DNA of 64,000 bases from Manis javanica. Its lineage: Eukaryota > Chordata > Mammalia > Pholidota > Manidae. The stretch lies in the NCBI RefSeq assembly GCF_040802235.1, contig NC_133161.1:146497121-146561120 (forward strand), read 5' to 3'. The position numbers and the translations under genes were made by a program. Under the pieces are notes generated by a model. That model was not told where the DNA came from, searched no databases, and worked only from the letters and a program-made list of their open reading frames with translations. Each line of letters starts with the position of its first letter. The stretch's first letter is position 1. Shown here piece by piece: positions 1-64,000 of this stretch.

Positions 1-1139
1 GTCTAATTGGCCAACATTTTTTGGCCAAAGGGAAAGATGATGTATGGAGGGAAGCATCTCAGAATTTAATATATGAAGTTTTAGTTAAACCCTCTTTTTT
101 TGAGTACAAGAACTCTGGCCCCCCTAGAATTCCTGATTTTCCCCAGGCCAGGGTCCCGCCTCTGTTACTCTCTCCAGAGAGGAGACCCCTGGTTTCCTGC
201 TGTTTGGGGGAAGGACAGACATCCTGCTGAGCAGAACCAGAGAGCACCTCTGCTTCTCAGGCTCATTCTCCTGCCACATTTTTAGCTCTGCTGTCACCCA
301 TGCTTCCAGATGAATCTGTGGCTGCTATTGTCTGAGCTTTGGGGTTCAGCGGTACAAGTCAGGGGGGCTCTCAGTTTCCTCCATTGCTGCTTCAAAATAC
401 ATCTTCTCAGGTGTGTCCAGTTATTGCTGGTGACAAACTGCAAGCTTCCTGGCTTCTGAGATGTCTTCTGTCTCCTTTTCTATTCTCTTTGTGGGTTTAT
501 GCACTTTTGAAAAGAAGTACACTTTAATGCTGCTTTATTGGGATTTCAGAAAAGAACAGAGGCTAATGTATGAGATCAATCCACCATCTCTTACCAGAAG
601 TCGATCTGGTGTCCTTTAGCCTCTTTTTCTCATATACTAGTTTGAAAGTTACTTTGTATTCATGTAATGGGTTAGCCTTAAAAGTTTAATATTCCTGCTT
701 GACCTAACAAAGTCTAAAGATAATCAATGTCTCTGCCGTCTTCCTGCACAATGCTTTAACTTTGATCTCTTCTGCTTGCTGATTTCCCATGCTGCTTTGC
801 TCTAGCAGTTTAGTCCCTCATTGTTTATAGCACCTCCGAAGTCCCTTCATCAATACGCATTGCGGCCCCTACGATGTGACAAGCAATGTTCTAAGCACTG
901 GAAATACATCAGTGACTAAGACAGACTAAACTACATATGAAAATATTTTATGTTAGGTTGAACTATGTGCAATGGCTAATATTTGGTCTAAGTGACTAAT
1001 CTCATATGGTTTAAGTATTTGTATACTTAATTATATACATACACACTTTTAAGTAAACACATATTAAATTACTAGTGTGTTTTTTTTTCAGTTTACCTAA
1101 ACACTTACTAATTTCATCGTTGCTTGCTTCCATGTCTAT
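1..1139. other. Intergenic DNA, no gene recognised
   Basis: No spliceable or conserved reading frame is recognised here. The short open frames lack any protein family signature. Around 860-930 the text resembles a diverged MIR/L2-type sequence (a segment like 'gttctaagcactggaaatac'). The rest is A+T-rich unique sequence upstream of the apolipoprotein gene. Nothing else can be supported. Confidence 0.5.
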
Positions 1140-1745
1140 GGTACCCCACTCCTCTCTGGGTCCTGCTCTGCGGTGAATCTGTTACTCTTGAACAGTCGTT
1201 TACCTGAGTGTAATTCTTGATTGGCCATTAATTTACCTTCCTTCTGAGGATATATTGCTGGTAAGTTAGCTGTTAGTTTAATCATTTTCATTTGTAGATA
1301 ATTAGTCTTTTCTGTTTGGTTAAATTTAAGATACTTTCTCTGTGATGTTCTGCAGATTCATCATAATGGGTCTTGATTTGGATGCTTTAATTTATCCAGG
1401 GAGGATGCTGAGGAGTCAGGTCACATTTTTCCTCAGTTTTCAAAAATTTTCAGCCATCATCTTTTGAATATTGCCTCCACTGAAGTCTCTGTCTTCTCTT
1501 GAAATACTTGCAGGCATATATTGGACCTTCCCATTCTGTTCTCCGTGCCTCTTACCCTCCATTTCATATTTTCCCGGACTAGTGATATGATTCCTTCTGG
1601 GTGGTTTTTCTCAGACTGACCTTTTTGTCCACGAATTCTCTCCCCAACTATAGATAAATGAGTTTTTCTTTTCCATTTTAATGACTGTATCTTTCACTTC
1701 TACATGCTCTATTTAATTACTTTTCTTTTTGACAAATAACGTAAA
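1140..1745 (-). mobile_element. LINE-1/HAL1-class fragment, antisense
   Basis: The T-rich + strand with phrases such as 'cagattcatcataatgggtc' and 'tctcttgaaatacttgcagg' reads as the reverse complement of an old mammalian L1/HAL1 3' region. It is interrupted and has no intact frame. Family assignment is by recognition of typical antisense L1 wording, so the subfamily is open. Confidence 0.5.
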
Positions 1746-2091
1746 CGTATTGTCTTTCAAGACCAAAAATGATACACAAGACAGTACTTAACTTGCTTAG
1801 CTATTTTAGTGCTGTGATAAGCATAAATGCCTTTCTTTTTGAAGCGTATTTGAGACATACACTTGTTTTTTTTTAACTGACTTTCATTAAGGCCTGGTAA
1901 AAGAAGTATAAACAATGTAGAATGGGCCCATGATGAACTGTTACTCTGTTCTACCCACGGGCCTGCTGAATCTGAGATGGAATGCAGGAACTGCTGCCAC
2001 GCGGAGTGAACACTGCTGTGTCGTGGGTCACACCTGAGGTTTTGGCAGATAAGAATGGAGGGGAACAATTTGCAACACATTTTACTTACTA
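1746..2091. other. Intergenic DNA without recognised element
   Basis: The only long frame here is a 128-codon minus-strand frame that continues into the Tigger-like element starting at 2092. It shows no known protein motif. No promoter or RNA gene is visible. Confidence 0.4.
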
Positions 2092-2556
2092 CAGACAAGT
2101 CCCAACTTAAAATTTTTATGACTTTGCAATGGTTCAAAAGCAATAAACTGTTCAGTAGAAGCTGTACTTTGAATCTTGAATTGTGGTCTTCCCTGGGCCT
2201 GCAATAGGCCGTGAGATCCTCTCATGATGCAGGCAGGGCAGCGAGCCACACCCCATCAGCCACATGGTCATGAGGGTGACCAGCTGATACACTTAAAAAG
2301 TTCTGTCCCCAGGCGACCGTTCTGTTTTTTCACTTTCAGTACAGTATTCCATAAATTACATGACATAGCCAACACTTTATTATGAAATCAGCCTTGGGTT
2401 AGACGATTTGGCTCAACTGTGGCCTAATGTAGGTGTTTTGAGCACGTTTAAGGTAGACTGGCTAGGCTAGGTGTATTAAAAGCATTTTCAAGTTCTATTT
2501 TCAACTTACAATGGGTTTATTGAGATGTGACTCCATCGTAAGTTGAGGAAGATCTA
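2092..2556. mobile_element. Non-autonomous Tigger/pogo-type DNA transposon (about 0.46 kb)
   Basis: The left end 'cagacaagtcccaactta' and the right end 'taagttgaggaagatct' are imperfect terminal inverted repeats, flanked on both sides by TA, the target duplication of Tc1/mariner/pogo elements. The interior ('gagcacgtttaaggtagact', 'acttacaatgggtttattg') matches my memory of a Tigger-derived MITE family common to placental mammals. There is no transposase frame. The exact family name was not determined. Confidence 0.75.
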
Positions 2557-3204
2557 TATTTAGAATGAGAAGCCACTAATGCTCCTTTCAAGGACAGGTC
2601 ACAAGAGAAAGACTGTCTAGGAGGCCTTCTCATTTGGGGCATACTGAGTTTTTATTGGGGACCCACACACTTGTTTAATTTACATGCTTATAACAAAACT
2701 GCTGACACAGAGCATTAAAGAAGATAACTTTTAATTTTTACAAAAATATACTTTAAAAAATTCTTTTTTACTCTACATCCAGATTACGTTGGCAATTTTT
2801 GGATTAAAAAAACAAAACTGAAATGAGCAACTTTCTTTCAAAAATGCAGCTGTCTGCAACAAAGAGACAGTGAAGAACAGGGAAGTGCAAACAAGCTCAG
2901 GGGGAAATAATCTGGTTCAACATAGGTGATTTTTGGCCTTTCTTACTATATCATATCTGAAGGTACAAAATATCAGGTTGTTCCACTATTTGGTGATGCT
3001 AAGTGTGATCACTTGGTTAAAACGATCCACCAGATTTCTCCATTGCAAAAGTAGAATTTAGTCATTGGTAAGTAATCTGTAGGATGACTCATAGGAGGCA
3101 TATCACATCCCTTTCCACAATATTTTTTCACCAATGTTTTGGCCTTCATTGATGATCCTTGCCTGAATCAAACATTGCCTAAGGGCTGCAAATAAGGATT
3201 TAAA
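2557..3204. other. Intergenic DNA, no gene recognised
   Basis: Mostly A+T-rich unique sequence with no conserved open frame and no recognised repeat of high confidence. Confidence 0.4.
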
Positions 3205-3302
3205 TATATATATATATAAATATATATGTATAAATAAATTACATTTATTTTCTATTTACATTTATTATTACATATATATATATACATATATATATATATG
3301 TA
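3205..3302. repeat. (TA)n-rich microsatellite
   Basis: Two blocks of alternating TA (about 3205-3232 and 3273-3300) are separated by 'acatttattttctatttaca'-like sequence. This is a simple-sequence tract with likely length polymorphism and no coding role. Confidence 0.85.
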
Positions 3303-4399
3303 TTTCCATTTACATGTATTAGCTGATTTCTTCTATAAGAGCTTCTAGGGAACTTGTTTTCAAATCTAAAGACTTAAACCGAAGATGGTTAACCTGAACC
3401 TAATGATGAGGAGATGATCAGTGAGATCCAGAACATTCACAAGACATCTTCCCTGGACTCTTCAGCAGAAGCCAGTGTCGAGGACTGGAGAATGCTATTC
3501 TAGGTGAAAAGTGACTGCAGAGGCTTAACAACCCAATGAGATGTGTTGGATCCTGATTTTAAAAAGAAAAAGAGAGGGAAAAAAACCAGCGTGAAAGGCA
3601 TTTGGGGAGAATTGGGAACATTTGAATATGTTAGATGGTATTAAAGAATCATGTGAATTTCATGGGCGTGGTAATGGTATTATGTTTAGGTAAAACCGTC
3701 AGTATTGTAGGAGGTGTATGTTGAAGTATTTAGGGTGCAGTGTCATGCTGTCTGCAGTTATGTCAAATGGTTCCACACAAAGCACGTAACACGTTCACAT
3801 ATATAAATACCTCCAACCAACCCAAATATTTGAAAAATTAAACTGTAAAATGTCACCAAATAGGAAGCGTGAGTGTGTCTTACAATTACCTATTGTATCA
3901 ATCTAGGTTTGGTCAGAAAAACAGAAGCCACTCTATTATTTCAAGTGTGAAAGGCTTCAGTGCAGAAAACCAAAGGTTTATAAAACCGTTGGAAAGGCTG
4001 GAGGAGTGGCCGTCTCAGCTTGCACTTGATGCAGTGACTCACCTGTAAGTGGCTACGAATGGGAAGCCCACCGAATCATCCTAGTCTGCGAAACCAACAC
4101 GTGTGATTCTTAAAATCATCCAGAACTATTTTAAAGCGCCAGTCGGCCTACGCATCTGCTGAAACTACCCATGAAGAATAAGGGTCTCTTCTCGTCCATC
4201 CTGCACTGGCTGACTCACTGAGGCCCATAAGGAGAAGGGGATTCTGGGAAATACAGTGCCAGGTGTCTCCTCTCCATTCCAGAAAAGACCTTTGAAGGCT
4301 GGTGATGATGCTGACGTATGGACAATCCAGTGCAGATATACTTGACAGCACAGCCTCGGCAAAAAACAGTAGAGCACCAGAGATGCTTTTTCTAAAATA
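3303..4399. other. Intergenic DNA, partly an old LINE-like tail
   Basis: At about 3560-3830 the sequence ('gggaacatttgaatatgtta', then 'tgaagtatttagggtgcagt') resembles a diverged LINE 3' tail in + orientation, at low confidence. The remainder shows no gene. The short frames at 4148-4552 have no protein similarity that I recognise. Confidence 0.35.
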
Positions 4400-5150
4400 C
4401 TGTGATGATATATGCATTAACAGAAAAAAAACATCACTTCTAGGAGCACAGTTCAGTAGCATTAAGTACACATACATTGTTGTGCAATCATCACCACTAC
4501 GCATCTTTAGAACTTTTGCATCTTTGCAAACGGAAACTGCACCATTAAACAATTTATGTCTCCATTCCTCCCTCCCCCAACCCCTGGTAACCTCTAATCC
4601 AATTTCTGTCTCTGAATTTGCCTATTCTAAGTATCTCATATAAGTGGAATCATACAAGATTCATCCTTTCTTGTCTGGTTTATTTCACTTAGCATAATGT
4701 CAACATTCATCCACATCCTAGCATGTGTCAGAATTTCATTCCTTTTTAAGGTTATATAATATTCCATTGTATGTACTGACTACATTTTGTTTATCCACTC
4801 ATCTACTGATGAACACCAGGTTGTTTCTACCTTTTGACTCTTGTGATAAATGCTGCTGTGAAAATGAATGTACAGATATTGCTTCCATTCAGAATTGCCT
4901 TCCATTCTTTTGAATATACCCAGAAGTGAAATTGCTGAATTGTATGGTATTTCTATGATCAATTTTTTTTTTTTTTTTTGTGGAACTACCATACTGTTTT
5001 CTACAGTGGCCACCCATTTTACTTCCCACCAGTAATGCACAAGTATTCTCTACATCCTTGCCAACATTTGTTATTTTCTGGGGGTTTTTGTTTGTATTTT
5101 GTTTTTTATAGTAGCCATTATAATGGCTGTAAAGTTGTCAGAAATGCTTT
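4400..5150 (-). mobile_element. L1 3' fragment, antisense
   Basis: The + strand carries the familiar antisense L1 ORF2 end and 3' UTR: 'ttgcctattctaagtatctc', 'cttagcataatgtcaacatt', 'ttatccactcatctactgat', 'cagtggccacccattttact'. The order of these phrases shows a minus-strand L1. The copy is old and broken, with a poly-T tract inside near 4963-4979. Confidence 0.85.
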
Positions 5151-5334
5151 TAAAAGTAGAGGTGGAAAAACATTGAAAATAGGACCTCAGCTCAGCTCAG
5201 TATGCCAGGTTGGAAACATTAATTTTTTACTCTTGAAACCTTCCCTCCATGGTGTGGCAGAGGCTGTAAGTCACCCCCAATCTCTATTTTACCCTTCTTT
5301 GTCAGTTATAGAGCCCCTGATGTTTTAGAAACAT

Positions 5335-6005
5335 CTCTGTTGAGAAACAATTCACATACCATCAAGTTCATTACAGTTCTTTGGTTTTAAGTATATTCAC
5401 AGATTTGTGCAACTATCACCATGATCTAAGTTGAGAACATTTTTAACACCTCCAAAAGAAACCCCATACATATTAGACTTATTCCCCATTTCTCCCTAAC
5501 ACTTCTCCAGCCATAGGCAACCACTGATCTATTTTCTCTCTATATAGATAAATGTTTTCTGGACATTTCATATAAATGGAATCACACAATGTGTGGTGTT
5601 TTGTGACTAGCTTCTTTCACTCACTGTAATGTCTTCAAACTGCCTCCACATTGTGGCATATGAACACATGAACATCCCAGCTGTAGCATATGAAGCATAC
5701 TTCATTACTTTTTACTGCCAATTAATATTCCACTATGTGGATAGACCACATTTTGTTTATTCATTCTTCAGTTGATGGACATCTGGGCTATTTCCACCAT
5801 TTGGGAACTGTAAATGGCGCTGCTGTGGACATTCACGTACTAGTCTTTGTGTGAGTATAAGTGTTCCCCTCTTGGGTTTATGCCTAGGGGTGGAGTGTGC
5901 TGGGTGATGGTGTGACTCCATGCTTAACCATTTGAGGACCTGTCAAACCGTGTTCCAAAGTGACTGCACCATTTCACATTCCCACCAGCAATGTATAATA
6001 ATAAA
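5335..6005 (-). mobile_element. Second L1 3' fragment, antisense
   Basis: A separate minus-strand L1 copy parallels the preceding one: 'caattcacataccatcaagt', 'tatagataaatgttttctgg', 'gttgatggacatctgggcta', 'attcccaccagcaatgtata'. Because it repeats the same L1 region as 4400-5150 it is an independent insertion, not a continuation. Confidence 0.85.
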
Positions 6006-6464
6006 ATACCTGACTTCTAACTGGGTACTGAGCCATTTAAAATATCGATGACATCTCTTTGCCTCCCTTACAGCCTCCCTGGTGTGACTAGTTCAGACCA
6101 AGGGGATGGGAAAAGAAGAGAAGGCTTTGCCCTGACAAGAAAGCACAGTAGTTCCCTCACTTGCCCCTGCTGGTGGCTAGATGCACACGCGGTGGAAAGT
6201 GATCCTGGGTCACGTGCACAAAGGGGACACCTAAGGAGGGCAGAGCCCAAAGCAGAAGGAGCCTGGGGCCTGGGACGGCCTTCGGAGCAGTGCTGCCTCA
6301 CCAGCATGAACCTTTATGTGGGGAAAAAATTAATTTCTTACTTTGTAAACACTGTTATTGTGGGTTCCTCTCAGAGCAGCCAGATTTAGAATTTAACTAC
6401 CCCATTTGCTGTGACTCTTCTTTCTTCTGATTATACTTCTGCTTCTCTGACTGTCCCTCTTTTA

Positions 6465-7215
6465 GACTCTGTGTTAATCAAGATAAGTTAGAATCTATAG
6501 CATTAACAAATGCATTCCCACATCTTCGTGGCATAACACAATAAAAGTTTCTCTCTCACTTACGCAAAGTCCGATGCGGCCAGTGAGAGGTGCTCCTCCA
6601 CACACTGACTTAGAATACGCTTCCTCGCCCCCTACAACTGTGCCCTCTAAATCTTTGCTTCCAGCGGACAGAAGGAAAGAAGAGGTATGAAAAACTCACA
6701 TCCACTCTGTGGAGAAAGGGGTAGTTCGTCTGGCCAGGGTTCTCACCTGGCCCTGGTCAGCATGCTCACCGCACAGGTATGGGCAGTACACTGTTATTGA
6801 CTATATAAAAGAGGTGCGCCCAGCACTCTGGGCTGCAGGAGAGCAGAGGCTGGAGTGGTGGCAGTGCCGAGGACAGAGACTGAGATGGCTGCGCGGGCAG
6901 AGAGGCCCAGAGGCAGAGACTGGCTTGGTGCACGCAGACTCGCTCTGAGTAGATGGGATTCTAGTGATTGACCTGCCACCATGGGAATAAAGTTGGGTAT
7001 AACCCTTTCACCCCAGGAACATTCTATTGTCATTTTTCGGTCTCACTGAATCCATGGTGAACTTGTCCGGGGCTGAAACCCATTGGCAAGACAGACTCTT
7101 GGTTGTGCTGGACCAGAAGTGACCACTTTTCTTCTGCTCACAGTTCACTGGCTAGAACTAATCACATGGCCCCGACCTAATTGCAAAGCAACCTGGGAAA
7201 GGCCGTGTAGCTCAT
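6465..7215. mobile_element. Ancient interspersed repeat, family not named
   Basis: The blocks 'aacacaataaaagtttctct' (about 6536) and 'ctggctagaactaatcacat' (about 7150) belong, from memory, to one common mammalian repeat consensus in which they bracket a central segment. The element is diverged, has no coding capacity, and I cannot assign it to a family with certainty. Confidence 0.4.
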
Positions 7216-7779
7216 GGACCTTCGCTGAGCACTTTCTCTCCACCAGAGGCATCCTCTGGAGGTCATTTCCCCTGAACACTGTTTTCTAACTGCAGTCCTT
7301 TTCTTTTCTCACAGCATGTACTCTCCCTGGGCAAGCTCATCCCCTCCTGTCTCCCACTCCAGACTGATGACCTCTTTCTGGAACCCTAGGCATCTCCACC
7401 CTACTGCCCTAACATCCAGTGGGGGATCTTCGGGTACCAGGCATCCTACTGCCCTGACATCCTGGGGGGGATCTTTGGGCACAGGTAACACCAGCCTGTG
7501 GGTACAAGAACCCAGTTCTAAATTCGAATGCCCCTCTCGTTGCCATCTTCTTTCACGTCCTGAAAACCTACCCTTCCCAGGTACTCTGTCTCATGCCCCT
7601 GGGATGACTATAGTTTCGTGACAGGGTCGTAGTTCCTGTTGCTTTTCTCTTCTCAAATGAATTTTCTCCTAGGCGGTTTCTCAGCCATTATGCAAACAGA
7701 CTTCAGCTGGGCTTGCCTGCTGCCATTACGTTCAAGCTCGGACTCCTGGTAAACCCTTGTTTCCCATCCCGGCCTGCTC

Positions 7780-8155
7780 TTCCTTTAGCATGCTCCCATC
7801 CTTGGTGAAGGGTGCAACCACCTACCTATTTCCCCAGAAACTTGGACAGATCTGATTCCTTCCTCTCCGTCTCTCCCATCCAGTTGTTTACCAGGTGCTG
7901 GCAACTCACTACTTACCATCCTTCAAATACAGTATCTCCTACCAGTCGTCCTGGCCACACCTCAGTTCGCGCCCTCACCATCTCTTCGTTTACTCAAACG
8001 GCCTCCAAACAGGCCCCCTGCCTGCTGTCTTGCTGTCCTCCAGAGCGATCTCCCCATCTGGCAGCTTCAGTGGCTGCTTACAGAAGGCCCCTCATGACCT
8101 GGTCAGGCTGCTCAGCCTTCCTCCCTCACCTCCTACCTTCCTGAGCTACCGGAGC
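7780..8155 (+). mobile_element. L2 fragment, sense
   Basis: C/T-rich + strand text ending in 'ctcatgacctggtcaggctg' follows the 3' part of L2 ORF2 and its UTR (in the consensus, a stretch reading about 'tacaaggccctacatgatctgg'). The open frames of 87-110 codons here are relics or chance frames of this element, not genes. Confidence 0.6.
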
Positions 8156-8159
8156 TAAA

Positions 8160-8250
8160 CACCTGGGTTCCAGTTCTGGCTGCAGCTGTTACTGTGTAAT
8201 GATGGACATGTCATTTAATATCCTCAAGCTTCAGTTCCTTAGTTAATTGA
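8160..8250 (+). mobile_element. MIR SINE fragment
   Basis: The segment 'gttccagttctggctgcagc ... tgatggacatgtcatttaat ... cttcagttccttagtt' follows the core of MIR in sense orientation. It is heavily diverged. Confidence 0.65.
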
Positions 8251-8289
8251 ATGAATGAGTCAGTCACTCAATCTTCTGTACATTGTGTG

Positions 8290-9300
8290 CTATACCAAAC
8301 ATAATGGGGGGGTGTCATAGAGATGAATTAGAAAACATCCCTGTACTCAGAGAGCTCTCTGGTATGTCAACTTATCATTGCATTACTGCATAGTAAGTGC
8401 TATAATACAGGAAAATACTAAGTGTTCTGTGATCAATGTGGAATCAGCCTGTCTCCAAAGCAGAGAAGGGTGAAGGCAGAGAGGATATTTAGTGTGATAT
8501 TGTTATTGTGAAGCAGAGCCATCATTGTCTTCCCCAAATCCATTCTTCTCTTCTTCCTGCGTAATATAGCTCTTTTCTGGCTGGGAATACAGCTATCTAG
8601 AATAAAGACTACATTTCCCAGCCTCCTTTTCTGCTAAGTATAGCCATGTGACTATGTTCAGGTCACATGGGATGTCAGTAAAAGTGGTTAGAACACTTTC
8701 TGGGATGTGTCTTTAAAGGGAGGGAACATGCCCTTCTTTTCCTTCTTCCTGTTGGCTGGGATGCAGACTTGATGGCTGGAGCTGGAGCAGCTCAAACTTG
8801 GACATGAGACCAGTCGAGGGTGATGGTGCAACAGGATAGTAGGCACCCTGGTTGCCTATGTTTACATGAAAGAGAAATAAAATTCCATTTTGTTTAATCT
8901 GTTCTTTCCCCATCCCCACTTTTTTTTTTCTTTTGGTCACTTGAAGCTGAGCCTAAGCCTAAGTAATATAAATTAAGCCTGGAAAAAATGAATATAAGTT
9001 TACCAAGGGATGGGGTATTCCAAACAGTGGGAATGGCACATAATAAAGGCTCAGGGTCCTAAAAGAGGTGGCATGCTCAGGGAATGCCAAGGGTTTTGTG
9101 TGGCAGGAGATGAGACTGGGAATCGGTTGGGATGAGCCAGAGCAGAGGATGGACTGAGGAGGCAGGGCTGTGCAGAGACCCGTTGGAGGCTATGCATGCA
9201 ATCAAGGTGAGAGACAGGTGGGCTGCCACATGCTCAGTGGTGGAAATGGAGGAGAGGGAATCGATTCAAGATACATTTAGGAGCAAACATCAGGAGTGTA
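8290..9300 (-). mobile_element. Old repeat cluster: L2 antisense pieces around another ancient repeat
   Basis: At 8300-8500 and 9000-9300 the G/A-rich text ('gggtgaaggcagagagga', 'ggaatgccaagggttttgtg') looks like antisense L2. Between them, 8514-8960 carries a different ancient repeat with 'actacatttcccagcctcc' and 'gatggctggagctggagcag'. All copies are broken, and no gene is visible through this stretch. Confidence 0.45.
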
Positions 9301-9877
9301 TGGGAGTGTGTGTTTAAGTGTATGTGCGGGCACGTCATCGGAGGAAGGTCTGGGCTTTCTGGCTTCCTTTCTCAGAGGCCCTGTGGGTAGGGTTCAGCCT
9401 TTCCCTGGGGCACGAGCCCTCCTCTTGCTCCGATTCTTCGGGCCCAGATGCCTCTGACGTCTCATCCTTACCCCAGCTGATGCCCTCTGCTTGTTCCAGG
9501 ATTCTTTCATAAAGCAGGAGATGGGAAGGTCTTTAAGCCTGTGAATGCTGACCCTTCCCAGGCTGCCTGCACAGCCTGGGGTGGTGCTGTCAAGGGCTGC
9601 TCAGGTTCAGGCTGGCAGCTGGACATGGTCCATGTCTGGCTGGGCACAGCTTCTCTAGGCTGTTGAGTAAGAATGGGGCCCCCAGCGACTTGTCTCTATT
9701 GGTGGGCCAGCCAGGTCACTGGGAAAGTTGAAAGTCATGGGGTTTGGGGGTCACTGGGTGAGGAGTTCAGCCCCACTCCTTGTAAAACTTTTCTACTGGG
9801 GCAGCCCTGATATTAGGGTAGTCGTTAACCCTCTGGGTGCCAAGGGAGGGCGGGAAGTGAGCCACGGGAGGCAGCTG

Positions 9878-9905
9878 AGGTCAGCCTTCTTTGAACCTCC
9901 ACGTG
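9878..9905 (+). promoter_or_regulatory. APOA5: APOA5 proximal promoter: IR8 nuclear-receptor site plus USF E-box
   Basis: AGGTCA at 9878-9883 and TGAACC at 9892-9897 are inverted half-sites separated by exactly 8 bases, an IR8. A CACGTG E-box follows at 9900-9905, and a FOXA-like TGTTTAC lies at 9907-9913. With transcription starting near 9977, these sit about 70-100 bp upstream. From memory, the human APOA5 promoter has an FXR-responsive IR8, a nearby ROR half-site and a USF E-box at very similar distances, so bile-acid, ROR and USF control is likely conserved here. The match is by motif reading and binding is not shown. Confidence 0.7.
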
Positions 9906-9947
9906 GTGTTTACTCAGAACCACTGCCAGAGGCCCAGGCCCCTGGAG

Positions 9948-9989
9948 TATAAAACGGAATGTCTGCTCTCTGTGCCCAGACCTGAGCAG
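9948..9989 (+). promoter_or_regulatory. APOA5: APOA5 core promoter and noncoding exon 1
   Basis: A TATA-like TATAAAA lies at 9948-9954. A transcription start about 25-30 bases downstream would give a very short noncoding exon 1 ending at 9989 with a CAG|GTGAGC donor. The next acceptor (cttcctcag, ending 10468) opens exon 2 only a few bases before the start codon. This matches the known APOA5 layout of one noncoding and three coding exons. The start site itself is inferred. Confidence 0.65.
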
Positions 9990-10476
9990 GTGAGCAGCAG
10001 GGGCAGAGGGAGGCGGGGTGGGGTCCCGAGGGTGACTGCAGGTCTGAGCAGAGCGGGGCGGGCACTAAGAACTCTTGGCGCACCCTGGCAGAGTTGTTCT
10101 TCCCTTTGGGGTACCTCAGCCTCTCAGCCATGACACGGGAGGCAGGAAGGCAGGTGAGCGAGGGAGTGGTGGCAGAAGTGGCCTAGGGGGCTGCCTCTGG
10201 GGTCTGGGAGGGAGGCCGAGGGGGAACCTTTACAAAGCAGTTCGAGCTCCACACTACATCATGTGACCCAGGTGGACGAGGACCCCACCCCTGTCCCGGA
10301 AGACACCCTTTCCCCCCAGCCGCACTCGCCCAGCCAGGCCTCTGGAGTCCCAGCAGCCCTGTGCTCCCTGCTGTGGGTTAACAGATACTGGGCACGTTGC
10401 CCCTGGGGCAAGTCCCCCGGGAGCCGTCCCTTCCTTGGCCTCACTGGGCCTCCATTCGCCTTCCTCAGCGTGCATG

Positions 10477-12186
10477 ATGTCATCCCCAGGAGCCGTTCTC
10501 ACCTGGGCTCTGGCCCTCCTGGCAGGTGTGTCCCCAACCCTGACTTCAACGTGGAGGTGTGGGTGGAGGCTGGATGCAGGGGCCGTCTGCCTTTGGGGAG
10601 GAAACCCAGCCCCTAACCACCCCTGCCCTTTCCACAGCCTTTTCCACTGGCCACGCACAGAAAGGCTTCTGGGACTATTTCAGCCAGAGCAGCGGGGACA
10701 AAGGCAGGGCGGAGCAGAAGCTGGCATGGGAGCCTGTGTGAGTGGCCAGGGCAAGGGGCGCCCTCGCAGGAGGAGGCAGCTGGGTGGTGGGACGATGCAC
10801 TGCTCTGCTTCCCCAACCTCCACAGCCCTCCCTTGGCCCAGAGGAACAGGGCAGCGCTGGTTTTCCTGGATATCCTAGCCCAGCCTGGGCTGTTCAGGGC
10901 CCTGTGCCGGAAGGATGCCCCCAGTCATGACTGGCTATAGTGCTGCCTCCTTGCCGCCGAAGCTGGGACCTGGAAGCAGGATTGGGCCCCCACTGCGGCC
11001 CCCGAATGGAAGGACTGTGTGCGAGTCCCGCTGCCCCTCCTCCCCTGGGCACTGTTGGTCTGGACTTGCCAGGGCCTTGCATTTGGCCCGGGGCTAGGAC
11101 CAGAGCCCTTACCCTGGGGCCACCACCCTGCATCCTTGGTTCCCCCAGAGCATCAGTCAGCAGTGTCTCTGAGCCAGAGGAGACGATGGGGGCCTGCAGT
11201 CTGATGCCTTGGATGTCTCTCTCCCCTTCCCCAGGAACCTGAAAGACAGCCTCGAGCAAGACCTCAATGACATGGACAAGTTCCTGGAAAAGCTGGGCTC
11301 TCTGAGTGGTCAGGGGAGGGGGCCTCCTGGCCTCCCACCCCAGCCCCTGGACCCGCGGCAGCAGCTGCAGGAGGAGTTGGAGGAGGTGAGGGCACGCCTG
11401 GAGCCCTACATGGCCGAGGAGCACAGGCGTGTGGGCTGGAACCTGGAGGGGCTGCGGCAGCAGCTGAAGCCTTACACGGTGATGCTGATGGAGCAGGTGG
11501 CCCTGCATGTCCAGGAGCTGCAGGAGCAGTTGCACCTGGTGGGAGAGGACACCAGGGCCCAGCTGCTGCGGGGTGTGGACGAGGCGCGGGGCCTGCTGCA
11601 GGAGCTGCGGAGGCGCGTGGTGCACCACACTGCTCGCGTCCAGGCGCTCTTCCACCCTTACTCCGAGCGCCTGGTGACTGGCATCGGGCGTCACGTGCAG
11701 GAGCTGCACCGCAGTGTGGTACCACACGCGGCCACCAGCCCTGCGCGCCTGAGCCGCTGCGTGCAGGCACTCTCGCACAAGCTCACGCTCAAGGCCAAGG
11801 CCCTGCATGTGCGCATCCAGCACAACCTGGACCAGCTGCGTCAAGAGCTCAGCACCTTTGCAGGCATGGGCTCGGGTGATGCGGAGGAAGGGGCCGACCC
11901 GGATGCCCGGGTGCTGTCCCAGGAGGTGCGTCAGAGGCTCCAGGCTTTCCGCCATGATACCTTCCAGCAGATAGCAGCCTTCACGCACGCCATTGACCGG
12001 GAGACCGAGGAGGTCCGGCAGCAGCTGGCGCCGCCCCCACCAGGCCACAGCGCCTTCACCCCGGAGTTGCTTCAAGCGGACAGGGGCGAGGCACGAAGCA
12101 AGCTGCAGGCTCGTCTTGACGACCTGTGGGAAGACATCAACTACAGCCTTCATGGCCATGGTCTTGGCCATCTGGGGGAACCCTGA
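10477..12186 (+). CDS. APOA5: Apolipoprotein A-V precursor
   Basis: Coding exons are 10477-10525, 10638-10737 and 11235-12186, all with GT-AG borders and compatible phases. They give 366 residues, the human length. The product is a liver-secreted apolipoprotein of HDL and VLDL that lowers plasma triglyceride by promoting lipoprotein-lipase action on the vessel wall. Residues 1-23 are a signal peptide ending in STGHA, before [10 protein letters not shown]. Then come amphipathic and coiled-coil helices ([31 protein letters not shown]) and a basic segment [15 protein letters not shown] that corresponds to the human heparin/GPIHBP1-binding stretch. The tail ends LDDLWEDI...GEP. Two adjacent ATGs occur at 10474 and 10477; the second fits the mammalian register, so I start there. 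Relative to human, four residues are missing near residue 43 and are made up in a longer Gly/Pro-rich loop near residues 75-86. A long antisense frame over exon 3 is a compositional shadow. Confidence 0.97.
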
Positions 12187-13324
12187 GGGTCTACCTGTTC
12201 AGGCACACTTGCCAGTTCCTTGTCTGAGGGAGCCCGGACCTGAGCCCCTAGGCATGGCACAGTCCTTGACAATGGCCTGCTGGGAAGAGGGTGGAGGACC
12301 CTGCACAGGATAAGTGAGGCCATGTATGGGGCTGGTGTCCCCAGCATGGCCTGGGTCCTGTGGTTCCCTCATCTGGATGCATTACACTCACCAGGCTTTG
12401 CAAACCCAGGTTTGCCTGCTCATTTGGGAATCCTCATGACTTGCTCCATGCTGGCATGTGGGTGTGTGGAGGGAGACCCAGCCATTCGATGTATTGTGTG
12501 ATAATTATGTGCAAACCTGTTGCCATGGTGCTGGAAGCCTGTACCTCTTCATCCCAGGGCTTGGTTCTTGATCACCCTGGCCACCTGGTGGCCACTGCTA
12601 TAGCTGGTCCACAGAGAGGAGCTCTCTTCTCCCCAGGACTGACATAACAGCTTCTGTTGGGGGAAGAGAAGGGAGAAAGGTGGAAAATATGATGAGGAGA
12701 GCATATGATGTGTGTGTGTTTATATATCTCCTGGCTCTGATGCTGATGGGTACAAATGGTGGGGGTGTGATGAGAGGGAGCAGAGCCCATTTTCTTCTTG
12801 CATAGCTTTACATCTAAACAGCTGACCAAGCCCTTCAAACTGTGGGGGTTTCTTAGACCCTCTGAAGTATCTGTGTGCTCTCCCCATCTCCAGCTCTTCC
12901 CTCCTGATTCCCAGGCTGAAGTCTAGACTTCTGACTCAGAAGAAATATATGCTTATGATGGAAGCTTATTTGCCTGCTGTGATTCTCATTTGGAGCATGT
13001 CTGAAAGCAGTGGCCTCACCACTATCCCAAATGCACACCCATCACCCACCCCAATCCCTTGCTGGTCTTCCTCATTGTCCAGGTCTGTCAGAAGGATCTG
13101 GGGTAGCTGGGCTCTGCTTTAGATGACAGCTGTCTGTCATGCCTAGGGGTGGGCCTGGAAGCAAGCCCAGGTTGGAGCGCATCTCCTGGGGGACAACAGG
13201 GGCAAACGAGGCGCCTTGTCTCAAGCTCTTGTAGTCAGACCTACGGACTAGTGGTTAGAACTCTGTGCAGTGTAGCTATTGCTAAGGAGCAGAAAACTGC
13301 CCTGGATCTGAGAAGTGATGACGC
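12187..13324 (+). other. APOA5 3' UTR and downstream spacer
   Basis: The sequence after the TGA is presumed APOA5 3' UTR for several hundred bases, but I find no AATAAA or ATTAAA signal between the stop and 13324, so the mRNA end cannot be placed from sequence. No other gene is seen. A short GT run (12709-12719) is followed by 'tttatatatc'. Confidence 0.5.
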
Positions 13325-13810
13325 TGGGGTCCTTGTTTGCAGAGTCGAAGAATGGACTTAGCAAACACCCAAGGTAGGAGAGCCAGGGAGAGGCTTTTAT
13401 TGAGAGATACAATGAGGACAGAGATCCTGGCTCACACTGTGAGTGGACAAGAGAGCCTGGGGTGGTGTGTTGTCTAGGGGATTTATGGGCAGTTGAGGAT
13501 CTTTGGGAACCGATAAAGGCCTTAGGGTGTGGACTTGTTAAAAGTGGTCTTAGGATGTTTGCCCTTGATGAGACATTAAGTCCCTTTTTAGCACGTTAAA
13601 GTGAATCTTACACATGATTACAAACGAATAGCATAATAAAAACATGGGCTACTTTCCTTTATCTGGGGAGTATCAATTGATCTCAGCGAAGAATGACTCT
13701 AGAGCTTAATGTTTAACACAGCGTTTTGGTAGGGGGTTTCCTTGCATATAGTTACATTACTCTGACTGTAAATATCCTGCCTTGCTTTTCCCGGAGTCCC
13801 TCACCCTACA
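13325..13810 (-). mobile_element. Fossil ERV1 (gammaretrovirus-like) solo LTR
   Basis: Read on the minus strand, the element begins TGTAGGGTGAGGG at 13810. It has a U3-like stretch, then a poly-A signal with 'aataaaagcctctccctggc' (near 13393-13405) and a U5-like tail 'ttgggtgtttgctaagtcc'. That order is typical of class I LTRs. No internal retroviral sequence is attached on either side, so it looks like a solo LTR. The outer limit near 13325 is approximate. It is a fossil and lies between APOA5 and ZPR1, ending about 200 bp short of the ZPR1 promoter. Confidence 0.75.
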
Positions 13811-13959
13811 CTGACTACACCCACGGTCCCTGTCTCAGTGACACCTACGTTGAGGTGGAGGCAAAGCCTGAAGCCGACTGTCTGTGAAAGTCTGGACCGT
13901 GTATTCCCTGTAACCTGGAAGACTTGTCAGAGAAGGTTCCGAGGGCCCAGGTTTGCGGC

Positions 13960-14060
13960 CTCTTTAAGAGGGGGCGGGGAACAGTGGCGTAAGTGACGGA
14001 AGAGGTGGGTCCACAGAGGAGCGGAAGCCGGAAGTGGGGCCCTCTCCGCACGTGGTCGCG
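13960..14060 (+). promoter_or_regulatory. ZPR1: ZPR1 promoter and 5' UTR: GC box, CRE-like and tandem ETS sites
   Basis: The stretch has no TATA box and is GC-rich. It holds a GC box GGGGCGGGG (13971-13979), a 'aagtgacgg' CRE/ATF-like core, and two ETS cores in tandem, GCGGAAGCCGGAAGTG (14021-14036), just upstream of the ATG at 14061. This is the usual composition of a housekeeping promoter. The transcription start is probably within this segment but cannot be fixed from sequence. Confidence 0.65.
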
Positions 14061-17000
14061 ATGTCGGCTGGCGGGGCAGTGGAGCCCGGCCCCCCGGGAG
14101 CTGCTGTTGCCCCCTCGCCCACCCCTGCCCGGGCCTCCGCCCCGGGGCACTTGTTCCGGCCTATCAGCGCCGAGGACGACGAGCAGCAGCCCACCGAGAT
14201 CGAGTCGCTGTGCATGAACTGTTTCCGCAACGTGAGGCGGGGCGCGGGCGCGGGCGGCGGGGGACTGAGCTGCGGCCGGCCGGGTGGGCGCGGGCCGGGC
14301 TACCGGGCGGCCCGCGGTCAGTCACTGGGAAGTGCGGTTCCATCGGTTCTCTCCTTAGCGCCTTTCTGCCTCCCAGGGAATGACACGCCTGCTGCTCACC
14401 AAGATCCCCTTCTTCCGAGAAATAATCGTGAGCTCCTTTTCCTGCGAGCACTGCGGCTGGAGCAACACGGAGATCCAGTCGGCAGGCAGGATCCAGGACC
14501 AGGGAGTGCGCTACACCCTGGCCGTCAGGGCCCAGGAGGTGAGAGGAGCCGGGGCCGGTTCCGCAGCGTCGCACGGAAGGCTTGGGGTTTGAGTCCCAGC
14601 TCTGGTCCCTGCGGAGGGGCCTTCGTGTCTAAGCCCACTTCCCCCCTTTTGGGAAATGGGGCTGGCGCTGTCATCTCTTTGTCAGAGGGCCTCAGATTAG
14701 CAGCAGTTGTTATGCGTAGTGCTGTCATTCCCGCAGCCTGGCTCCTAGCACGGGACTGTTCCGCAGGGGTCGTCTGAGCCCCTGGAGTGGAGACTGGAAC
14801 CCTCTGGGTTGGGGTCTGATGCAGGGGAACAGTCTGTTGCTTCCTGACGGTAGGATGTACTGTGGACCCTTCTGGCTGAGTTTTTCTTTCTGCCCAGGAT
14901 ATGAACAGAGAAGTAGTGAAGACTGACTCTGCCACCACAAGGATCCCAGAGCTGGATTTTGAAATTCCTGCCTTCAGCCAGAAGGGAGGTAAGTTTAAGA
15001 TCAGGGTAGTTGGGCTTTTCATGCCCTGCTGGAATCTTACTAATTTACTTGCACAGTCCCCGGTTCCAGGTCTAGTGGCTTGATTATGGGTTTGGCCATG
15101 TAGCTTTTGTGCTCTTCATTGGTTTAGCATAAGCAGAAAGCTTGCGGTCATAGATGGTGATAGTAAGAGGGCAATGTGCATGTAACAGAATTTTAGCATC
15201 GCTGTTACTAGAGATGAATGGAATCTTGTTCCCTGCCTGCCTCCTCCTTTTACAAATGAAACTAAGGCCCAGAGAGTTCAAGTGAATTGCTCAGGATCGT
15301 ACAGGCACTTGATAGCAGAGCCAAAACTCACCCGTCTTCTTATTCACCAGCTTTGACCACTGTTGAAGGGTTGATCAGCCGTGCTATCTCTGGCCTGGAG
15401 CAGGATCAGCCCACACGAAGGGTGAGCTGGGGTTTTCTGATTGCAGCAGCTCAAGGAATAATTACTTAATATGTCTGAGTAGAGTGTTCAGCTTCCCACA
15501 TAGTTGAACTGTCTTGGACTGAATGATGGAGAACTTCTGGGGGAAGCACACGGTGCTGCCACCATGTGGCATATATTGTGTCCACTGTCCTTTACACTCC
15601 CCTCTCCGCTGTTAGATTCAGGCCTCATTTTAGAGAGGCACTGTAACATCACCTCTGAAGTGTCTTAATCCCCGTGGGTTCATCTGTGCTTCCTGAGTGT
15701 CCATTGTATCTTATATTTGTATGACAGAAATAATGTAATTGCATATTTAGCCACCTGTCTTTCTCATTGGCTGGGGAGCCCTGTGAGAGGACCCTGACTT
15801 ATTTACGGTTGTATTTCTAAGCTGGCATGAGTGCCTGTGCTAAATGGTTGAATGAGTGAGAAAATGTTTATCTGGCACCACCCGTACACTTTAAACTTAC
15901 TAGTTACAGCTCACTGTGAAGGCTGAGTTTCTGCCCCCATTCACGCCGTGACAGGTGGTGGCTTCTGATGTGGGCACGACAGGGAGAGGGAGCATCAGGT
16001 CTCATCAGCGGTGTGTTTTCTCTCTGTTCGTGTCAGGCAAAGGAAGACGCTGTGGCTGAAAGAATTGATGATTTCATTGTCAAACTGAAAGAGCTAAAGC
16101 AAGGGGCTTCTCCTTTCACTCTGGTGAGTAGTGAGGGACTCTTGGGTGTCCTAGGGTTGTGGGGAGACCAGTAAGACTATGGGGTTTTCCCACTGTGCTG
16201 CCTGAGTGGTCTGATGTAGGCGGAGGTTCGTACGTGATTTCCAGTGGTAATTACTCTCCCTTCCCCCGTCTGTTAGATCATTGATGATCCCTCAGGGAAC
16301 AGCTTTGTGGAAAACCCACATGCTCCCCAGAAAGATGGTGCCCTGCTGATCACGCACTATACCCGGACTCTGCAGCAGGAAGAGGTGTTGGGGCTCCAGG
16401 TAAGTGGGCTGAAGAAGCCGAAGAGAGCTCTGGCGTCATCTTACGCTCTGGGTTGCTTGGGGTCAGTGGAAACGTTATTGCTGCCGCCGCCTTGTGACCC
16501 TGTCACAGCCTGTGTGTGCCTCATCTCGCTCATGTCAAGGAGTCGGGGTAAGCTTTATACCAGAGGATGGCAGTGGCTGTGACCCTGTCTTAAGCTCTGT
16601 TCTTCCCTTGACTGGGGCTTTGCTGCCTGGTTTCTCTGTTAAACCCACGAGGTGGTGGCTCACGTAAGGAAACGAGAGCATTTTCTCTCACTCCAGGACA
16701 GACTGGCAGGGAACCTGAGGTATATGTGCCAACATGGGATTTGTATTTCTGCTACTTTAGGCAGAGGCACCACAAGGGAAGCCACAGGAGGAAGACCTCA
16801 GAAATGAAGTGAGTCGCATTTGCTCCTGTGGATGAAGGCACAGCTGTGGTTGAAACCGGTGCCGTTCAGTGTGTCTTCCTCAGCACCAAGCTGAATGTCC
16901 CCGCCTGGGAGGGGTCACCCTGTGTCCCTGTGTTGTGTTCCAGGTCCTACAGTTCAACACAAACTGCCCGGAATGCAATGCTCCGGCTCAGACCAACATG

Positions 17001-20000
17001 AAGCTGGTTCGTATCTTTTGCCAGGCAGTTGGGTCGCTCTTATCTGACTCAAGCGTGCAGGTTCTGTGCAGGCTGGGGAGCATGCCCTTCAGGGAAAGCA
17101 CAAGTTTTCTTACATGTGATGAGAATGTTGTTTTTGATGAAACTGTGCACTTTGGCTTTTGAGCTCAGAGAGAACTGGGTGATGGTTTCTAGGCTCTTGT
17201 GTGTGCCTGAGCCATATCTGCAAACATCTGTGAACCAGGGTCACTGTGGGTTGTGACCCAGCCCCCTTTTGGAGGACTGAGTGAGGCTGCTTCTAGTCAT
17301 CTGTTTCTTGCCGTCCTGAGACCAGCAGCTGTGTGTTGGGGGTTGGATTTGTACTTCCCGAGGGTGGTCTTGGTATCTTGGAAGCATATTTCCTTAACTG
17401 CACCTTCCAGAAATCCCCCACTTTAAGGAGGTTATCATCATGGCTACCAGCTGTGAGCACTGCGGCCATCGGACCAATGAGGTGAATGGGCTCTGTCATT
17501 TGGGAAGGAACCTAGTTTGAGAGTGGCCACTGACGAACTCTCATCCTTGTCGATCTGTTTTGGGATGAGAGGTGAGGGAGTTGGGTTTTACTCTCAGGCT
17601 TAGTGTAGGGTGAGGAGCCCTTAGCAATGGTTAGTGTATCATAGGGTGAGGAGCCCTCGAAGAAACGGAGTTCACTTAGCAAAAAATAGAGATAGCATAC
17701 CTCATTTGGGGCACATTAGAAGTCAGTTATATGGAAGAGAGAGAGACGCACTTTTTGACCCATGCCTCAGAGTGGAGAAGTACAGAGAGGCAGTTTTTGA
17801 CTCAATAAAAAACTTTCTAGGTATGTCTGAAAGTAGAATGTGCTGTCTTGGAGGGTTGTAAATTCCCTTTCCCCAAGGGCAGCCCAGCATACGCTGTTAA
17901 AATTCTTAAACCATAATATAATAAAGGGATCCGCATGTTTGATGCAGTTGAAAATCCCTTTCAACCTTGAATCGTTTTTTTAAAAGGTAAATTCAGAGTT
18001 TCTTGGCACTTTGGGGTAAGTGCTGGCAGGCTACTGGTGCCGGGCACTCTACTCCAGGCCAGCTCCTGGGGTTTCTGACTTGTGTGACTGCTGTCACCAC
18101 TGGCTTAAAAGGCTCTGTCTCTGGTAGCTGGTAGTGGGCTGATTGATGGTCCGAGCCCACCCTCTGAAGTCTCCTGGGCACCAGTGAGGTTTGGAGTCTT
18201 CTCTGCTGCTGCTCCTGACTACTGTCGTCTCTGCAGGTGAAATCTGGGGGAGCAGTAGAGCCCTTGGGTACCAGGATTACCCTCCACATCACAGATCCCT
18301 CCGATATGACCAGAGACCTGCTCAAGGTAACATCCTGCTTGGGAACCTGACTGTCCTCCTCACATGGCTGTGTCTGTTGAGGAGAAACGGTCTTTTTAAA
18401 ATGATGTCCTGGGGTTGTGAGGTGCTTGCTTACTTTCCTGGGTCTGAGGATCTCTGAGCAGAGTTAATCCACGGTAGGGAGGCACATTCAGGAGGCCACC
18501 CATAAGCTCTTTCTGAAGACTTGATGGTTTTTTGCCTCCAGTGTCTGAGGGCCCTCATCTCTGGCCTCTAATGACAGGATTCCTGACAGCTTGGGGCTGT
18601 GACTCAGAATGTCCCTTTATGTTAGTTCCGTTCCTGTGGTTCACATTGATAGGGGTGAATGTAGCTTTAACTGGAGAGTCAGAGAAAACTGGGACAGATG
18701 ACTTTGTTCCCAAAACTGGAGGTGGTAATTTGGCAGGAGGACTCCCAATAGCTTTCTCTAGTGACTTCTGATTCAAAGCCCAATTTGACCTCTAATCTTA
18801 AAGTCTGAGACATGCAGTGTGGAAATCCCAGAGCTGGAGTTTGAACTGGGAATGGCTGTCCTCGGGGGCAAGTTCACCACGCTGGAGGGGCTACTGAAAG
18901 ACATCCGGGACCTGGTGAGTCACCTGCGTGGAGCGGCTGCTCCAGGGTTCGGAGCTGATAACTGGGGGATGATTGGAGAGACCTGAGCAATATTTTGGAT
19001 TGTCAAGATAAGTTTATGGGAAATTCCGAATGGAAATTCCCAGGCCTAGCTCTGGGACAGTGTAGATCTTTTGTGGTTTTGAATAAGTCATTTATTTCAC
19101 TGTAAAATACGGGATGAGGGGCCTTCTAGCATCTAAAACATCTTAACGTATATGTATGTGTGTCTTGACTTAGCCCATATATTTATTCTCTTAATGAATC
19201 ATTTCACTTAATTCTCAGTTGTTGGAAATTTTGTCTTTGCAAATTACACTTTGCTTTGCATTTCTTCCTCAGATTAGGACTAGAATTGATATTGTAATAG
19301 CATGTCTATAGTTTTTGTTTCACACTGCCAGCTCTCATCTTGGCAGATCAATCCAGACACTTAGGAGTGGCTGCCTCAGTCAGAAGGGTGGTGTGGGATA
19401 AGTGGAGAGCCAGGGTCCCTGACTGGGCACCCCTCTGTGTCTTCCCCTAGTTTGTGGTCAAGTCTAATGGACACAGAGCTGGTGTTCTAGCAGTTTGGGT
19501 GCTATTTACTGCAGGTGACCAAGAACCCTTTCACACTGGGTGACAGTTCCAGTCCTGGCCAGACAGAGAAACTGCAGGAGTTCAGCCAGAAATTGGACCA
19601 GGTGAGAAGACGTAGGCTGGTCAGTACCTGTGGTCCTGGGGCCCCAGTGAACAAGAGGCTTCCGTACCTTTTCCTGCCACCGTTCAAACATCCAACCAAC
19701 ACGTTGAGGACTTTCCTGGCTCCTGACATTGTCTTCTTTCTTGGTTTTCTCCTTTATTTTGTTGGAGCTTCTTCTCTGGTAGCTTCTTGAGAAAGCGCAT
19801 GGGAAGCAAAATTTCTGAGACCTTACATGTCTCAACATTTCTTGTATTCTGCCCTCGCACTAGCTGATGACATCTAGGGGGTAGAATTCTAGGATGGAAG
19901 TGACTTCTCACCAGAACCTTGCAGACATCGCAGCGATGGTATCTCCCAGTTCCCAGCTTGGTCATCGAGGAATCTGAAGGCATTCTAGTCCTGATCTTTT

Positions 20001-22077
20001 GTGGGTGACCTAGGCTTGTGGTTATTTTTTGTGAAAGTAATGAAATTTGAGGCTGTGCCTTGGTGTAGGTCCATTTTTAACCACTGGGCTAAGTATTTGG
20101 GGTCCTTTAAATCTGGAAGCTTGCAAGGCTCTGTTCCAGGAAGCTTTTTAAATCTATTGAGGATTGTTTCTCCTCTGTTCTTTCTGAAACCTGGTATTTT
20201 GGATGTTAGACTGACTTGTCTGGTCCTGTGTAATTTACTTATTTTTGTCCTGTTTTTAGTCCCTATTTGCTTTACTCTGGGAGATAACCTCAACTTTAGT
20301 TTCTAGCCCTTGAATTGAGTTTTTCATTTCCACTAACACATTTTTATTTTCCAAGAGGTATTTTTGATTTCTGAATACTCTCCTGTTTTTTAAAAAAATT
20401 ACCCTGTTGTTCTAAGGATGTAGTATTTTTCCTTCATGGGAATATAAATGTTGGCTTTTTTTTGACATTTTATTTGCCTTGCATAGTTTCTATTTCCTCT
20501 AGTTTTTCTCCCCCCATTTAATTTTCTGTCTTACAGTGTCAGGGGCTTTGCTCAGATGTCTGGTTTTATTGTCTGTTTAAAAGTAAAGACTAAATAAAAC
20601 ACCTGCGTTGGGGGTGAGTCTTGCCGACAGTAGGCTCACCGTAGAGGGATTCCGCTCGGCTGTTTTGTTGAGGTGACCCTATTGCCAGAGTAGGTGGATC
20701 TTTTCTCTCGGCTGGTCAGGTCCCCATTGGAGCGCTCCACTTCCTGGCCTGAGGGTGAAGGCTTAGCTGGCAGTGTTCTGCTGGCTAAGCATGGGGAGGG
20801 GGCTGCGGTATACGTATGTCTGTGTCCAATGAGGCTACATTCCCGTGACGTCCTGTTGATTCTTCTCCCTCGCCCTCAGCTGGCCTGTGCCCCCCCAGGT
20901 CAGAGTGTGCTGTGGTAACTTTTCCACAGACTCCTTCAGGATTCTGCCAGGGTCGGGGAGGGCAGCTGTTGGCCTGTGTGGAGTGGGGGATGTCAGATTG
21001 CTGCTTCAGTAGCTTTCGCACAGTCTGTTTTAGATCCTCTCCATGAGTAGAGGTACATTTCACCAGTACTTAAAACTGGTGGGGATTCTGCAGTGTAAGT
21101 GGGGTTGGTTCTTGTCTGGCAGACATGACCCCTTCCTGCCGGGTGCGCTGTGACACTGACGTGCTGTGTTCTCTTTCCTTTAGATCCTTGAGGGCAACAT
21201 GAAGGCCTGCTTTATTATGAATGATCCAGCAGGAAATAGCTACCTGCAGGTGCAGTAGTGGGCCCTCCCTGATGCTTCATGGAGATGCATTTCCTGACCT
21301 GAATAGAATATCATTTCTCCAGAAACTGAGAGGCTTGATAAGGAACCTTTTAGCAGAAGTTGGAAGATAAGGGAGGAGGGGGGGAAGGGAGGAGGGACTG
21401 TAAGTGCCTGAGAAGAGGGAGAAAGGACACTCCTAAGCTCCCTCTCCCGCTAGTCCAGCTCTCGTCCCCGGGTCTGGGTCCCCCAAGAGAGTTTTCATTT
21501 GCAAATCTGATGATGGAGCGAAGAGAAATGGTGCCAAGTCCGAGGCCAAGACAGGAAAACCGAGTCTTTAAGCCGACTAGGGAGAGACTCTAGTGATTGA
21601 TAGTAACTTTAACATCTTTTTAGCAGTCATTATGGGTTAGGTAAAACTGCATGATTCTGCATGATTAAAGTTATTGCCATGCTCTTTGTAAAAAGGTGCA
21701 GAGGAAAACGTTTTAGGCAGACTGTTTCCTAATTCTCCCTGAGGTTGGACGTCCTGCTCCCGGCCCAGAAGGCCTCTGTTGCCATCCAGTAGTCGAGAAT
21801 AACAATAGGGAATCGGAGACCCTTAGAAAGAGAACATCTCCTTAAATCCTTGGGAAAGGGGGAGTTGGAAGCCATCTGGGGGCAGCAGGCAGCAGAGGGG
21901 CAGCAGGGGCCACGGGCGCTGATTCCCGGTTTGGTCTTGCAGAATGTGTATGCGCCTGAAGATGATCCTGAGATGAAGGTGGAGCGTTATGAGCGCACAT
22001 TTGACCAGAATGAGGAGCTTGGGCTCAATGACATGAAGACTGAGGGCTATGAGACAGACCTGGCCCCACAGCGGTAG
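14061..22077 (+). CDS. ZPR1: Zinc finger protein ZPR1
   Basis: Fourteen coding exons: 14061-14231, 14377-14538, 14898-14988, 15351-15421, 16037-16123, 16277-16399, 16761-16808, 16944-17010, 17411-17481, 18237-18326, 18804-18914, 19515-19601, 21184-21249, 21943-22077. All borders are GT-AG and phases agree. The total is 459 residues, as in human. ZPR1 is a duplicated-module protein with two C4 zinc fingers, each followed by an A/B domain. Finger 1 is C51-x2-C54-x25-C80-x2-C83 (SFSCEHCGW) and finger 2 is C259-x2-C262-x25-C288-x2-C291. The C-terminus is [16 protein letters not shown]...LAPQR. The family binds eEF1A (recently described as a folding chaperone for it), the EGFR cytoplasmic tail in resting cells, and SMN complexes, and moves between cytoplasm and nucleus. 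Two donors are slightly unusual: GTATCT after exon 8 and GTGCAG after exon 13. An in-frame GTG upstream (14034) is not needed as a start. Confidence 0.97.
15240..15345 (-). mobile_element. MIR SINE abutting the ZPR1 exon 4 acceptor
   Basis: In ZPR1 intron 3, 'tgaaactaaggcccagagag ... caggcacttgatagcagagc' is the antisense core of MIR. Its tail runs to within a few bases of the acceptor 'tcttattcaccag' at 15350, so the pyrimidine tract may partly derive from the SINE. Confidence 0.75.
19040..19135 (+). mobile_element. MIR SINE fragment in ZPR1 intron 11
   Basis: The segment 'tagctctgggacagtgtaga', 'gaataagtcatttatttcac', 'tgtaaaatacgggatg' follows MIR in sense orientation. It is diverged and there is no exon near it. 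Confidence 0.55.
19770..20560 (-). mobile_element. L1/HAL1 fragment in ZPR1 intron 12, antisense
   Basis: The + strand phrases 'gccttggtgtaggtccattt', 'gtattttggatgttagactg', 'gagataacctcaactttag' and 'gagtttttcatttccactaa' are antisense LINE-1/HAL1 wording. This explains most of the 1.58-kb intron between exons 12 and 13. The copy is old, and its short open frames are not genes. Confidence 0.65.
20561..21183 (+). other. Remainder of ZPR1 intron 12
   Basis: Unique intronic sequence leading to the exon 13 acceptor 'tctttccttttag'. No element or RNA gene is recognised. Short open frames on either strand are without family signature. Confidence 0.5.
21250..21942 (+). other. ZPR1 intron 13
   Basis: A purine-rich 0.69-kb intron between the last two coding exons, with a weak donor (GTGCAG) and a strong acceptor (tttggtcttgcag). 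No repeat or RNA gene is recognised. Confidence 0.5.
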
Positions 22078-22478
22078 CAGGGGAGCAGCTCCCGGGCCAG
22101 CCTCTGGTGCTGCTCAGATCGTAGGGTTATTTATCTCTGTTGGAAAAGGTGTGGAGACGTTAGGCACACTATGTGAACGGTTTGTGATGGAAGTGTAAGC
22201 CTGGTGGGCTACTTGACCTTATTTTGGAGGTTTTGACTGGCCTGGGAGGAAACCCAGAAATTAACTATGGAGCATGTCACCCCTTTTTTCCTGTTACATC
22301 TTTCCCCTCCCTCCACCCAGTGGAGGGAGCCTTCTCCTGGGCAGGAACTCTCAAGTTGGAGAATGTAGAAGACAGCTACATCTAGAGTTTGAGAGTTGGT
22401 TGGGTATATAAAATACTGCTTTTCAACAGGAAAAGAGTCTTCTGAGGGAGGGAACCCAGCATAGGTGACGAAGTTCTC

Positions 22479-22484
22479 ATTAAA
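22479..22484 (+). terminator. ZPR1: Probable ZPR1 polyadenylation signal
   Basis: ATTAAA lies about 400 bases after the ZPR1 stop, in 'gttctcattaaaatgatggc'. It is followed within 30 bases by an A-rich cleavage-like site and then T/G-rich sequence. It is the first recognisable signal after the stop and gives a 3' UTR of roughly 0.42 kb. Confidence 0.6.
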
Positions 22485-22589
22485 ATGATGGCTTTCAAAC
22501 AGCACTGTCTTCTGAATTCCCTCTGTCCTTGCTAGATACCATGCTGGTAGAATTCAGCCCCGAAGGAAGTTTCTTCCAGTGTAGCCACT

Positions 22590-22900
22590 GTAATTTGGGG
22601 ATTGGAGCTGGCATTTCAGTTATTCCTTCAGTAGATGTTGGAGTGCTGACTTTGTGCCAAGCATGCCACAGGACTGAACAAAATAATAGTCTGTTTTCAT
22701 GGAGCTTAAGTGTCGTGGGGGAAACTGGCAAACAGTGGGTTTGGGGTTGATGATAAACAGGCAAGTGAAACGGTCTGCCAGGCGGTGTAAATGTGAAGCA
22801 GGGAAGGGTATGGTAGTGCCAGCAGAGGTGGGGGCAGGTGTTCCCGAGAGTAGGCAGGGGCCATCTCAACAAGAAGGTGGTCATTTGACCTTTTGGTAAG
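22590..22900 (-). mobile_element. Ancient L2-type fragment
   Basis: The text 'agtgctgactttgtgccaag', 'ttcatggagcttaagtgtcg', 'gtaaatgtgaagcagggaag' is typical of an old, widespread mammalian repeat that I read as antisense L2. The short open frames inside are relics. Confidence 0.5.
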
Positions 22901-22984
22901 GCTGAGAAGGAGGCAGGGAAGTAAGCCCCATGGATAACCTGGGAAAGATGTTTCCACGCAGACGGGAGTATGCGTATAAAAGCC

Positions 22985-24860
22985 TCGAGGTTAAAGGATG
23001 TTAGAGCCAGTTGGGGGTATTTGGGGTCATCTGGTCCCACTCTCATTTACAAATAGGGAAAGAGGTTCAGGCAGCCCACAGTTGCTCTCACGAGCACCGC
23101 AGCCTAGGGCCCTGGGCTCCCTAGCGCGTGCTCTGCGCTGCCTCAGCCACTGGTGCCTCCTGCGGCGCAGACGTGTTACTTGCTGGGGACACTAGACAAG
23201 CCTCGGTGCTCTAGGCTGCCGACTTACAGACAGCAGTACTCATGCCATCCACCCTCACCTTCCAGTCAGCACTTCTCAGAGGTCACGCGCGGGGTGTTCC
23301 ACGTGGAAAGCGTTCTCATTCTCTGTGCTCCTTCTGTTGGGTTTGGCAGCGGACAACCTCTTCCTGGCCCTTCTCTTGGTCCCTGAGATACTGCTTTTCT
23401 CTTACTGTGATCCTTCCTTGTTGGAATTTCTGCCGCCTCCCTCTTCATTAAATGTATTTGTCCAAGGAGTCTGTTTTCAGACACCTCTCCCTATTGAATT
23501 CTTTGGCATTTGATGACTTTTCATGTGGGACTGACCCCCATACTTGTATTTCTATTTTCTGTCAGTGAGGCAAGCGTTAGGTGTTTTAAGACTTCAGGGA
23601 CAGGTTATCAGGTGACTCACGTGAACTATAAGGCTATAGAGAGCACTTTGAATAGACTTACCCCTTTAGTACTGGCACCACTAATGCTCTAGTTTCCTGG
23701 TCTGTAAGATAGGGATTATAATGCTATCTACTTGGTAGGATTATTGTGAGGATTAGTGAATTAATAATTCTGAAGTGCTTTTATATGTATTTTCTCTCGT
23801 ATAATACAAAAACTAAAATGTCTCTGTTCTGCTTTAAACCTTTCCTGGAAAAAAGTAGCTGTAAATAAAATCATCCTCATTTTACAGGTGAGGAAACAGC
23901 TTCAGAGATGCTAGGTAACTTCCAGAAGGAATTAAACCTTCTAAGAAGCAGGCTTCAAAGTCAGGCCAGTCTGAAACTTGAGCTTTGGACATTTTAGGTC
24001 AAGTCTATAACTACTGTATTTGCTTTATTAGATGAAACTACAGAGAGGGCAAAGCTCAGACCCTGCCACTGGGCATGTATTAATTTGATCCTGCTTAACT
24101 GCTCTGGGAGGTAGACAGGGCTGGGACCTGAGCTCGGGTCTTGTCAGGCCAAACCCGTGTACTGAATAGAATGGGTAGCAGTGGAACTGAAGACAGAAGA
24201 GGGCAGGAGGTGTGTTGGTGTGGCTGAGGGCTGTACTGGTCATGCTCACTGGAGCAGAAATATGACTTAAAAATGCCTGCTGACGCTGGGTGGCAGCAGG
24301 GCTGTGGAGTTCAGTTTGTGATACACCAAAGTGGACTGGAGGCCAAGGCAGGGTTGGGTATGGGGGACCTGGGGAGCCTTCCAGCCAGTGAGGCTGTATC
24401 TCAGTGCAGCGTCCCCTTCGCAGAAGCCCAAAGAGACCCAGCCTGCTTTCCTTTCCTGGCCTCTGCTGTGGTCACTCAGTAGAGTCGAGTGGTTAAAAGT
24501 TCAAGCTTTAAAGCAGTGATCTCCAAACCTATTTTGTTACATATACATATTTTTTGAGCATGTATCCCAAGATATGCATGTTTATTTGTGAAGTATGACA
24601 ATGCCTTCTTGGCTAATATGCCTTGAAACAGGGACAAAAATTTTAACGTGTAAGGAAAATATGCTACTCTTTATTTAAAATCTGGATTACCTTTTGTACT
24701 CCACATTGCTAGCTTCTGCTCCCAAGGTCATGTTTTGGCTGTGTGAAATTAGGAAATTTCCTTAACCTCTCTAATCTTTGGTTTTCTCCTCTGTAAAATA
24801 AGGATAACACTACCACCTGAGATGCGGGAGGATTAAATGAGATAATTCGAATAAAGCTCT
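22985..24860. mobile_element. MIR-rich spacer between ZPR1 and BUD13
   Basis: At least four MIR copies lie here. One is antisense at about 22985-23130 ('catttacaaatagggaaaga'). One is sense at about 23660-23800 ('ctggtctgtaagatagggat'). One is antisense at about 23875-23990 ('ttttacaggtgaggaaacag'). One is sense at about 24720-24860 ('tctcctctgtaaaataagga'). No gene is recognised between them; the frames at 23242-23513 and 24273-24519 lack signatures. Confidence 0.7.
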
Positions 24861-25149
24861 TAATGCCCACAAGGAGAAAAGTCTTCCTTTTCTCCCAAAA
24901 CGAGTATTAGAATTTTATTAGTATTAGCTTCCCTCTTTCGATGAGCTGAAAATGGATCCAGGTCCTTTTCATGGGAAAGATTCTACACAGGAGGTAGGTG
25001 GGGGCTGCCAATAATACAAACGTGGGGAAGTTGAAAGTAGGGGGAAACCACCGTATTTTGCATAGTAATTGTATCGGGTTTGGAATTCCTAACGACTCTT
25101 GAATGGTGCACGGAAGCCTGGTGGAGCAGATCCCCCGACCTAAACACCC

Positions 25150-25315
25150 TGATATCGAGAACACTCGCTATGTGCCACACGTTCCAAGTACTTTATACAG
25201 TAATATTTCCTCAGGCCTCATAACTACTGAGTTAGGTGCCATTATCCACATTTTGTTAAATAACTTGCCCAAGGACGTACGGCTGGTAAGTCGTGGGACT
25301 GGCGCTCAGATGCCC
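25150..25315 (-). mobile_element. MIR SINE at the upstream edge of the BUD13 CpG island
   Basis: 'gccattatccacattttgtt ... taacttgcccaaggacgtac' is the antisense MIR core. It ends where the CpG-dense island begins, so it marks the upstream boundary of the promoter region. Confidence 0.7.
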
Positions 25316-26200
25316 CGCGACGCCAGAGCCCGTGTAAGTCCGCACCGGGTGCTTCGGGACCGCCGCGGGCAGGTCTTTGGGTCGTGGCGGCAGCCCCGCG
25401 GCTACCACAGCGCTTGCTGCATAGGCTGCCGAAGGGGCAGATGCAGGACAATCGGAAGAAACCGGGTTGCGCCGTTAGAGAGATGCGGAGCGGCCTGCGA
25501 GGTGCGCCCGTCCCGGGACGGCCGGCGAACGCTCTCACCGGCGGGCCGGGCAGCTCCGATGCCCCGCCCCTTCCGGCCGGGGCCCCGCCCTCTCGCGCCG
25601 GCGCCCGTCGCTTTGCGTTGAGGAATTTTGTCCAGAGCGCCCACCCGTCTCCCCGCCCACGCCGCTGCCATGGCGGCGGCTCCGCCGCTCTCCAAGGCCG
25701 AGTATCTGAAGCGGTACTTGTCTCGGGCGGATGCCGGCGCCGACGGGGGCCCTGAGTCCTGTCGCAAGCGTCGCAGAAAGCGGCCGAAGCCTGGCGGGGC
25801 CGGCGGCCAGGGGTGAGTCGGGCCTGGCGGGACGGGCCCTGGGGCGGCCCGGCGCCCCCTCCTTCCCAGCTCCGCGCTCTGCCTGCCCTGCGCGCCGGCC
25901 GCCCGGGCCGCGCTACGCTGTGTGGGCTCGGAGCTCCGCTCAGGCCTCCGCTCGCGGCCCTGGGCCGTGTCTTCGGGGTGTTCGGGCCGGGCCGTGACTC
26001 TCCTCACGGTTTTTCCCCGCCTTGCGGCGCTGCGTGCGCTCCCGTAGAGAATGAATTCCGCGCCCCGAGAACAGCGGCGTGGCGGGTTCAGGGCCTCCGC
26101 GCCTGGGTGTTCGGGGCCCGGGGCCGGGCCGTGCGGGCTCTGCGGTCCCAGGGACTGCGGTCGGTGAGACCGCGCTCGCTGCCGGCTGCTCTTGGTAACA
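25316..26200 (+). promoter_or_regulatory. BUD13: BUD13 CpG island and promoter
   Basis: CpG dinucleotides are dense from about 25316 to 26200, in contrast to the flanks. The promoter-proximal part (25560-25620) holds GC boxes (CCCCGCCCC) and an ETS-like CTTCCGG, with no TATA. The start codon sits in 'gctgccATGGCGGCGGC', a YY1-type motif typical of start-proximal housekeeping promoters. A short upstream ATG frame (25559-25621, 20 codons) would be in the leader if transcription starts upstream of it. Several long open frames on both strands here (for example 25402-26007 minus) are GC-driven chance frames. Confidence 0.75.
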
Positions 26201-29200
26201 GTCGCACCGACAGTAACTGCCGGCGTGCGGTTCTGCCACTTGCCGGGCTCCGTTCTAAGTACTTGGGAGAAGAATTAACTTCAACTTCACAGCGCAACCG
26301 AGAAGTAGGTGGTGGTGGTATTGCCGTTTTTCAAATGAGAAAACTTTTGTAGCCCAGTGTACCGGGCTGAGCAGTGCCCCTCCTTCGAGTTCTTGCCCAG
26401 CGAGAATTAGAATGTGACGTTGTTTGGAAATAGGCTCCTTGTAGAGGTACTTAGTTAAGACGAGGTCGTGGTGGGTTAGTATGGGCGCCACATCCAGTTT
26501 GGTGCCCTTCTAAGAAGAGGGGAATTTGGACGCAGAAACCGGCACAGAGGGAAAATGACCATGTGCGGATGCGACTGACCCTGGGCCGAGTTTACGGTGT
26601 CGCCAGGCAGGGTGTGCCCGGGGCTGCTAGAAGTCACAAGAGTCGAGGAAAAATCCTCCCGTAAGGCCGTCCCAGCGGACACCTTGATCCCAGCCGCAAG
26701 CCTCCAGACCTGCGGGAGAACTCATTTCTGTTTTAAGCCACTCAGCTTGTGGTGCTTTGTTAGGCAGCCGTGTGAATCTGATACACTCAGTAAGTCACAT
26801 AGTTTTAAAGCGCTAACTCATTGCTCTTCCTGTTTTGGTTCTTGCCGCATTCTTGCATTCTGTCTTCCTGCCTTTCTGACTTGTCTGGGTTCTTTGGAAG
26901 CGGTGTCATGTAGTGTAAATAGCTTGAGCACTTTTAGAGCAGACGTAGGGTGAGTCCTAGCAGTGCCACTTTACCGGCTGTGTGGCCTTGGGCAAGATAT
27001 ATCATCTCTTTAATCCTCAGTTTCCTCATGTTTAAAATGGCAGTGATACTAATATCACATTAAGCGGTTGTGATGAAAGATGTGTTCAGTGATCGTGGCT
27101 TTTCCAGTAATGACTGTTCCCATGATGGCAGTCATGATTATTATTTGGACTCTTCAATAGCATATCCACATAAGAAACATTTATTAAATAAAATACTTCC
27201 TATGCCAGTTACTGCAGGATGTTTAGCATACGACTGTGAATGAGGAACGCATAGACCCTATTCTGATGGACCTTGTAGTTTAAGGGGGATATAGGCTTTA
27301 AACAATTAGTTACACAACTCATTGGTTTATTTCCTCTGTGACAAATGCAATGAAAGTGTTCCAAGAATGTGCAGTGCGTTCTTAGGATGTAATAGGAGCC
27401 GCCAGGGAAGGTATGCTCAGGGAAGCTGTATATATGCTAGGATCTTAAGCGTGAGTAAGAGTTTCCCGGTAAAGAATGAGAACAGTAGGTCAGGCACATC
27501 AGTGAAAACTGGGGTAAAGGATTTGCCTCATTCCAGGCACCAAAAGATGACCAGCGAGGTAGTGAACTGACGAGGCAGTGGTACAAGACAGAGTTGGCCA
27601 TATAGGCAAAGATCTTGTAGGGTTTTGAGTTTTATCCTAAAACCAATAGGTAAGTGTTTGTAGGCTGTTGTTCCAGAAGGAGTCTCCCTTTTTGATCATT
27701 TTATTTTCTCATTTAGAATGCGGATTGTGGATGATGATGTGAGCTGGACATGTATCTCCACCACTAAACCAGAAAAGGAGGAAGAAGATGATGGGGATTT
27801 ACCTGTGGTATGTATCTTTTGAGGCTGGGAAGACTTTGGAATGCATGCCTCTCAATATTGATGCCCAGTGCAGGGTAGATTTGTAAGGGGGAAAGTTGAG
27901 GGCAGAGAACAGGTGATGCTTTCAAAGAACTGTTTTACAATAATCTTTTTTGATGATGCCTATACACTCTCTTCAGCCTAGAAATGGGAACAAATCATAA
28001 AGGCAGGACTCCTCAATATCGGCGATAGAGCCATGATTAGAATTAGCCATGGTTCAGCTTGTTGGAATCTACCTTATAAACAGTGTTCAGGGTCAGTTAT
28101 AGGAAACTTTTATTTGCTCCTTTTATTCATTGATTCAACTAAACCTTAAAATTGTATACTCTTGCCTAAATACTGGAGATGCATAGATTTATAGAACGTA
28201 GTGTCTGTATGTCAGAGGTCATACCTTGAAATGGGAGGTTGAACTTCAAATAATTTCATCAATATGATCAATGTTGGAGGTACATTCTGCATATGTACCA
28301 AGTGCTATTAGAGCACAGGGAGACAGCACACTTTTTATTCCACTGGGAAATTCCATGAAGGATGTAAATATCTGAATTGAGTTTTGGAGGTTGAGTAAGA
28401 GCCAGGTGGAAAAAAGCATAGGCAGATAGCCCAGCATTGATACAGTCCTGGAACCTTTGCTGAGAACTGCCGAGAAACAAGTGAAAATGAGAGCTGTTCA
28501 AAGGCTGTGTTATATTGAAAGTCTTCAAAAATGAATTCCAGATGAGTATATTTAATGTTAATCTCAGCATATTCTACAATAGATCACTTAAAAGAAGGTT
28601 TGTTAGTAATTAGAAGGAAATAGTGATACAAGGAGTCAGTTTAGTTTCAGTCAGAATGAATCACTTAGTCCTAATTAATGTTTATAATCTTTGTTCTTTA
28701 TGTTGTAAAAGTAATACATATTTATTGTAGAATATTTGAGGATTATAAGAAAGTTAGTTTACTCATTTTCATTGAAGTGTAACTGACATACAATATCCTG
28801 TTTCTGGTGTCCATCATAGTGATTTGATATCTTTTTTATGTGATGAAGTGATCCCCACAGGAAGTCTAGTCACCATATGAAGTTATTACACTATTATTGA
28901 CTGTATTCCCTAGGTTGTACATTACATCCCATGACTGACTTGTTTTGTAACTGGGAGTTTGTACCTCTTAAATCTTTTTTGCCTATTCGCCTGCTCCCCA
29001 ACACCTCCCCACTCTGATAACCAACAGTTTCTTTCCTCTGTTTCCATTAGTCTGTTTCCATTTTGTTTTGTTTTTTAGATTCCACAAGTTTAAAGTTTTG
29101 AATATAATAATCATTTATACTGCAACCATCCAGAGATGACAACTGCTAACATTGGATGCATATCTCTTTAATTCATAGATTATACACCCTTGTATTTTAT

Positions 29201-32200
29201 TTGTTTTTCAAATACAGTTGGGATCATACTGCGCATATGGTTTTGGAGCCTGCTTTTTCACTTAATAATATGTTGTGAAAACTTTACTAGGCCTGTAACA
29301 TATTGTTTGAGAATGTAAGTTTTAATGGATGCACAGTAGTTCAGTCAACATGTTAATTTAACCTGTCCTATCACTGGACATACAGGTTATTTTCTGTTTT
29401 AAGATATAATGTTTTGATAAACATCTTGTACAGAAATCATCATAGGAATCCATTTATTTATTTCTCTGAATTGAAATTAATAGGTTAGAGAGTATGGTCC
29501 TTTTGAGCTCTTTTCCCATAATGCTTTCTAAGAGGTGGTACAAATTTATGCTCCCACTCTAAGTGTATGAGAATGCCATAATTCATTAATGCCACAACAT
29601 CATCAACAATAAATCAACAGCACACCTATGCCACTTTGGCAGGTGAACAGTAGTGTCCAGTTGCTTTGAAAAATATTGAAGTAAGTAATTTTTCATATGT
29701 TTATTGGGCATTTGAATTTTGTGAGTTTCTTGGTATTCTTATTTTTTTAGAAAATTGGGATTTTTTTCATTGACTTAATATTTGTTTAATAAGAACATTT
29801 TATGTTTTGCATGTCACAGGCATATTTTGTCATTTGCCTTTTCATTTATAATGGTTTTTAACATTTAAAAATTTTAGTTCTTATGTAGTCAAGTATGTTA
29901 ATTTTCCTTTATACTGTCTTTTGCTTGTAATGGTGACACCAGTACCTAAACAAGGGAGGGTCAACCTCCCTGATCTCTGCGCGGGTCAGAGTGGATTTGA
30001 TTATTGAGTACATTTCTCTTACTGCACGAGCATCACCACCACCAGTAACAAAGGCAAAAGATTCAGGACAGTGACAGTAACAGTGGCAGGAATAATAGAT
30101 CGTGTGCTGAGCAGTTGTCCTGTGCCCAGCACGGCTGAGCTGCCACAGATGATCTCACTGAACTTCATAGCCATCCTCGGAGTCCTACCCTTACAAGTGG
30201 GGAAGTCGAGGCTTAGAGAGAAGAGTTCACCAAAGGGTGCACAGATGTTAAGTGACAAGGCTGGGTGGGGTTTAGATCTCACTTCTTGCTTGAAAGTCTG
30301 TGCTTTGAATGCATAGTGAGAGATTTCAGTCAGAGGCTATATGAGGAATGATGGTAGGATCTTGGGAGAAGAGAGGTAGAGGGAAATTCTGATCTGAGTT
30401 TAAATTTCAGCTCTGGCACTTGCTAGCTTGTGACATTAAGAAAGTTACTTCTCTGAGTCATAGTTTGTTCCTTAGTAGTGTGGAGCCTTTCTTTGCAGGG
30501 CTGTTTTGAGGACTGAATGAGATAATACAAGTAAAACATAAAACAATGCCTTGCACATAGTCGCCACCCTATAACTAGAATTTATTATGCCAGCCATCTT
30601 CGAAAGTGTCATATAGAAAGGGGGTCAATTGCATCAATGGAAAGAAGTCATAGGAAGATAGATATTGGTCCAATAAAGCTTAAGAACTTTCTAGTACTGT
30701 CCCAGAATGCAGTGGACTGCCTTGTAACTTACTGAGTTCCCTGTCAGTGAATTGGTTCCCTGTCAGGGAGGAACTAGGTGAGTGATCATTTATCAAGGAT
30801 ATGATAGAGAAGATTCCAGATTTGTTTAGGAATTTGGATGATAAGAAATGTGATTTTATTTATCTCTTAATGACCTCCTTTGGTTGGATTCAAGAAAACC
30901 TGTTGTTGTGGGTCCTTACAATTAGAAAGGTTCCATAAAGAGCCTGAGGCCCTTGATGAGTGGCAGGCATGACAGGAAGCTGCCTGTGTTTCACTTGGAA
31001 TGTACAAAGGTAAAAGGAATTTAGCTTCCAGCTTACAAGTGGCAGTTGTGCACTGGCAGGTTAATAAAAAGGTTTGTAATAAAAGAAATTAGCCTTTGGA
31101 AGGAAATTGATTAGTCAGGGAACGATCACTAATTAAACCGTCCAGTGACAATCAGATGTTTCTGGAACAAACAAAGCTGAGGGCCACTCCATGTTTCTTC
31201 ATGGCCATTTGGGTCTGTGTGCCATGTATGTTGGGAATGGGACAGGGCATAGCTTCAAGTTCTTGAGACCACAGTGCTCCTTAGCTACACCCTGTTGTCT
31301 CTTCAACATAGTGTCCTCATTCCCACAGGTGGCTGAGTTTGTGGATGAGCGGCCGGAAGACATAAAGCAGATGGAAGCTTTTCGTTCCAGTGCCAAATGG
31401 AAGCTTCTGGGAAGTGAGTTCTAGTAATAGATAACTATTTTTCCCATTTATTGGAGAAGACTTTTTTCCTTCTCTGTGCTTCACTTTTAGAGGAATGGGT
31501 ACTGTGTTTTAGTGTGCTGTTGGTGCTGAAAAATACTGTGAAAAGAATTCAGGACTTCTTCAGAGGTGGTAAGTCATGGGAACTGAGAGACTGCTTACTG
31601 ACATTTGGGTTTTAGGGTTTCCGAGTCAGAAAGCACTCACTTCTCTCTGGCCCAGAATAGGAGAGCAGACAGGAGAGTATTTAGGCAGGACTTTGGGGAG
31701 TTCGCAAGAATCTGAGGAACAGAGTCTGGAGACTTTAACAACCTGTGTCCTCTCCCAGAATGAAGTGACTCATATATGGATCAAGGACCAGTGTTTTCTG
31801 TCCTTGTTGTTTGTCTTTGTTCTTCCTTTAAATACTGGTATTTTACAGTACGTTTTGCTCCACTTGCCTACTCTATACTCTCTCCCTAGGCTAATAATTT
31901 AACCCTAGTAAAAAAAAATGTTTGAATTCTTGAGAATTAGATAAAGGGCATTTGTCATGTCTTAGCAGAGATGAAGCCTAGTCTTAGTTGCCCTGGTATT
32001 CCCCCTGCCCAGAACAAGAAGGTGCCATTAATAAATATTTCTTGAATTGTTGAATTGCTAAGGTATTTGGTTCTTGCCTTCCTACTACTCTTTGGAAAAT
32101 CATTACTTGAGGCTTAGCAGTCATTTCCTCTTTTCCAAAAACTTGGTAGGTAGGCCTTCTTACTCAGGGGCACAGACTAAGAAATAATTATTCCCAGCCC

Positions 32201-35200
32201 TGATCCCAGTCATCCGGGCTCTGTGTGGTAGGTGGAAGTGTGCTGGGTTTTTACTCCCTCTTTTCCTTCCTTCATAAACAAGGATCTTGAATCTTGATAG
32301 GTGGTTAAGTCCACTTTACCCTTGTTCCTTTTTCACACATCCTTTATCCAGGATTTGTTTTTTCGGTATTATACTTTGTGTCTTTAGGTTAATTATCCTA
32401 CAGTTCTGATCAGAAAAATGCATGACAGTTTTCTATATAACACTTACTGATCACCATTGCCTCAGTTAATTTTCAGTACATGACTGTTACGTTTTTGGAA
32501 TGAAAACTTTATTATCGATATTCTTTTATCTGAATCCTATTCACTCTTATCCATTTTTTTCTGCCTTATCCCATAGTTGCTTTTCCGGTCTTTTCCATAA
32601 TCCTTTTTTCTTAGAGAATCATCTTGTCTCCATATTTATAGGTCGAGGAAGTGATACACACACACATAGGCAGATAGTTCTTTTTCTTTGTCTCTCTTTC
32701 AGTGCCTCATCCCCAGTTGTTACTGGAAATACTCTCACTGATTGCTGACCCTTGCTTCCTTTTTATGAATATCATGGAATTTATTAATCTCATGGATTAT
32801 ATTTACTGTCAGGTCACTCACAGATATCAGTACTTTTCTAGTCAGCCTATTTCCTAAAGTGAAGGACTTGACTTGGTTAAATTCATTCATTTAACAAGAA
32901 TTCACTGGATTCTGCCCAGCTTTTATTTGTATTTGGGCCATGGAGCTCAATGACAAGAAATGGAGGGAGAGGAGAAGCTGAATTTTGAAAATGTCCTAAG
33001 TTGCTATAAACATTTCATTCTGTTATGCCTTTGAAAATTCAAAGTCTTAAACTCTTTCCCCAACTACATATTTTTAAGGATTCCACATGGACTCTGGTGT
33101 CAAATAGATCTGGGATTTGGATGTTCACTCCACCACCTATTAGCAGTGTGACTTTGACAAATTACTTAAGCTGAGCGTCAATTTCTTCATCTGTAAAATG
33201 AGGATAAGAATATCCGCTCTTAGGCTTTTTGTGAGAACTGCTGTGCCACATCTTTGGCAGGTAGCAGGTGAGCAGTAAATGCTGACCCTTCTTTATTTCT
33301 GGTGATCACCCCGTAAGGGCACAGTGACGTGGACTGAATAGTTAGCATTTCATTTTGAAACCTGGGCACAGGTTTAGTCAGTTTGCCTTTTGAAAGGAGA
33401 GTGAGTACAAACTATAAATTACCCAGGCTAGATGTCAGGAGGACGCTCTGACTGGGGCCTCTGCACAAAGAAGGTTTTGGGGAAAGCATTGGATTGGAAG
33501 TTAGAAGATTTGCCCTGCTCACCCTAGAAGGTATAATATGGAGAATGTATTTAAAATGCTTTTGCAAATTTATGACTTGTTGGGCTAATACAAGAGATTA
33601 TTCTTAAGATACTCTCAAGTGCTGGCTTACTGACCCTACGCAAGAGAACCGCGCAGTCCTTGTGGGCTGCCTAAGTAGCTCTGAGATGTATGCTGCTGGG
33701 GCATCTTTTGAAACTTTGGTATTGGGCATGAACAGAGTATTTGTGGGAACCTGACTCTTTGCTCTTTGTGTTTAGGTCACGGTGAAGATCTGTCCTCACC
33801 CAGACATTTACGTCATGACACCCCAGATTTTTCTCCCCCAAGGAGGGCCCGTCACGACACCCCGGATCCATCTCCCCCGAGGAGGGCCCGTCACGACACC
33901 CCAGATTCTTCTCCCCCGAGGAGGGCCCGTCACGACACCCCAGATCCATCTCCCCCGAGGAGGGCCCGTCACGACACGCCGGATCCATCTCCCCCAAGGA
34001 GGGCCCGTCACGACACCCCGGATCCATCTCCCCCGAGGAGGGCCCGTCACGACACCCCAGATTCTTCTCCCCCGAGGAGGGCCCGTCACGACACCCCAGA
34101 TCCATCTCCCCCGAGGAGGGCCCGTCACGACACGCCGGATCCATCTCCCCCAAGGAGGGCCCGTCACGACACCCCAGATCCATCTCCCCCGAGGAGGGCC
34201 CGTCACGACACCCCAGACTCTTCTCCCCCGAGGAGGGCCCGTCATGACACCCCGGATCCATCTCCCCCGAGGAGGGCCCGTCACGACACCCCGGATCCAT
34301 CTCCCCCGAGGAGGGCTCGTCATGACGCCCCAGATTCTTCTCGCCCGAGGAGGGCCCGTCACGACACCCTGGATCCATCTCCCCCGAGGAGGGCCCGTCA
34401 CGACACCCCGGATCCATCTCCCCCGAGGAGGGCTCGTCATGACGCCCCAGATTCTTCTCGCCCGAGGAGGGCCCGTCACGACACCCCGGATCCATCTCCC
34501 CCGAGGAGGGCCCGTCACGACACCCCGGATCCTTCGCTCCTCCGGAAGCCTCATCGTCATCCTTCAGGTATATCTCCGAGGAGGGCCCATCATGACACGC
34601 CAGATCTATGTCCTCCTAGGGGGGCCCATCACAGTTCCTCGGATCTCTCTCCCTCAGGAAGGGCCCGCAACAGCCCCCCTGACCCAGCTCAACCTAGAAG
34701 GACTCTTGGCCCCTCGGACGCATCGCAGCTCCGGAGAGCCTGTCGTGACTCTTCCAGTTTGGCTCCTGAAGAACCTCATTCGCTGCCCAGAAACAAGAGC
34801 AGCAAAGCCCCAGGAAGGGCCTCTAGCAGAGCCTGTGCACATTGGCAGGGGCCAGGGCGCTCTCCTCCGTCCCTGTCCAAGAACAGCAAACGTGACTACG
34901 ACTTGGGTCTCTCTCCTCCACGGAAAACACAAGCCAAGTCCCATTTTGGAAGTAAGCAGCCTGATTCTAAAGGTGAGCATTTGATTGTCCACAGGGCGGA
35001 CTTATTCCCCAGGTGCTTTCTTTGCTTTGTTGGGTTTTTGTGATTTTTAGAAATGAGGAAATGAGAATGCAATTTCTTTGAAGAAGTTTTAAAACTTGTA
35101 GGGAAATGGTAAGAGATTGGGCTGAGGAGAGTTAAGAATTTACAGTGGCAGGGAGGAAGTTTTTATATATCCTTTTGTTTATTCTCCCTACCCCAAATAA

Positions 35201-38200
35201 AAATACTCCATGTTGCTGGCAGAAGCTTCAGAATGTATAGAAATGTATAGAGAAGCAGAAAAAGGGTCATACAAAACTCTGTCATTCAGAGGCAATCACT
35301 GTTAATGTTGTAGTCAGTGTTCTTTTTGTAGTTTTTTTTTCTATTCATTTTTCATGTGCTTGAGCTCTGCCTATGCAGTATATATATATACTGCATGTCT
35401 ACTCTTCCCTGTTTTTTTCACTTAACATTATCTTTCCCAAGTCATAAAAATATCTCTTTGTTGATATAATTTTTACTGGTGTGCCAGTACATAAATTCAC
35501 TTAAACATTTCCTTTATATTACAAATTTTAGGTTATTTCTGTATTTTTGCTTTTGTAATTCTATAATGAACATCCTTGTACATAAGCTGCTGACCCATTC
35601 TAAATTATTTCTTTATCTACTTTTAGGTAGCTTTCTTGTAAATTTAAGAACTTCTGGATGTGTTTTCTTAGAAATTACATAGAAATTGATTTACTAGGAT
35701 AGAGAAGTGTGTGTTTTAAAGACTTGATAGATACTGTGGGCTTCTTCTTTGGAAGGTGGTCTGTGATGCTTATGTCTTGAACTCAGGCCTGTTGAAGCTG
35801 AAATTTGCTCCATCTTTTGTCCCTAGGTATTGGTTCAATTTTTAAATTTAAATACATTGTTGTCCTGTAGTCCTATAGTTTTGGTAGTTTTAATTTTCAC
35901 CACACCACTGAGATCTGAGTGCATGTTGTTTTGCACATTCTGTGTGTGGATAAATATGACCTAGATGAGTATGTTGAGATCTCACATACTAGTCACAGTC
36001 AGTGGTAACTTGGGAGTAGGACCCCACATCCTGTGTGTTAGTTTTAAAAGTTGTCTCTGACTTCGCTGTTCTCCCATGTCATCCATACTTGTATTTATTA
36101 GGTTAGTGATAGTTCTTCATAGGAGGACTAAATGAATGCTAAACATAGCCTGGTAAGGTCTTTTATTGGATTCTGCCAAGGGGATTAAAGACTTTATTCT
36201 TTAATTTCTAGGGTCTTCCCCCAGCCATAGGACATTTCATATAAGCTCTTCACCTAGGAGATGTCAGAGTCACACGATGGACTCTTCTTACCCCAGTGGC
36301 AGTTGGAAAGTGTCTGATTCAGATCTGTCACCTCCACGGAATAGACCTAGGCCCCAGACCTCTGATTCTGACCTCTCCCCACCAAGGAGGAAACAGAGGG
36401 CTGGATCGTCCGATTCTGATCTATCTCCACCTCGAAGGAATCAGCCTCCAGGAAAGAAGGTAGGACTTTCCCCATGTCATTCTCTTAGAGTGTCTTCTGT
36501 CTTTTAACTCTGTGCATGTCACAAGCCGGAGGAGGAGGAAGCAGCTCTTGGTAGCATAGTGAGCTGTTCAGAGGACCTCTAGAGCTCTTCCCTTCCTTCC
36601 GAGGGCAAGACTGCCTTTAGCCCAGCCCAGATGAACTTGCAAATACCAGGTTTCCTAAGCAGCTTCTGTCTTTATAGCCTCTCTGTTCTACAAATCTCAT
36701 TTTAATAGGTCCAGAAAAACTCTATATTTTCTTATGAATAAACTGAGAACTGTAGTTTACAGAGTGGAGTTAGGATTATAAATCTGTCAAACAGATGACA
36801 TGTTCGAATCCTACTTCTACTTACCATCTGTGAGATTTGAGCAAGATATGTAATATATTTAAGGCTCAGCTTATCTATAAACTGTGGATAATAGTAGTAG
36901 ATACTTCATAAGTTGTTGTGAAAAATAAGTTAGTGTCATTGTGTCATAAATAATACCAAACTAGTAGTCTCACTCCAGTGAGTGAGTTGGTTAAGAAACA
37001 GTGATACAGTCTGTGGTGTGCACGTTTTCCTCCACAAAGACTTCTCAGGTGAGTCTCCTCTGTAGCCCATGAGGTTCTGGCAGGGAAGGGTAGCCTGTCC
37101 CTAACACAGGAAGAAAGGTTCTTCTCTTTTGGAGGACAAAGTTCAGTTTGTGTTTCAACTGGATACTTTGACATTTTAGCATCTCTTCAGTCCCTGAATA
37201 ATATTAATCATGTTTAACGCATTGTTAAGGATATCAGGATATACAGTATACTCCATTTGTGGGTTGGTTTGTTAAATTGATACAGGTGGAGTTGAATAAA
37301 GTTTTGATTTGGTTGTATCTTGTCATCATCCTAAAATATATCTGCAGTTAAACGGTCTAAGATTTGCTTAAGTTTGTATTTTAAATGGAATACTTTTTAA
37401 GTGTGTGTCTTTACTATAGGGTTTAGAGCTTGATAGAGGTTTCTGATCAAGTGACCTGAGAATGGGTCTTCATGTGTGCAGTTTATATGCTGAAAAGTCA
37501 GAAATAAAGATGGTAGCCTTTCCTTTAATATCTTGTGGGCTTATGTTTCTGTTTATTCTTAGATGTGATAGTATTATCAGTTTTCCATGAAATTCATTTT
37601 ATTTCTTCTTTTCTATTTTGTGAACCCTGTGGTTGGTAATGAAAATATAAAGTTGGTTTGGGTATTGCTGACCATCACACAAAAATGCACTAAATGTGTG
37701 TACCCATGGAGCCTCCTGCTGCGATTGTCTCATTAATGTTGGATGCCCCCTTTTCCATTGCACAGGCCGCACACATGTATTCTGGAGCTAAAACTGGCTT
37801 GGTGTTAACTGACATACAGCAAGAGCAGCAGGAACTCAAGAAACGGGACCAAGAAATAGCATTTGAAGGTAAAAATGTGGAAGTGCAGCGACCTGTCGAG
37901 ACTCATTTTTTAAAAAAAGTAGTTTATTGTAACTGAAATTTTAAACTTTTAATTGCTATCAAATGTCAGCTTCGTTTTATGCATTATTTTAACTTTTCAG
38001 TGGGTCCTCTTCCTTCCTGAAACATGTTAGATTTCAGGGTCATTGCCAATATGTACTTAGATATTGGCAGGAGCTCTTTGTAGTCTGGCTGCAGAAGTTC
38101 TTATCCAGCATCAGAATCCCAAGTGGTTGGTTTCAGTTGTTAGAATATTATTTCTGAAATTGACCGGTGTTTATCTTTAAAAGTATAATTTTCCTTTGCA

Positions 38201-41200
38201 GATGAATTCCAGTTTGCTGAAACCATATTTCGAGATAAGTCTGGTAGAAAGAGAAATTTGAAGCTGGAACGTTTAGAGCAAAGGAGAAAAGCAGAGAAAG
38301 ACTCGGAGAGAGATGAGCTGTATGCCCAGTGGGGTAAAGGGTAAGACAACCAATGAAACAAAACAAGACTGCAGTGACTGGAGGAAGTCATTTCTACTCT
38401 TCTGACCAGTTAGTTTATTAGTCTATCTTCAGAGCTGGAATGGGAAATTTCAGGGCACTCTGTCTCCTTCCTAAGAGCTGATATATTCCACACTCACAGT
38501 TGGCATTCTAGGAATTTTGTCCTTTGAAGTATTTGACCAAGGCTGCTGAAATCCATGTATTGTGCTAGAAAGAGGCACAGTCTGGCCCATCTCAGTGTGG
38601 GGGTGGAAATGTTAAACAGGATAGGCACAGCTCTCGGCTCTTCCTGCCAGGCTTGCGCAGAGCCGGCTGCAGCAGCAAAATGTGGAGGATGCGATCAAGG
38701 AAATGCAGAAGCCCCTGGCCCGCTACATTGATGATGAAGATCTGGACCGGATGCTGAGAGAGCAAGAAAGAGAGGGGGACCCTATGGCCGACTTTATCAA
38801 GAAGAACAAGGCCAAGGAGAATAAGAATAAGAAAGGTGAGCCTTCTGGGAATCATCAGAGATGGAGGTGACTTATGTGAAGAGAGAGAATCATTCGGATG
38901 ATGATACGTAGCTATAGGAAAAGAAGGCTTTCCTGTACAATTTTAGTTCCTTCTATCTGGGAATTTTGGTTCAAATTAATAGAGATCTCTATACATATTT
39001 TTCCCTCCGCCACCCAGCTCTGAATTGAATTATATAGGTCACTAACTTCTTTTCTCTCTCTCATTAGTGAGCCCTCGCTACAGTGGCCCAGCTCCACCTC
39101 CTAACAGATTCAATATTTGGCCCGGATATCGCTGGGATGGAGTGGACAGGTAAGCCTGAGTATTTCTTACATTTTGGTTTTTTCTTCCATCTGACCCTAA
39201 CCTCTCACTATTCTTAAATCATTCTACACTCTGCCTCGTTTCTTTGCTCTAATCATAAGGTTAATAATAAGAAGCAGATTCCTTCTTCTACAGTTGACCC
39301 TTGAACAACATGTGGATTAAGGGTGCTGAAATCCATATATAACTTCTGACTTTACAGAAGCTTAACTACTAATGGCCTAGTGTTGACCAGAAGCCTTATC
39401 AATAACATAAACAGTCAACATGTATTCTGTATATGTACTATATACTGTTTTCTTACAATAAAGTAAGCTAGAGAAAAAAATGTTTTTAAGAAAATTGTAA
39501 GAGAAAATACACCTCCAGTACTGTATGTATTGATACCATAAACTTCTGTTTTCTGTTTACTCACCTTATGTGTATGTAAGGACAGTCTACCCACTTCCAT
39601 ACAAATCTTACACACAGTGTTCCATCCAGTGAACACTCAGTGATGAGGGGGGTGACACAAAAGCATCCTGTACAGGTCTTGCTGTACAGTTAGATTTTTA
39701 CAGGAAGACACTCCTGCACATACATACTAGGCATGTTTATTAATTGTACAGCACGGTGATGATTCATTGTTCATTAAGTGGAAGTGAATCTCCGTAATGG
39801 TCCTCAGCCTCATGGTCTTCATTCTGAGCAGGCCGAGGAGGTGTAGGAGGCGGGGTGGGCTTGCCGTCTCAGGGGTGGTGGAGGTGGAGGAGTGGGAGGG
39901 GATAGAGGGGGAGGTGGGGGACGCGGGTACACGTGGTGTAACTGAGGAAATACGTCATAATTTCTGTTTGACTTCTTTGACTTCATTTCTCTAAAAGAGT
40001 TTCTCTCTGGCACCAGTCCTCCTTCCCCCTTGTGCTTTAGTTTCCGTGCCCGGACTGTAGAAGGAGCGTATTGTAAAGAGGTCAGAAGCAGTCTTGAATC
40101 ATTGGAACGCTTCTGCCAGATTGCATTTTGTCAGTTTGTGCTTTGGTCCTCTTTCTCCTATGTCTTCTTCCTCCTTGTCTGGCTCTGGTGCAGAAGCACT
40201 GGCCGCCATCAAGTCATCTTCTATTCATTCCTCTGGTGTGGACTATTAGCTGTTGGATTTTTCCAATGGCCATACCTTGAAACCCTTCACCCTCCTTCCA
40301 TTTTTGCCGTATCCATAATGCCTTACATGATTTCTTTGATTGGCTCTGTCGTAAATCCTTGAAGTCATGCACAACATCTGGAAACAGCAGGAAATTATTG
40401 TTTTGGGCTTGATGGCTTTCACAGCTTTTTCTCTCTAACAGTGATGGCCTCTTCAGTGGTGTGATCCTTCCAGACCTTCATGCTGTCTCTCTGCTGGGCT
40501 TCTCTTCCATGGCATTGACAATCCTTTTCATAGAGCACCGTGTGCAGTGGGCCTTAATGGTCCTTATGACCCCCGGATCTAGAGACTGAATTGGAGATGC
40601 CGTGTTTGGGGGAAGTAAACCACTTCAACGCCTTCGGTGTTGAACTCATAGGGTTCTGGGTGGCTGGAGGCATTGTCCAATAACAAAGGAACGTTAAAAG
40701 GCAGTCCCTTACTGGCAAGGAACTTCCTGACTTCAGGGAAAAACACTGATGGAACCAATCCGGGAAAAGGGTTCTCATCCAGGCCTTCTTATGGCATGAC
40801 CAAAAAACTGGCAGCTGATGTTTATCTTTTCCCTTCAAGGCTTGGGGGTCAGCAGCTGTGTACCTAAGGGCAGCCTGATCATAAGCCCAACTGCTTTTGC
40901 ACAAAACAAAAAGCATCTCGCTTCTTGCCTTAAATCCTGGTGCTCACTTCTCTTCCTTCCTTTTAAGTGGCATTTTCTCCCCCCAGAATAGGGCACTTGT
41001 GTCTATGTTAAAACTGTTTAAGCAGATATCCTTTCTCCTCAGTGATTTTCTTAATGGCATCTGGGAACTCATCTGCTGCCTCTTGCACAGCAGGAGTTAC
41101 TGCTTCTGTTATCTTGACATTTTTTAAGCCAAACCTCTTTCTAAAATTATTAAGCCATCCTTTTCTGGCATTAAATTCTCCAACTTTATACTATACAAGA

Positions 41201-44200
41201 AGATATGTCAAAGAAATAATCAATCTTCCCATGTTTTCTTCCGTCTGCTACTTCTATAGCTTTTCTTCTTCCTTCCTAATTACAACTCCTAAATAGAATT
41301 CGTGCCCCATATCGAATTTACCGAGTATCACAATTCTTCCAAGTGGTAAAGATACCTCAAGACAAATGCTGGGCATAGAAGCCACAGGGCATAAATATGC
41401 AAAGAAGTAAAAAACTAACCTTTTCAAACAATAAGGCTTCTCTCTCACTTACCAACTTTACATCTCCCTGTATGGCCCCGGAAGATGACTGGTTAGGCAG
41501 AGACGGGTAAGATTCCTCAAGGGAGGAACAACCTAAGACAGGCACAGTCGCAGGGGGGGCCATCAGGTGAGAAATTGGGGATCAACAGAGGTGAGGCTTA
41601 GAACCTCTCCCCCCCTGTTCTGAGAGAAATCTGCTGCATCTGTGGATGTTTTATTGCCCTTGTCTAGCTTGAATTAACACTTAGTCTACAGGCACACACC
41701 TGATCATCTACATTTGCTCTCTTACAACACTAAACTATGTTTTCTACCTTTATCTTGCATCTACCTACCACTTCAGCATTTTATTAAAAATAATAATAAT
41801 AAAGAGAGAAATGTGGTATCCACATATAAATCAAGTATAAAAATCAAATGAATATTCATATTTGAACTGATTGTTTATAGTTCATAATGCATGATCAAAA
41901 CCGAAAGTTTCTGTGAAGACTGCCCTTGTACTGTTCACCATGTAACTTACTCACTATGTAAGAATTTGTTCTCCATAAAAATAAAAAAATAAATAAATTC
42001 TCCAACTTTAGAAACCTCACCTTCCTTTTACTTTAAGCTGTCATATAATGACTTTGCTTTTCCTGAATCGTTTTATAGTCTGTAGGTATGCCTTAAAGTA
42101 ATCCTGCATGCACATAAAAGCTGCATATTCAATATGACACAAAAAGGTATTTTGCAAAAAGTGCAAGGTTTTTGCACCTCTTAGCATAGCTGCAGCAATG
42201 ATTTCATGGATTTCCTTTTCTTTTTTCATAGTGGTCCTTATGCTCAATTCATTTACTGTGAAATAGTGGGCAGCTGCAGCTGCAGACCTCAGCACATGGT
42301 ACATCACAAGCAATTCAGCTTTTTCTTGTAATGCCACGACTTTCCTTTGCTCGGGAGCACATCCACCAACATGGTGGCCCTTCATGTGGGGTGTGTAAGG
42401 TCTGCGGTACTGCACTAAGCACTATGAAAAATACCTAAGAACCGTGAAAGATCACTTTCTACTTCCATGTGCAGTTTACTGGAGAGAGGAACTGCGTATG
42501 TGGAGGTGATTAGCATCACGTGGCATTCCAGGCAGATATTTGCAGCATTTGAGCTCACTGCAATGGCAACAGGAGGTGGCTATGAAATTATTCAGTAGTT
42601 CAGTAAATACTGCAGTTAATTTTATGCAGTTATGATTTAATACTGCATCTTTCTGTTTGCATTTCTCATGCCTGCAAATGGTGCCATGTATGGTCTGTAA
42701 GTTTTGATAAATTTGAACTTTTTATAGATTTATATATATTTTATGGTAGTAAATGATAAAGTAAACTAGTATGCATATGTATTTTACACATTCATGACAT
42801 ACCTATCTCTTTCTTAATTTTTAAAAAATTTCTAGGCTGTGTGGTTCATCTGCAATTTTTTCAAATTGTTGCGTATCTCCAAGAAATTTTCCAGTATATT
42901 TATTGAAAAAAGTCTGCATAAAAGAGGCAGTGCAGTTCAAACCTGTGTTGTTCAAGGGTCAGCTATATTTTTGAGATCCTCAATTCCTGTGCTTAAAACA
43001 CTCTTCTTTCTCCTTTTTTACTTTTCAAAGCTTTTTAAAGCTCTGAACAAACAGCTCAGATGATCCAGATAGGACACCCTTTGTCTTTGACAGTCACGTC
43101 TAATGTTTCCTCAGGTTTAGAGGGGTTGGTGATGGGTTGTAGTCTGGAGCTTTCTGTATGTAGTATCTTTAAAATGTAGCGCTTGAACCTTCTCTTCTTA
43201 CTTGTACTGTCTCACTGATCCCTACCACCTTATCTATTCACTTACCGGCATCTGGACCCACATACTCAAACTTTCTGTCTTTATTGTGGGTGAACTATAT
43301 GTACTCCTATCCAAAGTCAGGCCCTCTGCTCATATGTTGGATCCCATGCCCTCTTGCTCACTGCAGGGCATTGTTCTAGTATCTAGCACAGTGATTCTCA
43401 AACTTTTTGATCTCAAGACCCCTTTAACTTTTGTTTATGTGGGTTATATCTACTAATATTTACTGTGTTATTTATTAATGAATCAAAAATAATAAAGTCA
43501 TTAAGTTAACATAATTACCATATTCTTAAGGAAAAATAACTATTTTCCAAACAAAAAAAAATAGTGAAAAGTGTGGCATTGATTTACATTTTTGTGTCTG
43601 GCTTAATAGTAGACAACAGGATTCTGCAGTTACATCTATTTCAATATGTTTAATTGAAGTATAGGAAGAAAATTCAACCTTAAACATAGATAGTTAGAAA
43701 AGGAAAGTATTATACTTTTTGATATTACACAAAAACTCAGCAAGTTTTTTCAAGATTATTTATAATATGGTGTCTGAAAAAATATCAAAAAACTTTTCAT
43801 ACTGTTACATTAAAATCCACTTTTTTTTTCTGCTTTTGGTGGAACTTTTATCCATGCATGATTTTATAACTTCATGCACTGATCATTTGGAAAGTATTAG
43901 TTTGCTGAATTTTTCAGACCTTCCATGTGTTGACATACTTCATTACATGGCATCAAATTATCATGTATTTGTTAGCATTACCTCTGATCTCAACACAAAA
44001 ATTCTTGACTAGCAGCAAGCTAGAGAGTTCATGTTTTTCAAAATTCTAATTCTTGAGAGCTTGAATTTTATGATTGGCAGCAAATGTGAGTTGTTTTCCT
44101 TGAAGTTAAGCTCACTTTGTACAGTAGCGTTTTTGTAGATTCCGTCACGTTTTATACCTAGAAGACCATGTCTTCTGTGAATGCAGACAGCTTTACTTTT

Positions 44201-47200
44201 TCCTTCCCCATCCAGTTGCCTTTTGATGCTGTTTCTTGCCTTACTGCTCTAGCTGGAACTTCCAGTGCAGATGTTGAATGTAAGTAGTAAGAACAGACGT
44301 CTTTGCTTTGTTCCTAGTCTTAGGAGGAAAACATTCAGCCTTTTCTCATTAAATATGTTGTAAGCTATAGATTTTTTTGTAGATTCCCTTTACTGAGTTG
44401 AGAAAGATCCTTTCCATTCCTAGTTTGCTAAAAGTTTTTCTCAGGAATGTGTTGAATTTTGTTCAAAATATATTCTGATTTTCCTTTTGGTTCATTCTTT
44501 GATCCATGAGTTACTTAGGGGCATATTGTTTAATTCCAAATATATAGACTTTTCTGGGTATCTTACTGTTACTGATTTCAAGTTTAATTCCATGGAGGCC
44601 AAAGAATATACTTCATAATATTTTGATCTTTTGCAATTTGTTAAAATGTGTTTTATGGCCCAGTATATGGTTTACCTTGGTGAGTAGTCCATTTACACTT
44701 GAAGGTAATAAGTATTCTGCAGTTGTTTGAGGCTTGTTTTGAAAAAACTTCTTTGTATTCTTTTTTAAAATAACCTTTTGTTTTGGAATAATTACAGATT
44801 TACTGAAGTTTACAAAGATAAATTGGATTCTATAACTCTAAATACAGTTTCATTACCATTTATTAGATTACCATGGTACAGTCATCAAAACTAAGAAAGC
44901 AGCATTGGAATTGTTATTATTAATGTACCATATTGTATTTGGATTTCACCAGTTTTTCCATTAATGTCCTTTTTCTGTTCAAGGATCCTGTTCAGGATAA
45001 CACATTGCATTTAGTTGTCACGTCTCCTTAATCTTGTCTTATCTGTGACAGTTTCTTAGTCTGCCTTTGCTTTTTGTAACCTTGACAATTTTTTGGAGTA
45101 TGATCAGGTATTTTATAAATGTCCCTTAATTGGGTTTGTCAGATGTTTTTCTCATTAAAAGATTGAGGCTGTAGGGTTTTGGAAAGAATGCCACAGTCAT
45201 GGAGTGCCTTTCTCATGACGTCATCTTAGTTTGTGCATGGTGATCACATGACATCATTAGTGATGCAAATCTTAAGTCACTTGGTTAAGGTAGAGAGTGT
45301 TTGCCAGGTTTCTCCACTTTAAAATTACTATTTTTCCCCTTCTGTATTTCTGTCCTCTGGAAGTGACTCCCTGAGATCAGCTTATACTCAACAGGGGACC
45401 TATTGGGGAATATCCTACATATATTATTTGGACTTTTTCTGTAGGGAATATTTGTTTCATCTCCCCATTTGTTTATTCAGTCATTTATTTGTATCAGTAT
45501 GGACTCATACATACTTTGGATTGTTATCTAGTAGTATGTACATATTGCTCAAATTGTCTCATTCTTTAGCCATTGAGAGTTCTTTCAGGTGCCCCCATCC
45601 TTTTATTTTTGAGCACTCTCTTACTTTCTGGTACTACTAGATGCTGTAGGCTCATCTTATATTTCCCCTGCCCCAACCCTAGAATCAGCCATTTCTCCAA
45701 GGAGCCCTGGCTGCTTTTGATGGAGGATGGTATTTAGAAACCAAGACCTGACTGTCAGAAGTGCTTATTACTGAGGTGTCATTGCTTCTAGGCCCTCAGC
45801 AGACAGAATGAGGTAATGCATGTATAGTAATCCATGTATACACATGTCTATAATTATTTCTGTATCCATCTGTATTTATGTGCATGTATATATAAACACA
45901 TACGTTTATATTTACACATGTATAAATATTCAGTTCATACTGATGTAACTGATTTTAATCCAGTTTTGCTTATCTATAATTTCCCTCTCCAACATTGAGA
46001 AATCTGGTACCCATCATCTACTACCCATTTTACTCATTCCAGTGTATGTTTAACAGTTTTAGAACTGAGAAATTCAGAAATGAGAAACCAATTTACCAAC
46101 TGAAGTATAGCATTTATATGCAGTTCATTTTGTTAATACTCTTATTACAGTTTCTAGTCAAAACACCATTTTCCAACGTAACGTAAAGGGCCAGCTCTCC
46201 CCCCAACCCCTCTGCCCACTGCTCTTTGTAGACATTATAATATAGCTAAATTTACTTGTCATAGTCTGCAGTCTACCCTGGGGTCTCCTGACATCTGGGT
46301 GATTTTTTCTTTTCATAGATTACTTATATTAATGTTTACTCTTCATTGTGTGTAGGTCTATGGGGTTTGGCAAATGCATAGTCATTCATCGACTGCCCTG
46401 GTACTGTATAGAACGGTTCCATCCTCCTAAAATTCCCCCGCCTGTCAGTCCTCTTTTCATCATTTACACCTCCTCCAACAATGCCTTGCAATCACCGCTA
46501 TTTTCTGTCCTTATAATTTTGCCTTTTCCAGAATGCCACATGTATGGAATCGTGCAATATGTAGCCTTTTGAGTCTGACTTCTTGCATTTATCAAAATAC
46601 TTAAGATTCACCCATGTTCTCACTTGAATCTTAAAAGTGCTTTATTCTTCTCATTCCTGAGTAGTGCTCCATTGCATGGATATCCAGTGGTCTGTTTATT
46701 CCCCAGGTGAGAATATCTTGGTTGCTCCCAGTTTTTAGTACTTGTGAATAAGCCTGTAGGAAACATTTGTGTATAGGTTTTTTTGTGGAAATAGTTTCAG
46801 CTTACTGGGTAAATACCCAGCAGTTCCTGGATTGTGTGGTGAGACTACATTACTTTATGCGAAACTGCCAATGCCTTCCAAAGTGGCTGTCACATTTTAC
46901 ATTTCAGCAAAGAATGAGGACTCCTGTTGCTCAGGATATACTTGCCAGCATTTGGTATTGTCATGTTTTGGATTTTAGGTGTGTAGGTTTATTACTCAAT
47001 TTTAATTGTCCTGTTATCTTTTTAGCTATAACTCTGCAGTTTTTTTAGTGTTTGCACTAAGGATCAAATATGTATCTTTGATCCCACCATGGCCTACTGA
47101 GAGTATAATAGTACTCTTTCATGTAAAATGTAAGCAAGCACCTTGCAACACTGCAGTTCCACCCACCCTCTCTTTTTTATGCTATTACATATATATAAAA

Positions 47201-50200
47201 AAGGGTATAGATCCAACAATACAGTGTTATAACTTTTACAGTTGTATATTTTAAAGCAACTAAGACAAAAAGGTGTATATATAGTTGTTAATATTTATTC
47301 ACATACTTACCATTTCTGGTGCTCTTCCTTCTTTCCTAAAAAACTTCTTTTAACATTACTTCAGTGCAGGTTTCCTGACAACAGATTCTCTGTTTTTGTT
47401 TGGTATGAAAATGTCTTCAATTCACCTTCATTTTTTAAAAACTTAAATTTTTAAATAATTTTAGACTCACAAGAACTTGAAAAAATAGTACGGTGTGTTA
47501 TGGTGTACCCTTCACCGAACTTCCCCCAGTGACCGACTCTTACGTAACCATAGTACACTATCAAAATGAGGACATTGATACTGGCACAATTCTGTTAATT
47601 AAAGTGGAGACCTTTTCCTCGCCTGCAGTTCCAAAGGATGGTTTTGCCGACATAGTGTTGGAGGCAGTGTCATGAGGAGGGAACCACCCGGTGGCCCATT
47701 GATCCTGCCCCAGGCAGTCAGAGGCTCCTTATCACCTCCCCTTCCTTGGAATTCTGCCTGTTGTTCCATACGAGCAGCTGTTTCAAGGATGTAGCCTTGA
47801 GAGGTGAAGGTGTTGTTGAGACCATCTGGACTGAATATGTGATTGTACCCAGTTAAGGACTCTGTAGAAACCTTTAAGATTCTGCTGGGCGAGTACGCGA
47901 GACCAACCTCGTCTGTCAGGTCCTTTTCCTACTAGACCTGCCACCTGCTGTCAGAGCGGTCTGCCTCCTTGGTCTCTTCTCAGCCTCTGTGCGGGGAGCC
48001 AATTTCAGTTCTCACCCCAGAGAACTCCTGAGGTCGCAAACCTACATATAGAACTCTGGGTTGACAGTACCAGAGTTCTGTGACAAATCTGCTGGCCCTT
48101 TAAGGATGTTTCATCATTGTCTGGCCTCCCTTGTTTCTGATTGGAAGCCAAACCTTCATTTGTTTCATTGTTGGCCCTTTCCCCCGCCTCCCCTCCCCCC
48201 CCACACTTGTTTTTCTCTGGCAGATTTCAAGATTTCCTTCTGTTTGACTATAATGTACCTAGATGGTGTTTTCTTTGTATTTACCTTATTTGGGGTTTGT
48301 TGAGCTTTCTGGATCTATAAGTTAACATTTTCCACATTTGAGAAGTATTTGGCTATTGTTTTTCAATTATTTTTTTCCTGAACCACTCTCTCTTATCCTT
48401 CTCTAATTATACTGTTTTCTGCCACTTGATATTATCCTTCAAATCTTGGAAGTCCTATTCATTTTTGTACGATTTTTCTCTCTATTTCTAAGATTGGATA
48501 ATTACTATTGATTTGTGTTAAAGTTCATCGACTTTGTTTCCTGCTGTCTCCCATCTGTTAGGCCCATACAATGAATATTTGGTTTCTGCTATTCATTGTA
48601 TTTTTTAACTCCAGAATTTCCATTTGATAGTTTACATTTTGCTGTTGAGATTTCCTATCTGTTCATTCATTATGAGACATCTTTTTCTCCCTTGAGAGTA
48701 TTTATAATTGGTGCTTTGAGGTTTTGTCTGTGAATTGCAATATTTGGGTCACCTTAGGATTGGTTTCTATTAATAGCTTTTCTTGAGTTTGATCACATTT
48801 TTCTGTTTTTTTACATATATGGTCATTTAAAAATGTATATTGGACATTATGAATGATACATTGTAAAGACTTTGAATTCTGTTACATTCTTCCTGAAGCA
48901 TGTGGGTTTTTATTCTAGCAGACAGTTGTTGGCTGTATTTGAACTCCAAACTTGGTCTCCTTTGCAGTGGGGGACAGCTAAAATTTCTGCTTAGTTCCTT
49001 TAATTTCTAGCTGTTGTTTTGCAGTGGGCCCGAAGGTGTTTCCCCATAGACAAGGACAGTTGAGCAGTTAGCCGAGGATTTGGGTTCAGTTTGTATGTAG
49101 ATCTGGGGGTTTGTCCCTTTTGTAGTTCCCTCCACTTCAGAATTTCCTCCCTGATTTTCTAGCCTCTCAGCCTACTTTGCACTGACATCTAAAGCCAGTA
49201 AGCCTGTGGCTTTCTGCTTCCATGACCTGTGCAGAAAGGGAGGTGCCCTGTGGTAAGAAGTCTCACAAACCTGTGTTCACACATAGATCTCATCTAGGTT
49301 CTGCTTGCCTTTGGCCACTCTCTCATGCCTTCACATACTTTCCGATACTTCTGTTTTTATATTTTGTCCATATTTTGTAATTGCTATCTGCAGGTAGGTT
49401 AGTCTGCTCAAGTTCTCTGTCACGACTGGAGTCTTCTGTCCCACCTTAAATGGGCTTAAGGCATTGTCTTCTGTCCCTGAGCTGCCATCAAAATCCAAGG
49501 CCCTAGTTCCTGATATTGGCATGTATCCTAAGGGTGGCTGTGGTTTTAGGCTGGCGTACCACTTTGATACACAGGCACTGTATATAGGCTCTTTGCTTGG
49601 TAGCAAGAGGATTTTTTCAGAATATCTATTTGTCACAGAGCCAGAAGTAGAAATTTTTATACTCAAAATCCTGAAGATCTTCCCTGCTACACTGAGTTCA
49701 TTCTTTTTTCTTTTTGTGTTTTAAAAAATTTCTGAATGCAAACCCTAGAATTCTCTCTGACCTAGTTTTTACTGGTGTCTCATTTGTCTCCATTTCTCCT
49801 AGCAGTTATCTTCCACTTCTTGTTCTTGTTTCTCCTAGATTTTTCCTTTCAGTTGCTTTTCTCATCCTTGCTTTCCTTTTTATCATTCATCCTTTTGTCA
49901 CCTTCCCTAGTTTTATGTGTTTTTGGCCCCTGCATGAGAATACAGGTAACCCGTGAGCAGCATGGGTTGAAATTGTGCAGGTCCACTTCGATGGATTTTT
50001 TTCAGTAAATATATTGGAAGATATTTTTGGAGATTTGCAACAGTTTGAAAAAACTTTTTCTCTAGCTTACTTTATTGTATGTATAATATATATAACATAA
50101 AATATGTGTTAATTGACTTGATGTTATCGGTAAGGTTTCTAGTCAACACTAGGCTATTAGTTAATTTTTTGGGGGAATCAAAAGATATACATGGATTTTT

Positions 50201-53200
50201 GACTGCTCAGGGGGTCAACACCCCAACGTCTGCTTTGTTTAAGGGTCAGCTGTATTTCTGGAACAGATCTATGATATGTTATAGCTGAAAAAGCCGTAAG
50301 GTCAATTAACCTAACTCTCATTATTTAAAAGAGAAACTGAGGTCCAGATAAATTTAACAGTTCAGCCAAGTGTCATTCAGCTCACATGATAAAGCTGGAA
50401 TTAGAACCCTGGGCTTCTGATTCTCCTGAAGCTCTTTGCACTGTGAGTTCTCTTTGTGGTTTGTTTTTTTGATTTTGTTCAGGGTTTTGTTTGTTATTCA
50501 TATGTCCTTTGTATGATCATATTAGTATTGATTCTTTTAAGTACTTTCTCCCCAAGGTGAAAACCAGTGTGTCCTTGGTGCTCTAGAATACTAAGCATGC
50601 TTCTGAAGTTGGAGATGGTGCCATTCATAAGAAGCTCCCTTCTTCTACAGTCTTTCAGTACTCACCTGCTCATCCCTTAGGGAAGGCCTTAGGAAAAAGG
50701 GCGGCTTGTTATCCCAGTCAGTTCAGGAATACTTACATACATGTTATAACTTTAAGCAGCTATGTACCAGGTGCTTGGGGCTCACAATTAGTAAGACACA
50801 GTCACTGAGCCTAGGAACTCATTTTCTATCTAAAGGAAAAGATAGATAAGTAAATAATTTCAGTACTGCTTGGTAGGTATTACTGTAGAGGGTTTTCATG
50901 GTGCTTTAGGAGTGTGAAGGAGGCATGAAATCAGCCATGGGAAAGAGTGGTCAGGAAATGCTTCTAGAGGAGAGGACACATAAGCTTAGTCTTAAGGGTT
51001 GCCAGTCACCAGCCAAAATGAGAAGGACAGGAAGGATGTTTAAGGAAGAGGGTCCTATGTGTGCACAGTCTCGTGGATGTGGAACATCGTAGTGTTATGG
51101 CAGGTGGAGTGGGGCAGTCAGAAATACTTTGCTGGCGTTGGATAGCATTAAGTGTGGAGTGGAGTTCTGTGAGATGGGCTGGAAAGGTACGTAGGGGCCT
51201 GGTCACAGGAGGCCCAGAGGGGTTTCTGAGGAGCTTGGCTTTTGCCCTGTATGCAAAGGGGAAATACCGACGGATTAACAGCAGCTGTGCATTTTTAGAT
51301 AGGCGAATCATTTTGGCAGTAATGTGAAGCATTGGAAAGGCGTAAGTTTGTAAGCAGAGAGGAAAGATACAAGGCTGTGGGAGTAGATCAGCTAAAGGTG
51401 ACGGAGGTCAGAATTGTGACAGCGGAGGTGCGGGTGGAGAGAAGAGGAGGTGGAGAAGTGTTTGGGGGATAGGATGGCGGGACCTCGTGGCTGACTTGGG
51501 GAGAGGGAGAGATCACTGGATTCGGCAGTAAGGAAGCACATTGACGACCTGTAAGAGAGCTGACTCTGTGGCATCGTGAAACAAGAGCCAGGTTTTAGTG
51601 TGTTAGGGAGTGAATGGAAAGTGAGGAAGTATAGACAGTAGATACAGGTTCTTTCAAGAAGTTTATATAATAAGACAGATTGCATAGAATTAGAAAGGAG
51701 GTGAGGTCCACTGCATGAAACTTCCCGTGTATTGGCATCCATGACACACTGCTTCCGGTTCTTCTCTCTCTTCGTTTCTTCTCAGCCTCCTTTACAAGCT
51801 TCTTTTCCTCTCTGTGCCCCTAAAATGTTCCTCAGGGCTCCGTCCATGACCCTTAGCTGTTCTTACTCCATGTGCTCTGTGCCAGATCTAGTCACATCTT
51901 CAGTCACCAGCTATATTCAGGTGACCCCAAATCTGTGTCGGCAGCTCAGTCAGGGGTGCCTCGCTGCCCATTGGATCTCCCCATGGATTAGTACTCGAGG
52001 CACCTTCAGTGCGGTGTTTTCCGATCTGAACTCAGCAGCTTCCCCTACCTGGAACGTGTTCCCACTCTTGTGTTTTGTGTCGGTTAGTGGCAGCTTCATT
52101 CATTCAGTCATTGAAACTATTAACCCGCGAGTCACGCCTGCCTCCTCGTCCTTTGCCCTCATGTGTGATCGGTCACTGAGTCCCACCGTGTTTTCTTTCT
52201 GTCCCTCTTCTTCCTCATCGCGTAGTCAGCTGTTGCCTGGGACTTGCAGTCCCTCTCCTGCCTCCAGTCGCATTCAGAGTGATGATACCTTCGAAATGCA
52301 GGTGATGCTCCTGCTTTAAGTGTGTCCCTAAGCTTTTTGCCGTGGCCGGCGGAGCTGATGATGCCTTGGCCCCTGCCTGCCCTTCTGGCTCTGCCCCAGA
52401 CTCCCTTCGCCATGCTTCAGGCTCTAGCCTTGCCGGTTTGCCTCCGGTTCCCTGTGGGTGCCGGGCTGCTTCTCACTGTTGTGCTTCTGCTTTTGTTGCC
52501 CCCGCCGTGCTCTGTCCGGAAGGCCCTCTGCACCCTTCTGCCCCCCAGCTCCAGGCCTCTTGTCAATTCTATCTTTTCAGACTGAGCTTAGGGGCCACCT
52601 GCACAAATCCTCCCTGACCATTCTTGTCTAGCCTTCTCCCAAGCTTAGTAAGGTCCTTGTTCCGTTTCCACGAAACCCAATGCGTATTTCTATCATAGTT
52701 CATGCTTTTTATTTTAATTATTGGCTTGAATGTCAGTCTCTCCCATAGTCTGTGAGTCCATCAGGATAGGTGCTGTGCTGCACTTACTTTCATAATACAG
52801 TGCCTAGTATATAAAAAAATTCAAGTGTTTGCGTAGTGACTAGGTGAAGTATGGTGCAGGCATCAGCCGGGAGCCAGCTGGCCTCCGGAGAGGCGAGCGG
52901 GTGAGGACAAGGTGTCAGGGAGGGAGGAGGGGCTGAAGAAGAGCCGAGAGGATGACTTGCGAATTTTGTCCTTCTCACTCTGTTGCATATGCCTTGAATA
53001 TTTCCACATAACTGCCTGGTTTTCTTCACTCATTGGATTGTGACCACCTCTTTTTCAAGAATAAATGTCCGGTTCAGGATTCTGGCTGATGAGTATCTCT
53101 TGATTGCAGATCCAATGGATTTGAACAGAAGCGCTTTGCCAGGCTTGCCAGCAAGAAGGCGGTGGAGGAACTTGCCTACAAGTGGAGTGTTGAGGACATG

Positions 53201-53203
53201 TAA
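25670..53203 (+). CDS. BUD13: BUD13 homolog, RES-complex spliceosomal protein
   Basis: Ten coding exons: 25670-25812, 27717-27807, 31329-31413, 33776-34972, 36212-36459, 37766-37868, 38202-38340, 38651-38835, 39068-39149, 53110-53203. All are GT-AG with consistent phases, giving 788 residues. BUD13 is a subunit of the nuclear RES complex (with SNIP1 and RBMX2) that joins the activating spliceosome and aids splicing and retention of pre-mRNA. The N-terminus [17 protein letters not shown] and the exon 2-3 block ([19 protein letters not shown]) are conserved. Residues 119-365 are 19 tandem 13-residue repeats. Residues 541-585 hold three DSDLSPPR motifs. Residues 589-788 form the conserved C-terminal BUD13 region ([56 protein letters not shown], ending WSVEDM). 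Human BUD13 is 619 residues from memory, and almost all of the excess is the repeat array. The last intron is 13,960 bp. Confidence 0.97.
26230..26345 (-). mobile_element. MIR-family SINE in BUD13 intron 1
   Basis: 'gggctccgttctaagtactt' followed by 'aagtaggtggtggtggtatt' and 'caaatgagaaaactttt' tracks an MIR consensus (a stretch reading about 'ggcactgttctaagcgcttt'). It lies just downstream of the CpG island. Confidence 0.6.
26640..26790 (+). mobile_element. Fossil MaLR (MLT1-type) LTR 3' piece
   Basis: 'tctgttttaagccactcagc' and the following 'tttgttaggcagccgtgtg' are the characteristic end of an MLT1-type LTR. Only the terminal part is recognised. It is an old fossil in BUD13 intron 1. 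Confidence 0.6.
26890..27660. mobile_element. MIR and L2 pieces in BUD13 intron 1
   Basis: A clear sense MIR lies at about 26890-27090 ('accggctgtgtggccttggg', 'cctcagtttcctcatgttta'). It is followed by an antisense L2-like stretch at about 27200-27660 ('ggaccttgtagtttaagggg', 'atcttgtagggttttgagtt'). No gene is present. Confidence 0.65.
28765..29650 (-). mobile_element. L1 3' fragments in BUD13 intron 2, antisense
   Basis: At 28765-29085 the + strand reads 'tgaagtgtaactgacataca', 'ctgtattccctaggttgtac' and 'tctgataaccaacagtttct', the antisense 3' UTR of a medium-age L1 of the kind common in laurasiatherians. From about 29100 to 29650 a second, older LINE-like antisense stretch follows ('atgttttgataaacatcttg'). 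Confidence 0.7.
30090..30600. mobile_element. Two MIR SINEs in opposite orientation, BUD13 intron 2
   Basis: An antisense MIR occupies about 30090-30315 ('agtcgaggcttagagagaag', 'aagtgacaaggctgggtg') and a sense MIR about 30385-30600 ('agctctggcacttgctagct', 'tgaatgagataatacaagta'). Both are diverged. Confidence 0.75.
31414..33775 (+). other. BUD13 intron 3
   Basis: A 2.36-kb intron. A sense MIR is clear at about 33085-33295 ('tagcagtgtgactttgacaa', 'catctgtaaaatgaggataa'). The rest is A+T-rich, and the open frames (for example 31576-31902) have no recognisable domain. The acceptor of exon 4 is 'gctctttgtgtttag'. Confidence 0.6.
33811..34551 (+). repeat. BUD13: Coding minisatellite in BUD13 exon 4: 19 copies of a 39-bp unit
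   Basis: Nineteen head-to-tail 39-bp units fit without gaps, each encoding 13 residues of the pattern RHDTPD(P/S)SPPRRA. Units differ at only a few sites. The S-type units (GAT/GAC TCT) are numbers 3, 7, 11, 14 and 17. Units 14 and 17 also share ACC-to-GCC and CCC-to-CGC changes. Unit 19 is diverged (SLLRKP) and is followed by decayed copies ([26 protein letters not shown]). Because 39 is a multiple of 3, copy number can change without breaking the frame. The segment is predicted to be disordered, basic and rich in S-P sites. The collapsed or expanded copy count could also be affected by assembly. Confidence 0.95.
35188..35700 (-). mobile_element. Old L1 fragment in BUD13 intron 4, antisense
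   Basis: 'gtcattcagaggcaatcact', 'gttatttctgtatttttgct' and 'ataatgaacatccttgtaca' are antisense 3' LINE-1 wording. The stretch includes a perfect 24-bp palindrome at 35373-35396. Confidence 0.55.
36770..36930 (+). mobile_element. MIR SINE in BUD13 intron 5
   Basis: 'atgttcgaatcctacttcta', then 'ggctcagcttatctataaac' and 'gttgttgtgaaaaataagtt' follow sense MIR. No RNA gene or exon is seen in the rest of this intron (36460-37765). Confidence 0.6.
39291..42965 (-). mobile_element. Near-complete Tigger (pogo-like) DNA transposon in BUD13 intron 9
   Basis: The left end CAGTTGACCCTTGAACAAC and the right end TTGTTCAAGGGTCAGCTA are terminal inverted repeats, with TA on both outer sides as target duplication. 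The minus strand carries transposase relics. At 42041-42415 lie helix-turn-helix-side residues ([33 protein letters not shown]). At 40554-40916 lie core residues ([24 protein letters not shown]). The C-terminal [16 protein letters not shown] is near 39995. The frame is interrupted by frameshifts and stops, and by an insertion at 41189-41994. Without the insertion the element is about 2.85 kb, close to a full-length Tigger. It is domestication-free: the open pieces are short and decayed. Confidence 0.9.
41189..41994 (+). mobile_element. Retroposed 0.8-kb insertion nested in the Tigger element
   Basis: A perfect 16-bp duplication AAATTCTCCAACTTTA at 41173-41188 and 41995-42010 brackets the insert, and its right end is an A-rich tail (aaaaataaaaaaataaat). 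Both are hallmarks of L1-machinery retroposition. The Tigger transposase relic resumes on both sides. The insert has the wording of a known mammalian interspersed repeat ('gttttattgcccttgtctag', 'aatgcatgatcaaaaccgaa'), but I cannot name the family. It could also be a retrocopy of a longer transcript. Confidence 0.75.
43389..44120 (+). mobile_element. hAT-type DNA transposon fragment (Tip100/Zaphod-like)
   Basis: The stretch opens with 'cagtgattctcaaactttt' and 'gatctcaagacccctttaac', then 'tttatgtgggttatatctac' and later 'acttcattacatggcatcaa'. From memory this is a hAT-class element of the Tip100 group. The left terminus is clear. The right end is cut by L1 sequence near 44120-44150. Confidence 0.6.
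44150..47450 (-). mobile_element. Composite of antisense L1 fragments in BUD13 intron 9
   Basis: At 44150-44760 the + strand is antisense L1 ORF2 ('ccatgagttacttaggggca', 'aattccatggaggccaaaga'). From 44770 to about 46190 it is antisense L1M-type 3' UTR ('tgtcacgtctccttaatctt', 'ccatttctccaaggagccct'). At 46200-47050 another copy follows ('catgtatggaatcgtgcaat', 'ctgggtaaatacccagcagt'). At least two independent old insertions are present, and no frame is intact. Confidence 0.7.
47451..49720 (-). mobile_element. Further antisense L1/HAL1 fragments in BUD13 intron 9
   Basis: 'tgaaaaaatagtacggtgtg' and 'aaccatagtacactatcaaa' (47480-47600), then 'cttatttggggtttgttgag', 'ctccagaatttccatttgat' and 'tatattggacattatgaatg' (48280-48860), are antisense L1 3' wording. 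Short unique stretches between them show no gene. Confidence 0.6.
49945..50258 (-). mobile_element. Short Tigger derivative, related to the 39291 element
   Basis: Ends 'caggtaacccgtgagcagca' and 'tttaagggtcagctg' with flanking TA, and interior 'ttctctagcttactttattg' and 'ttatcggtaaggtttctagt', match the terminal parts of a Tigger2-like element without the transposase. It is a deletion-type MITE about 0.31 kb long, about 7 kb downstream of the near-complete copy. Confidence 0.85.
50290..50460 (-). mobile_element. MIR SINE in BUD13 intron 9
   Basis: 'agagaaactgaggtccagat' and 'gataaagctggaattagaac' are the antisense MIR core. This is a diverged but clear copy. Confidence 0.7.
50740..51560 (-). 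mobile_element. L2 fragment, antisense
   Basis: G/A-rich text ('ctatgtaccaggtgcttggg', 'gtcaggaaatgcttctagag', 'ggtttctgaggagcttggct', 'gcattggaaaggcgtaagtt') reads as the reverse complement of L2 ORF2 3' and UTR sequence. It lies next to a sense L2 at 51780. Frames at 51006-51332 and 51061-51327 are relics. Confidence 0.6.
51780..52650 (+). mobile_element. L2 ORF2 3' end and UTR, sense
   Basis: 'cagctatattcaggtgaccc', 'ggatctccccatggattagt', 'tacctggaacgtgttcccac' and 'aatcctccctgaccattctt' correspond in order to L2 ORF2 and its UTR. The 195-codon open frame 51732-52319 is a relic or chance frame in this element and should not be annotated as a gene. Confidence 0.65.
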
Positions 53204-53481
53204 CTTTTCTGAGGCTGTGGGGATGGCTGCGGGTTGTGGTAGTGGACGTAGGGCAGCCAGATTTCAGCTATAAAAGTTGTCTATGTTAATAATCAGGGCC
53301 TACACGGATCAGCAATTTGTTGAATGCCGGTTTTGACTGCAGAAGAATATGTGAGAGCTGATGTTTGGACTGAGTGCCTGTTCTTACCAGGTATACATGC
53401 CAACATTGGCTATTGCTGGCTGTCAGAGGAAGCATTGATTTCTCAGTGTCCCTGGTTTGTTCTTGGGAATTTGTCTTTTTT

Positions 53482-53487
53482 AATAAA
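53482..53487 (+). terminator. BUD13: BUD13 polyadenylation signal
   Basis: AATAAA lies 279 bases after the BUD13 stop, in 'gtcttttttaataaatatgc', followed by a T-rich downstream element. It is the first canonical signal after the stop, so a 3' UTR of about 0.3 kb is expected. Confidence 0.75.
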
Positions 53488-53739
53488 TATGCATTTATTT
53501 TTTCAAAATCATTTTCTTAACTGGGTATTCTGTTTGTGGGAAGAATACAGGCTGATATTGAACCCCTAGGGATCTTGGAGGGTGATGGTTGGATTTTTCA
53601 TTAATCCAGAAAATAGTAAGAGTAAAAACTTGCACAGTGATAGATTCTTCCTCTTAAAAAATAAGAATTAGGGCTAAACTAAACTTACAGGCATGGCTGC
53701 CTGGTGACATGGTGTATGATAAAGGCAGTGCCACAAGTT

Positions 53740-54390
53740 AGTGCAGAAGAGATGGTTAACAGTGCTCAGAAAATTTGCTTATTATATGGACATGAACAAA
53801 GCTGGATCCTTACCTCCAACCATATAAAACAAAGACAAATACCAAAGTGATGAAATATCTAAATGAAAGGTAAAATATTAATGCCCATACGAAAAAAACT
53901 GAGGCTGTCTTTGTGACTTTTGGGTGAGGATAGATTTGTTAAATAAGGTCCCCAAAGCACAGTCCATAGGATTTTATATCTTTGACTACTTTATAATTAG
54001 TGGTTCCTAGTCAACAAAGTGTCTCAAAGTCAAAGCTAAGGATGGGTATAGATTGTGAGAAAATATTTGCAATGTCTAAAATTGACAAGTGATTGCATAT
54101 ATAAGGGATTGAATATAGAAAGAACTGTAAATCAGGGACAAAAATAAAACATAAAAATGGCAAAGAATATGAATACATAAAGTCTAAGGGGAAAACCAGA
54201 ATGGCTAATAAGCATATTACCTTACTAGTAATTAGAGTAATGTAAATTAAAACAGTAAAGAGTTTCTATTTTATATTTATTAGTTTGGCAAAAATAAGAG
54301 ACTGAACTCTCATGGGAAATGAAAACTCATGGGGAGAATCAACTGGTGTATCCATTCTGAAGAACAAATAGGCAACACTTAGTGGAAATT
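53740..54390 (+). mobile_element. Old L1 fragment, sense
   Basis: 'acatgaacaaagctggatcc', 'ttgtgagaaaatatttgcaa' and 'agtaatgtaaattaaaacag' are sense L1 ORF2/3' wording. The copy is badly decayed and lies just downstream of the BUD13 poly-A signal. Confidence 0.6.
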
Positions 54391-54404
54391 AAGTCGTATC
54401 TGGG

Positions 54405-54640
54405 ATGCAGCATAGTAAGAGTGTGGCTCTGGAGTTACACTGTCTGAATTTGGATCCCATCTCTGTTTTTTATTAACTGTGTGGCCTTGGTAAGGCACTT
54501 AACTTCTCTGTGCCTTAGTTCTTCATCTGTGAAATGGATATAATGGTATCTACCTTGTAGTTTTATTGTGAGCTTGTAACTGTCTGTCATATAGTATGTA
54601 TCACAAAATTGTTACTACAATTGTCTTCCTTAGCATCAAG
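54405..54640 (+). mobile_element. MIR SINE, sense
   Basis: 'agtgtggctctggagttaca', 'actgtgtggccttggtaagg' and 'ttcatctgtgaaatggatat' form a well-preserved sense MIR, one of the clearest in the window. Confidence 0.85.
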
Positions 54641-54647
54641 TATTGAT

Positions 54648-56095
54648 AGCCAGCTTCCAAGATGGCCCCCAATGATCCCTGACCTCTGGTATTCAGGCCT
54701 TGTGTAGGCCCTCCGACAGTGTATGGGCTGATCTGTCATCAGTTGGGTATACTGGGAATGTGTGACTTCAAGGCTAGGTCATCACAGACATTGAAGCATT
54801 TGGCTTGTACTTTCACTTGCTCTGGAGGGAGTTGGCTGCCATGTCCAGAGGACACTCTCATAGCCCTCTGGAGAGGCCCATGTTGAGACACACTGAGGCC
54901 TCAGAAACACACAGTGCCAGCTCACCAACCGTGTGCGTGAGCCACCTTGGAAATGGATCCTCCAGCTCCATTCAGACCTTTAGCAGCCCTGACCAGCATG
55001 AGAGATCTTGAATCAGAATCACCCAGCTTCCAATTCTTGACCCAAAGAAACTGAAATAATAGGTGTTTATTTTTTTCAAAACAGCTTTATTGAGATATAA
55101 TACACATACTCTACAGTTTACTCATTTAAAGTGTACAATTCGGTGGTTTTTAGGCATCTCAGAGTTGTGGTTGTGCAGCCATCACAATTAATTTTAAAAC
55201 ATTTTGATTACTCAGTGGGTACAGAGACTTTGTATCTATGAGCAGTCACTCCCCACTTGTCCCCACCTCCCCCAGCCCTCGGCAAACACTAATCTACTTA
55301 CTGTTGCTGTAGATTTGCCTATTCTGGGTATTTCATATGTCAGTGGGACTGTCATACGGCATGTGGCATTTCGTGTCTAGCTCTTTTAGCATGACGTTTT
55401 CAAGGCTTATCCATGTTGTAGTGTGCATCAGGACTTCATTCCTTTTTATGGCTGGATAACATTCCCTTATATGGATATATACCAAATTGTATTTATTCAT
55501 GTTGCATTTGGTAGACAGTTGAGTTGTTTCTATTTTTTGTCTGTTGTGAATACTACTTCCATGAGCATTCACATCCAAGTTTTTATATGGACAAACATTT
55601 TCACTGTTCTTGGAGTAGAATTGCTAGGTGATCTGATAATTCCATGTTTAACTTTTTGAAGAACTACCAAACTTCCAAAACAGTATATGAGAGTTCCAGA
55701 TTTTCCCACATCTTTGCCAACACTTATGTCTTTATGATAACCACCCTAGTGGGTATGAAGTGGTATCTCATTGTGGTTTTGATTTGATTTTCCCTAATGC
55801 CTAATGTTGACTAACATCTTTATACATCTTTGGAGAAATGTGTATTCAAATCCTTGGCCCATTTTTTAGTTGGGTTATTTGTCATACACATGCATACTCA
55901 TATATATATACACACATACAGACACACATATATACATTCTTTTATAAAGTTACTTATATAGTCTAGTTACAAATGTATGTTATCAGATATGTGATTTGCA
56001 AATATTTTCTCTCATTCTGTGGGTATTAATTGTTTTAAGCTACAAAGGTTTAAGGTAATTCGTTGTATAGCAATAGATACTAGGTAATGCATTCA
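54648..56095 (+). mobile_element. Fossil MaLR (MLT1-type) LTR split by a later L1
   Basis: The left part (54648-55070) carries MLT1 wording: 'cttccaagatggcccccaat', 'gtgagccaccttggaaatgg'. The right end resumes at about 56036-56095 ('ttgttttaagctacaaaggt', 'tatagcaatagatactaggt'). Between them an antisense L1 is inserted (55078-56030). The LTR is an old fossil with no internal viral sequence attached. Confidence 0.75.
55078..56030 (-). mobile_element. L1 3' fragment, antisense, inserted in the MaLR LTR
   Basis: Starts with a T-rich tail ('ttatttttttcaaaacagct', 'tttattgagatataatacac') and continues through 'tgcctattctgggtatttca', 'ggctggataacattccctta' and 'tatctcattgtggttttgat'. A (TA/CA)n tract lies at about 55898-55936. 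The two LTR pieces on either side show that the L1 came later. Confidence 0.8.
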
Positions 56096-56104
56096 GTATG
56101 TAAT

Positions 56105-57852
56105 GCCCTACATCAAAGAAGTTCCACTCCTGGCCATGTCTGTCAGAGAAACTTAAACAGGTCCCCAGGGAGTTTACGTGTAAGGATGGTTATCTAGGTA
56201 TAGTTTGGGTAGCAAAAAGCTGGAAGCAAAATTAGATATCTATCCCTAAGAGAACTGATAAGTAAAATGTGGCATATGCACATGATGGAATATTATAACA
56301 AGTAGTTAGCTGCAAGCAGTTAGGAACTTAGACATGATAGACTCCAGGTAAGGAAAATAAAGAACAATTAAATTTACAGCAAAAATCAGTTCAATAAATT
56401 AAACACTCAAAGCAACATTATTATTTAAGGAGGATATGCACCTTAATTCGCTGGAATAGGGCCAGTGAGAGGGAACAGAGTGGGACTAGAATGGGGAATG
56501 AAGGAGGGTCAGGGAAACGAAAGAGGGGCTTTGTGTGGGTGAATAGGGTAGTGTGTCCTGAACTCTGGCATGTGATCAACTCAGTTCTGTGCACCTGAGG
56601 CCGTAAACACAGATCCAGAATCAAGGTCGTGCTCTATCGGAATTGACATTTAGGGTCCGTGTCAGTCCGTGCTAAACCGCTAAGGCAGCCGCCAGCGGAC
56701 TGGTGTATCACCGTAGACGTTCTTCTCCCTCCTCACTCTGGAATGTCCGGGGTAGTTTCAGATTGGGGCAGCGGGAGCAGGCACTCAATCCATGTTTAGG
56801 GTCCAGGCTGATACCAATGTCAACGTGGTCTCCAGAGCTTCGAGGATTGCTTGGCAGATGTTACAAGCCAGCTCTGGAAGTGTCACACACTTCCTCTCAG
56901 ATGATGTTGGCTAGAACTCAGTTCCGCGGCTGCCCTTTAATGTAAAGGAGCTTGAGAAACGCAGTGCACACCCAGGAAGAAGGGAAGAAATGGAGGTGGC
57001 TGGACAGCTGTTGGCCCTGCTGTGGTACGCACCTCTCAGGCTTCGGGGGAAAGGCTGTCCACCCCCATCCATTTGAGATGTGGATTTTCAAGTAATTTTG
57101 AAATCTGAAAAAGCCCAAAGGGACCGCATTCTCTAACTGGAGAGTCAGCTGGGGTCCCTACTGAGTCAAGGATGTCTGTTGCCTAACTCGAGCCAGTGGC
57201 TACCAGAGAAATGCTTATATAGAGACGTGAAGGGCAAACTGGATTTGTGACTAGAGTCAGCATTTGAGAGATGGAGGTATGTCAGACAGGAAACAACCTC
57301 AGAAAATAAACTCTAAGGTTCTGTAGTTAGCATGTGGCAGAGTTGGAACTAGAACCGAGTTCCATACTTGCCTATCTGGTCCTTTAACTCCTTGCTGTTA
57401 ACATTTTTTTAAAAGGCCCAAAGTTAGAACATTAGTTGTGAAATCTGAATAAAATCCGGAGTTTAGTTCTTAGAAACATGCCAGTGTTACCCTCTTAGTT
57501 TTTGACAAATGTGCCATAGTTATATAAGAAGTAATCATCAGGGAATTTGGGTGTCTGTATTGTCTTTAGAACTTTCTGAAAATTCAAACATTTTCCAAAA
57601 TAAAATGCTTATATTTTAAGAAGGCTCCAGTGAAAATAGGCCCTGGACCTTCCACCCTACTCTTATGACTTTTGAAAGCTACTTTATAAGTCAGCCCCTG
57701 TGGCCAGAGGTGGCAGTGAGTACATTCAACTCCTAGGCCATTGTCACAACTCTTGTACACAGCTGGGTGTTGTTTCCATAAGGGTTCAGGTTTTAACTTC
57801 ATTTCTATGGGACTCCATTTCTTTTTCTCAGGAACAACTTGCATTATGAGGC
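56105..57852. other. Intergenic DNA with L1 and MIR scraps
   Basis: A sense L1 scrap is at about 56105-56420 ('gtagcaaaaagctggaagca', 'atgatggaatattataacaa'). An antisense MIR is at about 57290-57400 ('agcatgtggcagagttggaa'). A LINE tail ends at about 57625 ('acattttccaaaataaaatg'). The rest (56430-57280) is unique sequence in which I see no gene. Confidence 0.5.
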
Positions 57853-58216
57853 TGTTAGGGACTGAATATCGTATCCCCCCAAATTTTTATGTTGAAATCT
57901 TAGCCTCAGTGTGATGGTATCAGGAGGTGGGACCTTTGGAAGGTGATTACATCATGAGGGTGGTGCTCTCATGAGTGGCATTAGTGCCCTTAGGAAAGAG
58001 GCCCCAGAGAGCTCTCTGGCTCTTTCTGTGATGTGAGAACACAGTGAGAAACTGGCTGTCTGGGAAGCAGGAAGACAGCCCTCACCAGACACCAAATCTT
58101 CTAGCACCGTGATCTTGGACTTTTCTGTCTGAAGAACTGTGAGAAATAAACGTTTGTTGTTTAAGCGCCCCCAGCCTATGGTATTTTTGTTATAGCAGCC
58201 CAAATGGACTAAGACA
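57853..58216 (+). mobile_element. Fossil MaLR LTR (MST/MLT1 group), about full length
   Basis: Begins 'tgttagggactgaatatcg' and ends 'cccaaatggactaagaca', with 'gtgatggtatcaggaggtgg', 'agaggccccagagagctctc' and a polyadenylation motif in 'gtgagaaataaacg' near 58140-58153. This is typical of the ERVL-MaLR LTR family. It is a solo fossil copy. Confidence 0.8.
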
Positions 58217-61200
58217 GAGACCCAGATACTTTGGAAATCTTAAAACACAAGTTTTTTCCTTAACAAAGTAATTTATTATCTGTTTTCAAGTAGAGGCTGA
58301 GGTGGAGGGGAAGCAGATAGATTCTATTACAGGTGAGCTCCGTGTTTAACAAACATGGGTGAACATTCATAAACTCCTGCTCCCTCCTGCTTCTCTGCCT
58401 TTTATCTGTGTGAGCACAGCATACCCTGGTGGGCACAGACCTTCACGCCTGCCACACAGGTAGTTGGCTATCGATCCCAGGCTGACTACTAGAGGGCAGT
58501 GTGATATGCCTTTTCTGGACTGGGGAAAGGCGTGCCCAAGGTCTACACAAATTTTTCAAAATAATAAGGCTTAGCTTCTCTCAGCTTTATATGTGGCTAA
58601 GTTCAGTAGCCTGTTCTTTTACTTCTTATCCCTACCTTAGAACCAGAAACCTGTCTGCAAAATGGTAAGGATTTTTGAGAGAGAACCCAGGTATTTAGAT
58701 TTTGATCAGCATCTCCCTTACTTGGGCCTTGGAAACCTTTCTCTACATAAAAGATTTTCTTTTTTACATCAAGTTGAGGCCCTCATGTGCTCCTTTCCTG
58801 GCCTTCGGCACCTTCCTTATTCTAAAGTTTTAAACTTAAGAAGCAATGAGCAATAAAAACTGCTGACCTGTACACTTTGAGAGAGTTTTATGATATGTGA
58901 ATTATGTCTCAGCTAAAAAACATAAAGAGGAAAAACACCGGTGACAGGCACTGTAGCTTGAATAGAATATAATTGATGGTACTGAAGTCGGCTCCTGAAG
59001 TACTTAATGCCAATAGCTGGACTCAAAACTCAACAAAAAAGTTGGCGGTGGGGAGGGGGCCAGTGGGGGAATAAAATGCCCAAATAACCTATGTGAAAAT
59101 GCACAGTTGAGAACACATGTCTCCTGATCAACTCAAATTTAAAACAAGCCTCACTAGGATTTCCCAGCCACACCCTAATCCCAAACCAGCTCTCTTTGAA
59201 ACCACCTGAGCAAGGGTGAGTGACCTCTTTTGAAAGGAATGATGCACTTAGGGTCCTAGGAGGGAAGGCCACTCACCCTTGCTGAGGTGGTTTCAAAGAG
59301 AGCTGCACCCTGGCTTTGGCTCCTGCACAGCTCATTCTACTAGACTGTGTCTTATAGTGGGAATGACAGGCAAAAATGCATCAGCAATGCCTCCTGTACT
59401 ACTCTGACTTTTCAGGGTTGTCCTCCCAAGACCAGCACTAACAATCCTTAGTGAGGAATCCCAGAGTGGCCTCCCAGCCCCTTCTGGGTCCCCTAGGCTT
59501 TGGAAGCCTGGGCCTCAGTTCTGCCAGCTGGTCCGACCCAAACAGGAAGGAGGGCTGGCTGGGATGCTGTGTGTCTGTCCTCCCAGAGGGGTGCTGGCAG
59601 ACTGTGTAGCCTGTGGGAGCCCCTCCAGTGCCTCAGGGTGAGGGAGGAAGGGTGGCCCTCTGAGCTGGCCACACTTAGACTCAGCATTTGAAGTTCAAGG
59701 GTGGGAGACTGGGAGAGGGTGGGCTGCTGCCCTTTTGGAAGCAGCTTTTTGGCTGGTATAGAAAGAACATTTCTGATTGGCCAGCGTGAAGTGGGGTAGG
59801 CAGGGTAGGGTGTGTGATGTCCTGCAAGATGGAGAAAGGAGCTACCAAAGGGCCACTTTACCTCTGGTTGATATTGGGAGGGCGCAGCGCAGGCGGGCTG
59901 AGTAATAAGAACCCTGTGGGGAAGATTGCCCTTGACCCACTGAGGTCTGAGCATGCCCTGAGCCAGAGCAGTACCCAGAACAGGAAGTGCCTCTGTCCTC
60001 TGCCTGGCAACCCTGCATAGAGGGACAGAAGCAGAGCAGGAGCTTTGGGGACAGGTAGGGTAGTGAGAAGGTGGTGCTGGGAAGGGAGGTGACTAGAGGG
60101 CACTCATCCACAGTGACAGAGCCCACAGAGATGCTGAAGGCAGGCACTTTGGCCCCTGGCTTTCTGGGTCATACTGGCAGTGGCTTCTCTGCTCAGCCCT
60201 GTCCTCTCCCCCAGCGCGTGAGTGAGTGGCTGTGTCCTGGTGGGTCGGCATTGGTTCTGAGGTCTGGTGCTTTAGGTTGGCATGCTCCTCCTCACTGAAT
60301 ATGAATGCCGCTGCACTGGCTCTGGGAGAGGGGGTGGAAGCAGCCGTTTCCCTAAGAGTGGACTTCTGTGACCAGCAGCTAGTGGAGGGAGTGATTGTAG
60401 GGCTGCTCAGGCTTCAAGGTTTTGAGCCTTGTCTCTGCCACCAGCCTCGAGTCCGACTCTGGATCTCTTGGTGTGTGGAGATGTGTGTACACATATGGAT
60501 GTGTCTGTGCCCAAGCTCTGGCCCTTCACATCTTGTCATCTCCCGTCTGCATCTCACTCTCCCCATGCACATATCAGGTGTTGTGCTGTGGCTGTGGATT
60601 GACCTGCATCTTTTTGTCAGCTCTATAGGTTTTCCAGTGGCTGACAGTTGGTTAGAACCTGGAATCACGAAGTAGGAATCTCAGAGTTGGAAGATAACCT
60701 TGGAAGATTTCTATTTGCTACCCTTTTCCTATACCAACTAATTTAAAAATATTTTCCATCAATTTACTAGCTCACCTGCTGCCCCAATGTCTGGTCCCAT
60801 GGAAATACATTGCCATATTAATCCTACAGTCCTAGAATTAAATCCTAGAATTCTAGGATGCATCTTAAAGAGATCCAATCCTCATGCCCAGACCACTGCT
60901 GGAATCCCCTGGCAAATCACATATCTGGGAAGTGCCACTTCCACCCAGTTTGAATACTTTCTACCCTGTCACCAACTCCTGGGACATATGTAGCCCATTC
61001 CTGGGCAACCCTAGCTATTTCACTTCTGTTTCCTTGTGGCTTTAGCATGTGTCTGAATGACCTATTTTGGGGCCGACAAAAACAGACTAATAACCCCTCT
61101 TCTGCCTGACATCATTTTAGATGTGTTGGGATGAATTTTTCTTCCCATGTCCTTCCTACTTCCTTTCCTGCAGCCATAGGTTAAGGGAATAGGAAAGTTT

Positions 61201-61387
61201 TGTATTGAAACCTACACTACAAAGGGAACAGACAATACTTGCATAATAAGGTAGTAGGAAATTAATCTGCATCCATGGAGCATTTAACTGTGTTTATAGG
61301 CACTTCACGTCGGACCTCTTCCCTCCCCTCCGCTCCCTGTCCAAGCGTGACAGCCCAGCTAGAGGCCAACGGGGAAGAGATGGGACT
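58217..61387. other. Intergenic DNA downstream of BUD13
   Basis: Apart from the inverted repeat at 59188-59304, a small palindrome at 60843-60858 and a LINE-tail-like piece near 58860-58920, this 3.2-kb stretch is mostly unique sequence. Open frames on both strands at 59493-60298 and 60226-60675 have no family signature and are not supported as genes. Confidence 0.45.
59188..59304. repeat. Near-perfect 35-bp inverted repeat with 47-bp spacer
   Basis: The left arm, 59188-59222, starts AGCTCTCTTTGAAACCACCT. The right arm, 59270-59304, is its reverse complement with a single mismatch in 35 (CTGAGC against CTCAGC). The spacer is 59223-59269. Similarity drops sharply outside the arms, so this is not a longer transposon end that I recognise. 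An RNA copy of either strand would fold into a stem of 35 pairs with one mismatch. It could be a short MITE, a local inverted duplication or a hairpin RNA gene. Confidence 0.9.
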
Positions 61388-64000
61388 CACCAAGAAAAAA
61401 AGAAAGAGGGCTCAAATCAATAAAATCAGAAATGAAAGAGCAGACATTACAGCTGATAGCACAGAAATCCAAAGGCTCAGAAGAGACGACTATGAACAAT
61501 TAAATGCCCACACATTCGACAGCCTTGAAGAGATGGATGAATTCCTAGAGTTCCAAGACTGGATCATGCACAAGTAGAAAATCTGAATAGATGGATTCCT
61601 AGTAAGGAGACTGAGTCAGTAAATAAAAACCTCTCAACAAACAAAAGTCCAGGACAGATGGCTTTACTGGTGAAGTCTACCAAACATTCAAAGAATTAAT
61701 ACCAATCCTTGTCAAACTATTTGAAAAATTGAGAAGGAGGGACCGCTTCCAAACTCGTTTTATGAAGCCAGCATTACTCTAACAAGAAAACCAAGGACAA
61801 GGACACCACAATAAAAGAAAATGACAGGCCAGTATCCACAGTGAACATGGATGCAAAAATTCTCAACAAAATATTAGCAAGCCAAATTCAACAATACATT
61901 AAAAGGATCATACACCATGATCAGGTGGGGTTTATTTCCCAGTTGCAAGGATTGGTCAACATCCATAAATCAATGTGATGTCCCACATTAAGAAAACGAA
62001 GGATAAAAATCATAATCATCTCAATAGATACAGAAATGGCATTTGACAGAATTCAGCATCCACTTATGATAAAAACAAAAGGTATAGATGGAACATACCT
62101 CAACATAATAAAGGCCATATCCATAAAACAAGCCCACAGCTAACATCATATGCAGTGGTGAAAGATTGAAAGCTTTTCCTCTAAGATCTGGAACAAGACA
62201 AGGATGCCCATTCTCACTACATTTATTCAACATAGTGTTGAAGTCCTAGACAGAGCCAAAGAAATAAAAGACATCCAAATTGGAAAGGGAAAAGTAAAAG
62301 TATCACTATTTGTGGGTGACATGATTTTATATAGAAAATCCTAAAGATTCTACCAAAAAAAACCCCATTAGAGCTGTTAGACCAACTAAGTAAAATTGCA
62401 GGATACAAAATCAATACACAAAAATCTGCTGTGTTTCTAACACCTGGGAATAAATTTAGCCAATGTGTAAAAGACCTGTATGCTGAAAACTGTAAGAAAC
62501 TGATGAAAAAAACTGAAGAAAACAGAAATAAATGGGAAGATATTCCATGCTCTCAGTGATTGGAAGAACTAATATTTTTCAAATGTTCATAATACCCAAA
62601 GCAATCTACAGATTCAGTGCAATCCCTATCAAGATTCCAGTGGCATTTTTCCTAGCACTAGAATAAATAATCCTAATATTTGTATGACATCACAAAAGAC
62701 CCTGAATAGCAAAGAAATCTTGAAAGAGAAGAGCAAAGCCGGAGGCCTTGTGCTCCGTGGTTTAAAACTATATTACAAAGCTGTAGTAATTAAAACAGTA
62801 TGGTATTAGCATGAAAACACATGGATATATGGAACAGAATAGAGAGCCCAGAAATAAACCCACTCATATATAATCAGCAAATTTACAACAAGGGAGGCAG
62901 GAATATGCAGTGGGGAAAGGACAGTCTCTTCAGTAATGGTGTTGGGAAAACTGGACAGCCTAATACAAAAAAAATGAAGCTAGACTACTGTCTTTAACAT
63001 ACCCCAAAATGAACTCAAAATGGGTTAAAGACTTGCAAGTAAGACCTGAAACCATAAAACTAGAAGGAAACAGGCAATAAGCTCCTTGACATCAGTCTTG
63101 GCGGTGATATTTTGATCAGACTCCAAAAGCAAAGGCAACAAGAACAAAATTTTTTTTTCTGCATCAGACTAAAACACTTTTGCCCAGCAAAGGAAATCAT
63201 CAACAAAGTGAAAAGGCAACTTACTGAAGGAAGGAAATAATTGCAAATCATATATCTAATAAGGAGTTAATATCCAAAATGTATAAAGAGCTTATACAAA
63301 TCAAAAGCAAAAATAAGATCTGAACAGACGTTATTCTAACTAAGACATTTAGATGGCCAACCAGGCACTTGAAAAGATGTTCAACATTATTAATCATCAG
63401 GGAAATGCAAATCAAAACCATAATGAAGTGTCACCTCACACCTGTTAGAATGGCTATTATGAAAAAGACGAGAAATAACAAGTGTTGGCGAGGATGTGGA
63501 GAAAGGGGAATCCTTGCATACTGTTGTGGGGATAGAAATTGGTGCAGCCATTATGGAAAACAGTTTGGAGGTTCTTCAAAAAATTAAAAATAGAACTACC
63601 ATATGATCCCACAGTTCTGTCTCTGGGTATTTATCCAAAGAAAATGAAAACTAATTTGAAAAGATACATGCACCCCCATGTTCATTTCAGTATTATTTAC
63701 AGTAGCCAAGATATGGAAACAAGTGTTCATCAGTGGATAAATGGATAAAGATATTTTACACACACACACACTGAAATGCTATCTAGCCATAAAAAGAATG
63801 GAATCTTGCCATTTTTGGCAACATGGATGGACCTTGAGAGCATTCTGCTAAGTGAAATAAGTCAGAGAAAGATAAATAGCATATGATCTTGCTTATATAA
63901 AATCTAAAAAACAAAGCAAAGCAAAATAAAAAACCCAAGAGGCTCACAGATACAGAGAACAGATTTGTGGTTGCCAGATGGGGGACTGAGGGGCAGGTAA
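61388..64000 (+). mobile_element. L1 ORF2 remnant, sense, running off the window
   Basis: Translated pieces follow L1 ORF2 in order. They begin with the linker (KRAQINKIRNERADI, 61400-61577). The reverse transcriptase region follows ([20 protein letters not shown], then a HHDQVGF block near 61914, and RQGCP near 62200). After that come the fingers of the C-terminal part (SKAGGL, LKLYYKAVVIKT near 62740) and the 3' end (ELPYDPTVLSLGIYP at about 63590, KMKTNL). The last 60 bases enter a 3' UTR. The YADD-like site reads FVGDM near 62310. Many stops and shifts make it inactive. Confidence 0.9.

Follow-up and report, generated by a model that had tools for sequence, protein, structure and literature searches.

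Exonic VNTRs composed of in-frame tandem units that lie within one exon and are gained and lost have been described in MUC1 and PRDM9 (available portions of PMC12776774 and PMC3890296). The array analysed here, which is located in exon 4 of the BUD13 gene of Manis javanica, shares this arrangement, but its product is a spliceosome subunit and it is known here from one full-length M. javanica sequence. The encoded arm also resembles the RS-like disordered regions of spliceosomal proteins (PMC3415423, in the text available) in being disordered and rich in Arg and Ser, but it differs from them in that S/T-P sites dominate: the 19 units contain no RS and two SR dipeptides, a composition that does not define an RS domain or an SR protein. 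Among the titles and opening parts of abstracts in the open-licence PMC literature, no paper on the BUD13 exon-4 array was found. The repeat that the available text of PMC4106801 reports for BUD13 consists of TAT units in intron 2 of the human gene and is different from the exon-4 array.

The sequence analysed (hereafter, the window) is a 64,000-nucleotide stretch of the M. javanica genome (NC_133161.1, positions 146,497,121 to 146,561,120). BUD13 is encoded on its forward strand in 10 exons: the coding part of exon 1 (25670..25812, based on the match to human BUD13 and the joined gene model), exon 2 (27717..27807), exon 3 (31329..31413), exon 4, which contains the array (33776..34972), exon 5 (36212..36459), exon 6 (37766..37868), exon 7 (38202..38340), exon 8 (38651..38835), exon 9 (39068..39149), and exon 10, including the stop codon (53110..53203). 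Exon 5 carries a second, separate and shorter repeat, of another 13-residue type, that has the DxSPPR core in common with the exon-4 units. All introns are of the canonical GT-AG type, and the joined frame is open for exactly 788 residues with no internal stop, in agreement with the product length given in an earlier note on this DNA. The identification of the gene as BUD13 made in that note is likewise confirmed: exons 4 and 1 aligned with human BUD13 (PDB 5z56_Z) at E 1e-66 and E 6.5e-18, respectively, and the best match, M. javanica BUD13 isoform X3 (P0121, 769 aa), which is identical to the window BUD13 over residues 1-757, contains the Bud13 C-terminal domain (PF09736; 141.2 bits against a cutoff of 27). 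Open frames in other phases were not counted as genes. Elsewhere in the window, an ORF at 11173-12183 reached the apolipoprotein A1/A4/E domain (PF01442), and we take it from its position to be probably APOA5. An exon at 13968, which we presume to be a ZPR1-like first exon, gave no Pfam match. In the human gene order, ZPR1 and APOA5 are neighbours of BUD13.

Tandem Repeats Finder detected a single array in exon 4 (33811-34532; period 39, 18.5 copies, 90% matches, and 0% indels), and register alignment placed nineteen 39-bp units at 33811..34551 on the forward strand. Each unit encodes 13 residues, and the frame is open from end to end; with in-frame tandem units, a period divisible by three, and a location within one exon, the array is a coding minisatellite and a candidate exonic VNTR. 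The 18 good units share a mean pairwise DNA identity of 91.5%, with 10 identical pairs among 153 and 12 variable columns among 39, and the earlier description of near-identical in-frame units holds for these 18. It does not hold for the 19th unit, which agrees with the others in its first half only and is diverged in the second. Eleven sequence classes are represented among the 19 units. Self-identity at a lag of 39 bp is 0.90, against a maximum of 0.38 in 1,000 base shuffles over lags of 6-199. The GC content of the array is 0.68, and its CpG observed/expected ratio is 0.83, compared with 0.33 in the window. About four degenerate units follow on the 3' side (34552..34707, forward strand) when the sequence is read by eye, two of which were found by the unit parser. 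A role of the array in mRNA structure was rejected, since the repeat RNA is less stable than its shuffled versions (z +2.98, with all 20 shuffles at least as stable).

Two exact block repeats were identified within the array, both on the forward strand. In the first (33832..34175), 188 bp are repeated at a lag of four units, so that 33832-34019 is identical to 33988-34175 and units 2-5 correspond to units 6-9; none of 5,000 shuffles of the unit order gave a match as long, the shuffle mean being 85 bp. In the second (34254..34486), 116 bp are repeated at a lag of three units (34254-34369 and 34371-34486, i.e. units 13-14 and 16-17). The 116-bp block carries a variant of the 13-residue unit that occurs twice in M. 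javanica and is not present in the M. pentadactyla protein. The exactness of both repeats indicates that the latest lengthening in M. javanica took place by blocks, and the recent expansion proposed in the earlier note is thereby supported. If neutral change is assumed to run at 2.2e-9 per site per year, the lack of differences in the two blocks limits their ages to at most about 4.4 and 5.8 million years, unless gene conversion has reset them.

The number of units differs between the two pangolins for which proteins were compared. M. pentadactyla (P0122 and P0002) has 14 units at the protein level and M. javanica has 19; when degenerate units are included, the parser counted 16 and 21, respectively. 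This difference between congeners is in line with the earlier note. In the available text of PMC12888049, M. pentadactyla branches outside all the other Manis species listed and is not the sister of M. javanica. Mean unit identity within the two pangolins is 0.89 and 0.83, compared with an intermediate 0.86 between them, so that units are not clearly more alike within these two species. The exon-4 tail also differs between the pangolins at 12 of 146 positions, compared with 2/118 and 3/252 elsewhere. In an older model of M. javanica BUD13 (P0001; 448 aa, present only in nr), the third unit is followed directly by sequence from close to the exon-4 end; as its junction, read by eye, has no GT-AG in the window sequence, it was taken as a faulty model. 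P0121 and the window probably share one assembly, and P0121 is therefore not an independent confirmation of the 19 units.

The repeat region spans 307 residues in M. javanica and 145 in the 619-residue BUD13 of macaque (P0009). The earlier note had equated the 169-residue excess over a 619-residue protein with 13 units, a sum that turned out to be coincidental: compared with macaque, the repeat region accounts for +162 residues and exon 5 for +10, with -3 in the remainder. The note was correct in describing the human repeats as less numerous and more diverged, human BUD13 having 10 units matched by regular expression and one partial unit.

Three protein searches yielded 203 proteins, and 204 sequences including that of the window were parsed with a profile built from the same proteins. 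The median was 10 units; three sequences had none, and 57 had 0-8, many of these being short isoforms or partial records. At least 18 units were present in four of the 204 (the window, P0121, Nycticebus with 21, and Cinclus with 19), in a sample in which long arrays are over-represented because one search was seeded with the pangolin array itself. From the matches, 60 vertebrates were picked by hand, about one per genus and leaning to full-length forms. All 60, among them sharks, frogs, reptiles, birds, and mammals, carry 9-21 units. Mean unit identity is 0.74 within species and 0.67 between species, and the within-species value is the higher in 1,692 of 1,770 pairs (equal or reversed in 78), although these pairs lack independence and the comparison is uncorrected for phylogeny. 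Unit positions 4 (T or S), 7, and 13 are sorted by lineage, with Gst values of 0.51, 0.35, and 0.39 over the 60 species, whereas S8 (0.96), D6 (0.93), R11 (0.93), and P9 (0.91) are nearly constant.

These data indicate that the minisatellite has been lengthened and re-copied repeatedly in separate lineages and that M. javanica lies at the top of the length range seen. Long or homogeneous arrays are not peculiar to this animal: slow loris has 21 units and the dipper 19, and mean unit identity is greater in platypus (0.94), bamboo shark (0.89), and chicken (0.87) than in M. javanica (0.83). The arrays of Nycticebus (P0057), Cinclus (P0143), and Ornithorhynchus (P0177), with 21, 19, and 13 parsed units, respectively, are found in the same gene and at the same place and are built of the same 13-residue unit, but they differ from that of M. 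javanica in the residues at positions 4, 7, and 13 and in unit order. Among the 204 parsed sequences, the M. javanica proteins have the most units close to their own consensus (16 of 21).

The unit motif appears to be old and kept, as the 13-residue unit also occurs in BUD13 of a green alga. The Closterium sp. protein (P0198), the one alga in this evidence and met among the general protein matches, contains ten parsed units of the RHDSPDLSPPRRA type flanked by BUD13-like ends, and it matches human BUD13 in the N-terminal, repeat, and C-terminal parts. It is thus a true BUD13 with the same unit type as in pangolin, but the algal units are interrupted and less regular. In the matched yeast BUD13/CWC26 chains, the alignment is confined to the C-terminal part, so the array is unnecessary for RES in yeast. 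Either the unit would be older than the plant/animal split and have been lost in yeast, or it would have had two separate origins. Among the units of the M. javanica array, pS is 0.21 and pN 0.039, so that, per site, silent differences are about five times as dense as replacement ones. Together with the presence of the unit in the alga, this runs counter to the earlier reading of near-identity at silent sites as evidence against old purifying selection. Silent changes account for 6-7 of 11-12 changes (P 0.03-0.19 under mutation models with and without CpG effects), and this excess, which derives from 12 variable columns and is not robustly significant, is suggestive of constraint inside the array.

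The motifs R-x-x-S/T-P and S-P-x-R resemble those of proline-directed kinases. The 19 units (247 residues) contain 32 S/T-P sites and four aromatic or aliphatic residues, and their calculated net charge would change from +21 to about -43 if all 32 sites were phosphorylated. The repeat region as a whole contains 37 S/T-P sites in pangolin, 15 in macaque, and 17 in human (residues 107-252). The dipeptide counts given above do not support SR-type kinases, named in the earlier note alongside proline-directed ones, as main candidates. Phosphorylation of the units is plausible: human T159, S197, S222, and S271, predicted substrates of CIT kinase in the available text of PMC12833521, all map to the fourth position of a unit, intact or degenerate, partly by construction since they were chosen through the D-S/T-P motif. 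BUD13 is also included in a phosphoproteome table (PMC6213538, in the part available). A table in PMC12952702 gives a disorder fraction of 80.61 for human BUD13, and yeast Bud13p is described as disordered along its complete sequence in the available text of PMC4515762.

We consider it probable, on balance, that the array represents an old BUD13 coding minisatellite in a long version specific to its lineage, a reading that extends to the presumed function set out below. Units may be gained and homogenized by in-register unequal exchange or replication slippage, with the reading frame kept because 39 is 3 x 13. Selection would keep the D-x-S-P-P-R core and the S/T-P at positions 4-5. The units are predicted to form a disordered arm, rich in Arg, Pro, and Ser, on this spliceosomal RES subunit. 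Each unit would contribute about two proline-directed phospho-acceptors, by which the number of units would set the acceptor count and the charge swing, and a longer arm may alter RES binding or intron retention. The array most likely works as an extendable disordered arm in which the number of acceptors follows copy number. A bolder version is unlikely: that the array is an ancient self-homogenizing phosphosite array with a copy number that is variable inside a species and determines how far RES can be phosphorylated, the Malayan pangolin representing an extreme allele. If this were true, the minisatellite would be a fast-evolving tuning element for intron retention.

Neutral change in length is a strong rival to a functional array, with a probability that we place somewhat short of even. 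According to this explanation the motif is kept, but slippage or unequal exchange, acting on a GC-rich stretch of a disordered region that tolerates change, would produce copy number and homogeneity as by-products, and length would have no functional effect. The base composition and CpG content of the array relative to the window agree with it, as do the range of 9 to 21 units over 60 species, the fast change of the adjoining exon-4 tail, and the lack of robust significance of the silent excess, whereas the near constancy of S8, D6, P9, and R11 over the 60 species, the presence of the unit in the alga, and the recurrence of the DxSPPR core in exon 5 argue against it. The neutral explanation nevertheless stands because these latter observations support a constrained motif and not an effect of copy number. 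It is very unlikely that the block repeats are false duplications produced by the assembly and that the true array is shorter. The jump in P0001 after three units reveals that at least one earlier model failed to resolve the array, and the probable origin of P0121 and the window from one assembly leaves the 19 units without independent confirmation. However, the array is 741 bp long, far shorter than long reads, and its 11 sequence classes imply that most differences between units are not copying errors. In addition, HiFi haplotype-resolved assemblies are described for both Manis species in the available text of PMC11825179, although the window may not come from them.

The least probable reading, to which we give hardly any credence, is that the repeat serves as a multivalent phospho-Thr ligand of the FHA domain of SNIP1 (Pml1), a RES partner. 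RES includes an FHA protein (PMC4515762, available text), the FHA domain of SNIP1 is required for contact with RNPS1 (PMC10166177, in the part available), and 17 TP occur at unit position 4 in pangolin. Nevertheless, TP is absent from position 4 in 12 of the 60 species, a distribution that led us to set this role aside. FHA domains need phospho-Thr, and the +3 residue here would be the variable column 7. BUD13 was also not among the reliable hits of the SNIP1 co-IP/MS in the available part of PMC10166177.

Core spliceosome subunits are usually regarded as slow-changing. BUD13 is such a subunit, and its coding array acquires, loses, and re-copies units between lineages but retains the acceptor core, in at least one alga as well as in vertebrates from sharks to mammals. 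Variation in repeat number and its effect are directly testable, given the haplotype-resolved long-read assemblies of pangolins and the hundreds of individuals already resequenced (PMC11825179 and PMC12888049, in the parts available).

Two further features of BUD13 concern its splicing. Within exon 4, just 3' of the array, an in-frame GT-AG stretch of 90 nt (34568..34657, forward strand) resembles an exitron, on the basis of annotation only. Its removal yields the junction PSG|RAR, as annotated in M. pentadactyla isoform X3; the stretch would explain this isoform and is an exitron candidate. By protein position, the donor at 34568 corresponds to the short-isoform junction in 4 of 22 protein pairs (Daubentonia, Ursus, Colobus, and Saimiri), the remaining pairs having different junctions or not being genuine isoform pairs. 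Intron 9, which spans 14 kb, contains part of an alternative terminal exon (44217..44252, forward strand), encoding 11 residues and a stop, that matches the annotated M. javanica isoform X3. This exon is annotated in both pangolins, with sequences that include SCLLFLFLALLL.

Outside BUD13, a near-perfect inverted repeat was identified at 59187-59305, with 40-nt arms that are 95% complementary and a 39-nt spacer. The segment 59180-59312 folds at -79.6 kcal/mol (z -9.7). The inverted repeat gave no Rfam match at the gathering threshold and may be the remnant of a palindromic transposon or else a precursor-like hairpin. Repeats of at least 40 nt are scarce in the segments 1-33700 and 35000-64000, which were scanned separately, and comprise two inverted pairs and, near 3200, one family rich in AT. 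In the whole window, seven tandem-repeat rows were recorded.
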